Source: Branchiostoma lanceolatum (taxonomy: Eukaryota; Chordata; Leptocardii; Amphioxiformes; Branchiostomatidae). From it: 64,000 nucleotides of DNA. Shown piece by piece: positions 1-64,000 of the stretch. A program made the position numbers and the translations under genes. The stretch lies in assembly GCF_035083965.1 (NCBI RefSeq), contig NC_089725.1:30947925-31011924 (forward strand), written 5' to 3'. The notes beneath the pieces were generated by a model, which saw nothing but the letters and a program-made list of their open reading frames with translations, was not told where the DNA came from and made no database searches. The number at the start of each line of letters is the position of its first letter. The first letter of the stretch is position 1.

Positions 1-677
1 ATGGGCTGGACACCGTGTGAAGTTAGATGGAAAGGGGCTATGGTGGCTATGTGGAACAGGCTAGTGAATATGTCTGACGACAGGATTACAAAGAGAGTTT
101 TTAGATGGGACTTGCGAAATAATGGTCCCTGGAGTAAAGACTTGTATGAAATATTCTTTGAGTCAGAACAAGAACATGTTTTCAAAATAGGTTAAGAGGC
201 GATACGAGACTCACCAAAGATGTACTATTTTCGCAATATGAACAAAAGTGGGCTTATGAGCTTTGGCTTAAGCCAAAACTAAGAACCTATGCATTGATAA
301 AAGACTCATTCTCCCCGGAGAGATATGTTACACTCCCTCTTACAAGAGCCCGGAGATCTCTGTGTGCCCAGCTGAGAGCGGGCATATTACCCTTGTCTAT
401 TGAAACAGGAAGATTTAATGCCATTCCTGAGGATGATAGAATTTGTCTACTGTGTAATCTACATGAAATTTAGAATGAGGTCCATTTCCTATTTTATTGC
501 CCTTTCTACGACAGTTTACGCCAAACACTGTTCAACAAAATGTACAACAAGAGACCTGATATCATTTGGGAAAGAGATGAAACAAAACTTATCTGGTTAT
601 TCACAGAGGGGGTATTTGAAATTGCTTCATACATTCAACAGGCTTGGAAGGAACGTAAGCACTACATCTACTCATAA
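1..677 (+). pseudogene. LINE ORF2 C-terminal remnant
   Basis: Codons are open from 1 to 195 and, after a frame change, from 198 to 677, where a TAA ends the reading. The second part reads CLLCN, then HFLFYCPFYDSLRQ, the cysteine/histidine knuckle found near the C-terminus of CR1/RTE-like non-LTR retrotransposon ORF2 proteins, followed by an Ile/Trp-rich tail. An in-frame TAG at 471-473 and the frameshift near 196 show it is dead. The window cuts the 5' part; no reverse transcriptase core is present. Family assignment beyond LINE is uncertain. Confidence 0.6.
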
Positions 678-1200
678 CAAGACAGCAACAACAACAAAAT
701 ACTTCAATGGAATGATTTGATCCTATTTTGCATCTAGTTTTAGTTTTGTTTGGGTTTGTCTCTACCCTGTCATGTACTGTTTTGACTGTTATATACTGAG
801 TTGACATACGTGTGTTACCTTCAACAACTTTTTATTTGAATTTAATTTATGTTCATTTACCACTTGCTTTCTTGAATTGATTTGAATCAATGTACCAGGT
901 GTGTCCCTTTTGTGTTGCCATTATATTATGCTCATAATATTTTGTGTTACTCATTATTGCTATTATTATGATTTATTTCCGATTATCATTATTTACTACT
1001 GTACCTCTACCAATACTCCCATGTCAAGTTTATGTATATCACCTATTTGTTTGTTTGTATGTATGTATGTATAGATTAAGTACACCTTACGAGAGTCGCT
1101 GTACTTTTGTTGTGTCAATAAAGATTGTTGTATTCAATTGGTGTCCTATAAGTCCGTATGGGCTGGGCGACTTTTTGAGTCGCAGGACACGGAAATAAAC
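678..1200 (+). other. 3' tail of the LINE relic, no gene
   Basis: AT-rich 3' UTR-like sequence with short T-rich and GTAT runs, ending in TTGTGTCAATAAAGATTG with AATAAA at 1118-1123. Nearly the same tail (GTTGGGTCAATAAAGATT) closes the LINE relic near 11460, which supports a shared LINE 3' end. No further coding potential seen. Confidence 0.45.
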
Positions 1201-1249
1201 ATTCATTCAAACATTCAAACATACCTTTACCTCTTGCATTAAATTTGAA

Positions 1250-1780
1250 TGATAGAATCAAGGGGAAAACGCTGCGGCCCTTTGATCCTTCGCTGCGGCC
1301 CTTTGATCCCATCGCCATCCTCGGCGGTCTCACGGCGACTGTTTTGGACATGTTCAAAACCATCGCCGAGGTTAGACCCCCATTCCACTTGGACGGCGCT
1401 CTCACCACGCTCTCACGGCGGCCTAAAATTGGCCAGATCGCCGTGAGAGCGCCGAACCCCTGGAAAACGTGCACCACTTCAAGAATGAAATTTGTTTGAA
1501 CTACAGATATGACCATTCAATCATCGTAGAGCGCTCGCTGCGGCCCTTTGATCCTTTGCTGCGGTCATTTGATCCCATCGCCATCCTCGGCGCGCACACG
1601 GCGACTGTTTTGGACATGTTCAAAACCATCGTCGAGGTGACGGCGCGCTCTCGCCGCGCTCCCACGGCGCTCTCGCCGCGCTCTCGGCGCTCTCACGGCG
1701 ATCTGGCCAAATTGAGGACTCATTGAGGTCGCCGCGAGAGCGCGGCGAGAGCGCCGTCCAAGTGGAACGGGGGTATAAGA
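1250..1780. repeat. GC-rich repeat with direct and inverted halves
   Basis: Two direct copies (about 1270-1452 and 1540-1770) start with the phrase GCTGCGGCCCTTTGATCC and share GTTTTGGACATGTTCAAAAC. The segment 1378-1452 is also an imperfect inverted match of 1690-1775, built on GGCGCTCTCACGGCG/CGCCGTGAGAGCGCC and CCACTTGGACGGCG/CGCCGTCCAAGTGG, so the block can fold back. It seems to interrupt an antisense LINE fragment, suggesting a MITE-like insertion. The ORFs across it on both strands are by-products of the repeat. Confidence 0.6.
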
Positions 1781-1925
1781 AATACATTTCATCTTCAATA
1801 CGTGAGTTATTACAAAATTTACATAATTTATCATGTAGAGGGGTACGGCTATGCCTGCCAGATTCAATATGTAGTGGATGGTCACTGATATGACGTTTAC
1901 ACACGGCTCTACGATTGTTATGCCG
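1781..1925 (-). pseudogene. Antisense LINE ORF2 fragment
   Basis: Read on the minus strand this encodes HISDHPLHIESGRHSRTP, then LCKFCNNSRIEDEMYFL, matching the form of the LINE ORF2 C-terminal knuckle (basic stretch, CxxC, acidic, HFL-like). It is cut at 1780 by the GC-rich repeat. From 1926 to 1997 I see nothing recognisable. Confidence 0.5.
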
Positions 1926-1997
1926 GTCATGAACCTTTCTGTGTTAATTTGCATGGCTCACGGTGAAAAAATACAACGGTGAGTCATTAGCTTTGGT

Positions 1998-2045
1998 CAC
2001 GTGGTGGGCGTCTATAAAGAGGGGTCGAACGGAATTGCGTCATTT
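1998..2045 (+). promoter_or_regulatory. PolB copy 1 TATA promoter
   Basis: TATAAAGAGG starts at 2013, with an E-box CACGTG at 1998-2003 and a GGGCG just before the TATA. Initiation is expected about 30 bp downstream, near 2043. The same TATA and leader stand at 24737, with different DNA upstream, so the two copies have different upstream control regions. Confidence 0.55.
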
Positions 2046-2752
2046 CTCTAGTTAATCGAGCAGGAAGTACACCGTGTGGTCGTTATCGAGAGTCCTTCCG
2101 AGGCCTTTTCATACCATTTAACGAAAGATTCTTGGTCTGTTTTGTTGTGGAATCGGTTGCTGGGTTTCCGAGGATCATTTTGATACGTTTCCCGAGTTTC
2201 TACGCTCAGTATTCGCTGAGTAACGAGAGTTTTTTTGCCACCGTACCCCCCTCTCGGGCTCGTTTCGGCGGACGGCAGCTGCTATCCCGTCTGGTTATCC
2301 TACGCCGTGGCGGTGGTTGTTTGGCGGCAATTTTTACGCCCCAACGTGAACTAACTGTCTCTTCCTGCCATAGGGAGGACTGCCAGGTTTGCCAGGTTCG
2401 TTTTGAGTACTATTTTTGTGATATTCTCACGATTTGGGCTGTGTTTGGGTGGATCCGTTTGGTGACACAACCACCCCAAAAAAACAGGAAAGGAACATGG
2501 CTGCACATGTTTTTTTTTCATCGAACAAATCTCTTAGAAATCGCTCTTTCGGGCGGCTATGGGTTCTGAAACGAGCAAAAAGGTCATAAATGTTTTAAAT
2601 GAGAGCAGATTTTCTGTGGGTGACAACAACGATCTCTCCAGCAAAAGAACCTGGCCCGTTGTAGAAAATTGCGAATAATATTAATCGCTCCTGACGGAAA
2701 CAAACGTTGGCGCCGCCGTGAAAGCTTGCAAAGGAGACTAATGAAACGTCAG
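2045..2752 (+). other. Putative noncoding first exon of PolB
   Basis: Runs from the predicted start site to a strong splice donor, CAG|GTAAGA, with GT at 2753. The matching acceptor would be the TTGTTTCAG ending at 5781, 26 bp before the PolB ATG. A 145-codon frame at 2132 starts with TTG, not ATG, and is frameshifted near its end in copy 2, so I treat the stretch as 5' UTR. The splice is inferred from signal quality only. Confidence 0.4.
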
Positions 2753-3190
2753 GTAAGATTTCCATTTTACACATTTTCTTCATTATTTTGCAGGTCTAAC
2801 TAAATTTTTATGGAATTTTAGGTGATTCTCATTGACTAATGTTCCTTGATTGTTTACATGGTCTATTGTCGCCAGCATAATTCTGTTTGGTAGATCAGTG
2901 CCTTGAAAAAAAATGTTCACGGTGACTCCTAGTATCTTCAAGCCCGTGCACAGATTATGGCTTTTAAGGCACCAAACAAAATGATGCTGACGACCGGCGA
3001 CATGCATGTAAATAAGCAAGGGACGTTGTTTAGAGTTACCAAAAATGCCATGAAAGTTAGGTTAGACCACCAGGAAAATAATGAAAAAATATGTAAATGG
3101 AGGTGTTACCTGACGTTTCACCTGTCATTACCGCCCGGAAAAGCAATTTCAGATAGATTCATCCGTTAAAAACACATGCAGACATGGTCA

Positions 3191-3228
3191 ACGGAAGGAA
3201 TGCATATTGGAATGACCATTCCTTCCGT
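3191..3228. repeat. 12-bp perfect hairpin
   Basis: ACGGAAGGAATG and its complement CATTCCTTCCGT are separated by 14 bp. The same hairpin is at 25916-25953 in the second block. It stands just outside the left arm of the long inverted-repeat transposon. Function unknown. Confidence 0.6.
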
Positions 3229-3235
3229 TTTTAAA

Positions 3236-5716
3236 CCGGCAAGAATTAATTTTACCCGGGGGTAACAGCAATAAGGAAGTTCTCCCCACCGTGACCTAGC
3301 CTACAGTTCGAGGGCTGAGTTGACCCCAATAACCATGTAAACACATAAAATACACAGGAATCCTAGTCCCGTCTACCAGGATGAACAATAGCTGGAGCTA
3401 AAGACTGAGTAGTACGAGTATTTTTTTCTTCTGTTTTTTTTTTTTTAAATAACATTGTCAAACAAAGCAAAATGACCCAGATAATTACATCAAAGCCACA
3501 ATGAAATATTTTGCACAACTTTCAGGTTAAAAAAAAATTAAGAACCCCGTGTTCAAATTGCAACAGCCAAACTAGTTTGACCTATATTTGCAACTTGACA
3601 ATGTCTTCCTCACAGCTGAACTAGCTTTTATAGTGATTGTGTGTCTAGAAATATGGCTTATATTTGTGGCGTCTCCTTGGTTGTCGAAAAAGCCAGTACA
3701 TATACTGGGGCTCTGTAGAGCTGTACATGTACGTTGTATCTGCCAGTCAATCCAGTCAATATCTGAGACACACTTCCAAACAGAGCATGACAAACCTGCT
3801 TTACATTCTTTGGAAGAAAGTGTTTTGAAGGGTAATTCAACTACTTGGTGAACTGACTTAGCCTGCCTCCACAGGGTCTGGTAGTCTACGTCAGTTGAAT
3901 TTATTGGGTGATCTATTTTTTTATAGTACAGTCGTGCCCTTTAAGCTCTTTATGATATGTGACTGAACCTTCCTAGTACGTTACGTCTTTACGACTGGTA
4001 TTTTAGATCGTGCGTTGTCATATGCTGAAGGATCCAGTTCAAACAGCTTGCCTTGGCGGAACTGGCGTTTTACCCCAACAAGAGGGGTGTTGCCCAGTAT
4101 ACGATCAAGATCAAGATCAACTGAATAAACATGCCCCGCCAAACACCAATGAAACTAAGAAACAAACAAGGTCATAGAAAGGTCATATTCCTACAGTTTT
4201 TATTCTCTAATTTACGATACAACATCCATAATATTTTCTAAAGAGTTGACGTACCGTGACTGATATGTTTCCTGGGAACTAACTAAAGGTGTATTTCGTT
4301 CAAATGTATGATTTTTTTGGGGCAATCAGCCAACTTTTCGAGAGCAACCACCTCTCCTCACCAACCACTTACCCAGTTCCCTGAGCGGTTGCTTGCGCCA
4401 GGTTTGACTGTAATAGAAATTTTTTAAACTTTAAATCGCGATCAGTTTATATCACTTCCAAAGTGCCAAAATCTGAAAACAGCTTTTAAGAGCTGACACC
4501 TTCCAGCATCTCACTGGCGAGTTTGTTTTGTCAGATTTGTCATGGCTGGTGATTCTGAGCTGACAAGGAAGGCAAATTCTGCCTCCTCGTAACTCGGGTT
4601 TGGCTTCTGAAACTGGTATGTTAAATCGAAATTTGAAAACGAAAAGATAAAAAGCAAAAATTGAAGATGTAGAACAGAGTTTGGGGGATGAACCGAAAAT
4701 GGTCGATGGGAGCGGAGCGTTGCAGGTCTTATTACTGTCTACTCGTGTGAATAATATAAACTTGAGAGCATTTACACAGTTTTTTAATCATAGCAAATCG
4801 GTGCTCTTTAAAAATACTCGAACAGTTTTCAACGCCTAATTAGTGACAGGGGCTTTCGCTAATGAATGGTTCGTCTCCAATGGACGTGACAAGAGTATCG
4901 ATTACCGTCATTGCATTCGTTGTGTTTACGTAATAGAGCATGCAAATGACACATGAAGCAAAGGCGTACCTGGGGTCACAGAAGACTGCTCCCCTTACCC
5001 TGTCTTGTTTGTTTCGGCGGCTGCGCCTCACCGGTGTGGACGTTGCATAGAAATTTCACTTTGATAACATGATCTGAGAGTAAAAACGAATTCAAAGAAT
5101 AGGATGAATAGCAGCAACAAATTGTAGTTCTGTTTATATTCGTCGAACGATAGGTTCGCCTGACCCCAGTGCTATTGTCGTATGCCCTGTGTGTGGAAGA
5201 CGCATGAACTAACGTTTGGGCTGCGATACCTACGATTATTTGACGTCACCATCGCCCTGCGATGGACATGGTAGAGGTTTACGACAGCGAAATGAGCGTT
5301 ACAAATTCTTAATCCGTGCCAGGTCGTCATAGTTGAAAGTCAGGGGTCACACTATTTTGTCTCTCTAAAATACTCGGTGGCGCTGTCAATGACCTGTAAG
5401 TCTAGATGCAGCCTGTCTGTCGGGCTCTCTGGCTTTGTTTGTTTGGCATAGCCGGAAAACCGCTTTAAGCATAACACAGTCACACAACAATCAAAGCTAG
5501 TTCAGTAGTAAGGAAGACATTTTCAAGTTGATAATATAAGAGCAATATCAAGTTTGAATTGAATTGAAGGGACTGATTTGACAGTTGAAATTTGAACACG
5601 GGGTTCTTTTCAAAACCTGAAATTTGTGCAAACCCTGAAAGCATTTTATTGATAGTGTAGCTTTGATGCAATTATTTGGGTCATTTTGTCTTTGCTTGAT
5701 AATGTTATTTCAAAAA
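3236..5716. mobile_element. Inverted-repeat transposon, right arm truncated
   Basis: The left arm (about 3236-3640) and the right arm (about 5486-5716) are imperfect inverted copies; for example AAGAACCCCGTGTTCAAATT at 3540 pairs with the complement at 5586-5607, and the AATGACCCA segment at 3471 with TGGGTCATT near 5677. The outer ~130 bp of the right arm is missing here but present in copy 2. The interior (3640-5480) has no convincing transposase gene; the short ORFs on both strands look random. It would lie in the first PolB intron. Confidence 0.65.
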
Positions 5717-5807
5717 CCAGTCTTATGCAAATTTGTACGTTAAGTGTTTAAAACTCATTGAATGTTTGCATGTTGTTTCAGAAACCAGCGACACCGTCCA
5801 ATAGTCA

Positions 5808-8800
5808 ATGATGGCGTTCAGTTGTGATACATGTGACAAAACCTTCGCCCACAAACAATCACTCAATCGTCACAAAAAGGAGCACGACTCGACCGCACCC
5901 ATGCACGAGTGCGATTTCTGCGGCAAGAAATCTGCAAGACGCGACAACCTGCTACAACATCGGCACGTATCGTGCATAGGGACACCTCCCAAAGAACACC
6001 CCGTGCCGTCTACATCTCGCGGGAAGAAGAGGGATACTCCGGCAGACGGGGCCGGCCCCAGGGCGAAACGACGTCACGTTCAGCCCGGAGGGTTTGCCTT
6101 TAAGGAAGATCCGACGGACGTTCCGGAGAACCTAATTCCGCAAGACGACGACGTGGCCGTCCAGAATCTCTACCGACAAAAATGGCCGACCATTCGAACA
6201 CAGTTTAGGAGAAGTCAAAGGATCCAGGACACGTACAACTTTAGGCTGAACTCTGAAGACCCGACCGATCTGGCCGACCACGTGTGGTCCATCTTCAAGG
6301 ATCAACTAACCGTCTTTAAAATCAACTTATCGTTCGGGTTCTTTCTTCGGGACGGCGAAACTGGGGCACTGCGATACTTCCACCCATCAGAAAATAACAA
6401 CAAGTTTCTGCCAGCACCCGTCCTGGTAGAAAACGACGACGGCGTTAGGCGGTTCCTGGACAGCATCGAGGACGTCGACATCATGGAACAGGCACGCCAG
6501 CAGCGTCCCAACAGCAAGTCGGTCCTGCACAAGATGGTGAACGTGACGTTTTACGTCAACAAAATCAAAGACCATCCCATCGGTGCGCCCCAGACAGTGC
6601 AGGACTACATCAAAAAGAGTAGGTCAATCATCGCCCTACTGGGGGACAGACATGGCCCTTACACCGACAAGCTCTGCTTCTTCCGGTGCCTGGCACTCCA
6701 TCGCAACTACGACGACCGCACCAAACTGGAAAGACCGACAAAGAAGCTCTTCAGTAAGTACCTGGCGTGCGTGGGCAAGACGGCCAAACACTTCAAAGGC
6801 GTGTCCCTCAAAAACCTGGACGAGCTAGAAACTTTATTTGAGGTCGACATTTACGTCTATGCCCTTCAGCCCAGCGATGAAGAGGACGCAGGAGGCAACG
6901 ATTTCTTCGCGGAACTGGTGAGGCGTCCCCCGTCGACGTACAAGAACAAAATGTACCTGAATCTCTACAAGGAACATTTTTCTTACATCAAAAACTTCCA
7001 AACCTACGCAAAGTCCTTTGGTTGTCCGCGATGCGGAAAGAGGTGGCGGCGCAGCGGCAACTGCGAACGCCACATGCGCACGTGCGACGGTCAGGTGAAA
7101 AGGGAATACCCAGGGGGCGCCTACCGTCTACCACAGACCGTCTTCGAGAAACTGAAGGACGAAGGGATCGAAGTCCCCGAGGAAGATCAGTACTACCCTT
7201 ACCGCGCCTGCTTCGATATAGAATGCCTCCTGAAACCGCTGAACGGTGACAAGACCAACAAGCTCCAGTGGGAGGCCGTTCACGAATTGCTGAGCGTTAG
7301 CGTGGCCAGTAACGTGCCGGAATATGAACATCCAAAATGTTTCGTGTCCAAAGGCGACCCGACAAAAGTGGCCGAAACCTTGCTGGCCTACCTGCAGGAA
7401 GTCAGCCGTAAGGCGTACGCCCTTCTGTCGGACAAGTTCGCCTGGGTCGTGGAGAAGATGGAGGCCATCAGGGAAAATGACTTGAAGCGAGAAGAAGCGG
7501 AAGGAGAAGAAACAGAAGAAGAAGAAGCAAAGAGAGAAGGAGAAGCGGAGGAAGAAGAAGAAGCGGAGGAAGAAGAAACAGAAGGAGAAGAAACGGAGGG
7601 AGATGAAACGGAAGGAGAAGAAGGACAAGAAGCGGAAGGAGACGAGGTGGAAGGAGAAGAAGCGGAAGACGAAGAGATCAAACAACAGGGAAAACGCCGA
7701 AAAACGCATTACATGACCAAACTGTTGGCGGAATTAGACAAATACATGAGACAGTTGGTGGTCCTTAGCTTCAACGGTGGGAATTATGACCTCAACGCCA
7801 TCAAAAAGGTATTTCTCCCACCGTTGTTGCGATCGACCACTAAACTCCGGCCGATCAAAAGGAACAACACCTACATGTCAATAGAAACGGACGACCTCAA
7901 ATTCCTCGATCTCATCAACTACGTGGCCCCGGGCTTCTCCTATTCGACCCTGCTGAAGGCATACGACTGCCAGGAGACAAAGGGATTCTTCCCGTAAGTT
8001 GGCGTCTTTGTTTGTTTGTTTGTTTGTTTGCTAATTTGTTTGTTTGTTTGTTTGGTTGGTTGATTGATATGACCAAACGTGTTAGACCGAAAGGTGACGT
8101 CTTATTCGTCTCGTTGATATGACAGGTACGAATGGATGGACAGTTTGGAAAAGTTGGAGCACACACAGCTGCCACCACGAGCCGCCTTCCACAGCAACCT
8201 ACGACAGTCAGACATATCGGAGGACGAGTACCTGTACTGTCGGCGGGTATGGAAAGAGCAGGGCATGACGACCATGAGGAAATTCCTCATATGGTAGGTG
8301 TATGTCTTCTTGTAGTCTTATGGGTGTTGCCCCCTTTTTTTAACCCTTAGCACACTAAAGTAGCCGTTTGGCGACCCACTCTCTATTGGTCACAGAGTTA
8401 AGCAGAAGGGAGAAGGTCAACGATCTATAGAATATCGTACGCAGAAGATTGATTATTGTTTCGTCATTGTTTCTACAGGTACAACAACAAGGACGTGGTC
8501 CCGATGCTGGAAGTCGTGCAGAAGATGGCCGAATTCTACCGGAAGAAATCCATCGACATGTTTAAAGACGGAATAAGTGTGCCCGGCCTGACACTAAAGT
8601 ACCTTTTTATGAACTTGCCGAAGGACACCTACTACACGCTTGTAGACAACGAGGACGTGTACAGGTTGTTTAAAGACAACATAGTGGGGGGCCCCAGCAT
8701 TATCTTTCATAGGTACCACGAGAAGGGCAAGACTTACATCAGGGCCGACGAGATGAAAAAGTTGGGCAGGGAACCGAAACCTTGTCAAAAGGTGGTTGGC

Positions 8801-10495
8801 TACGACGCGAATGCGTTGTATCTCTGGGCCCTAACGCAGGACATGCCCACTGGCCATTACATTCGGCGGCGGGAACACACCGACTTCAACCGAGAATATT
8901 CTTCCTATCCCTGGGGACGCAATGCCGTTGACTGGTTAGACTGGGTGGCCCAAGAGCGGGACCTCGTCATTCGGCACAAATTGAATGACACGGAAAAGCG
9001 TATCGGTCCACGTCGAATTCCTGTGGACGGTTTCTGTTCGGCCACCGGGGAAATTTTTGAGTTTCACGGTTGTTATTGGCACGGCCACGACTGTTACTTG
9101 AACAGAGGCCGCAACTACAACAAACAACGCGGCAAATCATTCGAGACCTTGCGGGAAGAAACGGCAGAAAGGACCGAGTACCTGCAGGGGTGTAAGTATA
9201 AGGTCAACGAAATGTGGGAGTGCCAGTGGGAAAGTTTAACAAGAACCGACGACCGATTAGCGTCGTTTTTGGCCGGTCGCAAGACTCCCACTGAACATCT
9301 TCTTTCCATGACCCGTAAACGCCTCCTCAAGGCTGTTCGCTCGGGAGACTTGTTTGGAGTGGTAGAATGCGACATTGAGGTCCCCGCAGATCGCAAGTCG
9401 CACTTTGCCGAAATGCCCCCTATATTCAAGAATGTCGACATTTCCATCGACGACATCGGCGAATACATGAAGTCGTATGCCGAGGAGCATCACATTATGT
9501 CCAAACCCAGGCGGTCGCTGATTGGCAGTATGTTTGGTCGAAAGATCCTCTTGGCTACGCCCTTACTCAATTGGTACATTGATCACGGCTTGAAAGTCAC
9601 TCACATCTACCAAGTGTTGGAGTACAGACCCAAGCCGAGTTTCAAGTCTTTTGGGGACGCCGTCAGTGACGCGCGGCGCAAGGGCGACGAGGATCAAGCC
9701 AAGAAGATCATCGCCGATACCATGAAGCTGATCGGTAATTCGGGGTATGGTAAGACGGTTACCAACAAAGAAAGACAGACTGACGTCGAGTATTGCGAAG
9801 ACGTTGTGACAGCCACCCGAAAGATCAACACCCCGCGGTTTCGGCACCTGGTCGTGATCAACGACGATTTCATGGAAATCGAATCGTCAAAACGTAAGAT
9901 CAGATTTGATCTCCCCCTTCAAATTGGGTTCTTTGTGTACCAGTATGCAAAGCTCCGCATGCTGAAGTTTTATTACGATTTCATGCTTAAGTACGTGGAT
10001 AGGTCCGATTTCCAATATTGTGAAATGGACACGGACTCGGCGTACATCGCCATCTCTGCAGACAGACTGAAGGACGTTATCAAACCCAACAAGCGTGATG
10101 AGTACGAAAACGAGAAACATAAATGGTTCCCCCGCACGGACGACCCACAGCACGCGGCTTACGATAAGCGCACTCCCGGGTTGTTCAAGGAAGAATGGTC
10201 CGGGAACGGGATTGTCGGCCTGAGTAGTAAGACCTATTACTGCTTCGGTGGAGACGAGAAGAGCGCAGACAAGTTCAGTTGCAAGGGGGTGAACAAACGA
10301 TCCAACGACATCGACCACCACAAGTATCTGAACGTCCTGCTGACGAAGAAAAGTGGTCAGGGCATCAACAAAGGGTTTCGCATGCGCGAGAACGAAATGC
10401 ACACGTACACGCAAACCCGAGATGCCTTTTCATACTTCTATCCAAAAAGAAAGGTACAAAAGGACGGGGTAACCACTCTTCCACTGGATATCTAG
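5808..10495 (+). CDS. Protein-primed family B DNA polymerase with zinc fingers and OTU-like domain (copy 1)
   Basis: Three exons (5808-7993, 8126-8293, 8479-10495) give 1456 aa; both introns are GT-AG and join in frame. Domains: two C2H2-like fingers (residues 4-56); an OTU-like module with TDKLCFFRCLALH (Cys290) and LYKEHFSYI (His390); a further CxxC..HxxxC finger (406-426); exonuclease motifs FDIE (Asp470, Glu472), FNGGNYD (Asp661) and YNNKD (Tyr786, Asp790); a Glu-rich low-complexity insert (560-623); polymerase motifs YDANALYLW (Asp894), KLIGNSGYG (Lys1201) and DTDS (Asp1302, Asp1304); and a CYWHGH insertion (about 983-988). This order is that of protein-primed PolBs of Polintons, adintoviruses and linear plasmids, which copy linear DNA from a terminal protein. 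All catalytic residues are present. The second finger has Ser where Phe is usual. Intron 1 holds a GTTT microsatellite. The start is the ATGATGG 26 bp after a good acceptor. Confidence 0.9.
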
Positions 10496-10882
10496 ACCAA
10501 CCCGTCTCTTAAAAATCTGTACGCGTTGTCGTTGCTCCGTGATCCCATGTTCATCGGGATCGACTCAGACGTTTGCATATCCATGATCCGTACATATTTG
10601 TGACTTATTATTACGTCTTCATAGATGCATATATTACATGGTGGAAATAGGTAAACATATCAAAGGATGTTCTAAACTCCAGAAGGCGGTGTTATTTTCC
10701 ACTAGATTATGTATCAATCAATACATAATCAGCCGACTTTTTACAGAATTCTGCTTGTGGTAAATTTTACAAGGTGTGTTTTTTAAAACAATATGATACT
10801 CACTAAACCCCTACAGACCCTACCAGTGTATTCCCTATGCGTAAACATACATTTTTAAACGTGGATATTTTCAGCTTAAATG
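10496..10882 (+). other. PolB 3' UTR, no other gene
   Basis: AT-rich sequence following the PolB stop codon and leading to the hairpin-enclosed AATAAA. Short ORFs here differ between the two copies of the block. Nothing else recognised. Confidence 0.5.
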
Positions 10883-10965
10883 AGGGTGGTTAAGCACAAT
10901 AAAAAGGCCAATTGTTAATAAGATATAAAAGAACACATAGCAAGAAGAGTTTTCTTAACCACCCT
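10883..10965 (+). terminator. PolB polyadenylation signal inside a hairpin
   Basis: AATAAA at 10898-10903 is the first clear signal after the PolB stop. It lies between perfect 12-bp inverted repeats, AGGGTGGTTAAG (10883-10894) and CTTAACCACCCT (10954-10965). The arrangement is kept in copy 2 at 34820-34902. It may be a small MITE supplying the signal. Confidence 0.5.
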
Positions 10966-10984
10966 GATATTCTTTTTATAACCT

Positions 10985-11460
10985 AACTTTTGTCAGGCAC
11001 TGTCAGGCACATTGTAAAAATCAAATAGGCTGAGGGTCACCTGAGGAATTTGGTAGAATACGGAATTATTTGGATGCGCACGGGACTAGTGAGCACTTTA
11101 TCGTATACTGTAAAAAATATTCATTTCTACTTCCTAAAATTACCATCCTTTGGAAAATAACTCCCCCCTCTGGACTTTAGGACTCCTTTAAAACTAGTAG
11201 TATAGGGTTACTAGAATATTCTTCAAACAGTGACTTGATAAAAGGTAGCGAAATACTAACCTCCAAACTCCAATATCTAGTCTGTACGTCTTGATCACAG
11301 AGTGACCTAGTAGTGACCTAGTAGTATAGGTAATACGTCAAACCCAATATGTTAATTTATTCAACTTGTACGAAGGTTAGTTAACTTGTATCCACTTGTT
11401 TCATTGCATTGTTGTAGAAGACCTTACAAAAGTCGATGTGCTTTTGTTGGGTCAATAAAG
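10985..11460 (+). pseudogene. LINE 3'-end remnant
   Basis: One frame reads SEHFIVYCKKYSFLLPK, a LINE ORF2 knuckle, followed by a stop at the end of WKITPPSGL and a further in-frame stretch. It closes with GTTGGGTCAATAAAGATT (AATAAA near 11452), like the tail of the relic at 678-1200. Upstream coding parts are absent. It could supply a second polyadenylation signal for PolB. Confidence 0.5.
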
Positions 11461-11950
11461 ATTAAGTGCTGAAGATTGAGTGAATTCTCCTTCTTTGTGA
11501 ACGATGAATGAATGCTGAATCGGTCTACATCTGTTAAGAATGAGTACAGCATTACGGTAAAGTAGATATATTTGTACACGTGGTTATTGTGTTCCCATTG
11601 CCCACCTGCACATTGCCGAAGTGGGTAGTATCTATGAGAAGTCGGGGACACTTTTCCTCTTGGTCGAATGTCTATCTGTATGCTTTCCTTTCCATAGTAG
11701 TTAATGTTGTTTTGCATGTCTGCAGCAGCTGGTAGTCGTCCAAAACCGGTGCGTGTTCTATATAACTTAAGCTGCTCTCAGCTAGTCTGCTATGATTTTA
11801 CACTATAGATATATACGTAAATACATACGCAAAACGCATGAAGCTTTAGATGTCTGCATCTGCTGTAGCTGGTGCTGGGATGATAGTTCTGTGTCTCTTA
11901 CTTCATTTATCTACTTTAATGCCGCAATGAAGGAAAAAACAATTGATCAG
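11461..11950 (+). other. Intergenic, no gene recognised
   Basis: Contains a TATATAA-like stretch near 11760 and a 128-codon frame from 11792, but the frame is not kept in copy 2, where substitutions and an A-run change break it. I see no conserved gene or RNA. Confidence 0.4.
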
Positions 11951-11959
11951 AGAATATTA

Positions 11960-12282
11960 AGAACAGTATTTCTAGCACGCAGGAATATTCGTGACTGCAT
12001 GTACCCTGGCCTTCTCACAAGCGTTCAGCACTGTGCCGCAACAGATCCACTTTTCGGTCGGCAAACGTCTCACACTTCAGATACTTTAAAATTATTAGGA
12101 CAAGAGTCTTGTGTTGTAACGTGCGTAAAAAGATTATTCTTTGGTTTCTCAATAGATACACAGGTGTCTAGTCCCTAGTTCTGATGGTCTTGCATACGTA
12201 GAAAAAATGTGTGTGCCATTTCAAACGGTCGTTAGCACGTTCGCCTAACACGTCATAGGTCCGCGGGGTTCTAAACACGCAG
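11960..12282 (+). repeat. Module shared with the small-gene cassettes
   Basis: ACCCTGGCCTTCTCACAAGCG, GTCTCACACTT, GTTGTAACGTGCGTAAAA, GCCATTTCAAACGGTCG and ACGTCATAGGTCC line up in order with 13560-13765, the leader of ORF-P. The first half is also an inverted homologue of the inner part of the B terminal repeat. The module ends where AGTAGTATGTAG begins. It ties the PolB block to the small-gene cassettes. Confidence 0.7.
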
Positions 12283-13463
12283 TAGTATGTAGTCGTATGT
12301 AGTCAGCAGGCTGGTATCCATTATTCAGGCTCGTTCAAAGGGCAAGGCTCGTCGACATTAGCTATGCTTTTTTCGTCCACCCTGGCCATTCGTCCTCAGA
12401 TTATTTCAATTTTCACAAGCTTAAACTTAAAGTCAGTTTTTATTCATAGTGTTAACATCTAGAAACATTATTCTTCCTCAGTTTAGCTTAAAATTCTCAA
12501 GTTTACAATGTAAGTTTCATGTTTCATTCATCCTTTATATCTGATTCAAAGAACTTGTTTAAATCCATGATGTGAAGACCTGTCAGGTATACACGTACGT
12601 TACCTTTGTAGCGAATCAAGACAACAACAGAAAAGACACTGCAGGGACATAGTGACAATGTTTCATTGGACTTTATTCAGTCAAGAGTGTATCAAACGCC
12701 GCCCGTCTGTATTAGTAGTATGTAGTCAGCAGGCTGGTATCCATTATTCAGGCTCGTTCAAAGGGCAAGGCTCGTCGACATTAGCTATGCTTTTTCGTCC
12801 ACCCTGGCAGTAGTAGTATGTAGTCAGCAGGCTGGTATCCATTATTCAGGCTCGTTCAAAGGGCAAGGCTCGTCGACATTAGCTATGCTTTTTCGTCCAC
12901 CCTGGCCATTCTTCCTCAGATTATTTCAATTTTCACAAGCCTAAACTTAAAGTCAGTTTTTATTCATAGTAGTATGTAGTCAGCAGGCTGGTATCCATTA
13001 TTCAGGCTCGTTCAAAGGGCAAGGCTCGTCGACATTAGCTATGCTTTTTTCGTCCACCCTGGCCATTCGTCCTCAGATTATTTCAATTTTCACAAGCCTA
13101 AACTTAAAGTCAGTTTTTATTCATAGTGTTAACATCTAGAAACATTATTCTTCCTCAGTTTAGCTTAAAATTCTCAAGTTTACAATGTAAGTTTCATGTT
13201 TCATTCATCCTTTATATCTGATTCAAAGAACTTGTTTAAATCCATGATGTGAAGACCTGTCAGGTATACACGTACGTTACCTTTGTAGCGAATCAAGACA
13301 ACAACAGAAAAGATACTGCAGGGACATAGTGACAATGTTTCATTGGACTTTATTCAGTCAAGAGTGTATCAAACGCCGCCCATCTGTATTAGTAGTATGT
13401 AGTCAGCAGGCTGGTATCCATTGTAGTCAGCAGGCTGGTATCCATTGTAGTCAGCAGGCTGGT
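12283..13463. repeat. Array of A-type termini (constant end to the left)
   Basis: Five to six units each begin AGTAGTATGTAGTCAGCAGG (for example 12714, 12812 and 13391) and run for variable lengths through the ~100 bp terminal repeat, a spacer and the end of the RING 3' UTR (GGACTTTATTCAGTC). Left ends are constant and right ends are variable. The two shortest units, near 13430, are only ~25 bp. No gene is present. Confidence 0.8.
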
Positions 13464-13935
13464 AGTAGTAGTATGTAGTAAGCAGGCTGCTATCCATTTT
13501 TCAGGCTCGGTCAATAGTCAGGGCGCATTACGGCGGCATTAGCTTTGCTTTGTTCGTCTACCCTGGCCTTCTCATAAGCGTTCTTGTCCTTTTGTTGTAA
13601 CGTGCGTAAAATAGATGACAATTCAATTTCCATCTAGATATACACGTGTCTATTACAAGTCCAAAGTTCCGATAGAAACTTAGAAAACATGTGTGCGCCA
13701 TTTCAAACGGTCGCTAAACGTTCGCCTAAGACGTCATAGGTCCCCGGGGCTCTAAACACGAAGAAAAAAATGACCCTTTGCAATAGCTCAGCATCTTCGT
13801 TTGCCGACACTTGCCTGCAAACCATATTCCATACGGATCTATTCACAACTTATCTGGTTCTGATATCTACTCACATATAACATTCTCCAGAAAGGTACCG
13901 TAGTCATAGACACAGAACTGCCAAAGCGTATTACA

Positions 13936-14187
13936 CTGGATCAAGTGTCGCCAGTAGTACACCTAAAGGGTCTACTGCACGCTGTCGTGGAGATCTTAGG
14001 CGGGACCCCGATTGTGGGTCTTGGAGAGCTCTGGCCTTCTCATAAGTTTTGCATAAGCTTGATAGAATCGTGTAATTTCAAAGAGTATATATATGAAAAC
14101 CGAGAGATAAGAGATGATAAAGCCGTAACGGTTATGTTGTGGTTGCCGTCAAAAAAAGGCCCGTCTAAAAATAGTAAAACTGGTTAG
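13936..14187 (+). CDS. ORF-P, 83-aa hypothetical with CTG at the start position (cassette 0)
   Basis: Not recognised. The frame reads LDQVSPVVHLKGLL..., has a Gly/Pro-rich middle (ILGGTPIVGLGELWP), an acidic-aromatic stretch (FKEYIYENREIRDD) and a basic tail (SKKGPSKNSKTG). Its leader is homologous to that of the NLS gene, and the NLS initiator ATGGATAAAGTT lines up with CTGGATCAAGTG here, so CTG occupies the start position. No in-frame ATG lies upstream. It may use non-AUG initiation, be an exon, or be a decayed gene. All nine copies in the window keep the frame. No polyadenylation signal follows before the NLS promoter. Confidence 0.45.
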   Translation: MDQVSPVVHLKGLLHAVVEILGGTPIVGLGELWPSHKFCISLIESCNFKEYIYENREIRDDKAVTVMLWLPSKKGPSKNSKTG

Positions 14188-14240
14188 ATCTAGTTTTCTA
14201 TAGATCCGGTTAGAACGAGTTTCTACCCAAAGCTTCTCGA

Positions 14241-14310
14241 CCAATCAAAATGTAAGGAACTTGAATCCTGATATTTACATAAATTTGCATATCCTGAGCC
14301 TTATAAATAA
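14241..14310 (+). promoter_or_regulatory. CCAAT-octamer-TATA promoter of NLS/RING (cassette 0)
   Basis: CCAAT at 14241-14245, a perfect octamer ATTTGCAT at 14283-14290, and TATAAATA at 14302-14309 inside the near-palindrome GCCTTATAAATAAGGC. Start of transcription is expected near 14335, leaving a ~200 nt leader before the NLS ATG. The same three boxes precede each NLS and NLS' gene in the window. Confidence 0.75.
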
Positions 14311-14454
14311 GGCTGCAATGGTAATCTTACATTACTGACGGTCCTTCATTGCGAATACATGTATATGGTGAGGTCCATAATCGAACTTCGTGTTGCCGAC
14401 ACCTGACTACATAGCATATTTCATACGGATCTATCCACAACTTCTCTAGTTGTG

Positions 14455-14476
14455 ATATCCACACCCGTGCGGATAT
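14455..14476. promoter_or_regulatory. 22-bp palindrome in the NLS leader
   Basis: ATATCC..CAC..GTG..GGATAT, about 65 bp upstream of the ATG. In NLS' copies the centre is CACGCGTG, a better palindrome. It could be a protein-binding site or an RNA hairpin. Confidence 0.4.
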
Positions 14477-14539
14477 TAACACATAACCTTCTCAACAAGG
14501 GTACTGAAGTCACAGACACAACTACCATAGCACATTACT

Positions 14540-14788
14540 ATGGATAAAGTTGTTAAAGCTTCAAAACGAAAGCGAATGCCTCCATACGATAGGGATTGTG
14601 AGCCGCCAGCCAAGAGGCGTCGACTAAGATTGAATGTCGGACCAAAGACTAATCCAAACATGAGCTTTGATATGATCACAGAGAACAACATCGTACCTGA
14701 AGATGAATCGATGGACATCGATGGGGACTGCTTCGAACAAACAATGGATCAAGTTGTTGAAGCTATCAGACGACTTAAATTAGATTAA
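14540..14788 (+). CDS. NLS protein, 82 aa, probably nuclear (cassette 0)
   Basis: Not assignable to a family. Residues 6-12 (KASKRKR) and 22-31 (PPAKRRRLRL) form an obvious bipartite nuclear localisation signal. The middle is polar and acidic (PEDESMDIDGD). The C-terminal 14 residues, MDQVVEAIRRLKLD, echo the N-terminus MDKVVKASKRK at both protein and DNA level, an internal duplication. The start is the only ATG downstream of a clear TATA promoter. It is the first gene of its transcription unit; RING follows after 187 nt with no separate promoter seen. A small nuclear regulator or DNA-associated protein is plausible. Confidence 0.6.
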   Translation: MDKVVKASKRKRMPPYDRDCEPPAKRRRLRLNVGPKTNPNMSFDMITENNIVPEDESMDIDGDCFEQTMDQVVEAIRRLKLD

Positions 14789-14975
14789 TATACAGGGCGG
14801 TGACTTAAGCCTAGAAATGCACCCAATCTGTACATTTTGCAACGGTTGATATCACATCAGGCACAATATTGTCATTTCTAAATTTCTAAACGCTCCGACA
14901 CTTTTTCCTATTAGAGTAAAAAAAAAAACGTCTGGCGAAAATGTCATTGCTTGCTATTGACGGACTCAAAGAGAA

Positions 14976-15248
14976 ATGCAGAACTCATCCACGCCCGACT
15001 CATTCGCCAACCACACAGATGTGTCTGACGGTGAGATCTGCCCCATCTGCCTCGACGAAATCGCATTCCGGGACGAAGTTTGGAACCACTGTCCACATGC
15101 AACAGCTCTGAATACCCACTCTTGCCACAAAGACTGCATAGTGGAGTGGTGCCGTACGTCCCCGACATGCCCTACCTGCAGGGTAAGAATAGAGTGTACC
15201 GACGGCGAACATGGCTGTCCTCGGGAAAACTTTGACTTCTACTTCTGA
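14976..15248 (+). CDS. RING-H2 finger protein, 90 aa (cassette 0)
   Basis: A zinc-binding RING, typical of E3 ubiquitin ligases, which recruit an E2 enzyme to targets. Ligands read C22-x2-C25, C39-x-H41, H51-x2-C54 and C65-x2-C68; the core EICPICLDEI and CIVEWCRTSPTCPTCR are canonical. Nine residues separate H41 from H51, where RING-H2 usually has two, so the second loop is enlarged; Cys50 or His48 could be alternative ligands. The N-terminal 20 residues are Ser/Thr/Asp-rich, the C-terminus is Phe/Tyr-rich, and there is no membrane segment. The protein is identical in all five full copies. Small RING proteins are common in large DNA viruses, where they alter host ubiquitination; that role is inference here. 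Confidence 0.8.
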   Translation: MQNSSTPDSFANHTDVSDGEICPICLDEIAFRDEVWNHCPHATALNTHSCHKDCIVEWCRTSPTCPTCRVRIECTDGEHGCPRENFDFYF

Positions 15249-15295
15249 TAGAGTGGCAAGCGAAAAGAGTGCAGGAGTCGTCATATCCACCACAG

Positions 15296-15613
15296 ATGAT
15301 ACTACGTTGCACAGGTAGACGCCGTTCACGCCAGAGTTCGTGTGTCTGCATGGACGAAATCCGAGTGCGGGCAGGCAAAAGTTGCGCCCGCGTACCGTAT
15401 ATGAAAGTAAGTTCAGACACCTTCAATTGAAACTTTCAGTCTGAATGTGAATTCGACCGCAAAGATGTGGCAGTCTTGTTCCATACAATGGAGAAAGGTA
15501 TCGATGCAACGAGGAAAAAAAGCGCGGTGGGTGGTATGGATATAGACGTTTGCTATAAACTCGGGCACAGAAAATACAGACGGGCGGCGTTTGATACACT
15601 CTTGACTGAATAA
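15296..15613 (+). pseudogene. ORF-Q, interrupted (cassette 0)
   Basis: Homologue of the open ~105-aa ORF-Q of the minus-strand cassettes, 47 nt after RING. Here codon 45 is TGA (15428-15430) where the minus-strand copies have TTA. The stop lies in a 33-nt stretch (15407-15439) that starts GTAAGT and ends TTTCAG; that is too short for an ordinary intron. The protein is basic at the start and end and not recognised. Confidence 0.45.
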
Positions 15614-15614
15614 A
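15609..15614 (+). terminator. Polyadenylation signal of the NLS/RING unit
   Basis: AATAAA overlaps the ORF-Q terminal TAA. It is the only such signal between RING and the terminal-repeat spacer's AT-rich part, and it is present in cassettes 0, 1, 4 and 5. Confidence 0.6.
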
Positions 15615-15898
15615 GTCCAATGAAACATTGTCACTATGTCCCTGCAGTGTCTTTTCTGTTGTTGTCTTGATTCGCTACAAAGGTAACGTACGTGTATACC
15701 TGATAGGTCTTCACATCATGGATTTAAACAAGTTCTTTGAATCAGATATAAAGGATGAATGAAACATGAAACTTACATTGTAAACTTGAGAATTTTAAGC
15801 TAAACTGAGGAATAATAATGTTTCTAGATGTTAACACTATGAATAAAAACTGACTTTAAGTTTAAGCTTGTGAAAATTGAAATAATCTGAGGAAGAAT
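15615..15898. other. Spacer between RING unit and A terminus
   Basis: AT-rich noncoding DNA with GATTTAAACAAGTTCTTTGAA and ATGAATAAAAACTGAC phrases. The same spacer recurs in the A-type arrays, truncated at different points. No gene. Confidence 0.6.
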
Positions 15899-15994
15899 GG
15901 CCAGGGTGGACGAAAAAGCATAGCTAATGTCGACGAGCCTTGCCCTTTGAACGAGCCTGAATAATGGATACCAGCCTGCTGACTACATACTACT

Positions 15995-18900
15995 GTTAAC
16001 ACTTTGAATAAAAACTGACTTTAAGTTTAGGCTTGTGAAAATTGAAATAATCTGAGGAAGAATGGCCAGGGTGGACGAAAAAGCATAACTAATGTCGACG
16101 AGCCTTGCCCTTTGAACGAGCCTAAATATAGGTACCATCCTGCTGACTACATACTACTGCAGGGTAAGAATAGAGTGTACCGACGGCGAACATGACTGTC
16201 CTCGGGAAAACTTTGACTTCTACTTCTGATAGAGTGGCAAGCGAAAAGAGTGCAGGAGTCGTCATATCCACCACAGATGATACTGCGTTGCACAGGTAGA
16301 CGCCGTTCACGCCAGAGTTCGTGTGTCTGCATGGACGAAATCCGAGTGCGGGCAGGCAAAAGTTGCGCCCGCGTACCGTATATGAAAGTAGGTTCAGACA
16401 CCTTCAATTGAAACTTTCAGTCTGAATGTGAATTCGACCGCAAAGATGTGGCAGTCTTGTTCCATACAATGGAGAAAGGTATCGATGCAACGAGGAAAAA
16501 AAGCGCGGTGGGTGGTATGGATATAGACGTTTGCTATAAACTCGGGCACAGAAAATACAGACGGGCGGCGTTTGATACACTCTTGACTGAATAAAGTCCA
16601 ATGAAACATATTCACTATGTCCCTGCAGTGTCTTTTCTGTTGTTGTCTTGATTCGCTACAAAGGTAACGTACGTGTATACCTGATAGGTCTTCACATCAT
16701 GGATTTAAACAAGTTCTTTGAATCAGATATAAAGGATGAATGAAACATGAAACTTACATTGTAAACTTGAGAATTTTAAGCTAAACTGAGGAAGAATAAT
16801 GTTTCTAGATGTTAACACTATGAATAAAAACTGACTTTAAGTTTAAGCTTGTGAAAATTGAAATAATCTGAGGAAGAATGGCCAGGGTGGACGAAAAAGC
16901 ATAGCTAATGTCGACGAGCCTTGCCCTTTGAACGAGCCTGAATAATGGATACCAGCCTGCTGACTACATACTACTGTTAACACTATGAATAAAAACTGAC
17001 TTTAAGTTTAGGCTTGTGAAAATTGAAATAATCTGAGGAAGAATGGCCAGGGTGGACGAAAAAGCATAACTAATGTCGACGAGCCTTGCCCTTTGAACGA
17101 GCCTAAATATAGGTACCATCCTGCTGACTACATACTACTGCAGGGTAAGAATAGAGTGTACCGACGGCGAACATGACTGTCCTCGGGAAAACTTTGACTT
17201 CTACTTCTGATAGAGTGGCAAGCGAAAAGAGTGCAGGAGTCGTCATATCCACCACAGATGATACTGCGTTGCACAGGTAGACGCCGTTCACGCCAGAGTT
17301 CGTGTGTCTGCATGGACGAAATCCGAGTGCGGGCAGGCAAAAGTTGCGCCCGCGTACCGTATATGAAAGTAGGTTCAGACACCTTCAATTGAAACTTTCA
17401 GTCTGAATGTGAATTCGACCGCAAAGATGTGGCAGTCTTGTTCCATACAATGGAGAAAGGTATCGATGCAACGAGGAAAAAAAGCGCGGTGGGTGGTATG
17501 GATATAGACGTTTGGTATAAACTCGGGCACAGAAAATACAGACGGGCGGCGTTTGATACACTCTTGACTGAATAAAGTCCAATGAAACATTGTCACTATG
17601 TCCCTGCAGTGTCTTTTCTGTTGTTGTCTTGATTCGCTACAAAGGTAACGTACGTGTATACCTGACAGGTCTTCACATCATGGATTTAAACAAGTTCTTT
17701 GAATCAGATAGAAAGGATGAATGAAACATGAAACTTACATTGTAAACTTGAGAATTTTAAGCTAAACTGAGGAAGAATAATGTTTCTAGATGTTAACACT
17801 ATGAATAAAAACTGACTTTAAGTTTAAGCTTGTGAAAATTGAAATAATCTGAGGAAGAATGGCCAGGGTGGACGAAAAAGCATAGCTAATGTCGACGAGC
17901 CTTGCCCTTTGAACGAGCCTGAATAATGGATACCAGCCTGCTGACTACATACTACTAATACAGACGGGCGGCGTTTGATACACTCTTGACTGAATAAAGT
18001 CCAATGAAACATTGTCACTATGTCCCTGCAGTGTCTTTTCTGTTGTTGTCTTGATTCGCTACAAAGGTAACGTACGTGTATACCTGATAGGTCTTCACAT
18101 CATGGATTTAAACAAGTTCTTTGAATCAGATATAAAGGATGAATGAAACATGAAACTTACATTGTAAACTTGAGAATTTTGAGCTAAACTGAGGAAGAAT
18201 AATGTTTCTAGATGTTAACACTATGAATAAAAACTGACTTTAAGTTTAGGCTTGTGAAAATTGAAATAATCTGAGGAAGAATGGCCAGGGTGGACGAAAA
18301 AGCATAGCTAATGTCGACGAGCCTTGCCCTTTGAACGAGCCTGAATAATGGATACCAGCCTGCTGACTACATACTACTACTGTTAACACTATGAATAAAA
18401 ACTGACTTTAAGTTTAGGCTTGTGAAAATTGAAATAATCTGAGGAAGAATGGCCAGGGTGGACGAAAAAGCATAACTAATGTCGACGAGCCTTGCCCTTT
18501 GAACGAGCCTAAATATAGGTACCAGCCTGCTGACTACAATGGATACCAGCCTGCTGACTACATACTACTAATACAGATGGGCGGCGTTTGATACACTCTT
18601 GACTGAATAAAGTCCAATGAAACATTGTCACTATGTCCCTGCAGTATCTTTTCTGTTGTTGTCTTGATTCGCTACAAAGGTAACGTACGTGTATACCTGA
18701 CAGGTCTTCACATCATGGATTTAAACAAGTTCTTTGAATCAGATATAAAGGATGAATGAAACATGAAACTTACATTGTAAACTTGAGAATTTTAAGCTAA
18801 ACTGAGGAAGAATAATGTTTCTAGATGTTAACACTATGAATAAAAACTGACTTTAAGTTTAGGCTTGTGAAAATTGAAATAATCTGAGGACGAATGGCCA

Positions 18901-19148
18901 GGGTGGACGAAAAAAGCATAGCTAATGTCGACGAGCCTTGCCCTTTGAACGAGCCTGAATAATGGATACCAGCCTGCTGACTACATACTACTATGAATAA
19001 AAACTGACTTTAAATTTAGGCTTGTGAAAATTGAAATAATCTGAGGAAGAATGGCCAGGGTGGACGAAAAAGCATAGCTAATGTCGACGAGCCTTGCCCT
19101 TTGAACGAGCCTGAATAATGGATACCAGCCTGCTGACTACATACTACT
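15995..19148. repeat. Array of A-type termini (constant end to the right)
   Basis: Units end in CTGCTGACTACATACTACT and begin at varying internal points: GTTAACACT (15995), GCAGGGTAAG inside RING (16159 and 17140, a 981-bp higher-order period), AATACAGACGGG in the RING 3' UTR (~17957) and ATGAATAAAAAC (~18996). Two units carry the last ~23 RING codons plus a stop-containing ORF-Q (16159-16594 and 17140-17575). These are fragments, not genes. Confidence 0.85.
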
Positions 19149-22100
19149 TCTTCAAACGTTTGTAAAGTGTGAGACGTTTGCCGACAGAAAAGTGCATCTG
19201 TTGCTTATGAGAAGACCAGGGTAGACGAACAAAGCAAAGCTAATGCCGCCGTAATGCGCCCTGACTATTGACCGGGCCTGAAAAATGGATAGCAACCTGC
19301 TCACTACATACTACTGTTGCTTATGAGAAGACCAGGGTAGACGAACAAAGCAAAGCTAATGCCGCCGTAATGCGCCCTGACTATTGACCGGGCCTGAAAA
19401 ATGGATAGCAACCTGCTCACTACATACTACTGTACTACTACGACAATTCAAGTTTATGTTTTAACTCACTGCCTGGATGTCTAAGCTTTATCGGAAAAGT
19501 TACTCGAGCAACTGGTCACTTCCGGTTTATGTTTTATGCGTTACGTTACAACAAAAGATGCTTGTCCAAATGCTTCAAACGTTTGTAAAGTGTGAGACGT
19601 TTGCCGACAGAAAAGTGCATCTGTTGCTTATGAGAAGACCAGGGTAGACGAAGAAAGCAAAGCTAATGCCGCCGTAATGCGCCCTGACTATTGACCGAGC
19701 CTGAAAAATGGATAGCAGCCTGCTCACTACATACTACTGTACTACTACGACAATTCAAGTTTATGTTTTAACTCACTGCCTGGATGTCTAAGCTTTATCG
19801 GAAAAGTTACTCGAGCAACTGGTCACTTCCGGTTTATGTTTTATGCGTTACGTTACAACAAAAGATGCTTGTCCAAATGCTTCAAACGTTTGTAAAGTGT
19901 GAGACGTTTGCCGACAGAAAAGTGCATCTGTTGCTTATGAGAAGACCAGGGTAGACGAACAAAGCAAAGCTAATGCCGCCGTAATGCGCCCTGACTATTG
20001 ACCGGGCCTGAAAAATGGATAGCAACCTGCTCACTACATACTACTGTTGCTTATGAGAAGACCAGGGTAGACGAACAAAGCAAAGCTAATGCCGCCGTAA
20101 TGCGCCCTGACTATTGACCGAGCCTGAAAAATGGATAGCAACCTGCTCACTACATACTACTTTGCTTTATCGGAAAAGTTACTCGAGCAACTGGTCACTT
20201 CCGGTTTATGTTTTATGCGTTACGTTACAACAAAAGATGCTTGTCCAAATGCTTCAAACGTTTGTAAAGTGTGAGACGTTTGCCGACAGAAAAGTGCATC
20301 TGTTGCTTATGGGAAGACCAGGGTAGACGAACAAAGCAAAGCTAATGCCGCCGTAATGCGCCCTGACTATTGACCGGGCCTGAAAAATGGATAGCAACCT
20401 GCTCACTACATACTACTGTTGCTTATGAGAAGACCAGGGTAGACGAACAAAGCAAAGCTAATGCCGCCGTAATGCGCCCTGACTATTGACCGAGCCTGAA
20501 AAATGGATAGCAACCTGCTCACTACATACTACTGTACTACTACGACAATTCAAGTTTATGTTTTAACTCACTGCCTGGATGTCTAAGCTTTATCGGAAAA
20601 GTTACTCGAGCAACTGGTCACTTCCGGTTTATGTTTTATGCGTTACGTTACAACAAAAGATGCTTGTCCAAATGCTTCAAACGTTTGTAAAGTGTGAGAC
20701 GTTTGCCGACAGAAAAGTGCATCTGTTGCTTATGAGAAGACCAGGGTAGACGAACAAAGCAAAGCTAATGCCGCCGTAATGCGCCCTGACTATTGACCGG
20801 GCCTGAAAAATGGATAGCAACCTGCTCACTACATACTACTGTTGCTTATGAGAAGACCAGGGTAGACGAACAAAGCAAAGCTAATGCCGCCGTAATGCGC
20901 CCTGACTATTGACCGGGCCTGAAAAATGGATAGCAACCTGCTCACTACATACTACTGTACTACTACGACAATTCAAGTTTATGTTTTAACTCACTGCCTG
21001 GATGTCTAAGCTTTATCGGAAAAGTTACTCGAGCAACTGGTCACTTCCGGTTTATGTTTTATGCGTTACGTTACAACAAAAGATGCTTGTCCAAATGCTT
21101 CAAACGTTTGTAAAGTGTGAGACGTTTGCCGACAGAAAAGTGCATCTGTTGCTTATGAGAAGACCAGGGTAGACGAAGAAAGCAAAGCTAATGCCGCCGT
21201 AATGCGCCCTGACTATTGACCGAGCCTGAAAAATGGATAGCAGCCTGCTCACTACATACTACTGTTGCTTATGAGAAGACCAGGGTAGACGAACAAAGCA
21301 AAGCTAATGCCGCCGTAATGCGCCCTGACTATTGACCGGGCCTGAAAAATGGATAGCAACCTGCTCACTACATACTACTGTACTACTACGACAATTCAAG
21401 TTTATGTTTTAACTCACTGCCTGGATGTCTAAGCTTTATCGGAAAAGTTACTCGAGCAACTGGTCACTTCCGGTTTATGTTTTATGCGTTACGTTACAAC
21501 AAAAGATGCTTGTCCAAATGCTTCAAACGTTTGTAAAGTGTGAGACGTTTGCCGACAGAAAAGTGCATCTGTTGCTTATGAGAAGACCAGGGTAGACGAA
21601 CAAAGCAAAGTTAATGCCGCCGTAATGCGCCCTGACTATTGACCGGGCCTGAAAAATGGATAGCAACCTGCTCACTACATACTACTGTACTACTACGACA
21701 ATTCAAGTTTATGTTTTAACTCACTGCCTGGATGTCTAAGCTTTATCGGAAAAGTTACTCGAGCAACTGGTCACTTCCGGTTTATGTTTTATGCGTTACG
21801 TTACAACAAAAGATGCTTGTCCAAATGCTTCAAACGTTTGTAAAGTGTGAGACGTTTGCCGACAGAAAAGTGCATCTGTTGCTTATGAGAAGACCAGGGT
21901 AGACGAACAAAGCAAAGCTAATGCCGCCGTAATGCGCCCTGACTATTGACCGGGCCTGAAAAATGGATAGCAACCTGCTCACTACATACTACTGTTGCTT
22001 ATGAGAAGACCAGGGTAGACGAACAAAGCAAAGCTAATGCCGCCGTAATGCGCCCTGACTATTGACCGGGCCTGAAAAATGGATAGCAACCTGCTCACTA

Positions 22101-22971
22101 CATACTACTGTACTACTACGACAATTCAAGTTTATGTTTTAAATCACTGCCTGGATGTCTAAGCTTTATCGGAAAAGTTACTCGAGCAACTGGTCACTTC
22201 CGGTTTATGTTTTATGCGTTACGTTACAACAAAAGATGCTTGTCCAAATGCTTCAAACGTTTGTAAAGTGTGAGACGTTTGCCGACAGAAAAGTGCATCT
22301 TTTGCTTATGAGAAGACCAGGGTAGACGAAGAAAGCAAAGCTAATGCCGCCGTAATGCGCCCTGACTATTGACCGAGCCTGAAAAATGGATAGCAGCCTG
22401 CTCACTACATACTACTACAGAAAAGTGCATCTGTTGCTTATGAGAAGACCAGGGTAGACGAAGAAAGCAAAGCTAATGCCGCCGTAATGCGCCCTGACTA
22501 TTGACCGAGCCTGAAAAATGGATAGCAGCCTGCTCACTACATACTACTGTTGCTTATGAGAAGACCAGGGTAGACGAACAAAGCAAAGCTAATGCCGCCG
22601 TAATGCGCCCTGACTATTGACCGGGCCTGAAAAATGGATAGCAACCTGCTCACTACATACTACTGTACTACTACGACAATTCAAGTTTATGTTTTAACTC
22701 ACTGCCTGGATGTCTAAGCTTTATCGGAAAAGTTACTCGAGCAACTGGTCACTTCCGGTTTATGTTTTATGCGTTACGTTACAACAAAAGATGCTTGTCC
22801 AAATGCTTCAAACGTTTGTAAAGTGTGAGACGTTTGCCGACAGAAAAGTGCATCTGTTGCTTATGAGAAGACCAGGGTAGACGAAGAAAGCAAAGCTAAT
22901 GCCGCCGTAATGCGCCCTGACTATTGACCGAGCCTGAAAAATGGATAGCAGCCTGCTCACTACATACTACT
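19149..22971. repeat. Array of B-type termini
   Basis: About 20 units end in GATAGCARCCTGCTCACTAC plus ATACTACT. Full units (~310 bp) begin GTACTACTACGACAATTCAAG; short ones (~115 bp) begin GTTGCTTATGAGAAGACC; others start at ACAGAAAAGTGC or TTGCTTTATCGG. B and A terminal repeats are homologous (CCAGGGTRGACGAAnAAAGCAnAGCTAATG). No credible gene. Confidence 0.85.
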
Positions 22972-22980
22972 CTAAAACAT

Positions 22981-23316
22981 ACAAATATTCACCACAAATT
23001 TTGTGTCCAAACTTGACCAAACTACATTTTTTTTTTTCTGAAAACACTGTTGATTGATGATATCATACTACTTGTGCATCAGAAAAACATAAATGCACCG
23101 AAAAGCACCCGTGGGAAAGTAAAGAAAATCATATTTGATATTGTTTTTGTAATAATTGTAAACAAGCATAATTTTCTTTACTCTACCATGGGTGCTTTTT
23201 GGTGCATTTGGGTTTTTCTGATGCACAAACAGTATGATATCATCAATCAACAGTGTTTTCAGAAAAACACTGTAGTTTGGTCAAGTTTGGACACAAAATT
23301 TGTGGTGAATATTTGT
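22981..23316. mobile_element. Long palindrome, MITE-like
   Basis: The outer 36 bp (22981-23016 and 23281-23316) are perfect inverted repeats, and imperfect pairing continues inward for ~150 bp per arm (TGTTGATTGATGATATCAT on both sides). Because of the symmetry both strands encode the same short peptide (IDDIILxVHQKN), which is not a gene. It follows the end of the B array directly. Confidence 0.7.
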
Positions 23317-24690
23317 ACAATGGTAAACAAGTGTTTGCGACATAATTTAGAAAGTTGTACGCAAATTACAAAGGTCAGACAGTCTCATGGACTAATCAAG
23401 TCTTTTGACAATTCAAGAGAAGAAAATCTAACGATCAAATTGCACCAGTTCTTGCAATATCAAAAGCAACATGACAAGTCTATATGCTTCTTGCCCACAG
23501 TCAGCCATCTGTGGGTGTGTATTGCAGGATGTGTATTGAAGAATCATGGGATGGTATCATTCCCCCCCCCCCCCTGAGCCTCTCTGCTGCAAGGATATAC
23601 CTGCAAACAATGAAGCATGTTGTAAGTTGTAAATCAAAGTTGCATTGCCATTATGGTAAGCATATCATCTAGTGATATATCTCAAGTAGTTAAAGGACAG
23701 GCTGTGGAATTCACCAAATCACTACAGTATTTCCTTGGTACAAACTTCCATGATGATCTTGTCAGTCAAGGAGGCGGAATACTATATGAGCGTTAGCAAT
23801 GTTTTACACAATCACAAAAAACATACCAGGCACAGTATATCAAGTTTCAATAAACTTATGTTGGAAACTCCCAGTATACTTACCAATCTTTCCTGGCTGA
23901 TGGCTTTGTTAAACTACTTGCTGATATTTGGGAAGTTAAACAAGCTAGGAACATCATCTGGATCTGCAGGGTCTGTTGAACAATTCCTTGCAACACTAGA
24001 TGCAAAGATATAATGTTATATCAAATAAACATGTAACGTTATCATATTACCTCATTGTGGACACATGTACTTCAGCACCAAGAGACCAATTTTGTATGTT
24101 GTCTCAACATAATCTAAAATATACATCTGTAGGAGAATTCATGAATCAGTTTAGTAATATAAGTTACAATTCTGGTAGAATATCTATCGACGCCGTATTT
24201 ACCAGATTTTACAATCGCTATAAGACAGACTCTTCAAACACCCCCCTCCCACGCACTTACAGAATAATTCTCTATAACGGTTGCACATGTGGTCACCATG
24301 ACATGAATCAGTGACAACAAAAGTTACCTACGGATGTGCGAAGTAATAGTGAAATCTAGATTATGAAATGACGATTATGTATCGATGAGAGGGAATAACA
24401 ACAACAAGACATCGACCTCACCTGAAAATTTCGTGGTAGCTGCACACCCTCTCGAGTCTCGTGGCCTTTCGGAGTCCACGTTGCCGGGGTTGTTTTCTTT
24501 CCCTCCTGAAAATCGGACCATTTCAGCGCTGAAAGCCAGACTACCCTGCATTCTGGTTCCGCTGAGATTATTTTTACAGCCGTTGACCCGCCGATTTGTG
24601 CAGTTTACCGCGCAACAACCCAGATGCCTGCAACAACCCGTCGGCTTGTTTACGTTCGCAGCGCGCCTCGCCTACCACCGCTTTCTGCCT
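23317..24690 (+). other. Non-repeated DNA with a possible hAT-like transposase relic
   Basis: Around 23735-24013 a 92-codon frame contains ILTNLSWLMALLNYLL, FGKLNKLGTS and VEQFLATLDAKI, which recall the WL..L.YL.DIF..LN.LN linker of ZBED/SCAND3-type proteins derived from hAT transposases. The match is short, lacks DDE residues, and may be chance. A run of 13 C lies at 23562-23574. Other frames here (24000, 24385) are not convincing genes. Confidence 0.3.
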
Positions 24691-24694
24691 ACCA

Positions 24695-24767
24695 TGACGT
24701 CACGTGACGTAACCGTTACGTCATCGCGATCGCTCGTATAAAGAGGGGTCGAACGGAATTGTGTCAT
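24695..24767 (+). promoter_or_regulatory. PolB copy 2 promoter with CRE cluster
   Basis: TATAAAGAGG at 24737 is preceded by TGACGTCA (24695-24702), CACGTG (24701-24706), TGACGTA (24705-24711) and TTACGTCA (24716-24723). These are ATF/CREB-type and E-box sites. Only the E-box is shared with copy 1. The leader after the TATA is the same in both copies. Confidence 0.6.
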
Positions 24768-25478
24768 TTCTCTAGTTAATCGAGCAGGAAGTACACCGTG
24801 TGGTCGTTATCGAGAGTCCTTCCGAGGCCTTTTCATACCATTTAACGTAAGATTCTTGGTCTGTTTTGTTGTGGAATCGGTTGCTGGGTTTCCCAGGATC
24901 ATTTTGATACGTTTCCCGAGTTTCTACGCTCAGGATTCGCTGAGTAACGAGAGTTTTTTTGCCACCGTACCCCCCTCTCGGGCTCGTTTCGGCGGACGGA
25001 AGCTGCTATCCCGTCTGCTTATCCTACGCCGTGGCGGTGGTTGTTTGGCGGCGATTTTTACGCCCCAACGTGAATTAACTGTCTCTTCCTGCCATAGGGA
25101 GGACTGCCAGGTTTGCCAGGGTCGTTTTGAGTACTATTTTTGTGATATTCTCACGATTTGGGCTGTGTTTGGGTGGATCCGTTTGGTGACACAACCACCC
25201 CCAAAAACAGGAAAGGAACATGGCTGCACATGTTTGTTTTTTTTCATCGAACAAATCTCTTAGAAATCGCTCTTTCGGGCGGCTATGGGTTCTGAAACGA
25301 GCAAAAAGGTCATAAATTTTTTAAAAGAGAGCAGATTTTCTGTGGGTGACAACAACGATCTCTCCAGCAAAAGAACCTGGCCCGTTGTAGAAAATTGCGA
25401 ATAATATTAATCGCTCCTGACGGAAACAAACGTTGGCGCCGCCGTGAAAGCTTGCAAAGGAGACTAATGAAACGTCTG
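24767..25478 (+). other. Putative noncoding first exon of PolB copy 2
   Basis: Counterpart of 2045-2752. The donor is CTG|GTAAGA (GT at 25479) instead of CAG|GTAAGA, slightly weaker. The acceptor before the PolB ATG ends at 29684. Confidence 0.35.
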
Positions 25479-26428
25479 GTAAGATTTCCATTTTACACAT
25501 TTTCTTCATTATTTTGCAGGTCTAACTAAATTTTTATGGAATTTTAGGTGATTCTCATTGACTAATGTTCCTTGATTGTTTACATGGTCTATTGTCGCCA
25601 GCATAATTCTGTTTGGTAGATCAGTGCCTTGAAAAAAATGTTCACGGTGACTCCTAGTATCTTCAAGCCCGTGCACAGATTATGGCTTTTAAGGCACCAA
25701 ACAAAATGATGCTGACGACCGGCGACATGCATGTAAATAAGCAAGGGACGTTGTTTAGAGTTACCAAAAATGCCATGAAAGTTAGGTTAGACCACCAGGA
25801 AAATAATGAAAAAATATGTAAATGGAGGTGTTACCTGACGTTTCACCTGTCATTACCGCCCGGAAAAGCAATTTCAGATAGATTCATCCGTTAAAAACAC
25901 ATGCAGACATGGTCAACGGAAGGAATGCATATTGGAATGACCATTCCTTCCGTTTTTAAACCGGCAAGAATTAATTTTACCCGGGGGTAACAGCAATAAG
26001 GAAGTTCTCCCCACCGTGACCTAGCCTACAGTTCGAGGGCTGAGTTGATCCCAATAACCATGTAAACACATAAAATACACAGGAATCCTAGTCCCGTCTA
26101 CCAGGATGAACAATAGCTGGAGCTAAAGACTGAGTAGTACGAGTATTTTTTTCTTCTGTTTTTTTAAAAATAGCATTGTCAAACAAAGCAAAATGACCCA
26201 GATAATTACATCAAAGCCACAATGAAATATTTTGCACAACTTTCAGGTTTAAAAAAAATTAAGAACCCCGTGTTCAAATTGCAACAGCCAAACTAGTTTC
26301 ACCTATAACGTTATTTGCAACTTGACAATGTCTTCCTCACAGCTGAACTAGCTTTTATAGTGATTGTGTGTCTAGAAATATGGCTTATATTTGTGGCGTC
26401 TCCTTGGTTGTCGAAAAAGTCAGTACAT

Positions 26429-27155
26429 GTAGAGTCCATTCCAAGTCACCAAAAGGGTTTTCATTGTCATCATTTACAACTGTTTTTAATTCTTTGTAAT
26501 TATTTGTCTATGAGATTTCATACTTTGGAAATACTTTGAATTCATTCAACTTTATGAGCATTTGCCCGGTTGTGTAAAACTTTGGAAACATTAATGATGT
26601 AGAATATGATATTTCTACTAGCTTCTAAATAATGGTTACAGCACTTTACAATTTTTTACAATTATTTGTAACATTTTGTAAATGGGTCTGTGGGCTGTGA
26701 AGAAAGCAATTCACAATACCACACATCTTTGAGAATTATGTTTGGGCACCACGCATAGTTGGCTTGCCACAAAGGACCTAACACTAACAGTGTCCAGCAG
26801 TGAAATCTAAAAATGTACAGAGACAGACAATAGGGCTGGATTAGCTCCTTCTTTTATAGGGACAATTTCCCAAATACACTATCTAGAACGTATTGTATAC
26901 ATTTCTCTATATTTCGAAATTTAGAAGAATCACATTGAAATTTGCAAATCATTCTAAATAAAGATAATTTTGTGCAGTCCCTTTCTAAATGTTTCTAAAA
27001 CATCCAATCGGATTCAAATAAATTCAAATTTTCATATGCAATTTCTTCTTTAAATTTTGAATTATTGTGACTTAGATATTGTTTTATTCAAATTGGTCCA
27101 AACTAATTACAAATATCATTCAAAAACCATCTTGGTGACTTGGAATGGACACTAT
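26429..27155. mobile_element. MITE with 19-bp terminal inverted repeats
   Basis: GTCCATTCCAAGTCACCAA at 26434-26452 is repeated inverted at 27132-27150. Copy 1 has the uninterrupted site CAGTACATATACTGG near 3696. The interior is AT-rich and noncoding. The family is not identified; a TA-type target is possible. Confidence 0.75.
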
Positions 27156-27689
27156 ATACTGGGGCTCTGTAGAGCTGTACATGTACGTTGTATCTGCCAG
27201 TCAATCCAGTCAATATCTGAGACACACTTCCAAACAGAGCATGACAAACCTGCTTTACATTCTTTGGAAGAAAGTGTTTTGAAGGGTAATTCAACTACTT
27301 GGTGAACTGACTTAGCCTGCCTCCACAGGGTCTGGTAGTCTACGTCAGTTGAATTTATTGGGTGATCTATTTTTTTATAGTACAGTTGTGCCCTTTAAGC
27401 TCTTTATGATATGTGACTGAACCTTCCTAGTACGTTACGTCTTTACGACTGGTATTTTAGATCGTGCGTTGTCATATGCTGAAGGATCCAGTTTAAACAG
27501 CTTGCCTTGGCGGAACTGGCGTTTTACCCCAACAAGAGGGGTGTTGCCCAGTATACGATCAAGATCAAGATCAACTGAATAAACATGCCCCGCCAAACAC
27601 CAATGAAGCTAAGAAACAAACAAGGTCCTACAGTCAAGTTCCTCTATCTTACGATACAACATCCATAATATTTTCAACTACGGTTAAAG

Positions 27690-27735
27690 CGCGCGCGCGC
27701 ACACACACACACACGCACACACACACGCACACACG
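27690..27735. repeat. (CG)n(CA)n microsatellite
   Basis: Alternating purine-pyrimidine tract, GC repeats followed by CA repeats, replacing a different sequence in copy 1. It has Z-DNA-forming potential. Confidence 0.85.
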
Positions 27736-29710
27736 AGAGCAACCACCTCTCCTTACCAACCACTTTTACCCAGTTCCCTGAGCGGTTGCTTGCGTCAGGT
27801 TTGACTGTAGTAGAAATTATTTTTAGACGTTAAATCGCGATCAGTTTATATCACTTCCAAAGTGCCAACATCTGAAAACACTTTGTTAAAGCTGACACCT
27901 TTCAGCATCTCACTGGCGAGTTTGTTTTGTCAGATTTGTCATGGCTGATTCGAATCTGAGTTTCAAAGCGACAGATTGGTCTGGGTGATACTGAGCTGAC
28001 AAGGAAGGCAAATTCTGCCTCCTCGTAACTCGGGTTTGGCCTCTGAAACTGGTATGTTAAATCGAAGTTTGAAAACGAAAAGATAAAAAGCCAAAATTGA
28101 AGATGTAGAATAGAGTTTGGGGGATGGACCGAAAATGGTCGATGGGAGCTGAGCGTTGCAGGTGTAATTACTGTCTACTCGTGTGAATAATATAAACTAG
28201 AGGGCATTTACACAGTTTTATTTTCTAATCATAGCAAATCTATGCTCTTTAAAAATACTCGAACAGTTTCCAACGCCTAATTATTGACAGGGGCTTTCTC
28301 TAATGAATGCTTCTATGGCTCGTCTCCAACAACAACGCCTTTCGCTCGAAAGTTCCTGAAATTTTGTTCAGAAAGTAGTTTATTGGGGTGGAGAAACCCC
28401 ACATACGTGCCAAGGTGGGTTAAGTAATGAACATGACAAGAGTATCGATTACGGTCTATAGCATGCAAATGACACATGAAGCAAAGGCGTACCTGGGGTC
28501 ACAGAAGACTGCTCCCCTTACCCTGTCTTGTTTGTTTCGGCGGCTGCGCCTCACCGGTGTGGACGTTGAATAGAAATTTCACTTTGATAACATGATCTGA
28601 GAGTAAAAACGAATTCAAAGAATAGGATGAATAGCAGCAACAAATTGTAGTTCTGTTTATATTCGTCGAACGATAGGTTCACCTGACCCCAGTGCTATTG
28701 ACGTATGTCCTGTGTGTGGAAGCCGCATGAACTAACGTTTGGGCTGCGACACCTAAGATTATTTGACGTCACCATCGCCCTGCTATGGGTATGGTAGAGG
28801 TTTACGACAGCGAATTGAGCGTTACAAAATCTTAATCCGTGCCAGGTCGCCAAGTCAGGGGTCACACTATTTGTCTCTCTAAAATACTCGGTGGCGCTGT
28901 CAATGACCTGTAAGTGTAGATGCAGCCTGTCTGTCGGGCTCTCTGGCTTTGTTTGTTTGGCAGAGCCGGAAAACCGCCTTAAGCATAACACAGTCACACA
29001 ACAATCAAAGCTAGTTCAGTAGTAAGGAAGACATTTTCAAGTTGATAATATAAGAGCAATATCAAGTTTGAATTGAATTGAGGGACTGATTTGACAGTTA
29101 AAATTTGAACACGGGGTTCTTTTCAAACCCTGAAATTTGTGCAAACCCTGAAAGCATTTTATTGATAGTGTAGCTTTGATGCAATTATTTGGGTCATTTT
29201 GCTTTGCTTGATAATGTTATTTCAAAAACCAGTCTTATGCATATCAGCTCCAGCTATTGTTCCTCCTGGTAGACAGGTCTAGGATTCCTGTAGATCTCGA
29301 TGTGTTTATACGGTTATTGGGGTCAATTCACTACTGTTTCCCTTGGTAGAATTCTTGCCATTTTAAATGCTACGAATGAACACAGTAACTTACACTAATC
29401 TTGCTTCATAAGAAAACTAACCGAACATTTGTTTGTCGACGTTTCGTCCTTACCGTCTTAAACTTGTTGATCCTTCAGGACCGAGCATCAATAGAAACAT
29501 TCGTGTTTGTCATAGACTACTATGAATGAATATGCCGTGTATGATTAGACTCCGTCGTTCGGAGGATTCTTTGTGGAATGTAGGTGCTCACAAAATCGTG
29601 CGCACTCCCGGAGAGCAGTATTGTTACGCGCAAATTTGTACGTTAAGTGTTTAAAACTCATTGAATGTTTGCATGTTGTTTCAGAAACCAGCGACACCGT
29701 CCAATAGTCA

Positions 29711-32700
29711 ATGATGGCGTTCAGTTGTGATACATGTGACAAAACCTTCGCCCACAAACAATCACTCAATCGTCACAAAAAGGAGCACGACTCGACCGCA
29801 CCCATGCACGAGTGCGATTTCTGCGGCAAGAAATTTGCAAGACGCGACAACCTGCTACAACATCGGCGCGTATCGTGCATAGGGACACCTCCCAAAGAAC
29901 ACCCCGTGCCGTCTACATCTCGCGGGAAGAAGAGGGATGCTCCGGCAGACGGGGCCGGCCCCAGGGCGAAACGACGTCACGTTCAGCCCGGAGGGTTTGC
30001 CTTTAAGGAAGATCCGACGGACGTTCCGGAGAACCCAATTCCGCAAGACGACGACGTGGCCGTCCAGAATCTCTACCGACAAAAATGGCCGACCATTCGA
30101 ACACAGTTTAGGAGAAGTCAAAGGATCCAGGACACGTACAACTTTAGGCTGAACTCTGAAGACCCGACCGATCTGGCCGACCTCGTGTGGTCCATCTTCA
30201 AGGATCAACTAACCGTCTTTAAAATCAACTTATCGTTCGGGTTCTTTCTTCGGGACGGCGAAACTGGGGCACTGCGATACTTCCACCCATCAGAAAATAA
30301 CAACAAGTTTCTGCCAGCACCCGTCCTGGTAGAAAACGACGACGGCGTTAGGCGGTTCCTGGACAGCATCGAGGACGTGGACATCATGGAACAGGCACGC
30401 CAGCAGCGTCCTAACAGCAAGTCGGTCCTGCACAAGATGGTGAACGTGACGTTTTACGTCAACAAAATCAAAGGCCATCCCATCGGTGCGCCCCAGACAG
30501 TGCAGGACTACATCAAAAAGAGTAGGTCAATCATCGCCCTACTGGGGGACAGACATGGCCCTTACACCGACAAGCTCTGATTCTTCCGGTGCCTGGCACT
30601 CCATCGCAACTACGACGACCGCACCAAACTGGAAAGACCGACAAAGAAGCTCTTCAGTAAGTACCTGGCGTGCGTGGGCAAGACGGCCAAACACTTCAAA
30701 GGCGTGTCCCTCAAAAACCTGGACGAGCTAGAAACTTTATTTGAGGTCGACATTTTCGTCTATACCCTTCGGCCCAGCGATGAAGAGGACGCAGGAGGCA
30801 ACGATTTCTTCGCGGAACTGGTGAGGCGTCCCCTGTCGACGTACAAGAACAAAATGTACCTGAATCTCTACAAGGAACATTTTTCTTACATCAAAAACTT
30901 CCAAACCTACGCAAAGTCCTTTGGTTGTCCGCGATGTGGAAAGAGGTGGCGGCGCAGCGGCAACTGCGAACGCCACATGCGCACGTGCGACGGTCAGGTG
31001 AAAAGGGAATACCCAGGGGGCGCCTACCGTCTACCACAGACCGTCTTCGAGAAACTGAAGGACGAAGGGATCGAAGTCCCCGAGGAAGATCAGTACTACC
31101 CTTACCGCGCCTGCTTCGACATAGAATGCCTCCTGAAACCGCTGAACGGTGACAAGACCAACAGACTGCAGTGGGAGGCCGTTCACGAGTTGCTGAGCGT
31201 TAGCGTGGCCAGTAACGTGTCGGAATATGAACATCCAAAATGTTTCGTGTCCGAAGGCGACCCGACAAAAGTGGCCGAAACCTTGTTGGCCTACCTGCAG
31301 GAAGTCAGCCGTAAGGCGTACGCCCTTCTGTCGGACAAGTTCGCCTGGGTCGTGGAGAAGATGGAGGCCATCAGGGAAAATGACTTGAAGCGAGAAGAAG
31401 CGGAAGGAGAAGAAACAGAAGAAGAAGAAGCAAAGAGAGAAGGAGAAGCGGAGGAAGAAGAAGAAGCGGAGGAAGAAGAAACAGAAGGAGAAGAAACGGA
31501 GGGAGACGAAACGGAAGGAGAAGAAGGACAAGAAGCGGAAGGAGACGAGGCGGAAGGAGAAGAAGCGGAAGACGACGAGATCAAACAACAGGGAAAACGC
31601 CGAAAAACGCATTACATGACCAAACTGTTGGCGGAATTAGACAAATACATGAGAAAGTTGGTGGTCCTTAGCTTCAACGGTGGGAATTATGACCTCAACG
31701 CCATCAAAAAGGTATTTCTCCCACCGTTGTTGCGATCGACCACTAAACTCCGGCCGATCAAAATGAACAACACCTACATGTCAATAGAAACGGACGACCT
31801 CAAATTCCTCGATCTCATCAACTACGTGGCCCCGGGCTTCTCCTATTCGACCCTGCTGAAGGCATACGACTGCCAGGAGACAAAGGGATTCTTCCCGTAA
31901 GTTGGCGTCTTTGTTTGTTTGTTTGCTAATTTGTTTGTTTGTTTGTTTGTTTGTTTGTTTGTTTATTTATTTGTTTGGTTGGTTGGTTGGTTGATTGATA
32001 CGACCAAACGTGTTAGACCGAAAGGTGACGTCTTATTCGTCTCGTTGATATGACAGGTACGAATGGATGGACAGTTTGGAAAAGTTGGAGCACACACAGC
32101 TGCCACCACGAGCCGCCTTCCACAGCAACCTACGACAGTCAGACATATCGGAGGACGAGTACCTGTACTGTCAGCGGGTATGGAAAGAGCAGGGCATGAC
32201 GACCATGAGGGAATTCCTCATATGGTAGGTGTATGTCTTCTTGTAGTCTTATGGGTGTTGCCCCCTTTTTTTTTAACCCTTAGCACACTAAAGTAGCCGT
32301 TTGGCGACCCACTCTCTATTGGTCACAGAGTTAAGCAGAAGGGAGAAGGTCAACGATCTATAGAATATCGTACGCAGAAGATTGATTATTGTTTCGTCAT
32401 TGTTTCTACAGGTACAACAACAAGGACGTGGTCCCGATGCTGGAAGTCGTGCAGAAGATGGCCGAATTCTACCGGAAGAAATCCATCGACATGTTTAAAG
32501 ACGGAATAAGTGTGCCCGGCCTGACACTAAAGTACCTTTTTATGAACTTGCCGAAGGACACCTACTACACGCTTGTAGACAACGAGGACGTGTACAGGTT
32601 GTTTAAAGACAACATAGTGGGGGGCCCCAGCATTATCTTTCATAGGTACCACGAGAAGGGCAAGACTTACATCAGGGCCGACGAGATGAAAAAGTTGGGC

Positions 32701-34428
32701 AGGGAACCGAAACCTTGTCAAAAGGTGGTTGGCTACGACGCGAATGCGTTGTATCTCTGGGCCCTAACGCAGGACATGCCCACTGGCCATTACATTCGGC
32801 GGCGGGAACACACCGGCTTCAAACGAGAATATTCTGCCTCTCCCCGGGGACGCAATGCCGTTGACTGGTTAGACTGGGAGGCCCAAGAGCGGGACCTCGT
32901 CATTCGGCACAAATTGAATGGCACGGAAAAGCGTATCGGTCCACGTCGAATTCCTGTGGACGGTTTCTGTTCGGCCACCGGGGAAATTTTTGAGTTTAAC
33001 GGTTGTTATTGGCACGGCCACGACTGTTACTTGAACAGAGGCCGCAACTACAACAAACAACGCGGCAAATCATTCGAGACCTTGCGGGAAGAAACGGCAG
33101 AAAGGACCGAGTACCTGCAGGGGTGTAAGTATAAGGTCAACGAAATGTGGGAGTGCCAGTGGGAAAGTTTAACAAGAACCGACGACCGATTAGCGTCGTT
33201 TTTGGCCGGTCGCAAGACTCCCACTGAACATCTTCTTTCCATGACCCGTGAACGCCTCCTCGAGGCTGTTCGCTCGGGAGACTTGTTTGGAGTGGTAGAA
33301 TGCGACATTGAGGTCCCCGCAGATCGCAAGTCGCACTTTGCCGAAATGCCCCCTATATTCAAGAATGTCGACATTTCCATCGACGACATCGGCGAATACA
33401 TGAAGTCGTATGCCGAGGAGCATCACATTATGTCCAAACCCAGGCGGTCGCTGATTGGCAGTATGTTTGGTCGAAAGATCCTCTTGGCTACGCCCTTGCT
33501 CAATTGGTACATTGATCACGGCTTGAAAGTCACTCACATCTACCAAGTGTTGGAGTACAGACCCAAGCCGAGTTTCAAGTCTTTTGGGGACGCCGTCAGT
33601 GACGCGCGGCGCAAGGGCGACGAGGATCAAGCCAAGAAGATCATCGCCGATACCATGAAGCTGATCGGTAATTCGGGGTATGGTAAGACGGTCACCAACA
33701 AAGAAAGACAGACTGACGTCGAGTATTGCGAAGACGTTGTGACAGCCACCCGAAAGATCAACACCCCGCGGTTTCGGCACCTGGTCGTGATCAACGACGA
33801 TTTCATGGAAATCGAATCGTCAAAACGTAAGATCAGATTTGATCTCCCCCTTCAAATTGGGTTCTTTGTGTACCAGTATGCAAAGCTCCGCATGCTGAAG
33901 TTTTATTACGATTTCATGCTTAAGTACGTGGATAGGTCCGATTTCCAATATTGTGAAATGGACACGGACTCGGCGTACATCGCCATCTCTGCAGACAGAC
34001 TGAAGGACGTTATCAAACCCAACAAGCGTGATGAGTACGAAAACGAGAAACATAAATGGTTCCCCCGCACGGATGACCCACAGCACGCGGCTTACGACAA
34101 GCGCACTCCCGGGTTGTTCAAGGAAGAATGGTCCGGGAACGGGATTGTCGGCCTGAGTAGTAAGACCTATTACTGCTTCGGTGGAGACGAGAAGAGCGCA
34201 GACAAGTTCAGTTGCAAGGGGGTGAACAAACGATCCAACGACATCGATCACCACAAGTATCTGAACGTCCTGCTGACGAAGAAAAGTGGTCAGGGCATCA
34301 ACAAAGGGTTTCGCATGCGCGACAACGAAATGCACACGTACACGCAAAGCCGAGATGCCTTTTCATACTTCTATCCAAAAAGAAAGGTACAAAAGGACGG
34401 GGTAACCACTCTTCCACTGGATATCTAG
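29711..34428 (+). pseudogene. PolB copy 2, nonsense codon in the OTU-like domain
   Basis: Same three-exon structure as copy 1 (29711-31896, 32057-32224, 32412-34428) and the same motifs, but codon 290 is TGA (30578-30580) where copy 1 has TGC. This truncates the product to 289 residues, before the exonuclease and polymerase. The rest of the frame is intact, so the break looks recent. The second zinc finger keeps the canonical Phe that copy 1 has lost, while the insertion motif reads FNGCYWHG instead of FHGCYWHG. Initiation downstream of the stop (first ATG in frame near 30674) could still give a polymerase lacking the OTU-like nucleophile. Confidence 0.85.
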
Positions 34429-34819
34429 ACCAACCCGTCTCTTAAAAATCTGTACGCGTTGTCGTTGCTCCGTGATCCCATGTTCATCGGAATCGACTCA
34501 GACGTTTGCATATCCATGATCCGTACATATTTGTGACTTATGTATTATTACGTCTTCATAGATGCATATATTACATGGTGGAAATAGGTAAACATATCAA
34601 AGGATGTTCTAAACTCCAGAAGGCGGTGTTATTTTCCACTAGATTATGTATCAATCAATACATAATCAGCCGACTTTTTACAGAATTCTGCTTGTGGTAA
34701 ATTTTACAAGGTGTGTTTTTTAAAACAATATGATACTCACTAAACCCCTACAGACCCTACCAGTGTATTCCCTATGCGTAAACATACATTTTTAAACGTG
34801 GATATTTTCAGCTCAAATG

Positions 34820-34902
34820 AGGGTGGTTAAGCACAATAAAAAGGCCAATTGTTAATAAGATATAAAAGAACACATAGCAAGAAGAGTTTTCTTAACCACC
34901 CT
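34820..34902 (+). terminator. Hairpin-enclosed polyadenylation signal, copy 2
   Basis: AGGGTGGTTAAG (34820-34831) and CTTAACCACCCT (34891-34902) flank CACAATAAAAAGG, as in copy 1. Confidence 0.5.
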
Positions 34903-34921
34903 GATATTCTTTTTATAATCT

Positions 34922-35397
34922 AACTTTTGTCAGGCACTGTCAGGCACATTGTAAAAATCAAATAGGCTGAGGGTCACCTGAGGAATTTGGTAGAATACGG
35001 AATTATTTGGATGCGCACGGGACTAGTGAGCACTTTATCGTATACTGTAAAAAATATTCATTTCTACTTCCTAAAATTACCATCCTTTGGAAAATAACTC
35101 CCCCCTCTGGACTTTAGGACTCCTTTAAAACTAGTAGTATAGGGTTACTAGAATATTCTTCAAACAGTGACTTGATAAAAGGTAGCGAAATACTAACCTC
35201 CAAACTCCAATATCTAGTCTGTACGTCTTGATCACAGAGTGACCTAGTAGTGACCTAGTAGTATAGGTAATACGTCAAACCCAATATGTTAATTTATTCA
35301 ACTTGTACGAAGGTTAGTTAACTTGTATCCACTTGTTTCATTGCATTGTTGTAGAAGACCTTACAAAAGTCGATGTGCTTTTGTTGGGTCAATAAAG
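34922..35397 (+). pseudogene. LINE 3'-end remnant, copy 2
   Basis: Duplicate of 10985-11460 with the same EHFIVYCKKY reading and GTCAATAAAGATT end. Confidence 0.5.
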
Positions 35398-35900
35398 ATT
35401 AAGTGCTGAAGATTGAGTGAATTCTCCTTCTTTGTGAACGATGAATGAATGCTGAATCGGTCTACATCTGTTAAGAATAAGTACAGCATTACGGTAAAGT
35501 AGATATATTTGTACAAGTGGTTATTGTGTTCCCATTGCCCACCTGCACATTGCCGAAGTGGGTAGTATCTGTGAGAAGTCGGGGACACTTTTCCTCTTGG
35601 TCGAATGTCTATCTGTATGCTTTCCTTTCCATAGTAGTTAATGTTGTTTTGCATGTCTGCAGCAGCTGGTAGTCGTCCAAAACCGGTGCGTGTTCTATAT
35701 AACTTTAAGCTGCTCTCAGCTAGTCTGCTATGATTTTACACTATAGATATATACGTAAATACATACGCAAAACGCATGTAGCTTTAGATGTCTGCATCTG
35801 CTGTAACTGGTGCTGGGATGATAGTTCTGTGTCTCTTACTTCATTTATCTACTTTAATGCCGCAATGAAGAAAAAAAACAATTGATCAGAGAATATTAAG
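35398..35900 (+). other. Intergenic, no gene recognised
   Basis: Counterpart of 11461-11950. The longer frame seen in copy 1 is broken here. Nothing else seen. Confidence 0.4.
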
Positions 35901-35904
35901 AACA

Positions 35905-36221
35905 GTATTTCTAGCACGCAGGAATATTCGTGACTGCATGTACCCTGGCCTTCTCACAAGCGTTCAGCACTGTACGTGCCGCAACAGATCCACTTTTCGG
36001 TCGGCAAACGTCTCACACTTCAGATACTTTAAAATTATTAGGACAAGAGTCTTGTGTTGTAACGTGCGTAAAAAGATTATTCTTTGGTTTCTCAATAGAT
36101 ACACAGGTGTCTAGTCCCTAGTTCTGATGGTCTTGCATACGTAGAAAATGTGTGTGCCATTTCAAACGGTCGTTAGCACGTTCGCCTAACACGTCATAGG
36201 TCCGCGGGGTTCTAAACACGC
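35905..36221 (+). repeat. Module shared with cassette leaders, copy 2
   Basis: Counterpart of 11960-12282. It ends at the same base, after CTAAACACGC, where AGTAGTATGTAG follows. Confidence 0.7.
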
Positions 36222-36653
36222 AGTAGTATGTAGTCAGCAGGATGGTATCCATTATTCCGGCTCGTTCAAAGGGCAAGACTCGTCGACATTAGCTATGCTT
36301 TTTCGTCCACCCTGGCCATTCTTCCTCAGATTATTTCAATTTTCACAAGCTTAAACTTAAAGTCAGTTTTTATTCATAGTGTTAACATCTAGAAACATTA
36401 TTCTTCCTCAGTTTAGCTTAAAATTCTCAAGTTTACAATGTAAGTTTCATGTTTCATTCATCCTTTATATCTGATTCAAAGAACTTGTTTAAATCCATGA
36501 TGTGAAGACCTATCAGGTATACACGTACGTTACCTTTGTAGCGAATCAAGACAACAACAGAAAAGACACTGCAGGGACATAGTGACAATGTTTCATTGGA
36601 CTTTATTCAGTCAAGAGTGTATCAAACGCCGCCCGTCTGTATTAGTAGTATGT
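36222..36653. repeat. A-type terminus, truncated unit
   Basis: AGTAGTATGTAGTCAGCAGG, terminal repeat, spacer and the end of the RING 3' UTR (TTTATT at 36602-36607), then CTGTATT joins the next AGTAGTATGTAG at 36654. Confidence 0.8.
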
Positions 36654-37023
36654 AGTCAGCAGGCTGGTATCCATTATTCAGGCTCGTTCAAAGGGCAAGG
36701 CTCGTCGACATTAGTTATGCTTTTTCGTCCACCCTGGCCATTCTTCCTCAGATTATTTCAATTTTCACAAGCTTAAACTTAAAGTCAGTTTTTATTCATA
36801 GTGTTAACATCTAGAAACATTATTCTTCCTCAGTTTAGCTTAAAATTCTCAAGTTTACAATGTAAGTTTCATGTTTCATTCATCCTTTCTATCTGATTCA
36901 AAGAACTTGTTTAAATCCATGATGTGAAGACCTATCAGGTATACACGTACGTTACCTTTGTAGCGAATCAAGACAACAACAGAAAAGACACTGCAGGGAC
37001 ATAGTGACAATGTTTCATTGGAC

Positions 37024-37029
37024 TTTATT
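37024..37029 (-). terminator. Polyadenylation signal, RING unit, cassette 1
   Basis: TTTATT on the plus strand (AATAAA on the minus), overlapping the ORF-Q stop. Confidence 0.6.
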
Positions 37030-37342
37030 CAGTCAAGAGTGTATCAAACGCCGCCCGTCTGTATTTTCTGTGCCCGAGTTTATAGCAAACGTCTATATCC
37101 ATACCACCCACCGCGCTTTTTTTCCTCGTTGCATCGATACCTTTCTCCATTGTATGGAACAAGACTGCCACATCTTTGCGGTCGAATTCACATTCAGACT
37201 GAAAGTTTAAATTGAAGGTGTCTGAACCTACTTTCATATACGGTACGCGTGCGCAACTTTTGCCTGCCCGCACTCGGATTTCGTCCATGCAGACACACGA
37301 ACTCTGGCGTGAACGGCGTCTACCTGTGCAACGTAGTATCAT
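37025..37342 (-). CDS. ORF-Q, 105-aa hypothetical (cassette 1)
   Basis: Starts with ATGATACTACG, 47 nt after the RING stop, and ends in a TAA inside the polyadenylation signal. The N-terminus is basic and Cys-rich (RCTGRRRSRQSSCVC), the middle polar (ECEFDRKDVAVLF), the end basic (YKLGHRKYRRAAFDTL). No known domain recognised. The frame is open in all four minus-strand copies and closed by TGA in the plus-strand copies. It could be a real distal gene of a bicistronic RING mRNA or part of its 3' UTR. Confidence 0.4.
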   Translation of the reverse strand: MILRCTGRRRSRQSSCVCMDEIRVRAGKSCARVPYMKVGSDTFNLNFQSECEFDRKDVAVLFHTMEKGIDATRKKSAVGGMDIDVCYKLGHRKYRRAAFDTLLTE

Positions 37343-37389
37343 CTGTGGTGGATATGACGACTCCTGCACTCTTTTCGCTTGCCACTCTA

Positions 37390-37662
37390 TCAGAAGTAGA
37401 AGTCAAAGTTTTCCCGAGGACAGCCATGTTCGCCGTCGGTACACTCTATTCTTACCCTGCAGGTAGGGCATGTCGGGGACGTACGGCACCACTCCACTAT
37501 GCAGTCTTTGTGGCAAGAGTGGGTATTCAGAGCTGTTGCATGTGGACAGTGGTTCCAAACTTCGTCCCGGAATGCGATTTCGTCGAGGCAGATGGGGCAG
37601 ATCTCACCGTCAGACACATCTGTGTGGTTGGCGAATGAGTCGGGCGTGGATGAGTTCTGCAT
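37390..37662 (-). CDS. RING-H2 finger protein, 90 aa (cassette 1)
   Basis: Same protein as the plus-strand copy at 14976, all eight zinc ligands kept. Its usual promoter is now 2.6 kb farther away because of the LINE. Confidence 0.8.
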   Translation of the reverse strand: MQNSSTPDSFANHTDVSDGEICPICLDEIAFRDEVWNHCPHATALNTHSCHKDCIVEWCRTSPTCPTCRVRIECTDGEHGCPRENFDFYF

Positions 37663-37847
37663 TTCTCTTTGAGTCCGTCAATAGCAAGCAATGACATTTT
37701 CGCCAGACGTTTTTTTTTACTCTAATAGGAAAAAGTGTCGGAGCGTTTAGAAATTTAGAAATGACAATATTGTGCCTGATGTGATATCAACCGTTGCAAA
37801 ATGTACAGATTGGGTGCATTTCTAGGCTTAAGTCACCGCCCTGTATA

Positions 37848-38096
37848 TTAATCTAATTTAAGTCGTCTGATAGCTTCAACAACTTGATCCATTGTTTGTT
37901 CGAAGCAGTCCCCATCGATGTCCATCGATTCATCTTCAGGTACGATGTTGTTCTCTGTGATCATATCAAAGCTCATGTTTGGATTAGTCTTTGGTCCGAC
38001 ATTCAATCTTAGTCGACGCCTCTTGGCTGGCGGCTCACAATCCCTATCGTATGGAGGCATTCGCTTTCGTTTTGAAGCTTTAACAACTTTATCCAT
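37848..38096 (-). CDS. NLS protein, 82 aa (cassette 1)
   Basis: Identical in protein to cassette 0 (DRD at 17-19, FDM in the middle). The LINE insertion begins 7 bp upstream of the ATG, leaving the coding region whole but detached from its leader and promoter. Confidence 0.55.
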   Translation of the reverse strand: MDKVVKASKRKRMPPYDRDCEPPAKRRRLRLNVGPKTNPNMSFDMITENNIVPEDESMDIDGDCFEQTMDQVVEAIRRLKLD

Positions 38097-38103
38097 AGTA
38101 ATG

Positions 38104-40536
38104 CCCAAATGGCATGAAATTTTTTACTGTAACGCTGTTGATGATGCATGTTATAAGCTGGTAGATCTTATATTTGAAGCCAAAACCAAATGTGTTCCCC
38201 ATAAGGACATTCTTATAAGACCCAGAGATAAACCATGGATGTCTCCCAGGATTAGATCGTTGATGCGTCGGCGAGACAAGCTACATAGAAATGCTAAAGT
38301 TTCGAACAGTACCACACTGTGGTCTGCATACCGTAATGTCAGAAATAAACTAGTACGCGAAATATCACTTGCTAAGTCTAACTACAACAGCCGTCTCGCT
38401 GACTCCTTGACGTCTTCTCCTTGTTCTAGCAAGAAATGGTGGCACATTGTTAAATCTTTCTATTGTAGCAAAGTGAGTTCTAATATTCCTCCCTTAAGGT
38501 CAGGTCACTTGTATGTAACTGATTCTTGTGAAAAGGCAACCATGTTCAACAATTTTTTCACTACTCAGGCCTCTGTAGATGACACCAAGGCAAGCCTCCC
38601 ACAACTTGATTTTCTCACTGATGTCCGATTTTCAGAATGTTTAACCACACCTGCCGAGATTGAACTCTATGTATCTTCTCTAGATATATCCAAAGCGTGT
38701 GGTCACGATAATGTTGATAATCGCTTTCTTAAACTCATATGCCCTTACATATCTGATAAGATCGCTTACGTTTTCAATTTGTCATTTTGCCATGGTGTCT
38801 TTCCAAAGGCCTGGAAACGGGCAAATGTGGTTCCAATTTTCAAAAAGGGAGAACCAGATGATGTATCTAACTATCGCCCCGTATCTCTGTTGCCCTGTTT
38901 GTCCAAAATTTTAGAAAAAATTGTATCCAAACACTTGTATAACCATTTGATGTCTCAAAATTTACTATATTCCCTCCAGTCGGGCTTCATCCGCGGAGAT
39001 TCGACAGTAAATCAACTCATTTGTATTACTGATAAAATCTTTAATGCTCTAGATTCCAACAAAGAAGTCAGAGCGGTTTACTTAGACTTTTCTAGAGCAT
39101 TTGACAAAGTCTGGCATAAAGGACTTATTTTCAAGCTGCAGAGAAACGGGGTCGACGGCCCAATCTTAAATTGGTTCCATAGCTACCTCTCTGACAGAGA
39201 GCAAAGAGTTGTAATTGATGGTCAATGTTCGGATTGGAGTTATGTTGGCGCAGGTGTACCTCAGGGTTCAGTTTTAGGGCCTCTCTTATTCCTTGTCTTC
39301 ATTAATGACATGGTGGACGGTCTAGTTACATGCCCCTTTTTATTTGCTGACGATAGTTCATTATTGGACATTGTGGAAGATCCTAACGTTACAGCTGATC
39401 GACTCAATACTGATCTTAGGAAGATATCATTTTGGTCTTCAACATGGCTTATGAACCTAAACCCTTTAAAGACTGAAGAAATGTGTTTTTCTAAGAAATC
39501 AAATCCTCCCGACCACCCCCCTCTTCTTCTTGATAATTGTGTTATTAAATCAGTCAAAACCCACAAGCATATAGGGACTTTTCTTACGTCCACCTTGTCA
39601 TGGGAAACACAAATTTCTTATATGATTGGCAAGGCGTCCAAACGAGTGTCCACTCTTAACAAATTGAAATTCAGATTATCACGAACAGTACTTGATGTTA
39701 TTTATAAATCTTTTATTCGTCCTCTCCTTGAATATGCTGACATTATTTGGCATGGATGTACTTTATATGATTCCCAGCGATTAGAACGTGTCCAATACGA
39801 ATGCGCGCTTGCAGTCTCAGGGGCTGTAAGAGGGTCTTCGTATTCTTCGCTACTTTCTGAATTAGGTTGGGAAAAACTTTCGGATCGACGTCACGTTCAC
39901 TCTCTGATCATGTTCTACAAAATTGTTCATGGCCATACTCGCCAGTATCTTAAGGATTTGATCCCTCCTGAAGTTTCCATTTCTACTTCTTATAATCTTC
40001 GTAACAAACTTAATCTAAGGATACCGCTCTGCTCTACAACTCGATATCAAAAGTCTTTTATTCCTTATGCAACGCATCATTGGAACGGTCTTGGTATATC
40101 TGTTCGATCATTACATCTTTCGTTGTTTAAAAAACATCTAGTCAAATTAGAACGTCCCTCTTTCTATTCACATTTTAGTCATGGCCCCCGGTACACTTGC
40201 GCCCTCCTCACACGCATTCGCACCGGCACGTGCAGTCTTAACCTAAGTTTATTTACACGCAACTTAGCAACAAGTCCAGCCTGCACTTGCGGATGTCGAA
40301 GCGAAAGCGTTGTCCATTATCTTTTGTACTGCCCTATATACAGTCAACAAAGACTCAACCTTCTGGGCAACCTACGGAACCTTTTAGCCCATATTCTTGA
40401 TATCGATACTTTGTCTGATCAAGCCTTCATTTATTTATTATTAAGAGGCTCATCCTTTGTTTCATATGATTTCAACTGTAACATTTTAGGCTTGACTCAG
40501 CACTATATTTTGACAAGCAGACGTTTTAAAACTTAG
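38104..40536 (+). CDS. Reverse transcriptase ORF of the LINE (5'-truncated)
   Basis: About 810 codons without a stop. Before the RT is a linker with KPWMSPRIRSLMRRRDKL, typical of Jockey-superfamily elements. RT motifs follow: NYRPVSLLPCLSKILEK, AVYLDFSRAFDKVWH, GVPQGSVLGPLLFLVFIND and the catalytic FADDSSLL. A thumb region (HKHIGTFL, LNKLKFRL, FIRPLLEYADIIW) and a C-terminal knuckle (CTCGCRSESVVHYLLYCPIY) complete it. The intact frame suggests a young insertion. The frame continues upstream to 37918 only by reading the NLS gene antisense, so the first ~62 codons of that longer ORF are not part of the element. The N-terminal apurinic endonuclease is absent. Confidence 0.88.
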   Translation, partial: PKWHEIFYCNAVDDACYKLVDLIFEAKTKCVPHKDILIRPRDKPWMSPRIRSLMRRRDKLHRNAKVSNSTTLWSAYRNVRNKLVREISLAKSNYNSRLADSLTSSPCSSKKWWHIVKSFYCSKVSSNIPPLRSGHLYVTDSCEKATMFNNFFTTQASVDDTKASLPQLDFLTDVRFSECLTTPAEIELYVSSLDISKACGHDNVDNRFLKLICPYISDKIAYVFNLSFCHGVFPKAWKRANVVPIFKKGEPDDVSNYRPVSLLPCLSKILEKIVSKHLYNHLMSQNLLYSLQSGFIRGDSTVNQLICITDKIFNALDSNKEVRAVYLDFSRAFDKVWHKGLIFKLQRNGVDGPILNWFHSYLSDREQRVVIDGQCSDWSYVGAGVPQGSVLGPLLFLVFINDMVDGLVTCPFLFADDSSLLDIVEDPNVTADRLNTDLRKISFWSSTWLMNLNPLKTEEMCFSKKSNPPDHPPLLLDNCVIKSVKTHKHIGTFLTSTLSWETQISYMIGKASKRVSTLNKLKFRLSRTVLDVIYKSFIRPLLEYADIIWHGCTLYDSQRLERVQYECALAVSGAVRGSSYSSLLSELGWEKLSDRRHVHSLIMFYKIVHGHTRQYLKDLIPPEVSISTSYNLRNKLNLRIPLCSTTRYQKSFIPYATHHWNGLGISVRSLHLSLFKKHLVKLERPSFYSHFSHGPRYTCALLTRIRTGTCSLNLSLFTRNLATSPACTCGCRSESVVHYLLYCPIYSQQRLNLLGNLRNLLAHILDIDTLSDQAFIYLLLRGSSFVSYDFNCNILGLTQHYILTSRRFKT

Positions 40537-40740
40537 TTCAGGTATATTGATATATTCATTGTTTGTTTGTTAGTTTGTTTGTATTGGACGACCCAATTGC
40601 TGTTTATTATTGTTATTGTACTTGTCTATGTAAGTTGTAATTGTTTTTCCAGAGGTGATGTTTAATATTAGCTTTAGCTAGAGTGCATCACCTCTGTGTC
40701 CTGTATATTTTTCTGTTGTTTAATAAAAAAAAAAAAAAAA
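38104..40740 (+). mobile_element. 5'-truncated non-LTR retrotransposon (CR1/Jockey-like)
   Basis: Inserted in the NLS leader. The short repeat AATG is found at 38100-38103 and again at 40741-40744 after a poly(A) of ~18, a likely target-site duplication that the A-run makes imprecise. Other cassettes show the empty site CATAGTAATGTGCTATGG. AATAAA overlaps the tail near 40721. The 5' part, including the endonuclease, is missing. Confidence 0.9.
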
Positions 40741-40968
40741 AATGTGCTATGGTAGTTGTGTCTGTGACTTCAGTACCCTTGTTGAGAAGGTTATGTGTTA
40801 ATATCCGCACGGGTGTGGATATCACAACTAGAGAAGTTGTGGATAGATCCGTATGAAATATGCTATGTAGTCAGGTGTCGGCAACACGAAGTTCGATTAT
40901 GGACCTCACCATATACATGTATTCGCAATGAAGGACCGTCAGTAATGTAAGATTACCATTGCAGCCTT

Positions 40969-41036
40969 ATTTATAAGGCTCAGGATATGCAAATTTATGT
41001 AAATATCAGGATTCAAGTTCCTTACATTTTGATTGG
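40969..41036 (-). promoter_or_regulatory. CCAAT-octamer-TATA promoter, cassette 1 NLS
   Basis: TATA complement 40969-40976, ATGCAAAT 40987-40994, ATTGG 41032-41036. Its transcripts would run into the LINE in antisense. Confidence 0.7.
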
Positions 41037-41089
41037 TCGAGAAGCTTTGGGTAGAAACTCGTTCTAACCGGATCTATAGAAAACTAGAT

Positions 41090-41341
41090 CTAACCAGTTT
41101 TACTATTTTTAGACGGGCCTTTTTTTGACGGCAACCACAACATAACCGTTACGGCTTTATCATCTCTTATCTCTCGGTTTTCATATATATACTCTTTGAA
41201 ATTACACGATTCTATCAAGCTTATGCAAAACTTATGAGAAGGCCAGAGCTCTCCAAGACCCACAATCGGGGTCCCGCCTAAGATCTCCACGACAGCGTGC
41301 AGTAGACCCTTTAGGTGTACTACTGGCGACACTTGATCCAG
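41090..41341 (-). CDS. ORF-P (cassette 1)
   Basis: 83 codons from the CTG at 41341-41339. Protein the same as in cassette 0 (SLIESC form). Confidence 0.45.
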   Translation of the reverse strand: MDQVSPVVHLKGLLHAVVEILGGTPIVGLGELWPSHKFCISLIESCNFKEYIYENREIRDDKAVTVMLWLPSKKGPSKNSKTG

Positions 41342-41705
41342 TGTAATACGCTTTGGCAGTTCTGTGTCTATGACTACGGTACCTTTCTGGAGAATGTTAT
41401 ATGTGAGTAGATATCAGAACCAGATAAGTTGTGAATAGATCCGTATGGAATATGGTTTGCAGGCAAGTGTCGGCAAACGAAGATGCTGAGCTATTGCAAA
41501 GGGTCATTTTTTTCTGCGTGTTTAGAGCCCCGGGGACCTATGACGTCTTAGGCGAACGTTTAGCGACCGTTTGAAATGGCGCACACATGTTTTCTAAGTT
41601 TCTATCGGAACTTTGGACTTGTAATAGACACGTGTATATCTAGATGGAAATTGAATTGTCATCTATTTTACGCACGTTACAACAAAAGGAAAAGAACGCT
41701 TATGA

Positions 41706-41803
41706 GAAGGCCAGGGTGGAAGAAAAAGCAAAGCTAATGCCGAGGAGCCCTGCCCTTTGAACGAGCCTGAATAATGGATACCAACCTTCTCACTACATAC
41801 TAC
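41706..41803. repeat. C-type terminal repeat, cassette 1
   Basis: GGCCAGGGTGGAAGAAAAAG to CTACATACTAC; intermediate between A and B in sequence. It interrupts an ORF-P-type leader (41804-41945) that continues on the far side. Confidence 0.75.
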
Positions 41804-42126
41804 AGTGTAATGTGCTTTGGTAGTTCTGTTGCTGTGACTTCGGTACCTTTCGAGCAAATGTTATATGTGTGTAGATATCAGAACCAGACAAGTTGTGAAT
41901 AGATCCGTATGGAATATGGTTTGCAGGCAAGTGTCGGCAAACGAAGATGCAATTGTCCCTATCTCTCTCTATCCATCTCTCTCCCTCTCACTGTCTCTCT
42001 CAGCTCAACTTAATTGTCTCATTTGGCTTACCTACTGACTGTAATATCTACAAGGTTAGTTATTTACACCACAAAAACAACAAACATTCTGATTTAATCT
42101 TTGCCCGTATTTGAACCACGAGAGGC
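41804..42126 (-). other. Truncated ORF-P leader and CT-rich tract
   Basis: 41804-41945 is a leader homologous to those of ORF-P and NLS (GATCCGTATGGAATATGGTTTGCAGG), cut at the start codon by the terminal repeat. A (TCTC)n-like tract lies at 41958-42001. No gene. The same arrangement recurs at 47859, 54875 and 60238. Confidence 0.6.
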
Positions 42127-42132
42127 TTTATT
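42127..42132 (-). terminator. Polyadenylation signal, PC4 unit, cassette 1
   Basis: AATAAA on the minus strand, ~20 nt after the PC4-2 stop. Confidence 0.65.
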
Positions 42133-42149
42133 CGTGTCACAAAATTTTA

Positions 42150-42482
42150 TCAGTCACTAGAAATCTTCGTTTGGAGGTCGCTTTTCAGGAACGACTTGTC
42201 TTCGATGACGACTTGCAGGGCCACCTCTACCTTGCCAGCAACGGTCTCTATCGTCTGCCACTGCTGTGGGTTGAGGTCGATCCCTTTCTTGCCAGGCAAG
42301 ACTCTTCTGGGTACTGAGTCTGGACGGGGTCTGAAGAATTCGCTTAGGGCCACGACCGGGTCTCCTCCTCCACAATGGCGTACCGTAGGTGTCCCAAGTC
42401 GGCATGGTGGCAAGGGTGCACTGCAGCATGTAGCACTAACCTTGTAGATGACATACCTGGCAAGTCGCGTCTTAGAGCCCAT
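42150..42482 (-). CDS. PC4-2, PC4/p15-like protein, 110 aa (cassette 1)
   Basis: Residues 31-90 fit the PC4 (SUB1/p15) single-stranded-DNA-binding fold: TPTVRHCGGGDPVVALSEFF corresponds to the beta-sheet, and PGKKGIDLNPQQWQTIETV to the conserved basic turn plus helix with its signature KKGI.L...QW (Lys65, Lys66, Trp75). PC4 binds melted promoter or replication DNA as a dimer and acts as a transcription coactivator. The ATG shares its A with the TGA of PC4-1 (TGATG), suggesting termination-reinitiation. The N-terminal 30 residues are basic and Cys-rich and unassigned. This copy differs from the others at residue 22 (Ala instead of Ser). Confidence 0.65.
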   Translation of the reverse strand: MGSKTRLARYVIYKVSATCCSAPLPPCRLGTPTVRHCGGGDPVVALSEFFRPRPDSVPRRVLPGKKGIDLNPQQWQTIETVAGKVEVALQVVIEDKSFLKSDLQTKISSD

Positions 42483-42802
42483 CACTGATCGGGGATCAGG
42501 GCCAATCCTCTCTTACAAGCCCCCCACACATCCTCCTGTTCGGGATGTGCCTGATAGAATTGCCGCACGGACAGCACGGCCTTCCCGTTGAAGCGACCGA
42601 CGGTGACGAAGACGTTTTGCCCAATGGGAAACCTGATTTTCAACACGCCATTCCCGTCGTCTATCTGGAGTTTCGGCTTCGATCCGTCGCTCATGCCATC
42701 CATCTGTGTACCCTTCTTGCTTTGTGTTAAGGGGACAGCGGGATTGCCTGATGGGGGATTGGAATCGGTGCGGAGACAAGCACAAACGCGGTCCATGATC
42801 AT
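42482..42802 (-). CDS. PC4-1, PC4-like protein ending before the last helix, 106 aa (cassette 1)
   Basis: Starts MIMDRV, with a ~45-residue polar leader like the Ser/Lys-rich arm of PC4. Residues 52-106 follow the PC4 sheet: GVLKIRFPIGQNVFVTVGRF, then GKAVLSVRQFYQ, then CKRGLALIPDQ. In the family this last motif is followed by Trp and a long helix; here a TGA follows the Gln, and the next codon is TGG. The domain thus lacks its dimer helix unless read-through or interplay with PC4-2 restores it. Third in the unit: promoter, NLS', PC4-1, PC4-2. Confidence 0.6.
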   Translation of the reverse strand: MIMDRVCACLRTDSNPPSGNPAVPLTQSKKGTQMDGMSDGSKPKLQIDDGNGVLKIRFPIGQNVFVTVGRFNGKAVLSVRQFYQAHPEQEDVWGACKRGLALIPDQ

Positions 42803-42921
42803 AATATTGGGTACTTTTAAAATTTAAAAAATGAGAATATTGTGCCTGATGTGATCAATATCAATCGTTGCAAAATGCACAGATTGGGTGCATTTCTAGC
42901 CTTAAGTCACCGCCCTGTATA

Positions 42922-43164
42922 TTAATCTAATTTAAGTCGTCTGATAGCTTCAACAACTTGGTCCATTGTTTGTTCGAAGCAGTCCCCATCGATGTCCATC
43001 GATTCATCTTCAGGTAGGTTGTTGTTCTCTGTGATCATATCAAAGCTCATGTTTGGATTAGTCTTTGGTCCGACATTCAAACTTAGTCGACGCCTCTTGG
43101 CTGGCGGCTCACAATCCTTATCGTATGGAGGCTTTCGTTTTGAAGCTTTAACAACTTTATCCAT
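42922..43164 (-). CDS. NLS', 80-aa paralogue of NLS (cassette 1)
   Basis: Lacks the Arg-Met of the first basic cluster (KASKRKPPYDKD) and reads RLSLNVG and ENNLPED. PPAKRRR and the C-terminal MDQVVEAIRRLKLD are kept. Downstream, the first ~120 nt match the NLS-RING spacer, then the sequence diverges to PC4-1 instead of RING. Confidence 0.6.
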   Translation of the reverse strand: MDKVVKASKRKPPYDKDCEPPAKRRRLSLNVGPKTNPNMSFDMITENNNLPEDESMDIDGDCFEQTMDQVVEAIRRLKLD

Positions 43165-43227
43165 AGTAATGTGCTATGGTAGTTGTGTCTGTGACTTCAG
43201 TACCCTTGTTGAGACGGTTATGTGTTA

Positions 43228-43249
43228 ATATCCGCACGCGTGTGGATAT
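43228..43249. promoter_or_regulatory. Palindrome in the NLS' leader
   Basis: ATATCCG-CACGCGTG-TGGATAT, a stronger dyad than the NLS version at 14455. Confidence 0.4.
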
Positions 43250-43394
43250 CACAACTAGAGAAGTTGTGGATAGATCCGTATGAAATATGCTATGTAGTCA
43301 GGTGTCGGCAACACGAAGTTCGATTATGGACCTCACCATATACATGTATTCGCAATGAAGGACCGTCAGTAATGTAAGATTACCATTGCAGCCT

Positions 43395-43463
43395 TATTTA
43401 TAAGGCTCAGGATATGCAAATTTATGTAAATATCAGGATTCAAGTTCCTTACATTTTGATTGG
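43395..43463 (-). promoter_or_regulatory. CCAAT-octamer-TATA promoter, cassette 1 NLS'/PC4
   Basis: TATA complement 43395-43402, ATGCAAAT 43414-43421, ATTGG 43459-43463. Same spacing as the NLS/RING promoter. Confidence 0.75.
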
Positions 43464-43516
43464 TCGAGAAGCTTTGGGTAGAAACTCGTTCTAACCGGAT
43501 CTATAGAAAACTAGAT

Positions 43517-43768
43517 CTAACCAGTTTTACTATTTTTAGACGGGCCTTTTTTTGACGGCAACCACAACATAACCGTTACGGCTTTATCATCTCTTATCTC
43601 TCGGTTTTCATATATATACTCTTTGAAATTACACGATTCCATCAAGCTTATGCAAAACTTATGAGAAGGCCAGAGCTCTCCAAGACCCACAATCGGGGTC
43701 CCGCCTAAGATCTCCACGACAGCGTGCAGTAGACCCTTTAGGTGTACTACTGGCGACACTTGATCCAG
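43517..43768 (-). CDS. ORF-P' (cassette 1)
   Basis: Paralogue of ORF-P differing at SLMESC. CTG again at the start position (43768-43766). The frame extends upstream without ATG to 43861 through a TAC-repeat junction that is not part of the gene. Confidence 0.45.
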   Translation of the reverse strand: MDQVSPVVHLKGLLHAVVEILGGTPIVGLGELWPSHKFCISLMESCNFKEYIYENREIRDDKAVTVMLWLPSKKGPSKNSKTG

Positions 43769-43820
43769 TGTAATACGCTTTGGCAGTTCTGTGTCTATGA
43801 CTACGGTACCTTTCTGGAGA

Positions 43821-45725
43821 AACTCTACTACTACTACTGCCTTACTACTACGACAATTCAAGTTTATGTTTTAACTCACTGCCTGGATGTCTAAGCTTTA
43901 TCGGAAAAGTTACTCGAGCAACTGGTCACTTACAGTTTATGTTTTATGCGCTACGTTACAACAAAAGATGCTTGTCCAAATGCTTCAAGCGTTTGTAAAG
44001 TGTGAGACGTTTGCCGACAGAAAAGTGCATCTGTTGCTTATGAGAAGACCAGGGTAGACGAACAAAGCAAAGCTAATGCCGCCGTAATGCGCCCTGACTA
44101 TTGACCGAGCCTGAAAAATGGATAGCAGCCTGCTCACTACGGCAGTTCCAGTTTATGTTTTATGCGTTACGTTACAACAAAAGATGCTTGTCCAAATGCT
44201 TCAAACGTTTGTAAAGTGTGAGACGTTTGCCGACAGAAAAGTGCATCTGTTGCTTATGAGAAGACCAGGGTAGACGAACAAAGCAAAGCTAATGCCGCCG
44301 TAATGCGCCCTGACTATTGACCGAGCCTGAAAAATGGATAGCAGCCTGCTCACTACGGCAGTTCCAGTTTATGTTTTATGCGTTACGTTACAACAAAAGA
44401 TGCTTGTCCAAATGCTTCAAACGTTTGTAAAGTGTGAGACGTTTGCCGACAGAAAAGTGCATCTGTTGCTTATGAGAAGACCAGGATAGACGAACAAAGC
44501 AAAGCTAATGCCGCCGTAATGCGCCCTGACTATTGACCGAGCCTGAAAAATGGATAGCAGCCTGCTCACTACATACTACTACTGACCGAGCCTGAAAAAT
44601 GGATAGCAGCCTGCTCACTACGGCAGTTCCAGTTTATGTTTTATGCGTTACGTTACAACAAAAGATGCTTGTCCAAATGCTTCAAACGTTTGTAAAGTGT
44701 GAGACGTTTGCCGACAGAAAAGTGCATCTGTTGCTTATGAGAAGACCAGGGTAGACGAACAAAGCAAAGCTAATGCCGCCGTAATGCGCCCTGACTATTG
44801 ACCGAGCCTGAAAAATGGATAGCAGCCTGCTCACTACGGCAGTTCCAGTTTATGTTTTATGCGTTACGTTACAACAAAAGATGCTTGTCCAAATGCTTCA
44901 AACGTTTGTAAAGTGTGAGACGTTTGCCGACAGAAAAGTGCATCTGTTGCTTATGAGAAGACCAGGGTAGACGAAGAAAGCAAAGCTAATGCCGCCGTAA
45001 TGCGCCCTGACTATTGACCGAGCCTGAAAAATGGATAGCAGCCTGCTCACTACATACGACTATTGACCGAGCCTGAAAAATGGATAGCAGCCTGCTCACT
45101 ACGGCAGTTCCAGTTTATGTTTTATGCGTTACGTTACAACAAAAGATGCTTGTCCAAATGCTTCAAACGTTTGTAAAGTGTGAGACGTTTGCCGACAGAA
45201 AAGTGCATCTGTTGCTTATGAGAAGACCAGGGTAGACGAACAAAGCAAAGCTAATGCCGCCGTAATGCGCCCTGACTATTGACCGAGCCTGAAAAATGGA
45301 TAGCAGCCTGCTCACTACGGCAGTTCCAGTTTATGTTTTATGCGTTACGTTACAACAAAAGATGCTTGTCCAAATGCTTCAAACGTTTGTAAAGTGTGAG
45401 ACGTTTGCCGACAGAAAAGTGCATCTGTTGCTTATGAGAAGACCAGGGTAGACGAACAAAGCAAAGCTAATGCCGCCGTAATGCGCCCTGACTATTGACC
45501 GAGCCTGAAAAATGGATAGCAGCCTGCTCACTACATACTACTGTTGCTTATGAGAAGACCAGGGTAGACGAACAAAGCAAAGCTAATGCCGCCGTAATGC
45601 GCCCTGACTATTGACCGAGCCTGAAAAATGGATAGCAGCCTGCTCACTACATACTGCGCCGTAATGCGCCCTGACTATTGACCGAGCCTGAAAAATGGAT
45701 AGCAGCCTGCTCACTACATACTACT
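43821..45725. repeat. B-type terminus array between cassettes 1 and 2
   Basis: Starts ACTCTACTACTACTACTGCC, then ~211-bp monomers joined at CTCACTAC|GGCAGTTCCAG as well as at ATACTACT. No gene. Confidence 0.85.
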
Positions 45726-46037
45726 GTTCAAGAGTGTATCAAACGCCGCCCGTCTGTATTTTCTGTGCCCGAGTTTATAGCAAACGTCTATATCCATACC
45801 ACCCACCGCGCTTTTTTTCCTCGTTGCATCGATACCTTTCTCCATTGTATGGAACAAGACTGCCACATCTTTGCGGTCGAATTCACATTCAGACTGAAAG
45901 TTTAAATTGAAGGTGTCTGAACCTACTTTCATATACGGTACGCGTGCGCAACTTTTGCCTGCCCGCACTCGGATTTCGTCCATGCAGACACACGAACTCT
46001 GGCGTGAACGGCGTCTACCTGTGCAACGTAGTATCAT
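45714..46037 (-). CDS. ORF-Q with altered end (cassette 2)
   Basis: The last codons (LLNSSM) come from the B terminus joined at 45725. The normal TAA and AATAAA are lost, so this unit lacks the RING polyadenylation signal. Confidence 0.35.
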   Translation of the reverse strand: MILRCTGRRRSRQSSCVCMDEIRVRAGKSCARVPYMKVGSDTFNLNFQSECEFDRKDVAVLFHTMEKGIDATRKKSAVGGMDIDVCYKLGHRKYRRAAFDTLLNSSM

Positions 46038-46084
46038 CTGTGGTGGATATGACGACTCCTGCACTCTTTTCGCTTGCCACTCTA

Positions 46085-46357
46085 TCAGAAGTAGAAGTCA
46101 AAGTTTTCCCGAGGACAGCCATGTTCGCCGTCGGTACACTCTATTCTTACCCTGCAGGTAGGGCATGTCGGGGACGTACGGCACCACTCCACTATGCAGT
46201 CTTTGTGGCAAGAGTGGGTATTCAGAGCTGTTGCATGTGGACAGTGGTTCCAAACTTCGTCCCGGAATGCGATTTCGTCGAGGCAGATGGGGCAGATCTC
46301 ACCGTCAGACACATCTGTGTGGTTGGCGAATGAGTCGGGCGTGGATGAGTTCTGCAT
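46085..46357 (-). CDS. RING-H2 finger protein (cassette 2)
   Basis: Protein unchanged relative to cassette 0. The T-run upstream of its ATG differs in length from other cassettes. Confidence 0.8.
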   Translation of the reverse strand: MQNSSTPDSFANHTDVSDGEICPICLDEIAFRDEVWNHCPHATALNTHSCHKDCIVEWCRTSPTCPTCRVRIECTDGEHGCPRENFDFYF

Positions 46358-46544
46358 TTCTCTTTGAGTCCGTCAATAGCAAGCAATGACATTTTCGCCA
46401 GACGTTTTTTTTTTTACTCTAATAGGAAAAAGTGTCGGAGCGTTTAGAAATTTAGAAATGACAATATTGTGCCTGATGTGATATCAACCGTTGCAAAATG
46501 TACAGATTGGGTGCATTTCTAGGCTTAAGTCACCGCCCTGTATA

Positions 46545-46793
46545 TTAATCTAATTTAAGTCGTCTGATAGCTTCAACAACTTGATCCATTGTTTGTTCGA
46601 AGCAGTCCCCATCGATGTCCATCGATTCATCTTCAGGTACGATGTTGTTCTCTGTGATCATATTAAAGCTCATGTTTGGATTAGTCTTTGGTCCGACATT
46701 CAATCTTAGTCGACGCCTCTTGGCTGGCGGCTCACAATCCTTATCGTATGGAGGCATTCGCTTTCGTTTTGAAGCTTTAACAACTTTATCCAT
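46545..46793 (-). CDS. NLS protein (cassette 2)
   Basis: 82 aa; PPYDKD and MSFNMITENN variants, shared only with cassette 3. Confidence 0.6.
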   Translation of the reverse strand: MDKVVKASKRKRMPPYDKDCEPPAKRRRLRLNVGPKTNPNMSFNMITENNIVPEDESMDIDGDCFEQTMDQVVEAIRRLKLD

Positions 46794-47023
46794 AGTAATG
46801 TGCTATGGTAGTTGTGTCTGTGACTTCAGTACCCTTGTTGAGAAGGTTATGTGTTAATATCCGCACGGGTGTGGATATCACAACTAGAGAAGTTGTGGAT
46901 AGATCCGTATGAAATATGCTATGTAGTCAGGTGTCGGCAACACGAAGTTCGATTATGGACCTCACCATATACATGTTTTCGCAATGAAGGACCGTCAGTA
47001 ATGTAAGATTACCATTGCAGCCT

Positions 47024-47092
47024 TATTTATAAGGCTCAGGATATGCAAATTTATGTAAATATCAGGATTCAAGTTCCTTACATTTTGATTGG
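47024..47092 (-). promoter_or_regulatory. CCAAT-octamer-TATA promoter, cassette 2 NLS
   Basis: TATA complement 47024-47031, octamer just after, ATTGG 47088-47092. Intact distance to the NLS ATG. Confidence 0.75.
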
Positions 47093-47145
47093 TCGAGAAG
47101 CTTTGGGTAGAAACTCGTTCTAACCGGATCTATAGAAAACTAGAT

Positions 47146-47397
47146 CTAACCAGTTTTACTATTTTTAGACGGGCCTTTTTTTGACGGCAACCACAACATA
47201 ACCGTTACGGCTTTATCATCTCTTATCTCTCGGTTTTCATATATATACTCTTTGAAATTACACGATTCTATCAAGCTTATGCAAAACTTATGAGAAGGCC
47301 AGAGCTCTCCAAGACCCACAATCGGGGTCCCGCCTAAGATCTCCACGACAGCGTGCAGTAGACCCTTTAGGTGTACTACTGGCGACACTTGATCCAG
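47146..47397 (-). CDS. ORF-P (cassette 2)
   Basis: CTG at the start position; protein as in cassette 0. Confidence 0.45.
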   Translation of the reverse strand: MDQVSPVVHLKGLLHAVVEILGGTPIVGLGELWPSHKFCISLIESCNFKEYIYENREIRDDKAVTVMLWLPSKKGPSKNSKTG

Positions 47398-47763
47398 TGT
47401 AATACGCTTTGGCAGTTCTGTGTCTATGACTACGGTACCTTTCTGGAGAATGTTATATGTGAGTAGATATCAGAACCAGATAAGTTGTGAATAGATCCGT
47501 ATGGAATATGGTTTGCAGGCAAGTGTCGGCAAACGAAGATGCTGAGCTATTGCAAAGGGTCATTTTTTTCTGCGTGTTTAGAGCCCCGGGGACCTATGAC
47601 GTCTTAGGCGAACGTTTAGCGACCGTTTGAAATGGCGCACACATGTTTTCTAAGTTTCTATCGGAACTTTGGACTTGTAATAGACACGTGTATATCTAGA
47701 TGGAAATTGAATTGTCATCTATTTTACGCCATTACAACAAAAGGAAAAGAACGCTTATGAGAA

Positions 47764-47858
47764 GGCCAGGGTGGAAGAAAAAGCAAAGCTAATGCCGAGG
47801 AGCCCTGCCCTTTGAACGAGCCTGAATAATGGATACCAACCTTCTCACTACATACTAC
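47764..47858. repeat. C-type terminal repeat (cassette 2)
   Basis: Right end of the RING element. The matching left A terminus is missing here, replaced by the truncated junction at 45725. Confidence 0.75.
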
Positions 47859-48181
47859 AGTGTAATGTGCTTTGGTAGTTCTGTTGCTGTGACTTCGGTA
47901 CCTTTCGAGCAAATGTTATATGTGTGTAGATATCAGAACCAGACAAGTTGTGAATAGATCCGTATGGAATATGGTTTGCAGGCAAGTGTCGGCAAACGAA
48001 GATGCAATTGTCCCTATCTCTCTCTATCCATCTCTCTCCCTCTCACTGTCTCTCTCAGCTCAACTTAATTGTCTCATTTGGCTTACCTACTGACTGTAAT
48101 ATCTACAAGGTTAGTTATTTACACCACAAAAACAACAAACATTCTGATTTAATCTTTGCCCGTATTTGAACCACGAGAGGC

Positions 48182-48187
48182 TTTATT
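48182..48187 (-). terminator. Polyadenylation signal, PC4 unit, cassette 2
   Basis: AATAAA on the minus strand after PC4-2. Confidence 0.65.
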
Positions 48188-48204
48188 CGTGTCACAAAAT
48201 TTTA

Positions 48205-48537
48205 TCAGTCACTAGAAATCTTCGTTTGGAGGTCGCTTTTCAGGAACGACTTGTCTTCGATGACGACTTGCAGGGCCACCTCTACCTTGCCAGCAACGGT
48301 CTCTATCGTCTGCCACTGCTGTGGGTTGAGGTCGATCCCTTTCTTGCCAGGCAAGACTCTTCTGGGTACTGAGTCTGGACGGGGTCTGAAGAATTCGCTT
48401 AGGGCCACGACCGGGTCTCCTCCTCCACAATGGCGTACCGTAGGTGTCCCAAGTCGGCATGGTGGCAAGGGTGAACTGCAGCATGTAGCACTAACCTTGT
48501 AGATGACATACCTGGCAAGTCGCGTCTTAGAGCCCAT
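48205..48537 (-). CDS. PC4-2 (cassette 2)
   Basis: 110 aa with Ser22; otherwise as in cassette 1, including the TGATG overlap at 48539-48535. Confidence 0.65.
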   Translation of the reverse strand: MGSKTRLARYVIYKVSATCCSSPLPPCRLGTPTVRHCGGGDPVVALSEFFRPRPDSVPRRVLPGKKGIDLNPQQWQTIETVAGKVEVALQVVIEDKSFLKSDLQTKISSD

Positions 48538-48857
48538 CACTGATCGGGGATCAGGGCCAATCCTCTCTTACAAGCCCCCCACACATCCTCCTGTTCGGGA
48601 TGTGCCTGATAGAATTGCCGCACGGACAGCACGGCCTTCCCGTTGAAGCGACCGACGGTGACGAAGACGTTTTGCCCAATGGGAAACCTGATTTTCAACA
48701 CGCCATTCCCGTCGTCTATCTGGAGTTTCGGCTTCGATCCGTCGCTCATGCCATCCATCTGTGTACCCTTCTTGCTTTGTGTTAAGGGGACAGCGGGATT
48801 GCCTGATGGGGGATTGGAATCGGTGCGGAGACAAGCACAAACGCGGTCCATGATCAT
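48537..48857 (-). CDS. PC4-1 (cassette 2)
   Basis: Protein unchanged, including the stop just before the Trp codon. Confidence 0.6.
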   Translation of the reverse strand: MIMDRVCACLRTDSNPPSGNPAVPLTQSKKGTQMDGMSDGSKPKLQIDDGNGVLKIRFPIGQNVFVTVGRFNGKAVLSVRQFYQAHPEQEDVWGACKRGLALIPDQ

Positions 48858-48976
48858 AATATTGGGTACTTTTAAAATTTAAAAAATGAGAATATTGTGC
48901 CTGATGTGATCAATATCAATCGTTGCAAAATGCACAGATTGGGTGCATTTCTAGCCTTAAGTCACCGCCCTGTATA

Positions 48977-49219
48977 TTAATCTAATTTAAGTCGTCTGAT
49001 AGCTTCAACAACTTGGTCCATTGTTTGTTCGAAGCAGTCCCCATCGATGTCCATCGATTCATCTTCAGGTAGGTTGTTGTTCTCTGTGATCATATCAAAG
49101 CTCATGTTTGGATTAGTCTTTGGTCCGACATTCAAACTTAGTCGACGCCTCTTGGCTGGCGGCTCACAATCCTTATCGTATGGAGGCTTTCGTTTTGAAG
49201 CTTTAACAACTTTATCCAT
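48977..49219 (-). CDS. NLS' (cassette 2)
   Basis: 80 aa, same as cassette 1. Confidence 0.6.
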   Translation of the reverse strand: MDKVVKASKRKPPYDKDCEPPAKRRRLSLNVGPKTNPNMSFDMITENNNLPEDESMDIDGDCFEQTMDQVVEAIRRLKLD

Positions 49220-49449
49220 AGTAATGTGCTATGGTAGTTGTGTCTGTGACTTCAGTACCCTTGTTGAGACGGTTATGTGTTAATATCCGCACGCGTGTGG
49301 ATATCACAACTAGAGAAGTTGTGGATAGATCCGTATGAAATATGCTATGTAGTCAGGTGTCGGCAACACGAAGTTCGATTATGGACCTCACCATATACAT
49401 GTATTCGCAATGAAGGACCGTCAGTAATGTAAGATTACCATTGCAGCCT

Positions 49450-49518
49450 TATTTATAAGGCTCAGGATATGCAAATTTATGTAAATATCAGGATTCAAGT
49501 TCCTTACATTTTGATTGG
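49450..49518 (-). promoter_or_regulatory. CCAAT-octamer-TATA promoter, cassette 2 NLS'/PC4
   Basis: TATA complement 49450-49457, ATTGG 49514-49518. Confidence 0.75.
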
Positions 49519-49571
49519 TCGAGAAGCTTTGGGTAGAAACTCGTTCTAACCGGATCTATAGAAAACTAGAT

Positions 49572-49823
49572 CTAACCAGTTTTACTATTTTTAGACGGGC
49601 CTTTTTTTGACGGCAACCACAACATAACCGTTACGGCTTTATCATCTCTTATCTCTCGGTTTTCATATATATACTCTTTGAAATTACACGATTCCATCAA
49701 GCTTATGCAAAACTTATGAGAAGGCCAGAGCTCTCCAAGACCCACAATCGGGGTCCCGCCTAAGATCTCCACGACAGCGTGCAGTAGACCCTTTAGGTGT
49801 ACTACTGGCGACACTTGATCCAG
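49572..49823 (-). CDS. ORF-P' (cassette 2)
   Basis: CTG at 49823-49821; ILGG form, as in cassette 1. Confidence 0.45.
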   Translation of the reverse strand: MDQVSPVVHLKGLLHAVVEILGGTPIVGLGELWPSHKFCISLMESCNFKEYIYENREIRDDKAVTVMLWLPSKKGPSKNSKTG

Positions 49824-49875
49824 TGTAATACGCTTTGGCAGTTCTGTGTCTATGACTACGGTACCTTTCTGGAGA

Positions 49876-52742
49876 AACTCTACTACTACTACTGCCTTAC
49901 TACTACGACAATTCAAGTTTATGTTTTAACTCACTGCCTGGATGTCTAAGCTTTATCGGAAAAGTTACTCGAGCAACTGGTCACTTACAGTTTATGTTTT
50001 ATGCGCTACGTTACAACAAAAGATGCTTGTCCAAATGCTTCAAGCGTTTGTAAAGTGTGAGACGTTTGCCGACAGAAAAGTGCATCTGTTGCTTATGAGA
50101 AGACCAGGGTAGACGAACAAAGCAAAGCTAATGCCGCCGTAATGCGCCCTGACTATTGACCGAGCCTGAAAAATGGATAGCAGCCTGCTCACTACGGCAG
50201 TTCCAGTTTATGTTTTATGCGTTACGTTACAACAAAAGATGCTTGTCCAAATGCTTCAAACGTTTGTAAAGTGTGAGACGTTTGCCGACAGAAAAGTGCA
50301 TCTGTTGCTTATGAGAAGACCAGGGTAGACGAACAAAGCAAAGCTAATGCCGCCGTAATGCGCCCTGACTATTGACCGAGCCTGAAAAATGGATAGCAGC
50401 CTGCTCACTACGGCAGTTCCAGTTTATGTTTTATGCGTTACGTTACAACAAAAGATGCTTGTCCAAATGCTTCAAACGTTTGTAAAGTGTGAGACGTTTG
50501 CCGACAGAAAAGTGCATCTGTTGCTTATGAGAAGACCAGGATAGACGAACAAAGCAAAGCTAATGCCGCCGTAATGCGCCCTGACTATTGACCGAGCCTG
50601 AAAAATGGATAGCAGCCTGCTCACTACATACTACTACTGACCGAGCCTGAAAAATGGATAGCAGCCTGCTCACTACGGCAGTTCCAGTTTATGTTTTATG
50701 CGTTACGTTACAACAAAAGATGCTTGTCCAAATGCTTCAAACGTTTGTAAAGTGTGAGACGTTTGCCGACAGAAAAGTGCATCTGTTGCTTATGAGAAGA
50801 CCAGGGTAGACGAACAAAGCAAAGCTAATGCCGCCGTAATGCGCCCTGACTATTGACCGAGCCTGAAAAATGGATAGCAGCCTGCTCACTACGGCAGTTC
50901 CAGTTTATGTTTTATGCGTTACGTTACAACAAAAGATGCTTGTCCAAATGCTTCAAACGTTTGTAAAGTGTGAGACGTTTGCCGACAGAAAAGTGCATCT
51001 GTTGCTTATGAGAAGACCAGGGTAGACGAAGAAAGCAAAGCTAATGCCGCCGTAATGCGCCCTGACTATTGACCGAGCCTGAAAAATGGATAGCAGCCTG
51101 CTCACTACATACGACTATTGACCGAGCCTGAAAAATGGATAGCAGCCTGCTCACTACGGCAGTTCCAGTTTATGTTTTATGCGTTACGTTACAACAAAAG
51201 ATGCTTGTCCAAATGCTTCAAACGTTTGTAAAGTGTGAGACGTTTGCCGACAGAAAAGTGCATCTGTTGCTTATGAGAAGACCAGGGTAGACGAACAAAG
51301 CAAAGCTAATGCCGCCGTAATGCGCCCTGACTATTGACCGAGCCTGAAAAATGGATAGCAGCCTGCTCACTACGGCAGTTCCAGTTTATGTTTTATGCGT
51401 TACGTTACAACAAAAGATGCTTGTCCAAATGCTTCAAACGTTTGTAAAGTGTGAGACGTTTGCCGACAGAAAAGTGCATCTGTTGCTTATGAGAAGACCA
51501 GGGTAGACGAACAAAGCAAAGCTAATGCCGCCGTAATGCGCCCTGACTATTGACCGAGCCTGAAAAATGGATAGCAGCCTGCTCACTACATACTACTACT
51601 GACCGAGCCTGAAAAATGGATAGCAGCCTGCTCACTACGGCAGTTCCAGTTTATGTTTTATGCGTTACGTTACAACAAAAGATGCTTGTCCAAATGCTTC
51701 AAACGTTTGTAAAGTGTGAGACGTTTGCCGACAGAAAAGTGCATCTGTTGCTTATGAGAAGACCAGGGTAGACGAACAAAGCAAAGCTAATGCCGCCGTA
51801 ATGCGCCCTGACTATTGACCGAGCCTGAAAAATGGATAGCAGCCTGCTCACTACGGCAGTTCCAGTTTATGTTTTATGCGTTACGTTACAACAAAAGATG
51901 CTTGTCCAAATGCTTCAAACGTTTGTAAAGTGTGAGACGTTTGCCGACAGAAAAGTGCATCTGTTGCTTATGAGAAGACCAGGGTAGACGAAGAAAGCAA
52001 AGCTAATGCCGCCGTAATGCGCCCTGACTATTGACCGAGCCTGAAAAATGGATAGCAGCCTGCTCACTACATACGACTATTGACCGAGCCTGAAAAATGG
52101 ATAGCAGCCTGCTCACTACGGCAGTTCCAGTTTATGTTTTATGCGTTACGTTACAACAAAAGATGCTTGTCCAAATGCTTCAAACGTTTGTAAAGTGTGA
52201 GACGTTTGCCGACAGAAAAGTGCATCTGTTGCTTATGAGAAGACCAGGGTAGACGAACAAAGCAAAGCTAATGCCGCCGTAATGCGCCCTGACTATTGAC
52301 CGAGCCTGAAAAATGGATAGCAGCCTGCTCACTACGGCAGTTCCAGTTTATGTTTTATGCGTTACGTTACAACAAAAGATGCTTGTCCAAATGCTTCAAA
52401 CGTTTGTAAAGTGTGAGACGTTTGCCGACAGAAAAGTGCATCTGTTGCTTATGAGAAGACCAGGGTAGACGAACAAAGCAAAGCTAATGCCGCCGTAATG
52501 CGCCCTGACTATTGACCGAGCCTGAAAAATGGATAGCAGCCTGCTCACTACATACTACTGTTGCTTATGAGAAGACCAGGGTAGACGAACAAAGCAAAGC
52601 TAATGCCGCCGTAATGCGCCCTGACTATTGACCGAGCCTGAAAAATGGATAGCAGCCTGCTCACTACATACTGCGCCGTAATGCGCCCTGACTATTGACC
52701 GAGCCTGAAAAATGGATAGCAGCCTGCTCACTACATACTACT
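49876..52742. repeat. B-type terminus array between cassettes 2 and 3
   Basis: The longest B array of the minus-strand region. A ~960-bp higher-order block (about 50632 to 51592) occurs twice here but once between cassettes 1 and 2, so it expanded by one step. Confidence 0.85.
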
Positions 52743-53054
52743 GTTCAAGAGTGTATCAAACGCCGCCCGTCTGTATTTTCTGTGCCCGAGTTTATAGCAA
52801 ACGTCTATATCCATACCACCCACCGCGCTTTTTTTCCTCGTTGCATCGATACCTTTCTCCATTGTATGGAACAAGACTGCCACATCTTTGCGGTCGAATT
52901 CACATTCAGACTGAAAGTTTAAATTGAAGGTGTCTGAACCTACTTTCATATACGGTACGCGTGCGCAACTTTTGCCTGCCCGCACTCGGATTTCGTCCAT
53001 GCAGACACACGAACTCTGGCGTGAACGGCGTCTACCTGTGCAACGTAGTATCAT
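52731..53054 (-). CDS. ORF-Q with altered end (cassette 3)
   Basis: Same LLNSSM ending as cassette 2. The shared junction shows that units 2 and 3 arose by duplication after the junction formed. Confidence 0.35.
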   Translation of the reverse strand: MILRCTGRRRSRQSSCVCMDEIRVRAGKSCARVPYMKVGSDTFNLNFQSECEFDRKDVAVLFHTMEKGIDATRKKSAVGGMDIDVCYKLGHRKYRRAAFDTLLNSSM

Positions 53055-53101
53055 CTGTGGTGGATATGACGACTCCTGCACTCTTTTCGCTTGCCACTCT
53101 A

Positions 53102-53374
53102 TCAGAAGTAGAAGTCAAAGTTTTCCCGAGGACAGCCATGTTCGCCGTCGGTACACTCTATTCTTACCCTGCAGGTAGGGCATGTCGGGGACGTACGGCA
53201 CCACTCCACTATGCAGTCTTTGTGGCAAGAGTGGGTATTCAGAGCTGTTGCATGTGGACAGTGGTTCCAAACTTCGTCCCGGAATGCGATTTCGTCGAGG
53301 CAGATGGGGCAGATCTCACCGTCAGACACATCTGTGTGGTTGGCGAATGAGTCGGGCGTGGATGAGTTCTGCAT
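53102..53374 (-). CDS. RING-H2 finger protein (cassette 3)
   Basis: Protein unchanged. Confidence 0.8.
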   Translation of the reverse strand: MQNSSTPDSFANHTDVSDGEICPICLDEIAFRDEVWNHCPHATALNTHSCHKDCIVEWCRTSPTCPTCRVRIECTDGEHGCPRENFDFYF

Positions 53375-53560
53375 TTCTCTTTGAGTCCGTCAATAGCAAG
53401 CAATGACATTTTCGCCAGACGTTTTTTTTTTACTCTAATAGGAAAAAGTGTCGGAGCGTTTAGAAATTTAGAGATGACAATATTGTGCCTGATGTGATAT
53501 CAACCGTTGCAAAATGTACAGATTGGGTGCATTTCTAGGCTTAAGTCACCGCCCTGTATA

Positions 53561-53809
53561 TTAATCTAATTTAAGTCGTCTGATAGCTTCAACAACTTGA
53601 TCCATTGTTTGTTCGAAGCAGTCCCCATCGATGTCCATCGATTCATCTTCAGGTACGATGTTGTTCTCTGTGATCATATTAAAGCTCATGTTTGGATTAG
53701 TCTTTGGTCCGACATTCAATCTTAGTCGACGCCTCTTGGCTGGCGGCTCACAATCCTTATCGTATGGAGGCATTCGCTTTCGTTTTGAAGCTTTAACAAC
53801 TTTATCCAT
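53561..53809 (-). CDS. NLS protein (cassette 3)
   Basis: Identical to cassette 2 (K18, N in MSFNM). Confidence 0.6.
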   Translation of the reverse strand: MDKVVKASKRKRMPPYDKDCEPPAKRRRLRLNVGPKTNPNMSFNMITENNIVPEDESMDIDGDCFEQTMDQVVEAIRRLKLD

Positions 53810-54039
53810 AGTAATGTGCTATGGTAGTTGTGTCTGTGACTTCAGTACCCTTGTTGAGAAGGTTATGTGTTAATATCCGCACGGGTGTGGATATCACAAC
53901 TAGAGAAGTTGTGGATAGATCCGTATGAAATATGCTATGTAGTCAGGTGTCGGCAACACGAAGTTCGATTATGGACCTCACCATATACATGTTTTCGCAA
54001 TGAAGGACCGTCAGTAATGTAAGATTACCATTGCAGCCT

Positions 54040-54108
54040 TATTTATAAGGCTCAGGATATGCAAATTTATGTAAATATCAGGATTCAAGTTCCTTACATT
54101 TTGATTGG
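54040..54108 (-). promoter_or_regulatory. CCAAT-octamer-TATA promoter, cassette 3 NLS
   Basis: TATA complement 54040-54047, ATTGG 54104-54108. Confidence 0.75.
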
Positions 54109-54161
54109 TCGAGAAGCTTTGGGTAGAAACTCGTTCTAACCGGATCTATAGAAAACTAGAT

Positions 54162-54413
54162 CTAACCAGTTTTACTATTTTTAGACGGGCCTTTTTTTGA
54201 CGGCAACCACAACATAACCGTTACGGCTTTATCATCTCTTATCTCTCGGTTTTCATATATATACTCTTTGAAATTACACGATTCTATCAAGCTTATGCAA
54301 AACTTATGAGAAGGCCAGAGCTCTCCAAGACCCACAATCGGGGTCCCGCCTAAGATCTCCACGACAGCGTGCAGTAGACCCTTTAGGTGTACTACTGGCG
54401 ACACTTGATCCAG
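54162..54413 (-). CDS. ORF-P (cassette 3)
   Basis: CTG at the start position; protein unchanged. Confidence 0.45.
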   Translation of the reverse strand: MDQVSPVVHLKGLLHAVVEILGGTPIVGLGELWPSHKFCISLIESCNFKEYIYENREIRDDKAVTVMLWLPSKKGPSKNSKTG

Positions 54414-54779
54414 TGTAATACGCTTTGGCAGTTCTGTGTCTATGACTACGGTACCTTTCTGGAGAATGTTATATGTGAGTAGATATCAGAACCAGATAAG
54501 TTGTGAATAGATCCGTATGGAATATGGTTTGCAGGCAAGTGTCGGCAAACGAAGATGCTGAGCTATTGCAAAGGGTCATTTTTTTCTGCGTGTTTAGAGC
54601 CCCGGGGACCTATGACGTCTTAGGCGAACGTTTAGCGACCGTTTGAAATGGCGCACACATGTTTTCTAAGTTTCTATCGGAACTTTGGACTTGTAATAGA
54701 CACGTGTATATCTAGATGGAAATTGAATTGTCATCTATTTTACGCCATTACAACAAAAGGAAAAGAACGCTTATGAGAA

Positions 54780-54874
54780 GGCCAGGGTGGAAGAAAAAGC
54801 AAAGCTAATGCCGAGGAGCCCTGCCCTTTGAACGAGCCTGAATAATGGATACCAACCTTCTCACTACATACTAC
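54780..54874. repeat. C-type terminal repeat (cassette 3)
   Basis: Ends CTACATACTAC, followed by the truncated ORF-P-type leader. Confidence 0.75.
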
Positions 54875-55197
54875 AGTGTAATGTGCTTTGGTAGTTCTGT
54901 TGCTGTGACTTCGGTACCTTTCGAGCAAATGTTATATGTGTGTAGATATCAGAACCAGACAAGTTGTGAATAGATCCGTATGGAATATGGTTTGCAGGCA
55001 AGTGTCGGCAAACGAAGATGCAATTGTCCCTATCTCTCTCTATCCATCTCTCTCCCTCTCACTGTCTCTCTCAGCTCAACTTAATTGTCTCATTTGGCTT
55101 ACCTACTGACTGTAATATCTACAAGGTTAGTTATTTACACCACAAAAACAACAAACATTCTGATTTAATCTTTGCCCGTATTTGAACCACGAGAGGC

Positions 55198-55203
55198 TTT
55201 ATT
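55198..55203 (-). terminator. Polyadenylation signal, PC4 unit, cassette 3
   Basis: AATAAA on the minus strand. Confidence 0.65.
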
Positions 55204-55220
55204 CGTGTCACAAAATTTTA

Positions 55221-55553
55221 TCAGTCACTAGAAATCTTCGTTTGGAGGTCGCTTTTCAGGAACGACTTGTCTTCGATGACGACTTGCAGGGCCACCTCTA
55301 CCTTGCCAGCAACGGTCTCTATCGTCTGCCACTGCTGTGGGTTGAGGTCGATCCCTTTCTTGCCAGGCAAGACTCTTCTGGGTACTGAGTCTGGACGGGG
55401 TCTGAAGAATTCGCTTAGGGCCACGACCGGGTCTCCTCCTCCACAATGGCGTACCGTAGGTGTCCCAAGTCGGCATGGTGGCAAGGGTGAACTGCAGCAT
55501 GTAGCACTAACCTTGTAGATGACATACCTGGCAAGTCGCGTCTTAGAGCCCAT
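55221..55553 (-). CDS. PC4-2 (cassette 3)
   Basis: As cassette 2. Confidence 0.65.
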   Translation of the reverse strand: MGSKTRLARYVIYKVSATCCSSPLPPCRLGTPTVRHCGGGDPVVALSEFFRPRPDSVPRRVLPGKKGIDLNPQQWQTIETVAGKVEVALQVVIEDKSFLKSDLQTKISSD

Positions 55554-55873
55554 CACTGATCGGGGATCAGGGCCAATCCTCTCTTACAAGCCCCCCACAC
55601 ATCCTCCTGTTCGGGATGTGCCTGATAGAATTGCCGCACGGACAGCACGGCCTTCCCGTTGAAGCGACCGACGGTGACGAAGACGTTTTGCCCAATGGGA
55701 AACCTGATTTTCAACACGCCATTCCCGTCGTCTATCTGGAGTTTCGGCTTCGATCCGTCGCTCATGCCATCCATCTGTGTACCCTTCTTGCTTTGTGTTA
55801 AGGGGACAGCGGGATTGCCTGATGGGGGATTGGAATCGGTGCGGAGACAAGCACAAACGCGGTCCATGATCAT
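55553..55873 (-). CDS. PC4-1 (cassette 3)
   Basis: Protein unchanged. Confidence 0.6.
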   Translation of the reverse strand: MIMDRVCACLRTDSNPPSGNPAVPLTQSKKGTQMDGMSDGSKPKLQIDDGNGVLKIRFPIGQNVFVTVGRFNGKAVLSVRQFYQAHPEQEDVWGACKRGLALIPDQ

Positions 55874-55992
55874 AATATTGGGTACTTTTAAAATTTAAAA
55901 AATGAGAATATTGTGCCTGATGTGATCAATATCAATCGTTGCAAAATGCACAGATTGGGTGCATTTCTAGCCTTAAGTCACCGCCCTGTATA

Positions 55993-56235
55993 TTAATCTA
56001 ATTTAAGTCGTCTGATAGCTTCAACAACTTGGTCCATTGTTTGTTCGAAGCAGTCCCCATCGATGTCCATCGATTCATCTTCAGGTAGGTTGTTGTTCTC
56101 TGTGATCATATCAAAGCTCATGTTTGGATTAGTTTTTGGTCCGACATTCAAACTTAGTCGACGCCTCTTGGCTGGCGGCTCACAATCCTTATCGTATGGA
56201 GGCTTTCGTTTTGAAGCTTTAACAACTTTATCCAT
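55993..56235 (-). CDS. NLS' (cassette 3)
   Basis: 80 aa, protein unchanged. One silent base (AGTTTTTGG for AGTCTTTGG on the plus strand) is shared with cassette 4. Confidence 0.6.
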   Translation of the reverse strand: MDKVVKASKRKPPYDKDCEPPAKRRRLSLNVGPKTNPNMSFDMITENNNLPEDESMDIDGDCFEQTMDQVVEAIRRLKLD

Positions 56236-56465
56236 AGTAATGTGCTATGGTAGTTGTGTCTGTGACTTCAGTACCCTTGTTGAGACGGTTATGTGTTAAT
56301 ATCCGCACGCGTGTGGATATCACAACTAGAGAAGTTGTGGATAGGTCCGTATGAAATATGCTATGTAGTCAGGTGTCGGCAACACGAAGTTCGATTATGG
56401 ACCTCACCATATACATGTATTCGCAATGAAGGACCGTCAGTAATGTAAGATTACCATTGCAGCCT

Positions 56466-56534
56466 TATTTATAAGGCTCAGGATATGCAAATTTATGTAA
56501 ATATCAGGATTCAAGTTCCTTACATTTTGATTGG
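56466..56534 (-). promoter_or_regulatory. CCAAT-octamer-TATA promoter, cassette 3 NLS'/PC4
   Basis: TATA complement 56466-56473, ATTGG 56530-56534. Confidence 0.75.
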
Positions 56535-56587
56535 TCGAGAAGCTTTGGGTAGAAACTCGTTCTAACCGGATCTATAGAAAACTAGAT

Positions 56588-56839
56588 CTAACCAGTTTTA
56601 CTATTTTTAGACGGGCCTTTTTTTGACGGCAACCACAACATAACCGTTACGGCTTTATCATCTCTTATCTCTCGGTTTTCATATATATACTCTTTGAAAT
56701 TACACGATTCCATCAAGCTTATGCAAAACTTATGAGAAGGCCAGAGCTCTCCAAGACCCACAATCGGGGTCCCGTCTAAGATCTCCACGACAGCGTGCAG
56801 TAGACCCTTTAGGTGTACTACTGGCGACACTTGATCCAG
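56588..56839 (-). CDS. ORF-P' (cassette 3)
   Basis: ILDG variant (Gly to Asp), shared with cassette 4. CTG at 56839-56837. Confidence 0.45.
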   Translation of the reverse strand: MDQVSPVVHLKGLLHAVVEILDGTPIVGLGELWPSHKFCISLMESCNFKEYIYENREIRDDKAVTVMLWLPSKKGPSKNSKTG

Positions 56840-56891
56840 TGTAATACGCTTTGGCAGTTCTGTGTCTATGACTACGGTACCTTTCTGGAGA

Positions 56892-58034
56892 AACTCTACT
56901 ACTACTACTGCCTTACTACTACGACAATTCAAGTTTATGTTTTAACTCACTGCCTGGATGTCTAAGCTTTATCGGAAAAGTTACTCGAGCAACTGGTCAC
57001 TTACAGTTTATATTTTATGCGCTACGTTACAACAAAAGATGCTTGTCCAAATGCTTCAAGCGTTTGTAAAGTGTGAGACGTTTGCCGACAGAAAAGTGCA
57101 TCTGTTGCTTATGAGAAGACCAGGGTAGACGAACAAAGCAAAGCTAATGCCGCCGTAATGCGCCCTAGCCCTGACTATTGACCGAGCCTGAAAAATGGAT
57201 AGCAGCCTGCTCACTACATACTACTACTGTACTACTACGACAATTCAAGTTTATGTTTTAACTCACTGCCTGGATGTCTAAGCTTTATCGGAAAAGTTTC
57301 TCGAGCAACTGGGCAGTTCCAGCTTATGTTTTATGCGCTACGTTACAACAAAAGATGCTTGTCCAAATGCTTCAAACGTTTGTAAAGTGTGAGACGTTTG
57401 CCGACAGAAAAGTGCATCTGTTGCTTATGAGAAGACCAGGGTAGACGAACAAAGCAAAGCTAATGCCGCCGTAATGCGCCCTAGCCCTGACTATTGACCG
57501 AGCCTGAAAAATGGATAGCAGCCTGCTCACTACATACTACTACTGTACTACTACGACAATTCAAGTTTATGTTTTAACTCACTGCCTGGATGTCTAAGCT
57601 TTATCGGAAAAGTTTCTCGAGCAACTGGGCAGTTCCAGCTTATGTTTTATGCGCTACGTTACAACAAAAGATGCTTGTCCAAATGCTTCAAACGTTTGTA
57701 AAGTGTGAGACGTTTGCCGACAGAAAAGTGCATCTGTTGCTTATGAGAAGACCAGGGTAGACGAACAAAGCAAAGCTAATGCCGCCGTAATGCGCCCTGA
57801 CTATTGACCGAGCCTGAAAAATGGATAGCAGCCTGCTCACTACATACTACTGTTGCTTATGAGAAGACCAGGGTAGACGAACAAAGCAAAGCTAATGCCG
57901 CCGTAATGCGCCCTGACTATTGACCGAGCCTGAAAAATGGATAGCAGCCTGCTCACTACATACTGCGCCGTAATGCGCCCTGACTATTGACCGAGCCTGA
58001 AAAATGGATAGCAGCCTGCTCACTACATACTACT
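56892..58034. repeat. B-type terminus array between cassettes 3 and 4
   Basis: Units joined as CATACTACTACT|GTACTACTACG, one ACT more than in the 19-23 kb array. Monomers contain CGCCCTAGCCCTGAC, a 6-bp internal duplication. Confidence 0.85.
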
Positions 58035-58098
58035 GTAGCGAATCAAGACAACAACAGAAAAGACACTGCAGGGACATAGTGACAATGTTTCATTGGAC

Positions 58099-58104
58099 TT
58101 TATT
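58099..58104 (-). terminator. Polyadenylation signal, RING unit, cassette 4
   Basis: AATAAA on the minus strand overlapping the ORF-Q stop. Confidence 0.6.
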
Positions 58105-58417
58105 CAGTCAAGAGTGTATCAAACGCCGCCCGTCTGTATTTTCTGTGCCCGAGTTTATAGCAAACGTCTATATCCATACCACCCACCGCGCTTTTTTTCC
58201 TCGTTGCATCGATACCTTTCTCCATTGTATGGAACAAGACTGCCACATCTTTGCGGTCGAATTCACATTCAGACTGAAAGTTTAAATTGAAGGTGTCTGA
58301 ACCTACTTTCATATACGGTACGCGTGCGCAACTTTTGCCTGCCCGCACTCGGATTTCGTCCATGCAGACACACGAACTCTGGCGTGAACGGCGTCTACCT
58401 GTGCAACGTAGTATCAT
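58100..58417 (-). CDS. ORF-Q (cassette 4)
   Basis: 105 aa, normal ending as in cassette 1. Confidence 0.4.
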   Translation of the reverse strand: MILRCTGRRRSRQSSCVCMDEIRVRAGKSCARVPYMKVGSDTFNLNFQSECEFDRKDVAVLFHTMEKGIDATRKKSAVGGMDIDVCYKLGHRKYRRAAFDTLLTE

Positions 58418-58464
58418 CTGTGGTGGATATGACGACTCCTGCACTCTTTTCGCTTGCCACTCTA

Positions 58465-58737
58465 TCAGAAGTAGAAGTCAAAGTTTTCCCGAGGACAGCC
58501 ATGTTCGCCGTCGGTACACTCTATTCTTACCCTGCAGGTAGGGCATGTCGGGGACGTACGGCACCACTCCACTATGCAGTCTTTGTGGCAAGAGTGGGTA
58601 TTCAGAGCTGTTGCATGTGGACAGTGGTTCCAAACTTCGTCCCGGAATGCGATTTCGTCGAGGCAGATGGGGCAGATCTCACCGTCAGACACATCTGTGT
58701 GGTTGGCGAATGAGTCGGGCGTGGATGAGTTCTGCAT
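58465..58737 (-). CDS. RING-H2 finger protein (cassette 4)
   Basis: Protein unchanged. Confidence 0.8.
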   Translation of the reverse strand: MQNSSTPDSFANHTDVSDGEICPICLDEIAFRDEVWNHCPHATALNTHSCHKDCIVEWCRTSPTCPTCRVRIECTDGEHGCPRENFDFYF

Positions 58738-58923
58738 TTCTCTTTGAGTCCGTCAATAGCAAGCAATGACATTTTCGCCAGACGTTTTTTTTTTACTCTA
58801 ATAGGAAAAAGTGTCGGAGCGTTTAGAAATTTAGAAATGACAATATTGTGCCTGATGTGATATCAACCGTTGCAAAATGTACAGATTGGGTGCATTTCTA
58901 GGCTTAAGTCACCGCCCTGTATA

Positions 58924-59172
58924 TTAATCTAATTTAAGTCGTCTGATAGCTTCAACAACTTGATCCATTGTTTGTTCGAAGCAGTCCCCATCGATGTCCA
59001 TCGATTCATCTTCAGGTACGATGTTGTTCTCTGTGATCATATCAAAGCTCATGTTTGGATTAGTCTTTGGTCCGACATTCAATCTTAGTCGACGCCTCTT
59101 GGCTGGCGGCTCACAATCCTTATCGTATGGAGGCATTCGCTTTCGTTTTGAAGCTTTAACAACTTTATCCAT
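58924..59172 (-). CDS. NLS protein (cassette 4)
   Basis: K18 as in cassettes 2 and 3 but MSFDM as in cassettes 0 and 1, a mosaic of the two variants. Confidence 0.6.
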   Translation of the reverse strand: MDKVVKASKRKRMPPYDKDCEPPAKRRRLRLNVGPKTNPNMSFDMITENNIVPEDESMDIDGDCFEQTMDQVVEAIRRLKLD

Positions 59173-59402
59173 AGTAATGTGCTATGGTAGTTGTGTCTGT
59201 GACTTCAGTACCCTTGTTGAGAAGGTTATGTGTTAATATCCGCACGGGTGTGGATATCACAACTAGAGAAGTTGTGGATAGATCCGTATGAAATATGCTA
59301 TGTAGTCAGGTGTCGGCAACACGAAGTTCGATTATGGACCTCACCATATACATGTTTTCGCAATGAAGGACCGTCAGTAATGTAAGATTACCATTGCAGC
59401 CT

Positions 59403-59471
59403 TATTTATAAGGCTCAGGATATGCAAATTTATGTAAATATCAGGATTCAAGTTCCTTACATTTTGATTGG
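59403..59471 (-). promoter_or_regulatory. CCAAT-octamer-TATA promoter, cassette 4 NLS
   Basis: TATA complement 59403-59410, ATTGG 59467-59471. Confidence 0.75.
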
Positions 59472-59524
59472 TCGAGAAGCTTTGGGTAGAAACTCGTTCT
59501 AACCGGATCTATAGAAAACTAGAT

Positions 59525-59776
59525 CTAACCAGTTTTACTATTTTTAGACGGGCCTTTTTTTGACGGCAACCACAACATAACCGTTACGGCTTTATCATCT
59601 CTTATCTCTCGGTTTTCATATATATACTCTTTGAAATTACACGATTCTATCAAGCTTATGCAAAACTTATGAGAAGGCCAGAGCTCTCCAAGACCCACAA
59701 TCGGGGTCCCGCCTAAGATCTCCACGACAGCGTGCAGTAGACCCTTTAGGTGTACTACTGGCGACACTTGATCCAG
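59525..59776 (-). CDS. ORF-P (cassette 4)
   Basis: CTG at the start position; protein unchanged. Confidence 0.45.
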   Translation of the reverse strand: MDQVSPVVHLKGLLHAVVEILGGTPIVGLGELWPSHKFCISLIESCNFKEYIYENREIRDDKAVTVMLWLPSKKGPSKNSKTG

Positions 59777-60142
59777 TGTAATACGCTTTGGCAGTTCTGT
59801 GTCTATGACTACGGTACCTTTCTGGAGAATGTTATATGTGAGTAGATATCAGAACCAGATAAGTTGTGAATAGATCCGTATGGAATATGGTTTGCAGGCA
59901 AGTGTCGGCAAACGAAGATGCTGAGCTATTGCAAAGGGTCATTTTTTTCTGCGTGTTTAGAGCCCCGGGGACCTATGACGTCTTAGGCGAACGTTTAGCG
60001 ACCGTTTGAAATGGCGCACACATGTTTTCTAAGTTTCTATCGGAACTTTGGACTTGTAATAGACACGTGTATATCTAGATGGAAATTGAATTGTCATCTA
60101 TTTTACGCCATTACAACAAAAGGAAAAGAACGCTTATGAGAA

Positions 60143-60237
60143 GGCCAGGGTGGAAGAAAAAGCAAAGCTAATGCCGAGGAGCCCTGCCCTTTGAACGAGC
60201 CTGAATAATGGATACCAACCTTCTCACTACATACTAC
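60143..60237. repeat. C-type terminal repeat (cassette 4)
   Basis: Ends CTACATACTAC before the truncated ORF-P-type leader. Confidence 0.75.
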
Positions 60238-60560
60238 AGTGTAATGTGCTTTGGTAGTTCTGTTGCTGTGACTTCGGTACCTTTCGAGCAAATGTTATAT
60301 GTGTGTAGATATCAGAACCAGACAAGTTGTGAATAGATCCGTATGGAATATGGTTTGCAGGCAAGTGTCGGCAAACGAAGATGCAATTGTCCCTATCTCT
60401 CTCTATCCATCTCTCTCCCTCTCACTGTCTCTCTCAGCTCAACTTAATTGTCTCATTTGGCTTACCTACTGACTGTAATATCTACAAGGTTAGTTATTTA
60501 CACCACAAAAACAACAAACATTCTGATTTAATCTTTGCCCGTATTTGAACCACGAGAGGC

Positions 60561-60566
60561 TTTATT
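60561..60566 (-). terminator. Polyadenylation signal, PC4 unit, cassette 4
   Basis: AATAAA on the minus strand. Confidence 0.65.
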
Positions 60567-60583
60567 CGTGTCACAAAATTTTA

Positions 60584-60916
60584 TCAGTCACTAGAAATCT
60601 TCGTTTGGAGGTCGCTTTTCAGGAACGACTTGTCTTCGATGACGACTTGCAGGGCCACCTCTACCTTGCCAGCAACGGTCTCTATCGTCTGCCACTGCTG
60701 TGGGTTGAGGTCGATCCCTTTCTTGCCAGGCAAGACTCTTCTGGGTACTGAGTCTGGACGGGGTCTGAAGAATTCGCTTAGGGCCACGACCGGGTCTCCT
60801 CCTCCACAATGGCGTACCGTAGGTGTCCCAAGTCGGCATGGTGGCAAGGGTGAACTGCAGCATGTAGCACTAACCTTGTAGATGACATACCTGGCAAGTC
60901 GCGTCTTAGAGCCCAT
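60584..60916 (-). CDS. PC4-2 (cassette 4)
   Basis: As cassette 2; the TGATG overlap is kept. Confidence 0.65.
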   Translation of the reverse strand: MGSKTRLARYVIYKVSATCCSSPLPPCRLGTPTVRHCGGGDPVVALSEFFRPRPDSVPRRVLPGKKGIDLNPQQWQTIETVAGKVEVALQVVIEDKSFLKSDLQTKISSD

Positions 60917-61236
60917 CACTGATCGGGGATCAGGGCCAATCCTCTCTTACAAGCCCCCCACACATCCTCCTGTTCGGGATGTGCCTGATAGAATTGCCGC
61001 ACGGACAGCACGGCCTTCCCGTTGAAGCGACCGACGGTGACGAAGACGTTTTGCCCAATGGGAAACCTGATTTTCAACACGCCATTCCCGTCGTCTATCT
61101 GGAGTTTCGGCTTCGATCCGTCGCTCATGCCATCCATCTGTGTACCCTTCTTGCTTTGTGTTAAGGGGACAGCGGGATTGCCTGATGGGGGATTGGAATC
61201 GGTGCGGAGACAAGCACAAACGCGGTCCATGATCAT
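60916..61236 (-). CDS. PC4-1 (cassette 4)
   Basis: Protein unchanged. Confidence 0.6.
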   Translation of the reverse strand: MIMDRVCACLRTDSNPPSGNPAVPLTQSKKGTQMDGMSDGSKPKLQIDDGNGVLKIRFPIGQNVFVTVGRFNGKAVLSVRQFYQAHPEQEDVWGACKRGLALIPDQ

Positions 61237-61355
61237 AATATTGGGTACTTTTAAAATTTAAAAAATGAGAATATTGTGCCTGATGTGATCAATATCAATC
61301 GTTGCAAAATGCACAGATTGGGTGCATTTCTAGCCTTAAGTCACCGCCCTGTATA

Positions 61356-61598
61356 TTAATCTAATTTAAGTCGTCTGATAGCTTCAACAACTTGGTCCAT
61401 TGTTTGTTCGAAGCAGTCCCCATCGATGTCCATCGATTCATCTTCAGGTAGGTTGTTGTTCTCTGTGATCATATCAAAGCTCATGTTTGGATTAGTTTTT
61501 GGTCCGACATTCAAACTTAGTCGACGCCTCTTGGCTGGCGGCTCACAATCCTTATCGTATGGAGGCTTTCGTTTTGAAGCTTTAACAACTTTATCCAT
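61356..61598 (-). CDS. NLS' (cassette 4)
   Basis: 80 aa, protein unchanged. Confidence 0.6.
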   Translation of the reverse strand: MDKVVKASKRKPPYDKDCEPPAKRRRLSLNVGPKTNPNMSFDMITENNNLPEDESMDIDGDCFEQTMDQVVEAIRRLKLD

Positions 61599-61828
61599 AG
61601 TAATGTGCTATGGTAGTTGTGTCTGTGACTTCAGTACCCTTGTTGAGACGGTTATGTGTTAATATCCGCACGCGTGTGGATATCACAACTAGAGAAGTTG
61701 TGGATAGACCCGTATGAAATATGCTATGTAGTCAGGTGTCGGCAACACGAAGTTCGATTATGGACCTCACCATATACATGTATTCGCAATGAAGGACCGT
61801 CAGTAATGTAAGATTACCATTGCAGCCT

Positions 61829-61897
61829 TATTTATAAGGCTCAGGATATGCAAATTTATGTAAATATCAGGATTCAAGTTCCTTACATTTTGATTGG
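61829..61897 (-). promoter_or_regulatory. CCAAT-octamer-TATA promoter, cassette 4 NLS'/PC4
   Basis: TATA complement 61829-61836, ATTGG 61893-61897. Confidence 0.75.
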
Positions 61898-61950
61898 TCG
61901 AGAAGCTTTGGGTAGAAACTCGTTCTAACCGGATCTATAGAAAACTAGAT

Positions 61951-62202
61951 CTAACCAGTTTTACTATTTTTAGACGGGCCTTTTTTTGACGGCAACCACA
62001 ACATAACCGTTACGGCTTTATCATCTCTTATCTCTCGGTTTTCATATATATACTCTTTGAAATTACACGATTCCATCAAGCTTATGCAAAACTTATGAGA
62101 AGGCCAGAGCTCTCCAAGACCCACAATCGGGGTCCCGTCTAAGATCTCCACGACAGCGTGCAGTAGACCCTTTAGGTGTACTACTGGCGACACTTGATCC
62201 AG
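61951..62202 (-). CDS. ORF-P' (cassette 4)
   Basis: ILDG variant, CTG at 62202-62200. Confidence 0.45.
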   Translation of the reverse strand: MDQVSPVVHLKGLLHAVVEILDGTPIVGLGELWPSHKFCISLMESCNFKEYIYENREIRDDKAVTVMLWLPSKKGPSKNSKTG

Positions 62203-62254
62203 TGTAATACGCTTTGGCAGTTCTGTGTCTATGACTACGGTACCTTTCTGGAGA

Positions 62255-63890
62255 AACTCTACTACTACTACTGCCTTACTACTACGACAATTCAAGTTTA
62301 TGTTTTAACTCACTGCCTGGATGTCTAAGCTTTATCGGAAAAGTTACTCGAGCAACTGGTCACTTACAGTTTATGTTTTATGCGCTACGTTACAACAAAA
62401 GATGCTTGTCCAAATGCTTCAAGCGTTTGTAAAGTGTGAGACGTTTGCCGACAGAAAAGTGCATCTGTTGCTTATGAGAAGACCAGGGTAGACGAACAAA
62501 GCAAAGCTAATGCCGCCGTAATGCGCCCTAGCCCTGACTATTGACCGAGCCTGAAAAATGGATAGCAGCCTGCTCACTACATACTACTACTGTACTACTA
62601 CGACAATTCAAGTTTATGTTTTAACTCACTGCCTGGATGTCTAAGCTTTATCGGAAAAGTTTCTCGAGCAACTGGGCAGTTCCAGCTTATGTTTTATGCG
62701 CTACGTTACAACAAAAGATGCTTGTCCAAATGCTTCAAACGTTTGTAAAGTGTGAGACGTTTGCCGACAGAAAAGTGCATCTGTTGCTTATGAGAAGACC
62801 AGGGTAGACGAACAAAGCAAAGCTAATGCCGCCGTAATGCGCCCTAGCCCTGACTATTGACCGAGCCTGAAAAATGGATAGCAGCCTGCTCACTACATAC
62901 TACTACTGTACTACTACGACAATTCAAGTTTATGTTTTAACTCACTGCCTGGATGTCTAAGCTTTATCGGAAAAGTTTCTCGAGCAACTGGGCAGTTCCA
63001 GCTTATGTTTTATGCGCTACGTTACAACAAAAGATGCTTGTCCAAATGCTTCAAACGTTTGTAAAGTGTGAGACGTTTGCCGACAGAAAAGTGCATCTGT
63101 TGCTTATGAGAAGACCAGGGTAGACGAACAAAGCAAAGCTAATGCCGCCGTAATGCGCCCTGACTATTGACCGAGCCTGAAAAATGGATAGCAGCCTGCT
63201 CACTACATACTACTGTTGCTTATGAGAAGACCAGGGTAGACGAACAAAGCAAAGCTAATGCCGCCGTAATGCGCCCTGACTATTGACCGAGCCTGAAAAA
63301 TGGATAGCAGCCTGCTCACTACATACTGCGCCGTAATGCGCCCTGACTATTGACCGAGCCTGAAAAATGGATAGCAGCCTGCTCACTACATACTACTACT
63401 GTACTACTACGACAATTCAAGTTTATGTTTTAACTCACTGCCTGGATGTCTAAGCTTTATCGGAAAAGTTTCTCGAGCAACTGGGCAGTTCCAGCTTATG
63501 TTTTATGCGCTACGTTACAACAAAAGATGCTTGTCCAAATGCTTCAAACGTTTGTAAAGTGTGAGACGTTTGCCGACAGAAAAGTGCATCTGTTGCTTAT
63601 GAGAAGACCAGGGTAGACGAACAAAGCAAAGCTAATGCCGCCGTAATGCGCCCTGACTATTGACCGAGCCTGAAAAATGGATAGCAGCCTGCTCACTACA
63701 TACTACTGTTGCTTATGAGAAGACCAGGGTAGACGAACAAAGCAAAGCTAATGCCGCCGTAATGCGCCCTGACTATTGACCGAGCCTGAAAAATGGATAG
63801 CAGCCTGCTCACTACATACTGCGCCGTAATGCGCCCTGACTATTGACCGAGCCTGAAAAATGGATAGCAGCCTGCTCACTACATACTACT
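62255..63890. repeat. B-type terminus array after cassette 4
   Basis: Same opening as the array at 56892, with one more ~500-bp block inside (TACTGCGCCGTAATGCGCC repeated near 63325 and 63818). Confidence 0.85.
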
Positions 63891-64000
63891 GTAGCGAATC
63901 AAGACAACAACAGAAAAGACACTGCAGGGACATAGTGACAATGTTTCATTGGACTTTATTCAGTCAAGAGTGTATCAAACGCCGCCCGTCTGTATTTTCT
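63891..64000 (-). repeat. Start of macro-repeat unit 5 (cut by the window end)
   Basis: TAGCGAATCAAGACAACAAC followed by TTTATT at 63955-63960 (the RING polyadenylation signal) and the first bases of ORF-Q. The tandem array continues beyond the window. Confidence 0.85.

Follow-up and report, generated by a model that had tools for sequence, protein, structure and literature searches.

Short gene cassettes with Maverick-type tips and outward-facing arrays of end units in a lancelet chromosome: a possible record of end copying

What kind of element leaves short gene cassettes in an animal chromosome, with ends that resemble those of linear DNA replicated from a protein primer? This question is raised by a 64,000-nucleotide stretch of the Branchiostoma lanceolatum genome (the window), in which cassettes of virus-like small genes had been predicted to be bounded by inverted ends of ~100 bp with a shared terminus, and to represent satellite or defective forms of a linear, protein-primed replicon. 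We found the terminus and the inverted ends at both of the cassettes concerned, here called A and B. The sequence AGTAGTATGTAG occurs 60 times in the window with at most one mismatch, as compared to 0.32 matches expected by chance and no more than three in any of 100 shuffles, and none of these 60 tips falls in positions 1-12280. A search of the viral contig database with the terminal 20-mer gave no matches.

The ends of the cassettes come in two related, non-identical types, L and R. When the two ends of cassette A are aligned, 43 of the first 47 columns and 81 of the first 100 agree (gaps being counted as differences), and those of cassette B agree in 86 of 96 columns. The left tip of cassette A reads (AGT)3ATGTAG from 13464, and its right end, ...CTACATACTACT, finishes at 15994 with (ACT)2. 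Cassette B carries (AGT)2 on one side, and its right tip reads CTACATACTACA, with one mismatch. The direct AGTAGT repeat described earlier at the tip is indeed there, and it equals both the motif of vertebrate Mavericks/Polintons and the jumping-back repeat of the adenovirus type. The second cassette had been placed at 36654-41803; it is present, with its tips actually at 36644 and 41804.

The insert that interrupts cassette B measures 2637 bp, and the reverse-transcriptase frame (37918-40536) begins in cassette sequence. This insert (38104-40740) looks like a non-LTR element and terminates in an A run; cassette A represents the uninterrupted version of the insertion site, and ~4 bp are duplicated at the insert in B. 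Flanking hexamers match at neither of the two complete cassettes (0/2), and both cassettes lie within arrays, so their flanks are not insertion sites. Of the predicted cassettes bounded by terminal repeats, two complete ones with inverted ends were thus recovered, but rather than being free-standing they are embedded in arrays of truncated end units (Table 1).

Table 1 Features of the window, in order of position
Feature	Position	Strand	Remarks
PolB gene, three exons (5808-7993, 8126-8293, 8479-10495), OTU-like region	5808..10495	+	protein-primed type (predicted)
Diverged (~77%) L-subterminal copy (cassette positions 92-296), between PolB and array	12002..12282	+	similarity map
Array left of A, R-type end units (truncated)	12281..13463	+	6/6 tips facing left (outward)
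Cassette A, complete	13464..15994	+	L-type end 13464-13580, R-type end up to 15994
ORF-83, 83-codon open frame	13936..14187	+	no ATG at shared start
NLS-like ORF, 82 aa, basic	14540..14788	+	TATAAATA upstream at 14302
RING-H2 ORF, 90 aa	14976..15248	+	Pfam zf-RING_2, 1.5e-7; AATAAA downstream at 15609
Array right of A, R-type units from an internal point to the tip	15995..19148	-	all facing right
Array right of A, L-type units with periods of 116/307/423 bp	19149..22971	-	all facing right
Left R-type unit at cassette B	36222..36643	+	facing left
Cassette B, complete but interrupted	36644..41804	-	reverse-transcriptase insert 38104-40740
Array right of cassette B, L-ended units in repeated ~5.4-7 kb blocks	41805..64000	-	23/23 tips facing right
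Alternative right-hand module, two overlapping PC4-like frames	42150..42796	-	Pfam matches under curated cut-off
107-aa ORF, open copy	45714..46037	-	stop interrupts cassette A copy

No PolB or other polymerase ORF was found between the tips of cassettes A or B, in agreement with the original prediction. As for the small genes, counted in the copies that span 95% or more of the respective ORF, the frame was open in 9/9 copies of the NLS-like ORF, 5/5 of the RING ORF, 9/9 of ORF-83 and 4/7 of the 107-aa ORF. In a variant cassette, the RING and 107-aa ORFs are replaced by the two PC4-like frames, of the ssDNA-binding/coactivator type, whose Pfam matches (E = 2.6e-5 and 3.4e-4) are both below the curated cut-off; the best match of the first frame among PDB sequences was to a PC4 chain (E = 0.021). 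The same tandem frames recur at 48205, 55221 and 60584. Protein database searches returned no relative of the RING ORF and no homologue of the 107-aa ORF, and in the viral contigs one stretch, the locus of which was not returned, scored as a relative of the RING ORF. For the NLS-like ORF, ORF-83 and the PC4-like frames, homology was sought in family libraries, and for the first PC4-like frame in the PDB as well. Differences between copies are too few for a judgement on selection acting on the small genes. Judged by eye, the leader of the NLS-like gene (14392-14560) seems to be duplicated upstream, before ORF-83 (13804-13960), which suggests a gene duplication inside the cassette.

The arrays beside each cassette, a feature that the first description of the locus did not include, consist of partial units that run from a variable internal point to a tip. 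Cassette-A-like sequence makes up 83% of 12281-22971 and 65% of 36222-64000, as compared to 1.6% of 1-12280 and 1.5% of 22972-36221. All 56 tips outside the cassettes point outward, namely to the left in the arrays left of A (6/6) and left of B (1/1) and to the right in those right of A (26/26) and right of B (23/23), and the facing switches at the complete cassettes only. Part of the right array at A (18520-19151) repeats 12809-13440 in inverted orientation at 99.7% identity. The last tip of the right array at A is the sole tip beside non-element DNA (CTAAAA follows position 22971), and in the set of tips compared no left counterpart matches it. Directly next to this outermost tip lies a MITE-like palindrome of 338 bp (22980-23317; 86.6% self-complementary). 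The blocks past 40741 are 99.6-99.9% identical across 3.4-4.8 kb, which indicates that they were amplified recently, and 97.7-98.9% identical over longer stretches in which arrays of differing length are aligned. The 60 tips represent 21 junction contexts, or ~19 once those differing by one base are merged. Since the same junctions recur in many units, having been spread by recombination, the 56 outside tips are not independent and reflect far fewer than 56 events.

At nearly every junction one side is the tip and the other is widely variable, so that the tip is joined to over a dozen distinct internal breakpoints. Among 83 unit starts, 51 carry (AGT)2AT, four AGTCGTAT, four TGTAGTAT and five a single AGT, the remaining 19 being trimmed, and the number of AGT units can be two or three at one identical junction. 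Microhomology was scored by hand at 14 junctions that were untrimmed and had an identifiable parent sequence, a set that leaves aside the host-flank junction, a junction of unknown parent, a junction inside a tip at 12291 and all trimmed or altered tips. It totalled 13 bases versus 5.0 expected (P ~0.009), and a filler of 1-2 extra bases was present at three of the 14. The base before the tip was C in 11 of 17 distinct junctions (counted by hand; P ~2e-4), for which we offer no explanation.

The gene adjoining the array at A had been taken for a protein-primed PolB, and the assignment is supported: relatives of the protein match DNA_pol_B_2 and an OTU-like fold lies N-terminal to the polymerase. 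Judging from these features, the protein looks like a polymerase of the protein-primed type, with a predicted priming activity. The window PolB itself falls below the Pfam threshold for DNA_pol_B_2; its N-terminus carries C2H2 fingers, a weak Vsr-endonuclease match is inserted, and the gene has two canonical introns. The closest relatives are from B. lanceolatum (72%) and B. belcheri (71%). No PolB was found in the viral contigs with either a single sequence or an alignment as query, and a Foldseek search of the PDB gave no match at E <= 0.001. A fold search of BFVD was set aside, as all four matches at E <= 0.001 had an rmsd >20 and none was named DNA polymerase; a densovirus DNA polymerase stood at rank 12 (E 0.021). 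A second copy of the gene, the first frame of which stops early, lies at 29711-34428, and an ~11-kb segment with PolB and the start of an array occurs twice (2013-12808 and 24737-36738), in pieces that are 87-98% identical. The PolB duplicates differ at 12 nonsynonymous and 5 synonymous codons in one stretch and at 7 and 6 in another, and thus no strong constraint on the gene since its duplication is visible. That PolB belongs to the cassette element is unproven, because the gene has introns and there is no tip on its far side; at 5808-10495 it lies outside the outermost tip (12281), with no cassette tips bracketing it, and the neighbouring L-like stretch points in the wrong direction. As a candidate for a tip on the PolB side we considered AGTAGTAT at 11196 and 11320, and rejected it on the bases that follow, which do not match the L end.

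How could such arrays have formed? We see roughly even chances that the cassettes are short non-autonomous linear elements of Maverick/Polinton type and that the arrays arose at the free end of a DNA molecule through template switching. Such a linear DNA, with (AGT)2 tips and inverted ends, would carry small regulatory genes (RING, NLS-like and PC4-like), and a protein-primed PolB acting in trans would replicate it from the tips. The nascent strand would run off the template tip, ending 3' ...ACTACT, and could find a new place to anneal inside an L or R end, on its own or a different copy, by means of 0-3 bases of homology; extension to a tip would follow, and every round would add one outward-facing unit. 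Finally, the blocks would become linked to the chromosome or be retained there, and ordinary recombination would multiply them. The molecules would have been extrachromosomal and protein-primed, and the arrays would have grown at their free ends. Since both ends bear the same tip, end copying accommodates the switch at 19148, where R-type units give way to L-type units that face the same way. Simple tandem duplication would not repeatedly pick the tip, and random joining would mix orientations; a molecule that physically ends at the tip is in keeping with both observations. Counting against end copying are the 19/83 trimmed starts and the 3/14 fillers, which end joining also gives. Also against the reading as a whole are the unmatched hexamers, the partnerless tip beside non-element DNA, the failure to find integrase, ATPase, protease or capsid families in the scanned stretches, the recurrence of junctions, the PolB that is unbracketed, has introns and fell short of the thresholds in Pfam and Foldseek, and the lack of protein relatives for the RING and 107-aa ORFs. 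With respect to the predicted satellite or defective linear replicon, the tips, the inverted ends, the type of PolB and the lack of a cassette polymerase all conform, whereas the PolB gene, unbracketed and with introns, does not, and the hexamers flanking the two array-embedded cassettes are unmatched (0/2); a satellite status for the cassettes is partly supported. That the whole locus is a fossil record of the end replication of a small extrachromosomal, linear, probably protein-primed, polymerase-less animal satellite, which bore Maverick-type tips and regulatory genes and grew outward by template switching, is a tentative and somewhat doubtful proposal.

The main rival to end copying is integrase-mediated auto-integration, in which the integrase links a tip to some position within its own molecule and the resulting circles, composed of units from an internal point to a tip, are amplified and re-inserted, the ends again being Maverick-like. 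This too would yield head-to-tail units that stop precisely at the tip on one side and at differing points on the other, and a target preference might give the C before the tip (11/17 junctions, P ~2e-4). We nevertheless consider it fairly unlikely, given the varying AGT number at one junction, the trimmed tips and the fillers; moreover, the similarity map shows no conspicuous pair of R and L breakpoints with a spacing of 6 bp, and no integrase was detected in the scanned stretches 1-5807 and 10496-12280. Foldback-type elements have tandem repeats in their long inverted ends and gap repair uses microhomology, so that an unrelated cut-and-paste or foldback transposon, its tip being AGTAGT by chance and its inverted ends having grown through unequal crossing over and aberrant gap repair, would also be in keeping with cassettes that contain no PolB ORF. 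However, tandem duplication predicts random breakpoints on both sides, whereas here one side is nearly always the tip; the tip motif is that of Mavericks and a PolB of protein-primed type adjoins, all of which makes such an origin unlikely.

It is very unlikely that a different linear DNA virus (bidna- or adeno-like) integrated here as fragments that became joined end to end in the process. Small genes with a TATA box and a poly-A signal, RING and PC4-like modules and linear-type ends would suit such a virus, but no capsid or replication gene was found between the tips, and random joining predicts tip-to-tip and break-to-break junctions in mixed orientation, as opposed to the 56/56 outside tips that face outward. 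A random concatemer was likewise rejected on the orientation of the tips. Finally, the locus could be mere satellite DNA with a captured dead transposon end, the orientation and exactness of the tips resulting from concerted evolution. The 99.6-99.9% identity of the recently amplified blocks past 40741 and the many recurrences of the same junctions speak for this highly improbable scenario, which leaves unexplained both the more than a dozen internal breakpoints that meet the tip and the way the tips change direction at the complete cassettes.

Maverick replication, as we understand the field, has been deduced from the type of polymerase and the end motifs. If arrays preserve dozens of products of end copying, the way in which ends are copied, the slippage of AGT repeats and the sites of strand switching could be read from them. 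If polymerase-less, gene-carrying Maverick satellites do occur in animals, they would form a parallel to virophage/helper pairs, and this is testable in sequenced lancelet genomes.

Among known systems, Helitrons begin with 5' TC, end with 3' CTRR and have no inverted ends; they were rejected on the AGTAGT/ACTACT ends and inverted repeats of the cassettes. Foldback-type and TIR-expanded DNA transposons have long inverted ends with tandem repeats, a likeness that the cassettes share, differing in their tip motif and tip-exact junctions. Reiterated terminal sequences were reportedly seen in adenovirus variants in work on Ad3 in the 1980s; our literature search on adenovirus terminal reiterations found no paper on that subject. 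The direct repeat at the cassette tip, suited to jumping-back or sliding-back initiation, is reminiscent of adenovirus and phi29, and at adenovirus ends the duplicated trinucleotide serves jumping-back protein-primed initiation, according to PMC4974454. In contrast to these systems, the cassettes are chromosomal, and no terminal protein was identified in the cassette. The neighbouring PolB, with its OTU-like fold, DNA_pol_B_2 relatives and weak Vsr-endonuclease insertion, resembles the Polinton-type pPolB with a vOTU domain, for which endonuclease insertions are reported in a preprint (PMC11071308); it differs in its C2H2 fingers, its spliceosomal introns and the fact that no element boundaries were found around it.

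For vertebrate Mavericks/Polintons, PMC8097293 gives (AGT)2//(ACT)2 as the commonest end motif of intact elements, whose inverted ends measure 46-1447 bp, whose target-site duplications are 6 bp long and whose genes lack introns; the elements are 12.7-24.6 kb in size, with accessory ORFs flanking the core. By that account the cassettes differ in being 2.5 kb long, without core genes, flanked by unmatched hexamers and embedded in arrays of end units, and the neighbouring PolB differs from the genes of intact vertebrate Mavericks in having introns. No integrase, ATPase, protease or capsid family was found in Pfam scans of the cassette ORFs and of all six frames of 1-5807 and 10496-12280. Because neither A nor B has a pPolB between its tips, we do not file them as Mavericks, and regard them as possible non-autonomous derivatives. 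The likeness lies in the (AGT)2//(ACT)2 tips of both cassettes, in inverted ends of ~100 bp (86/96 columns in B, 81/100 in A) that fall within the 46-1447 bp of the vertebrate elements, and in the nearby pPolB-type gene, whose product looks like a polymerase of the DNA_pol_B_2 type with an OTU-like fold. The ends of the cassettes look, and probably work, like Maverick ends.
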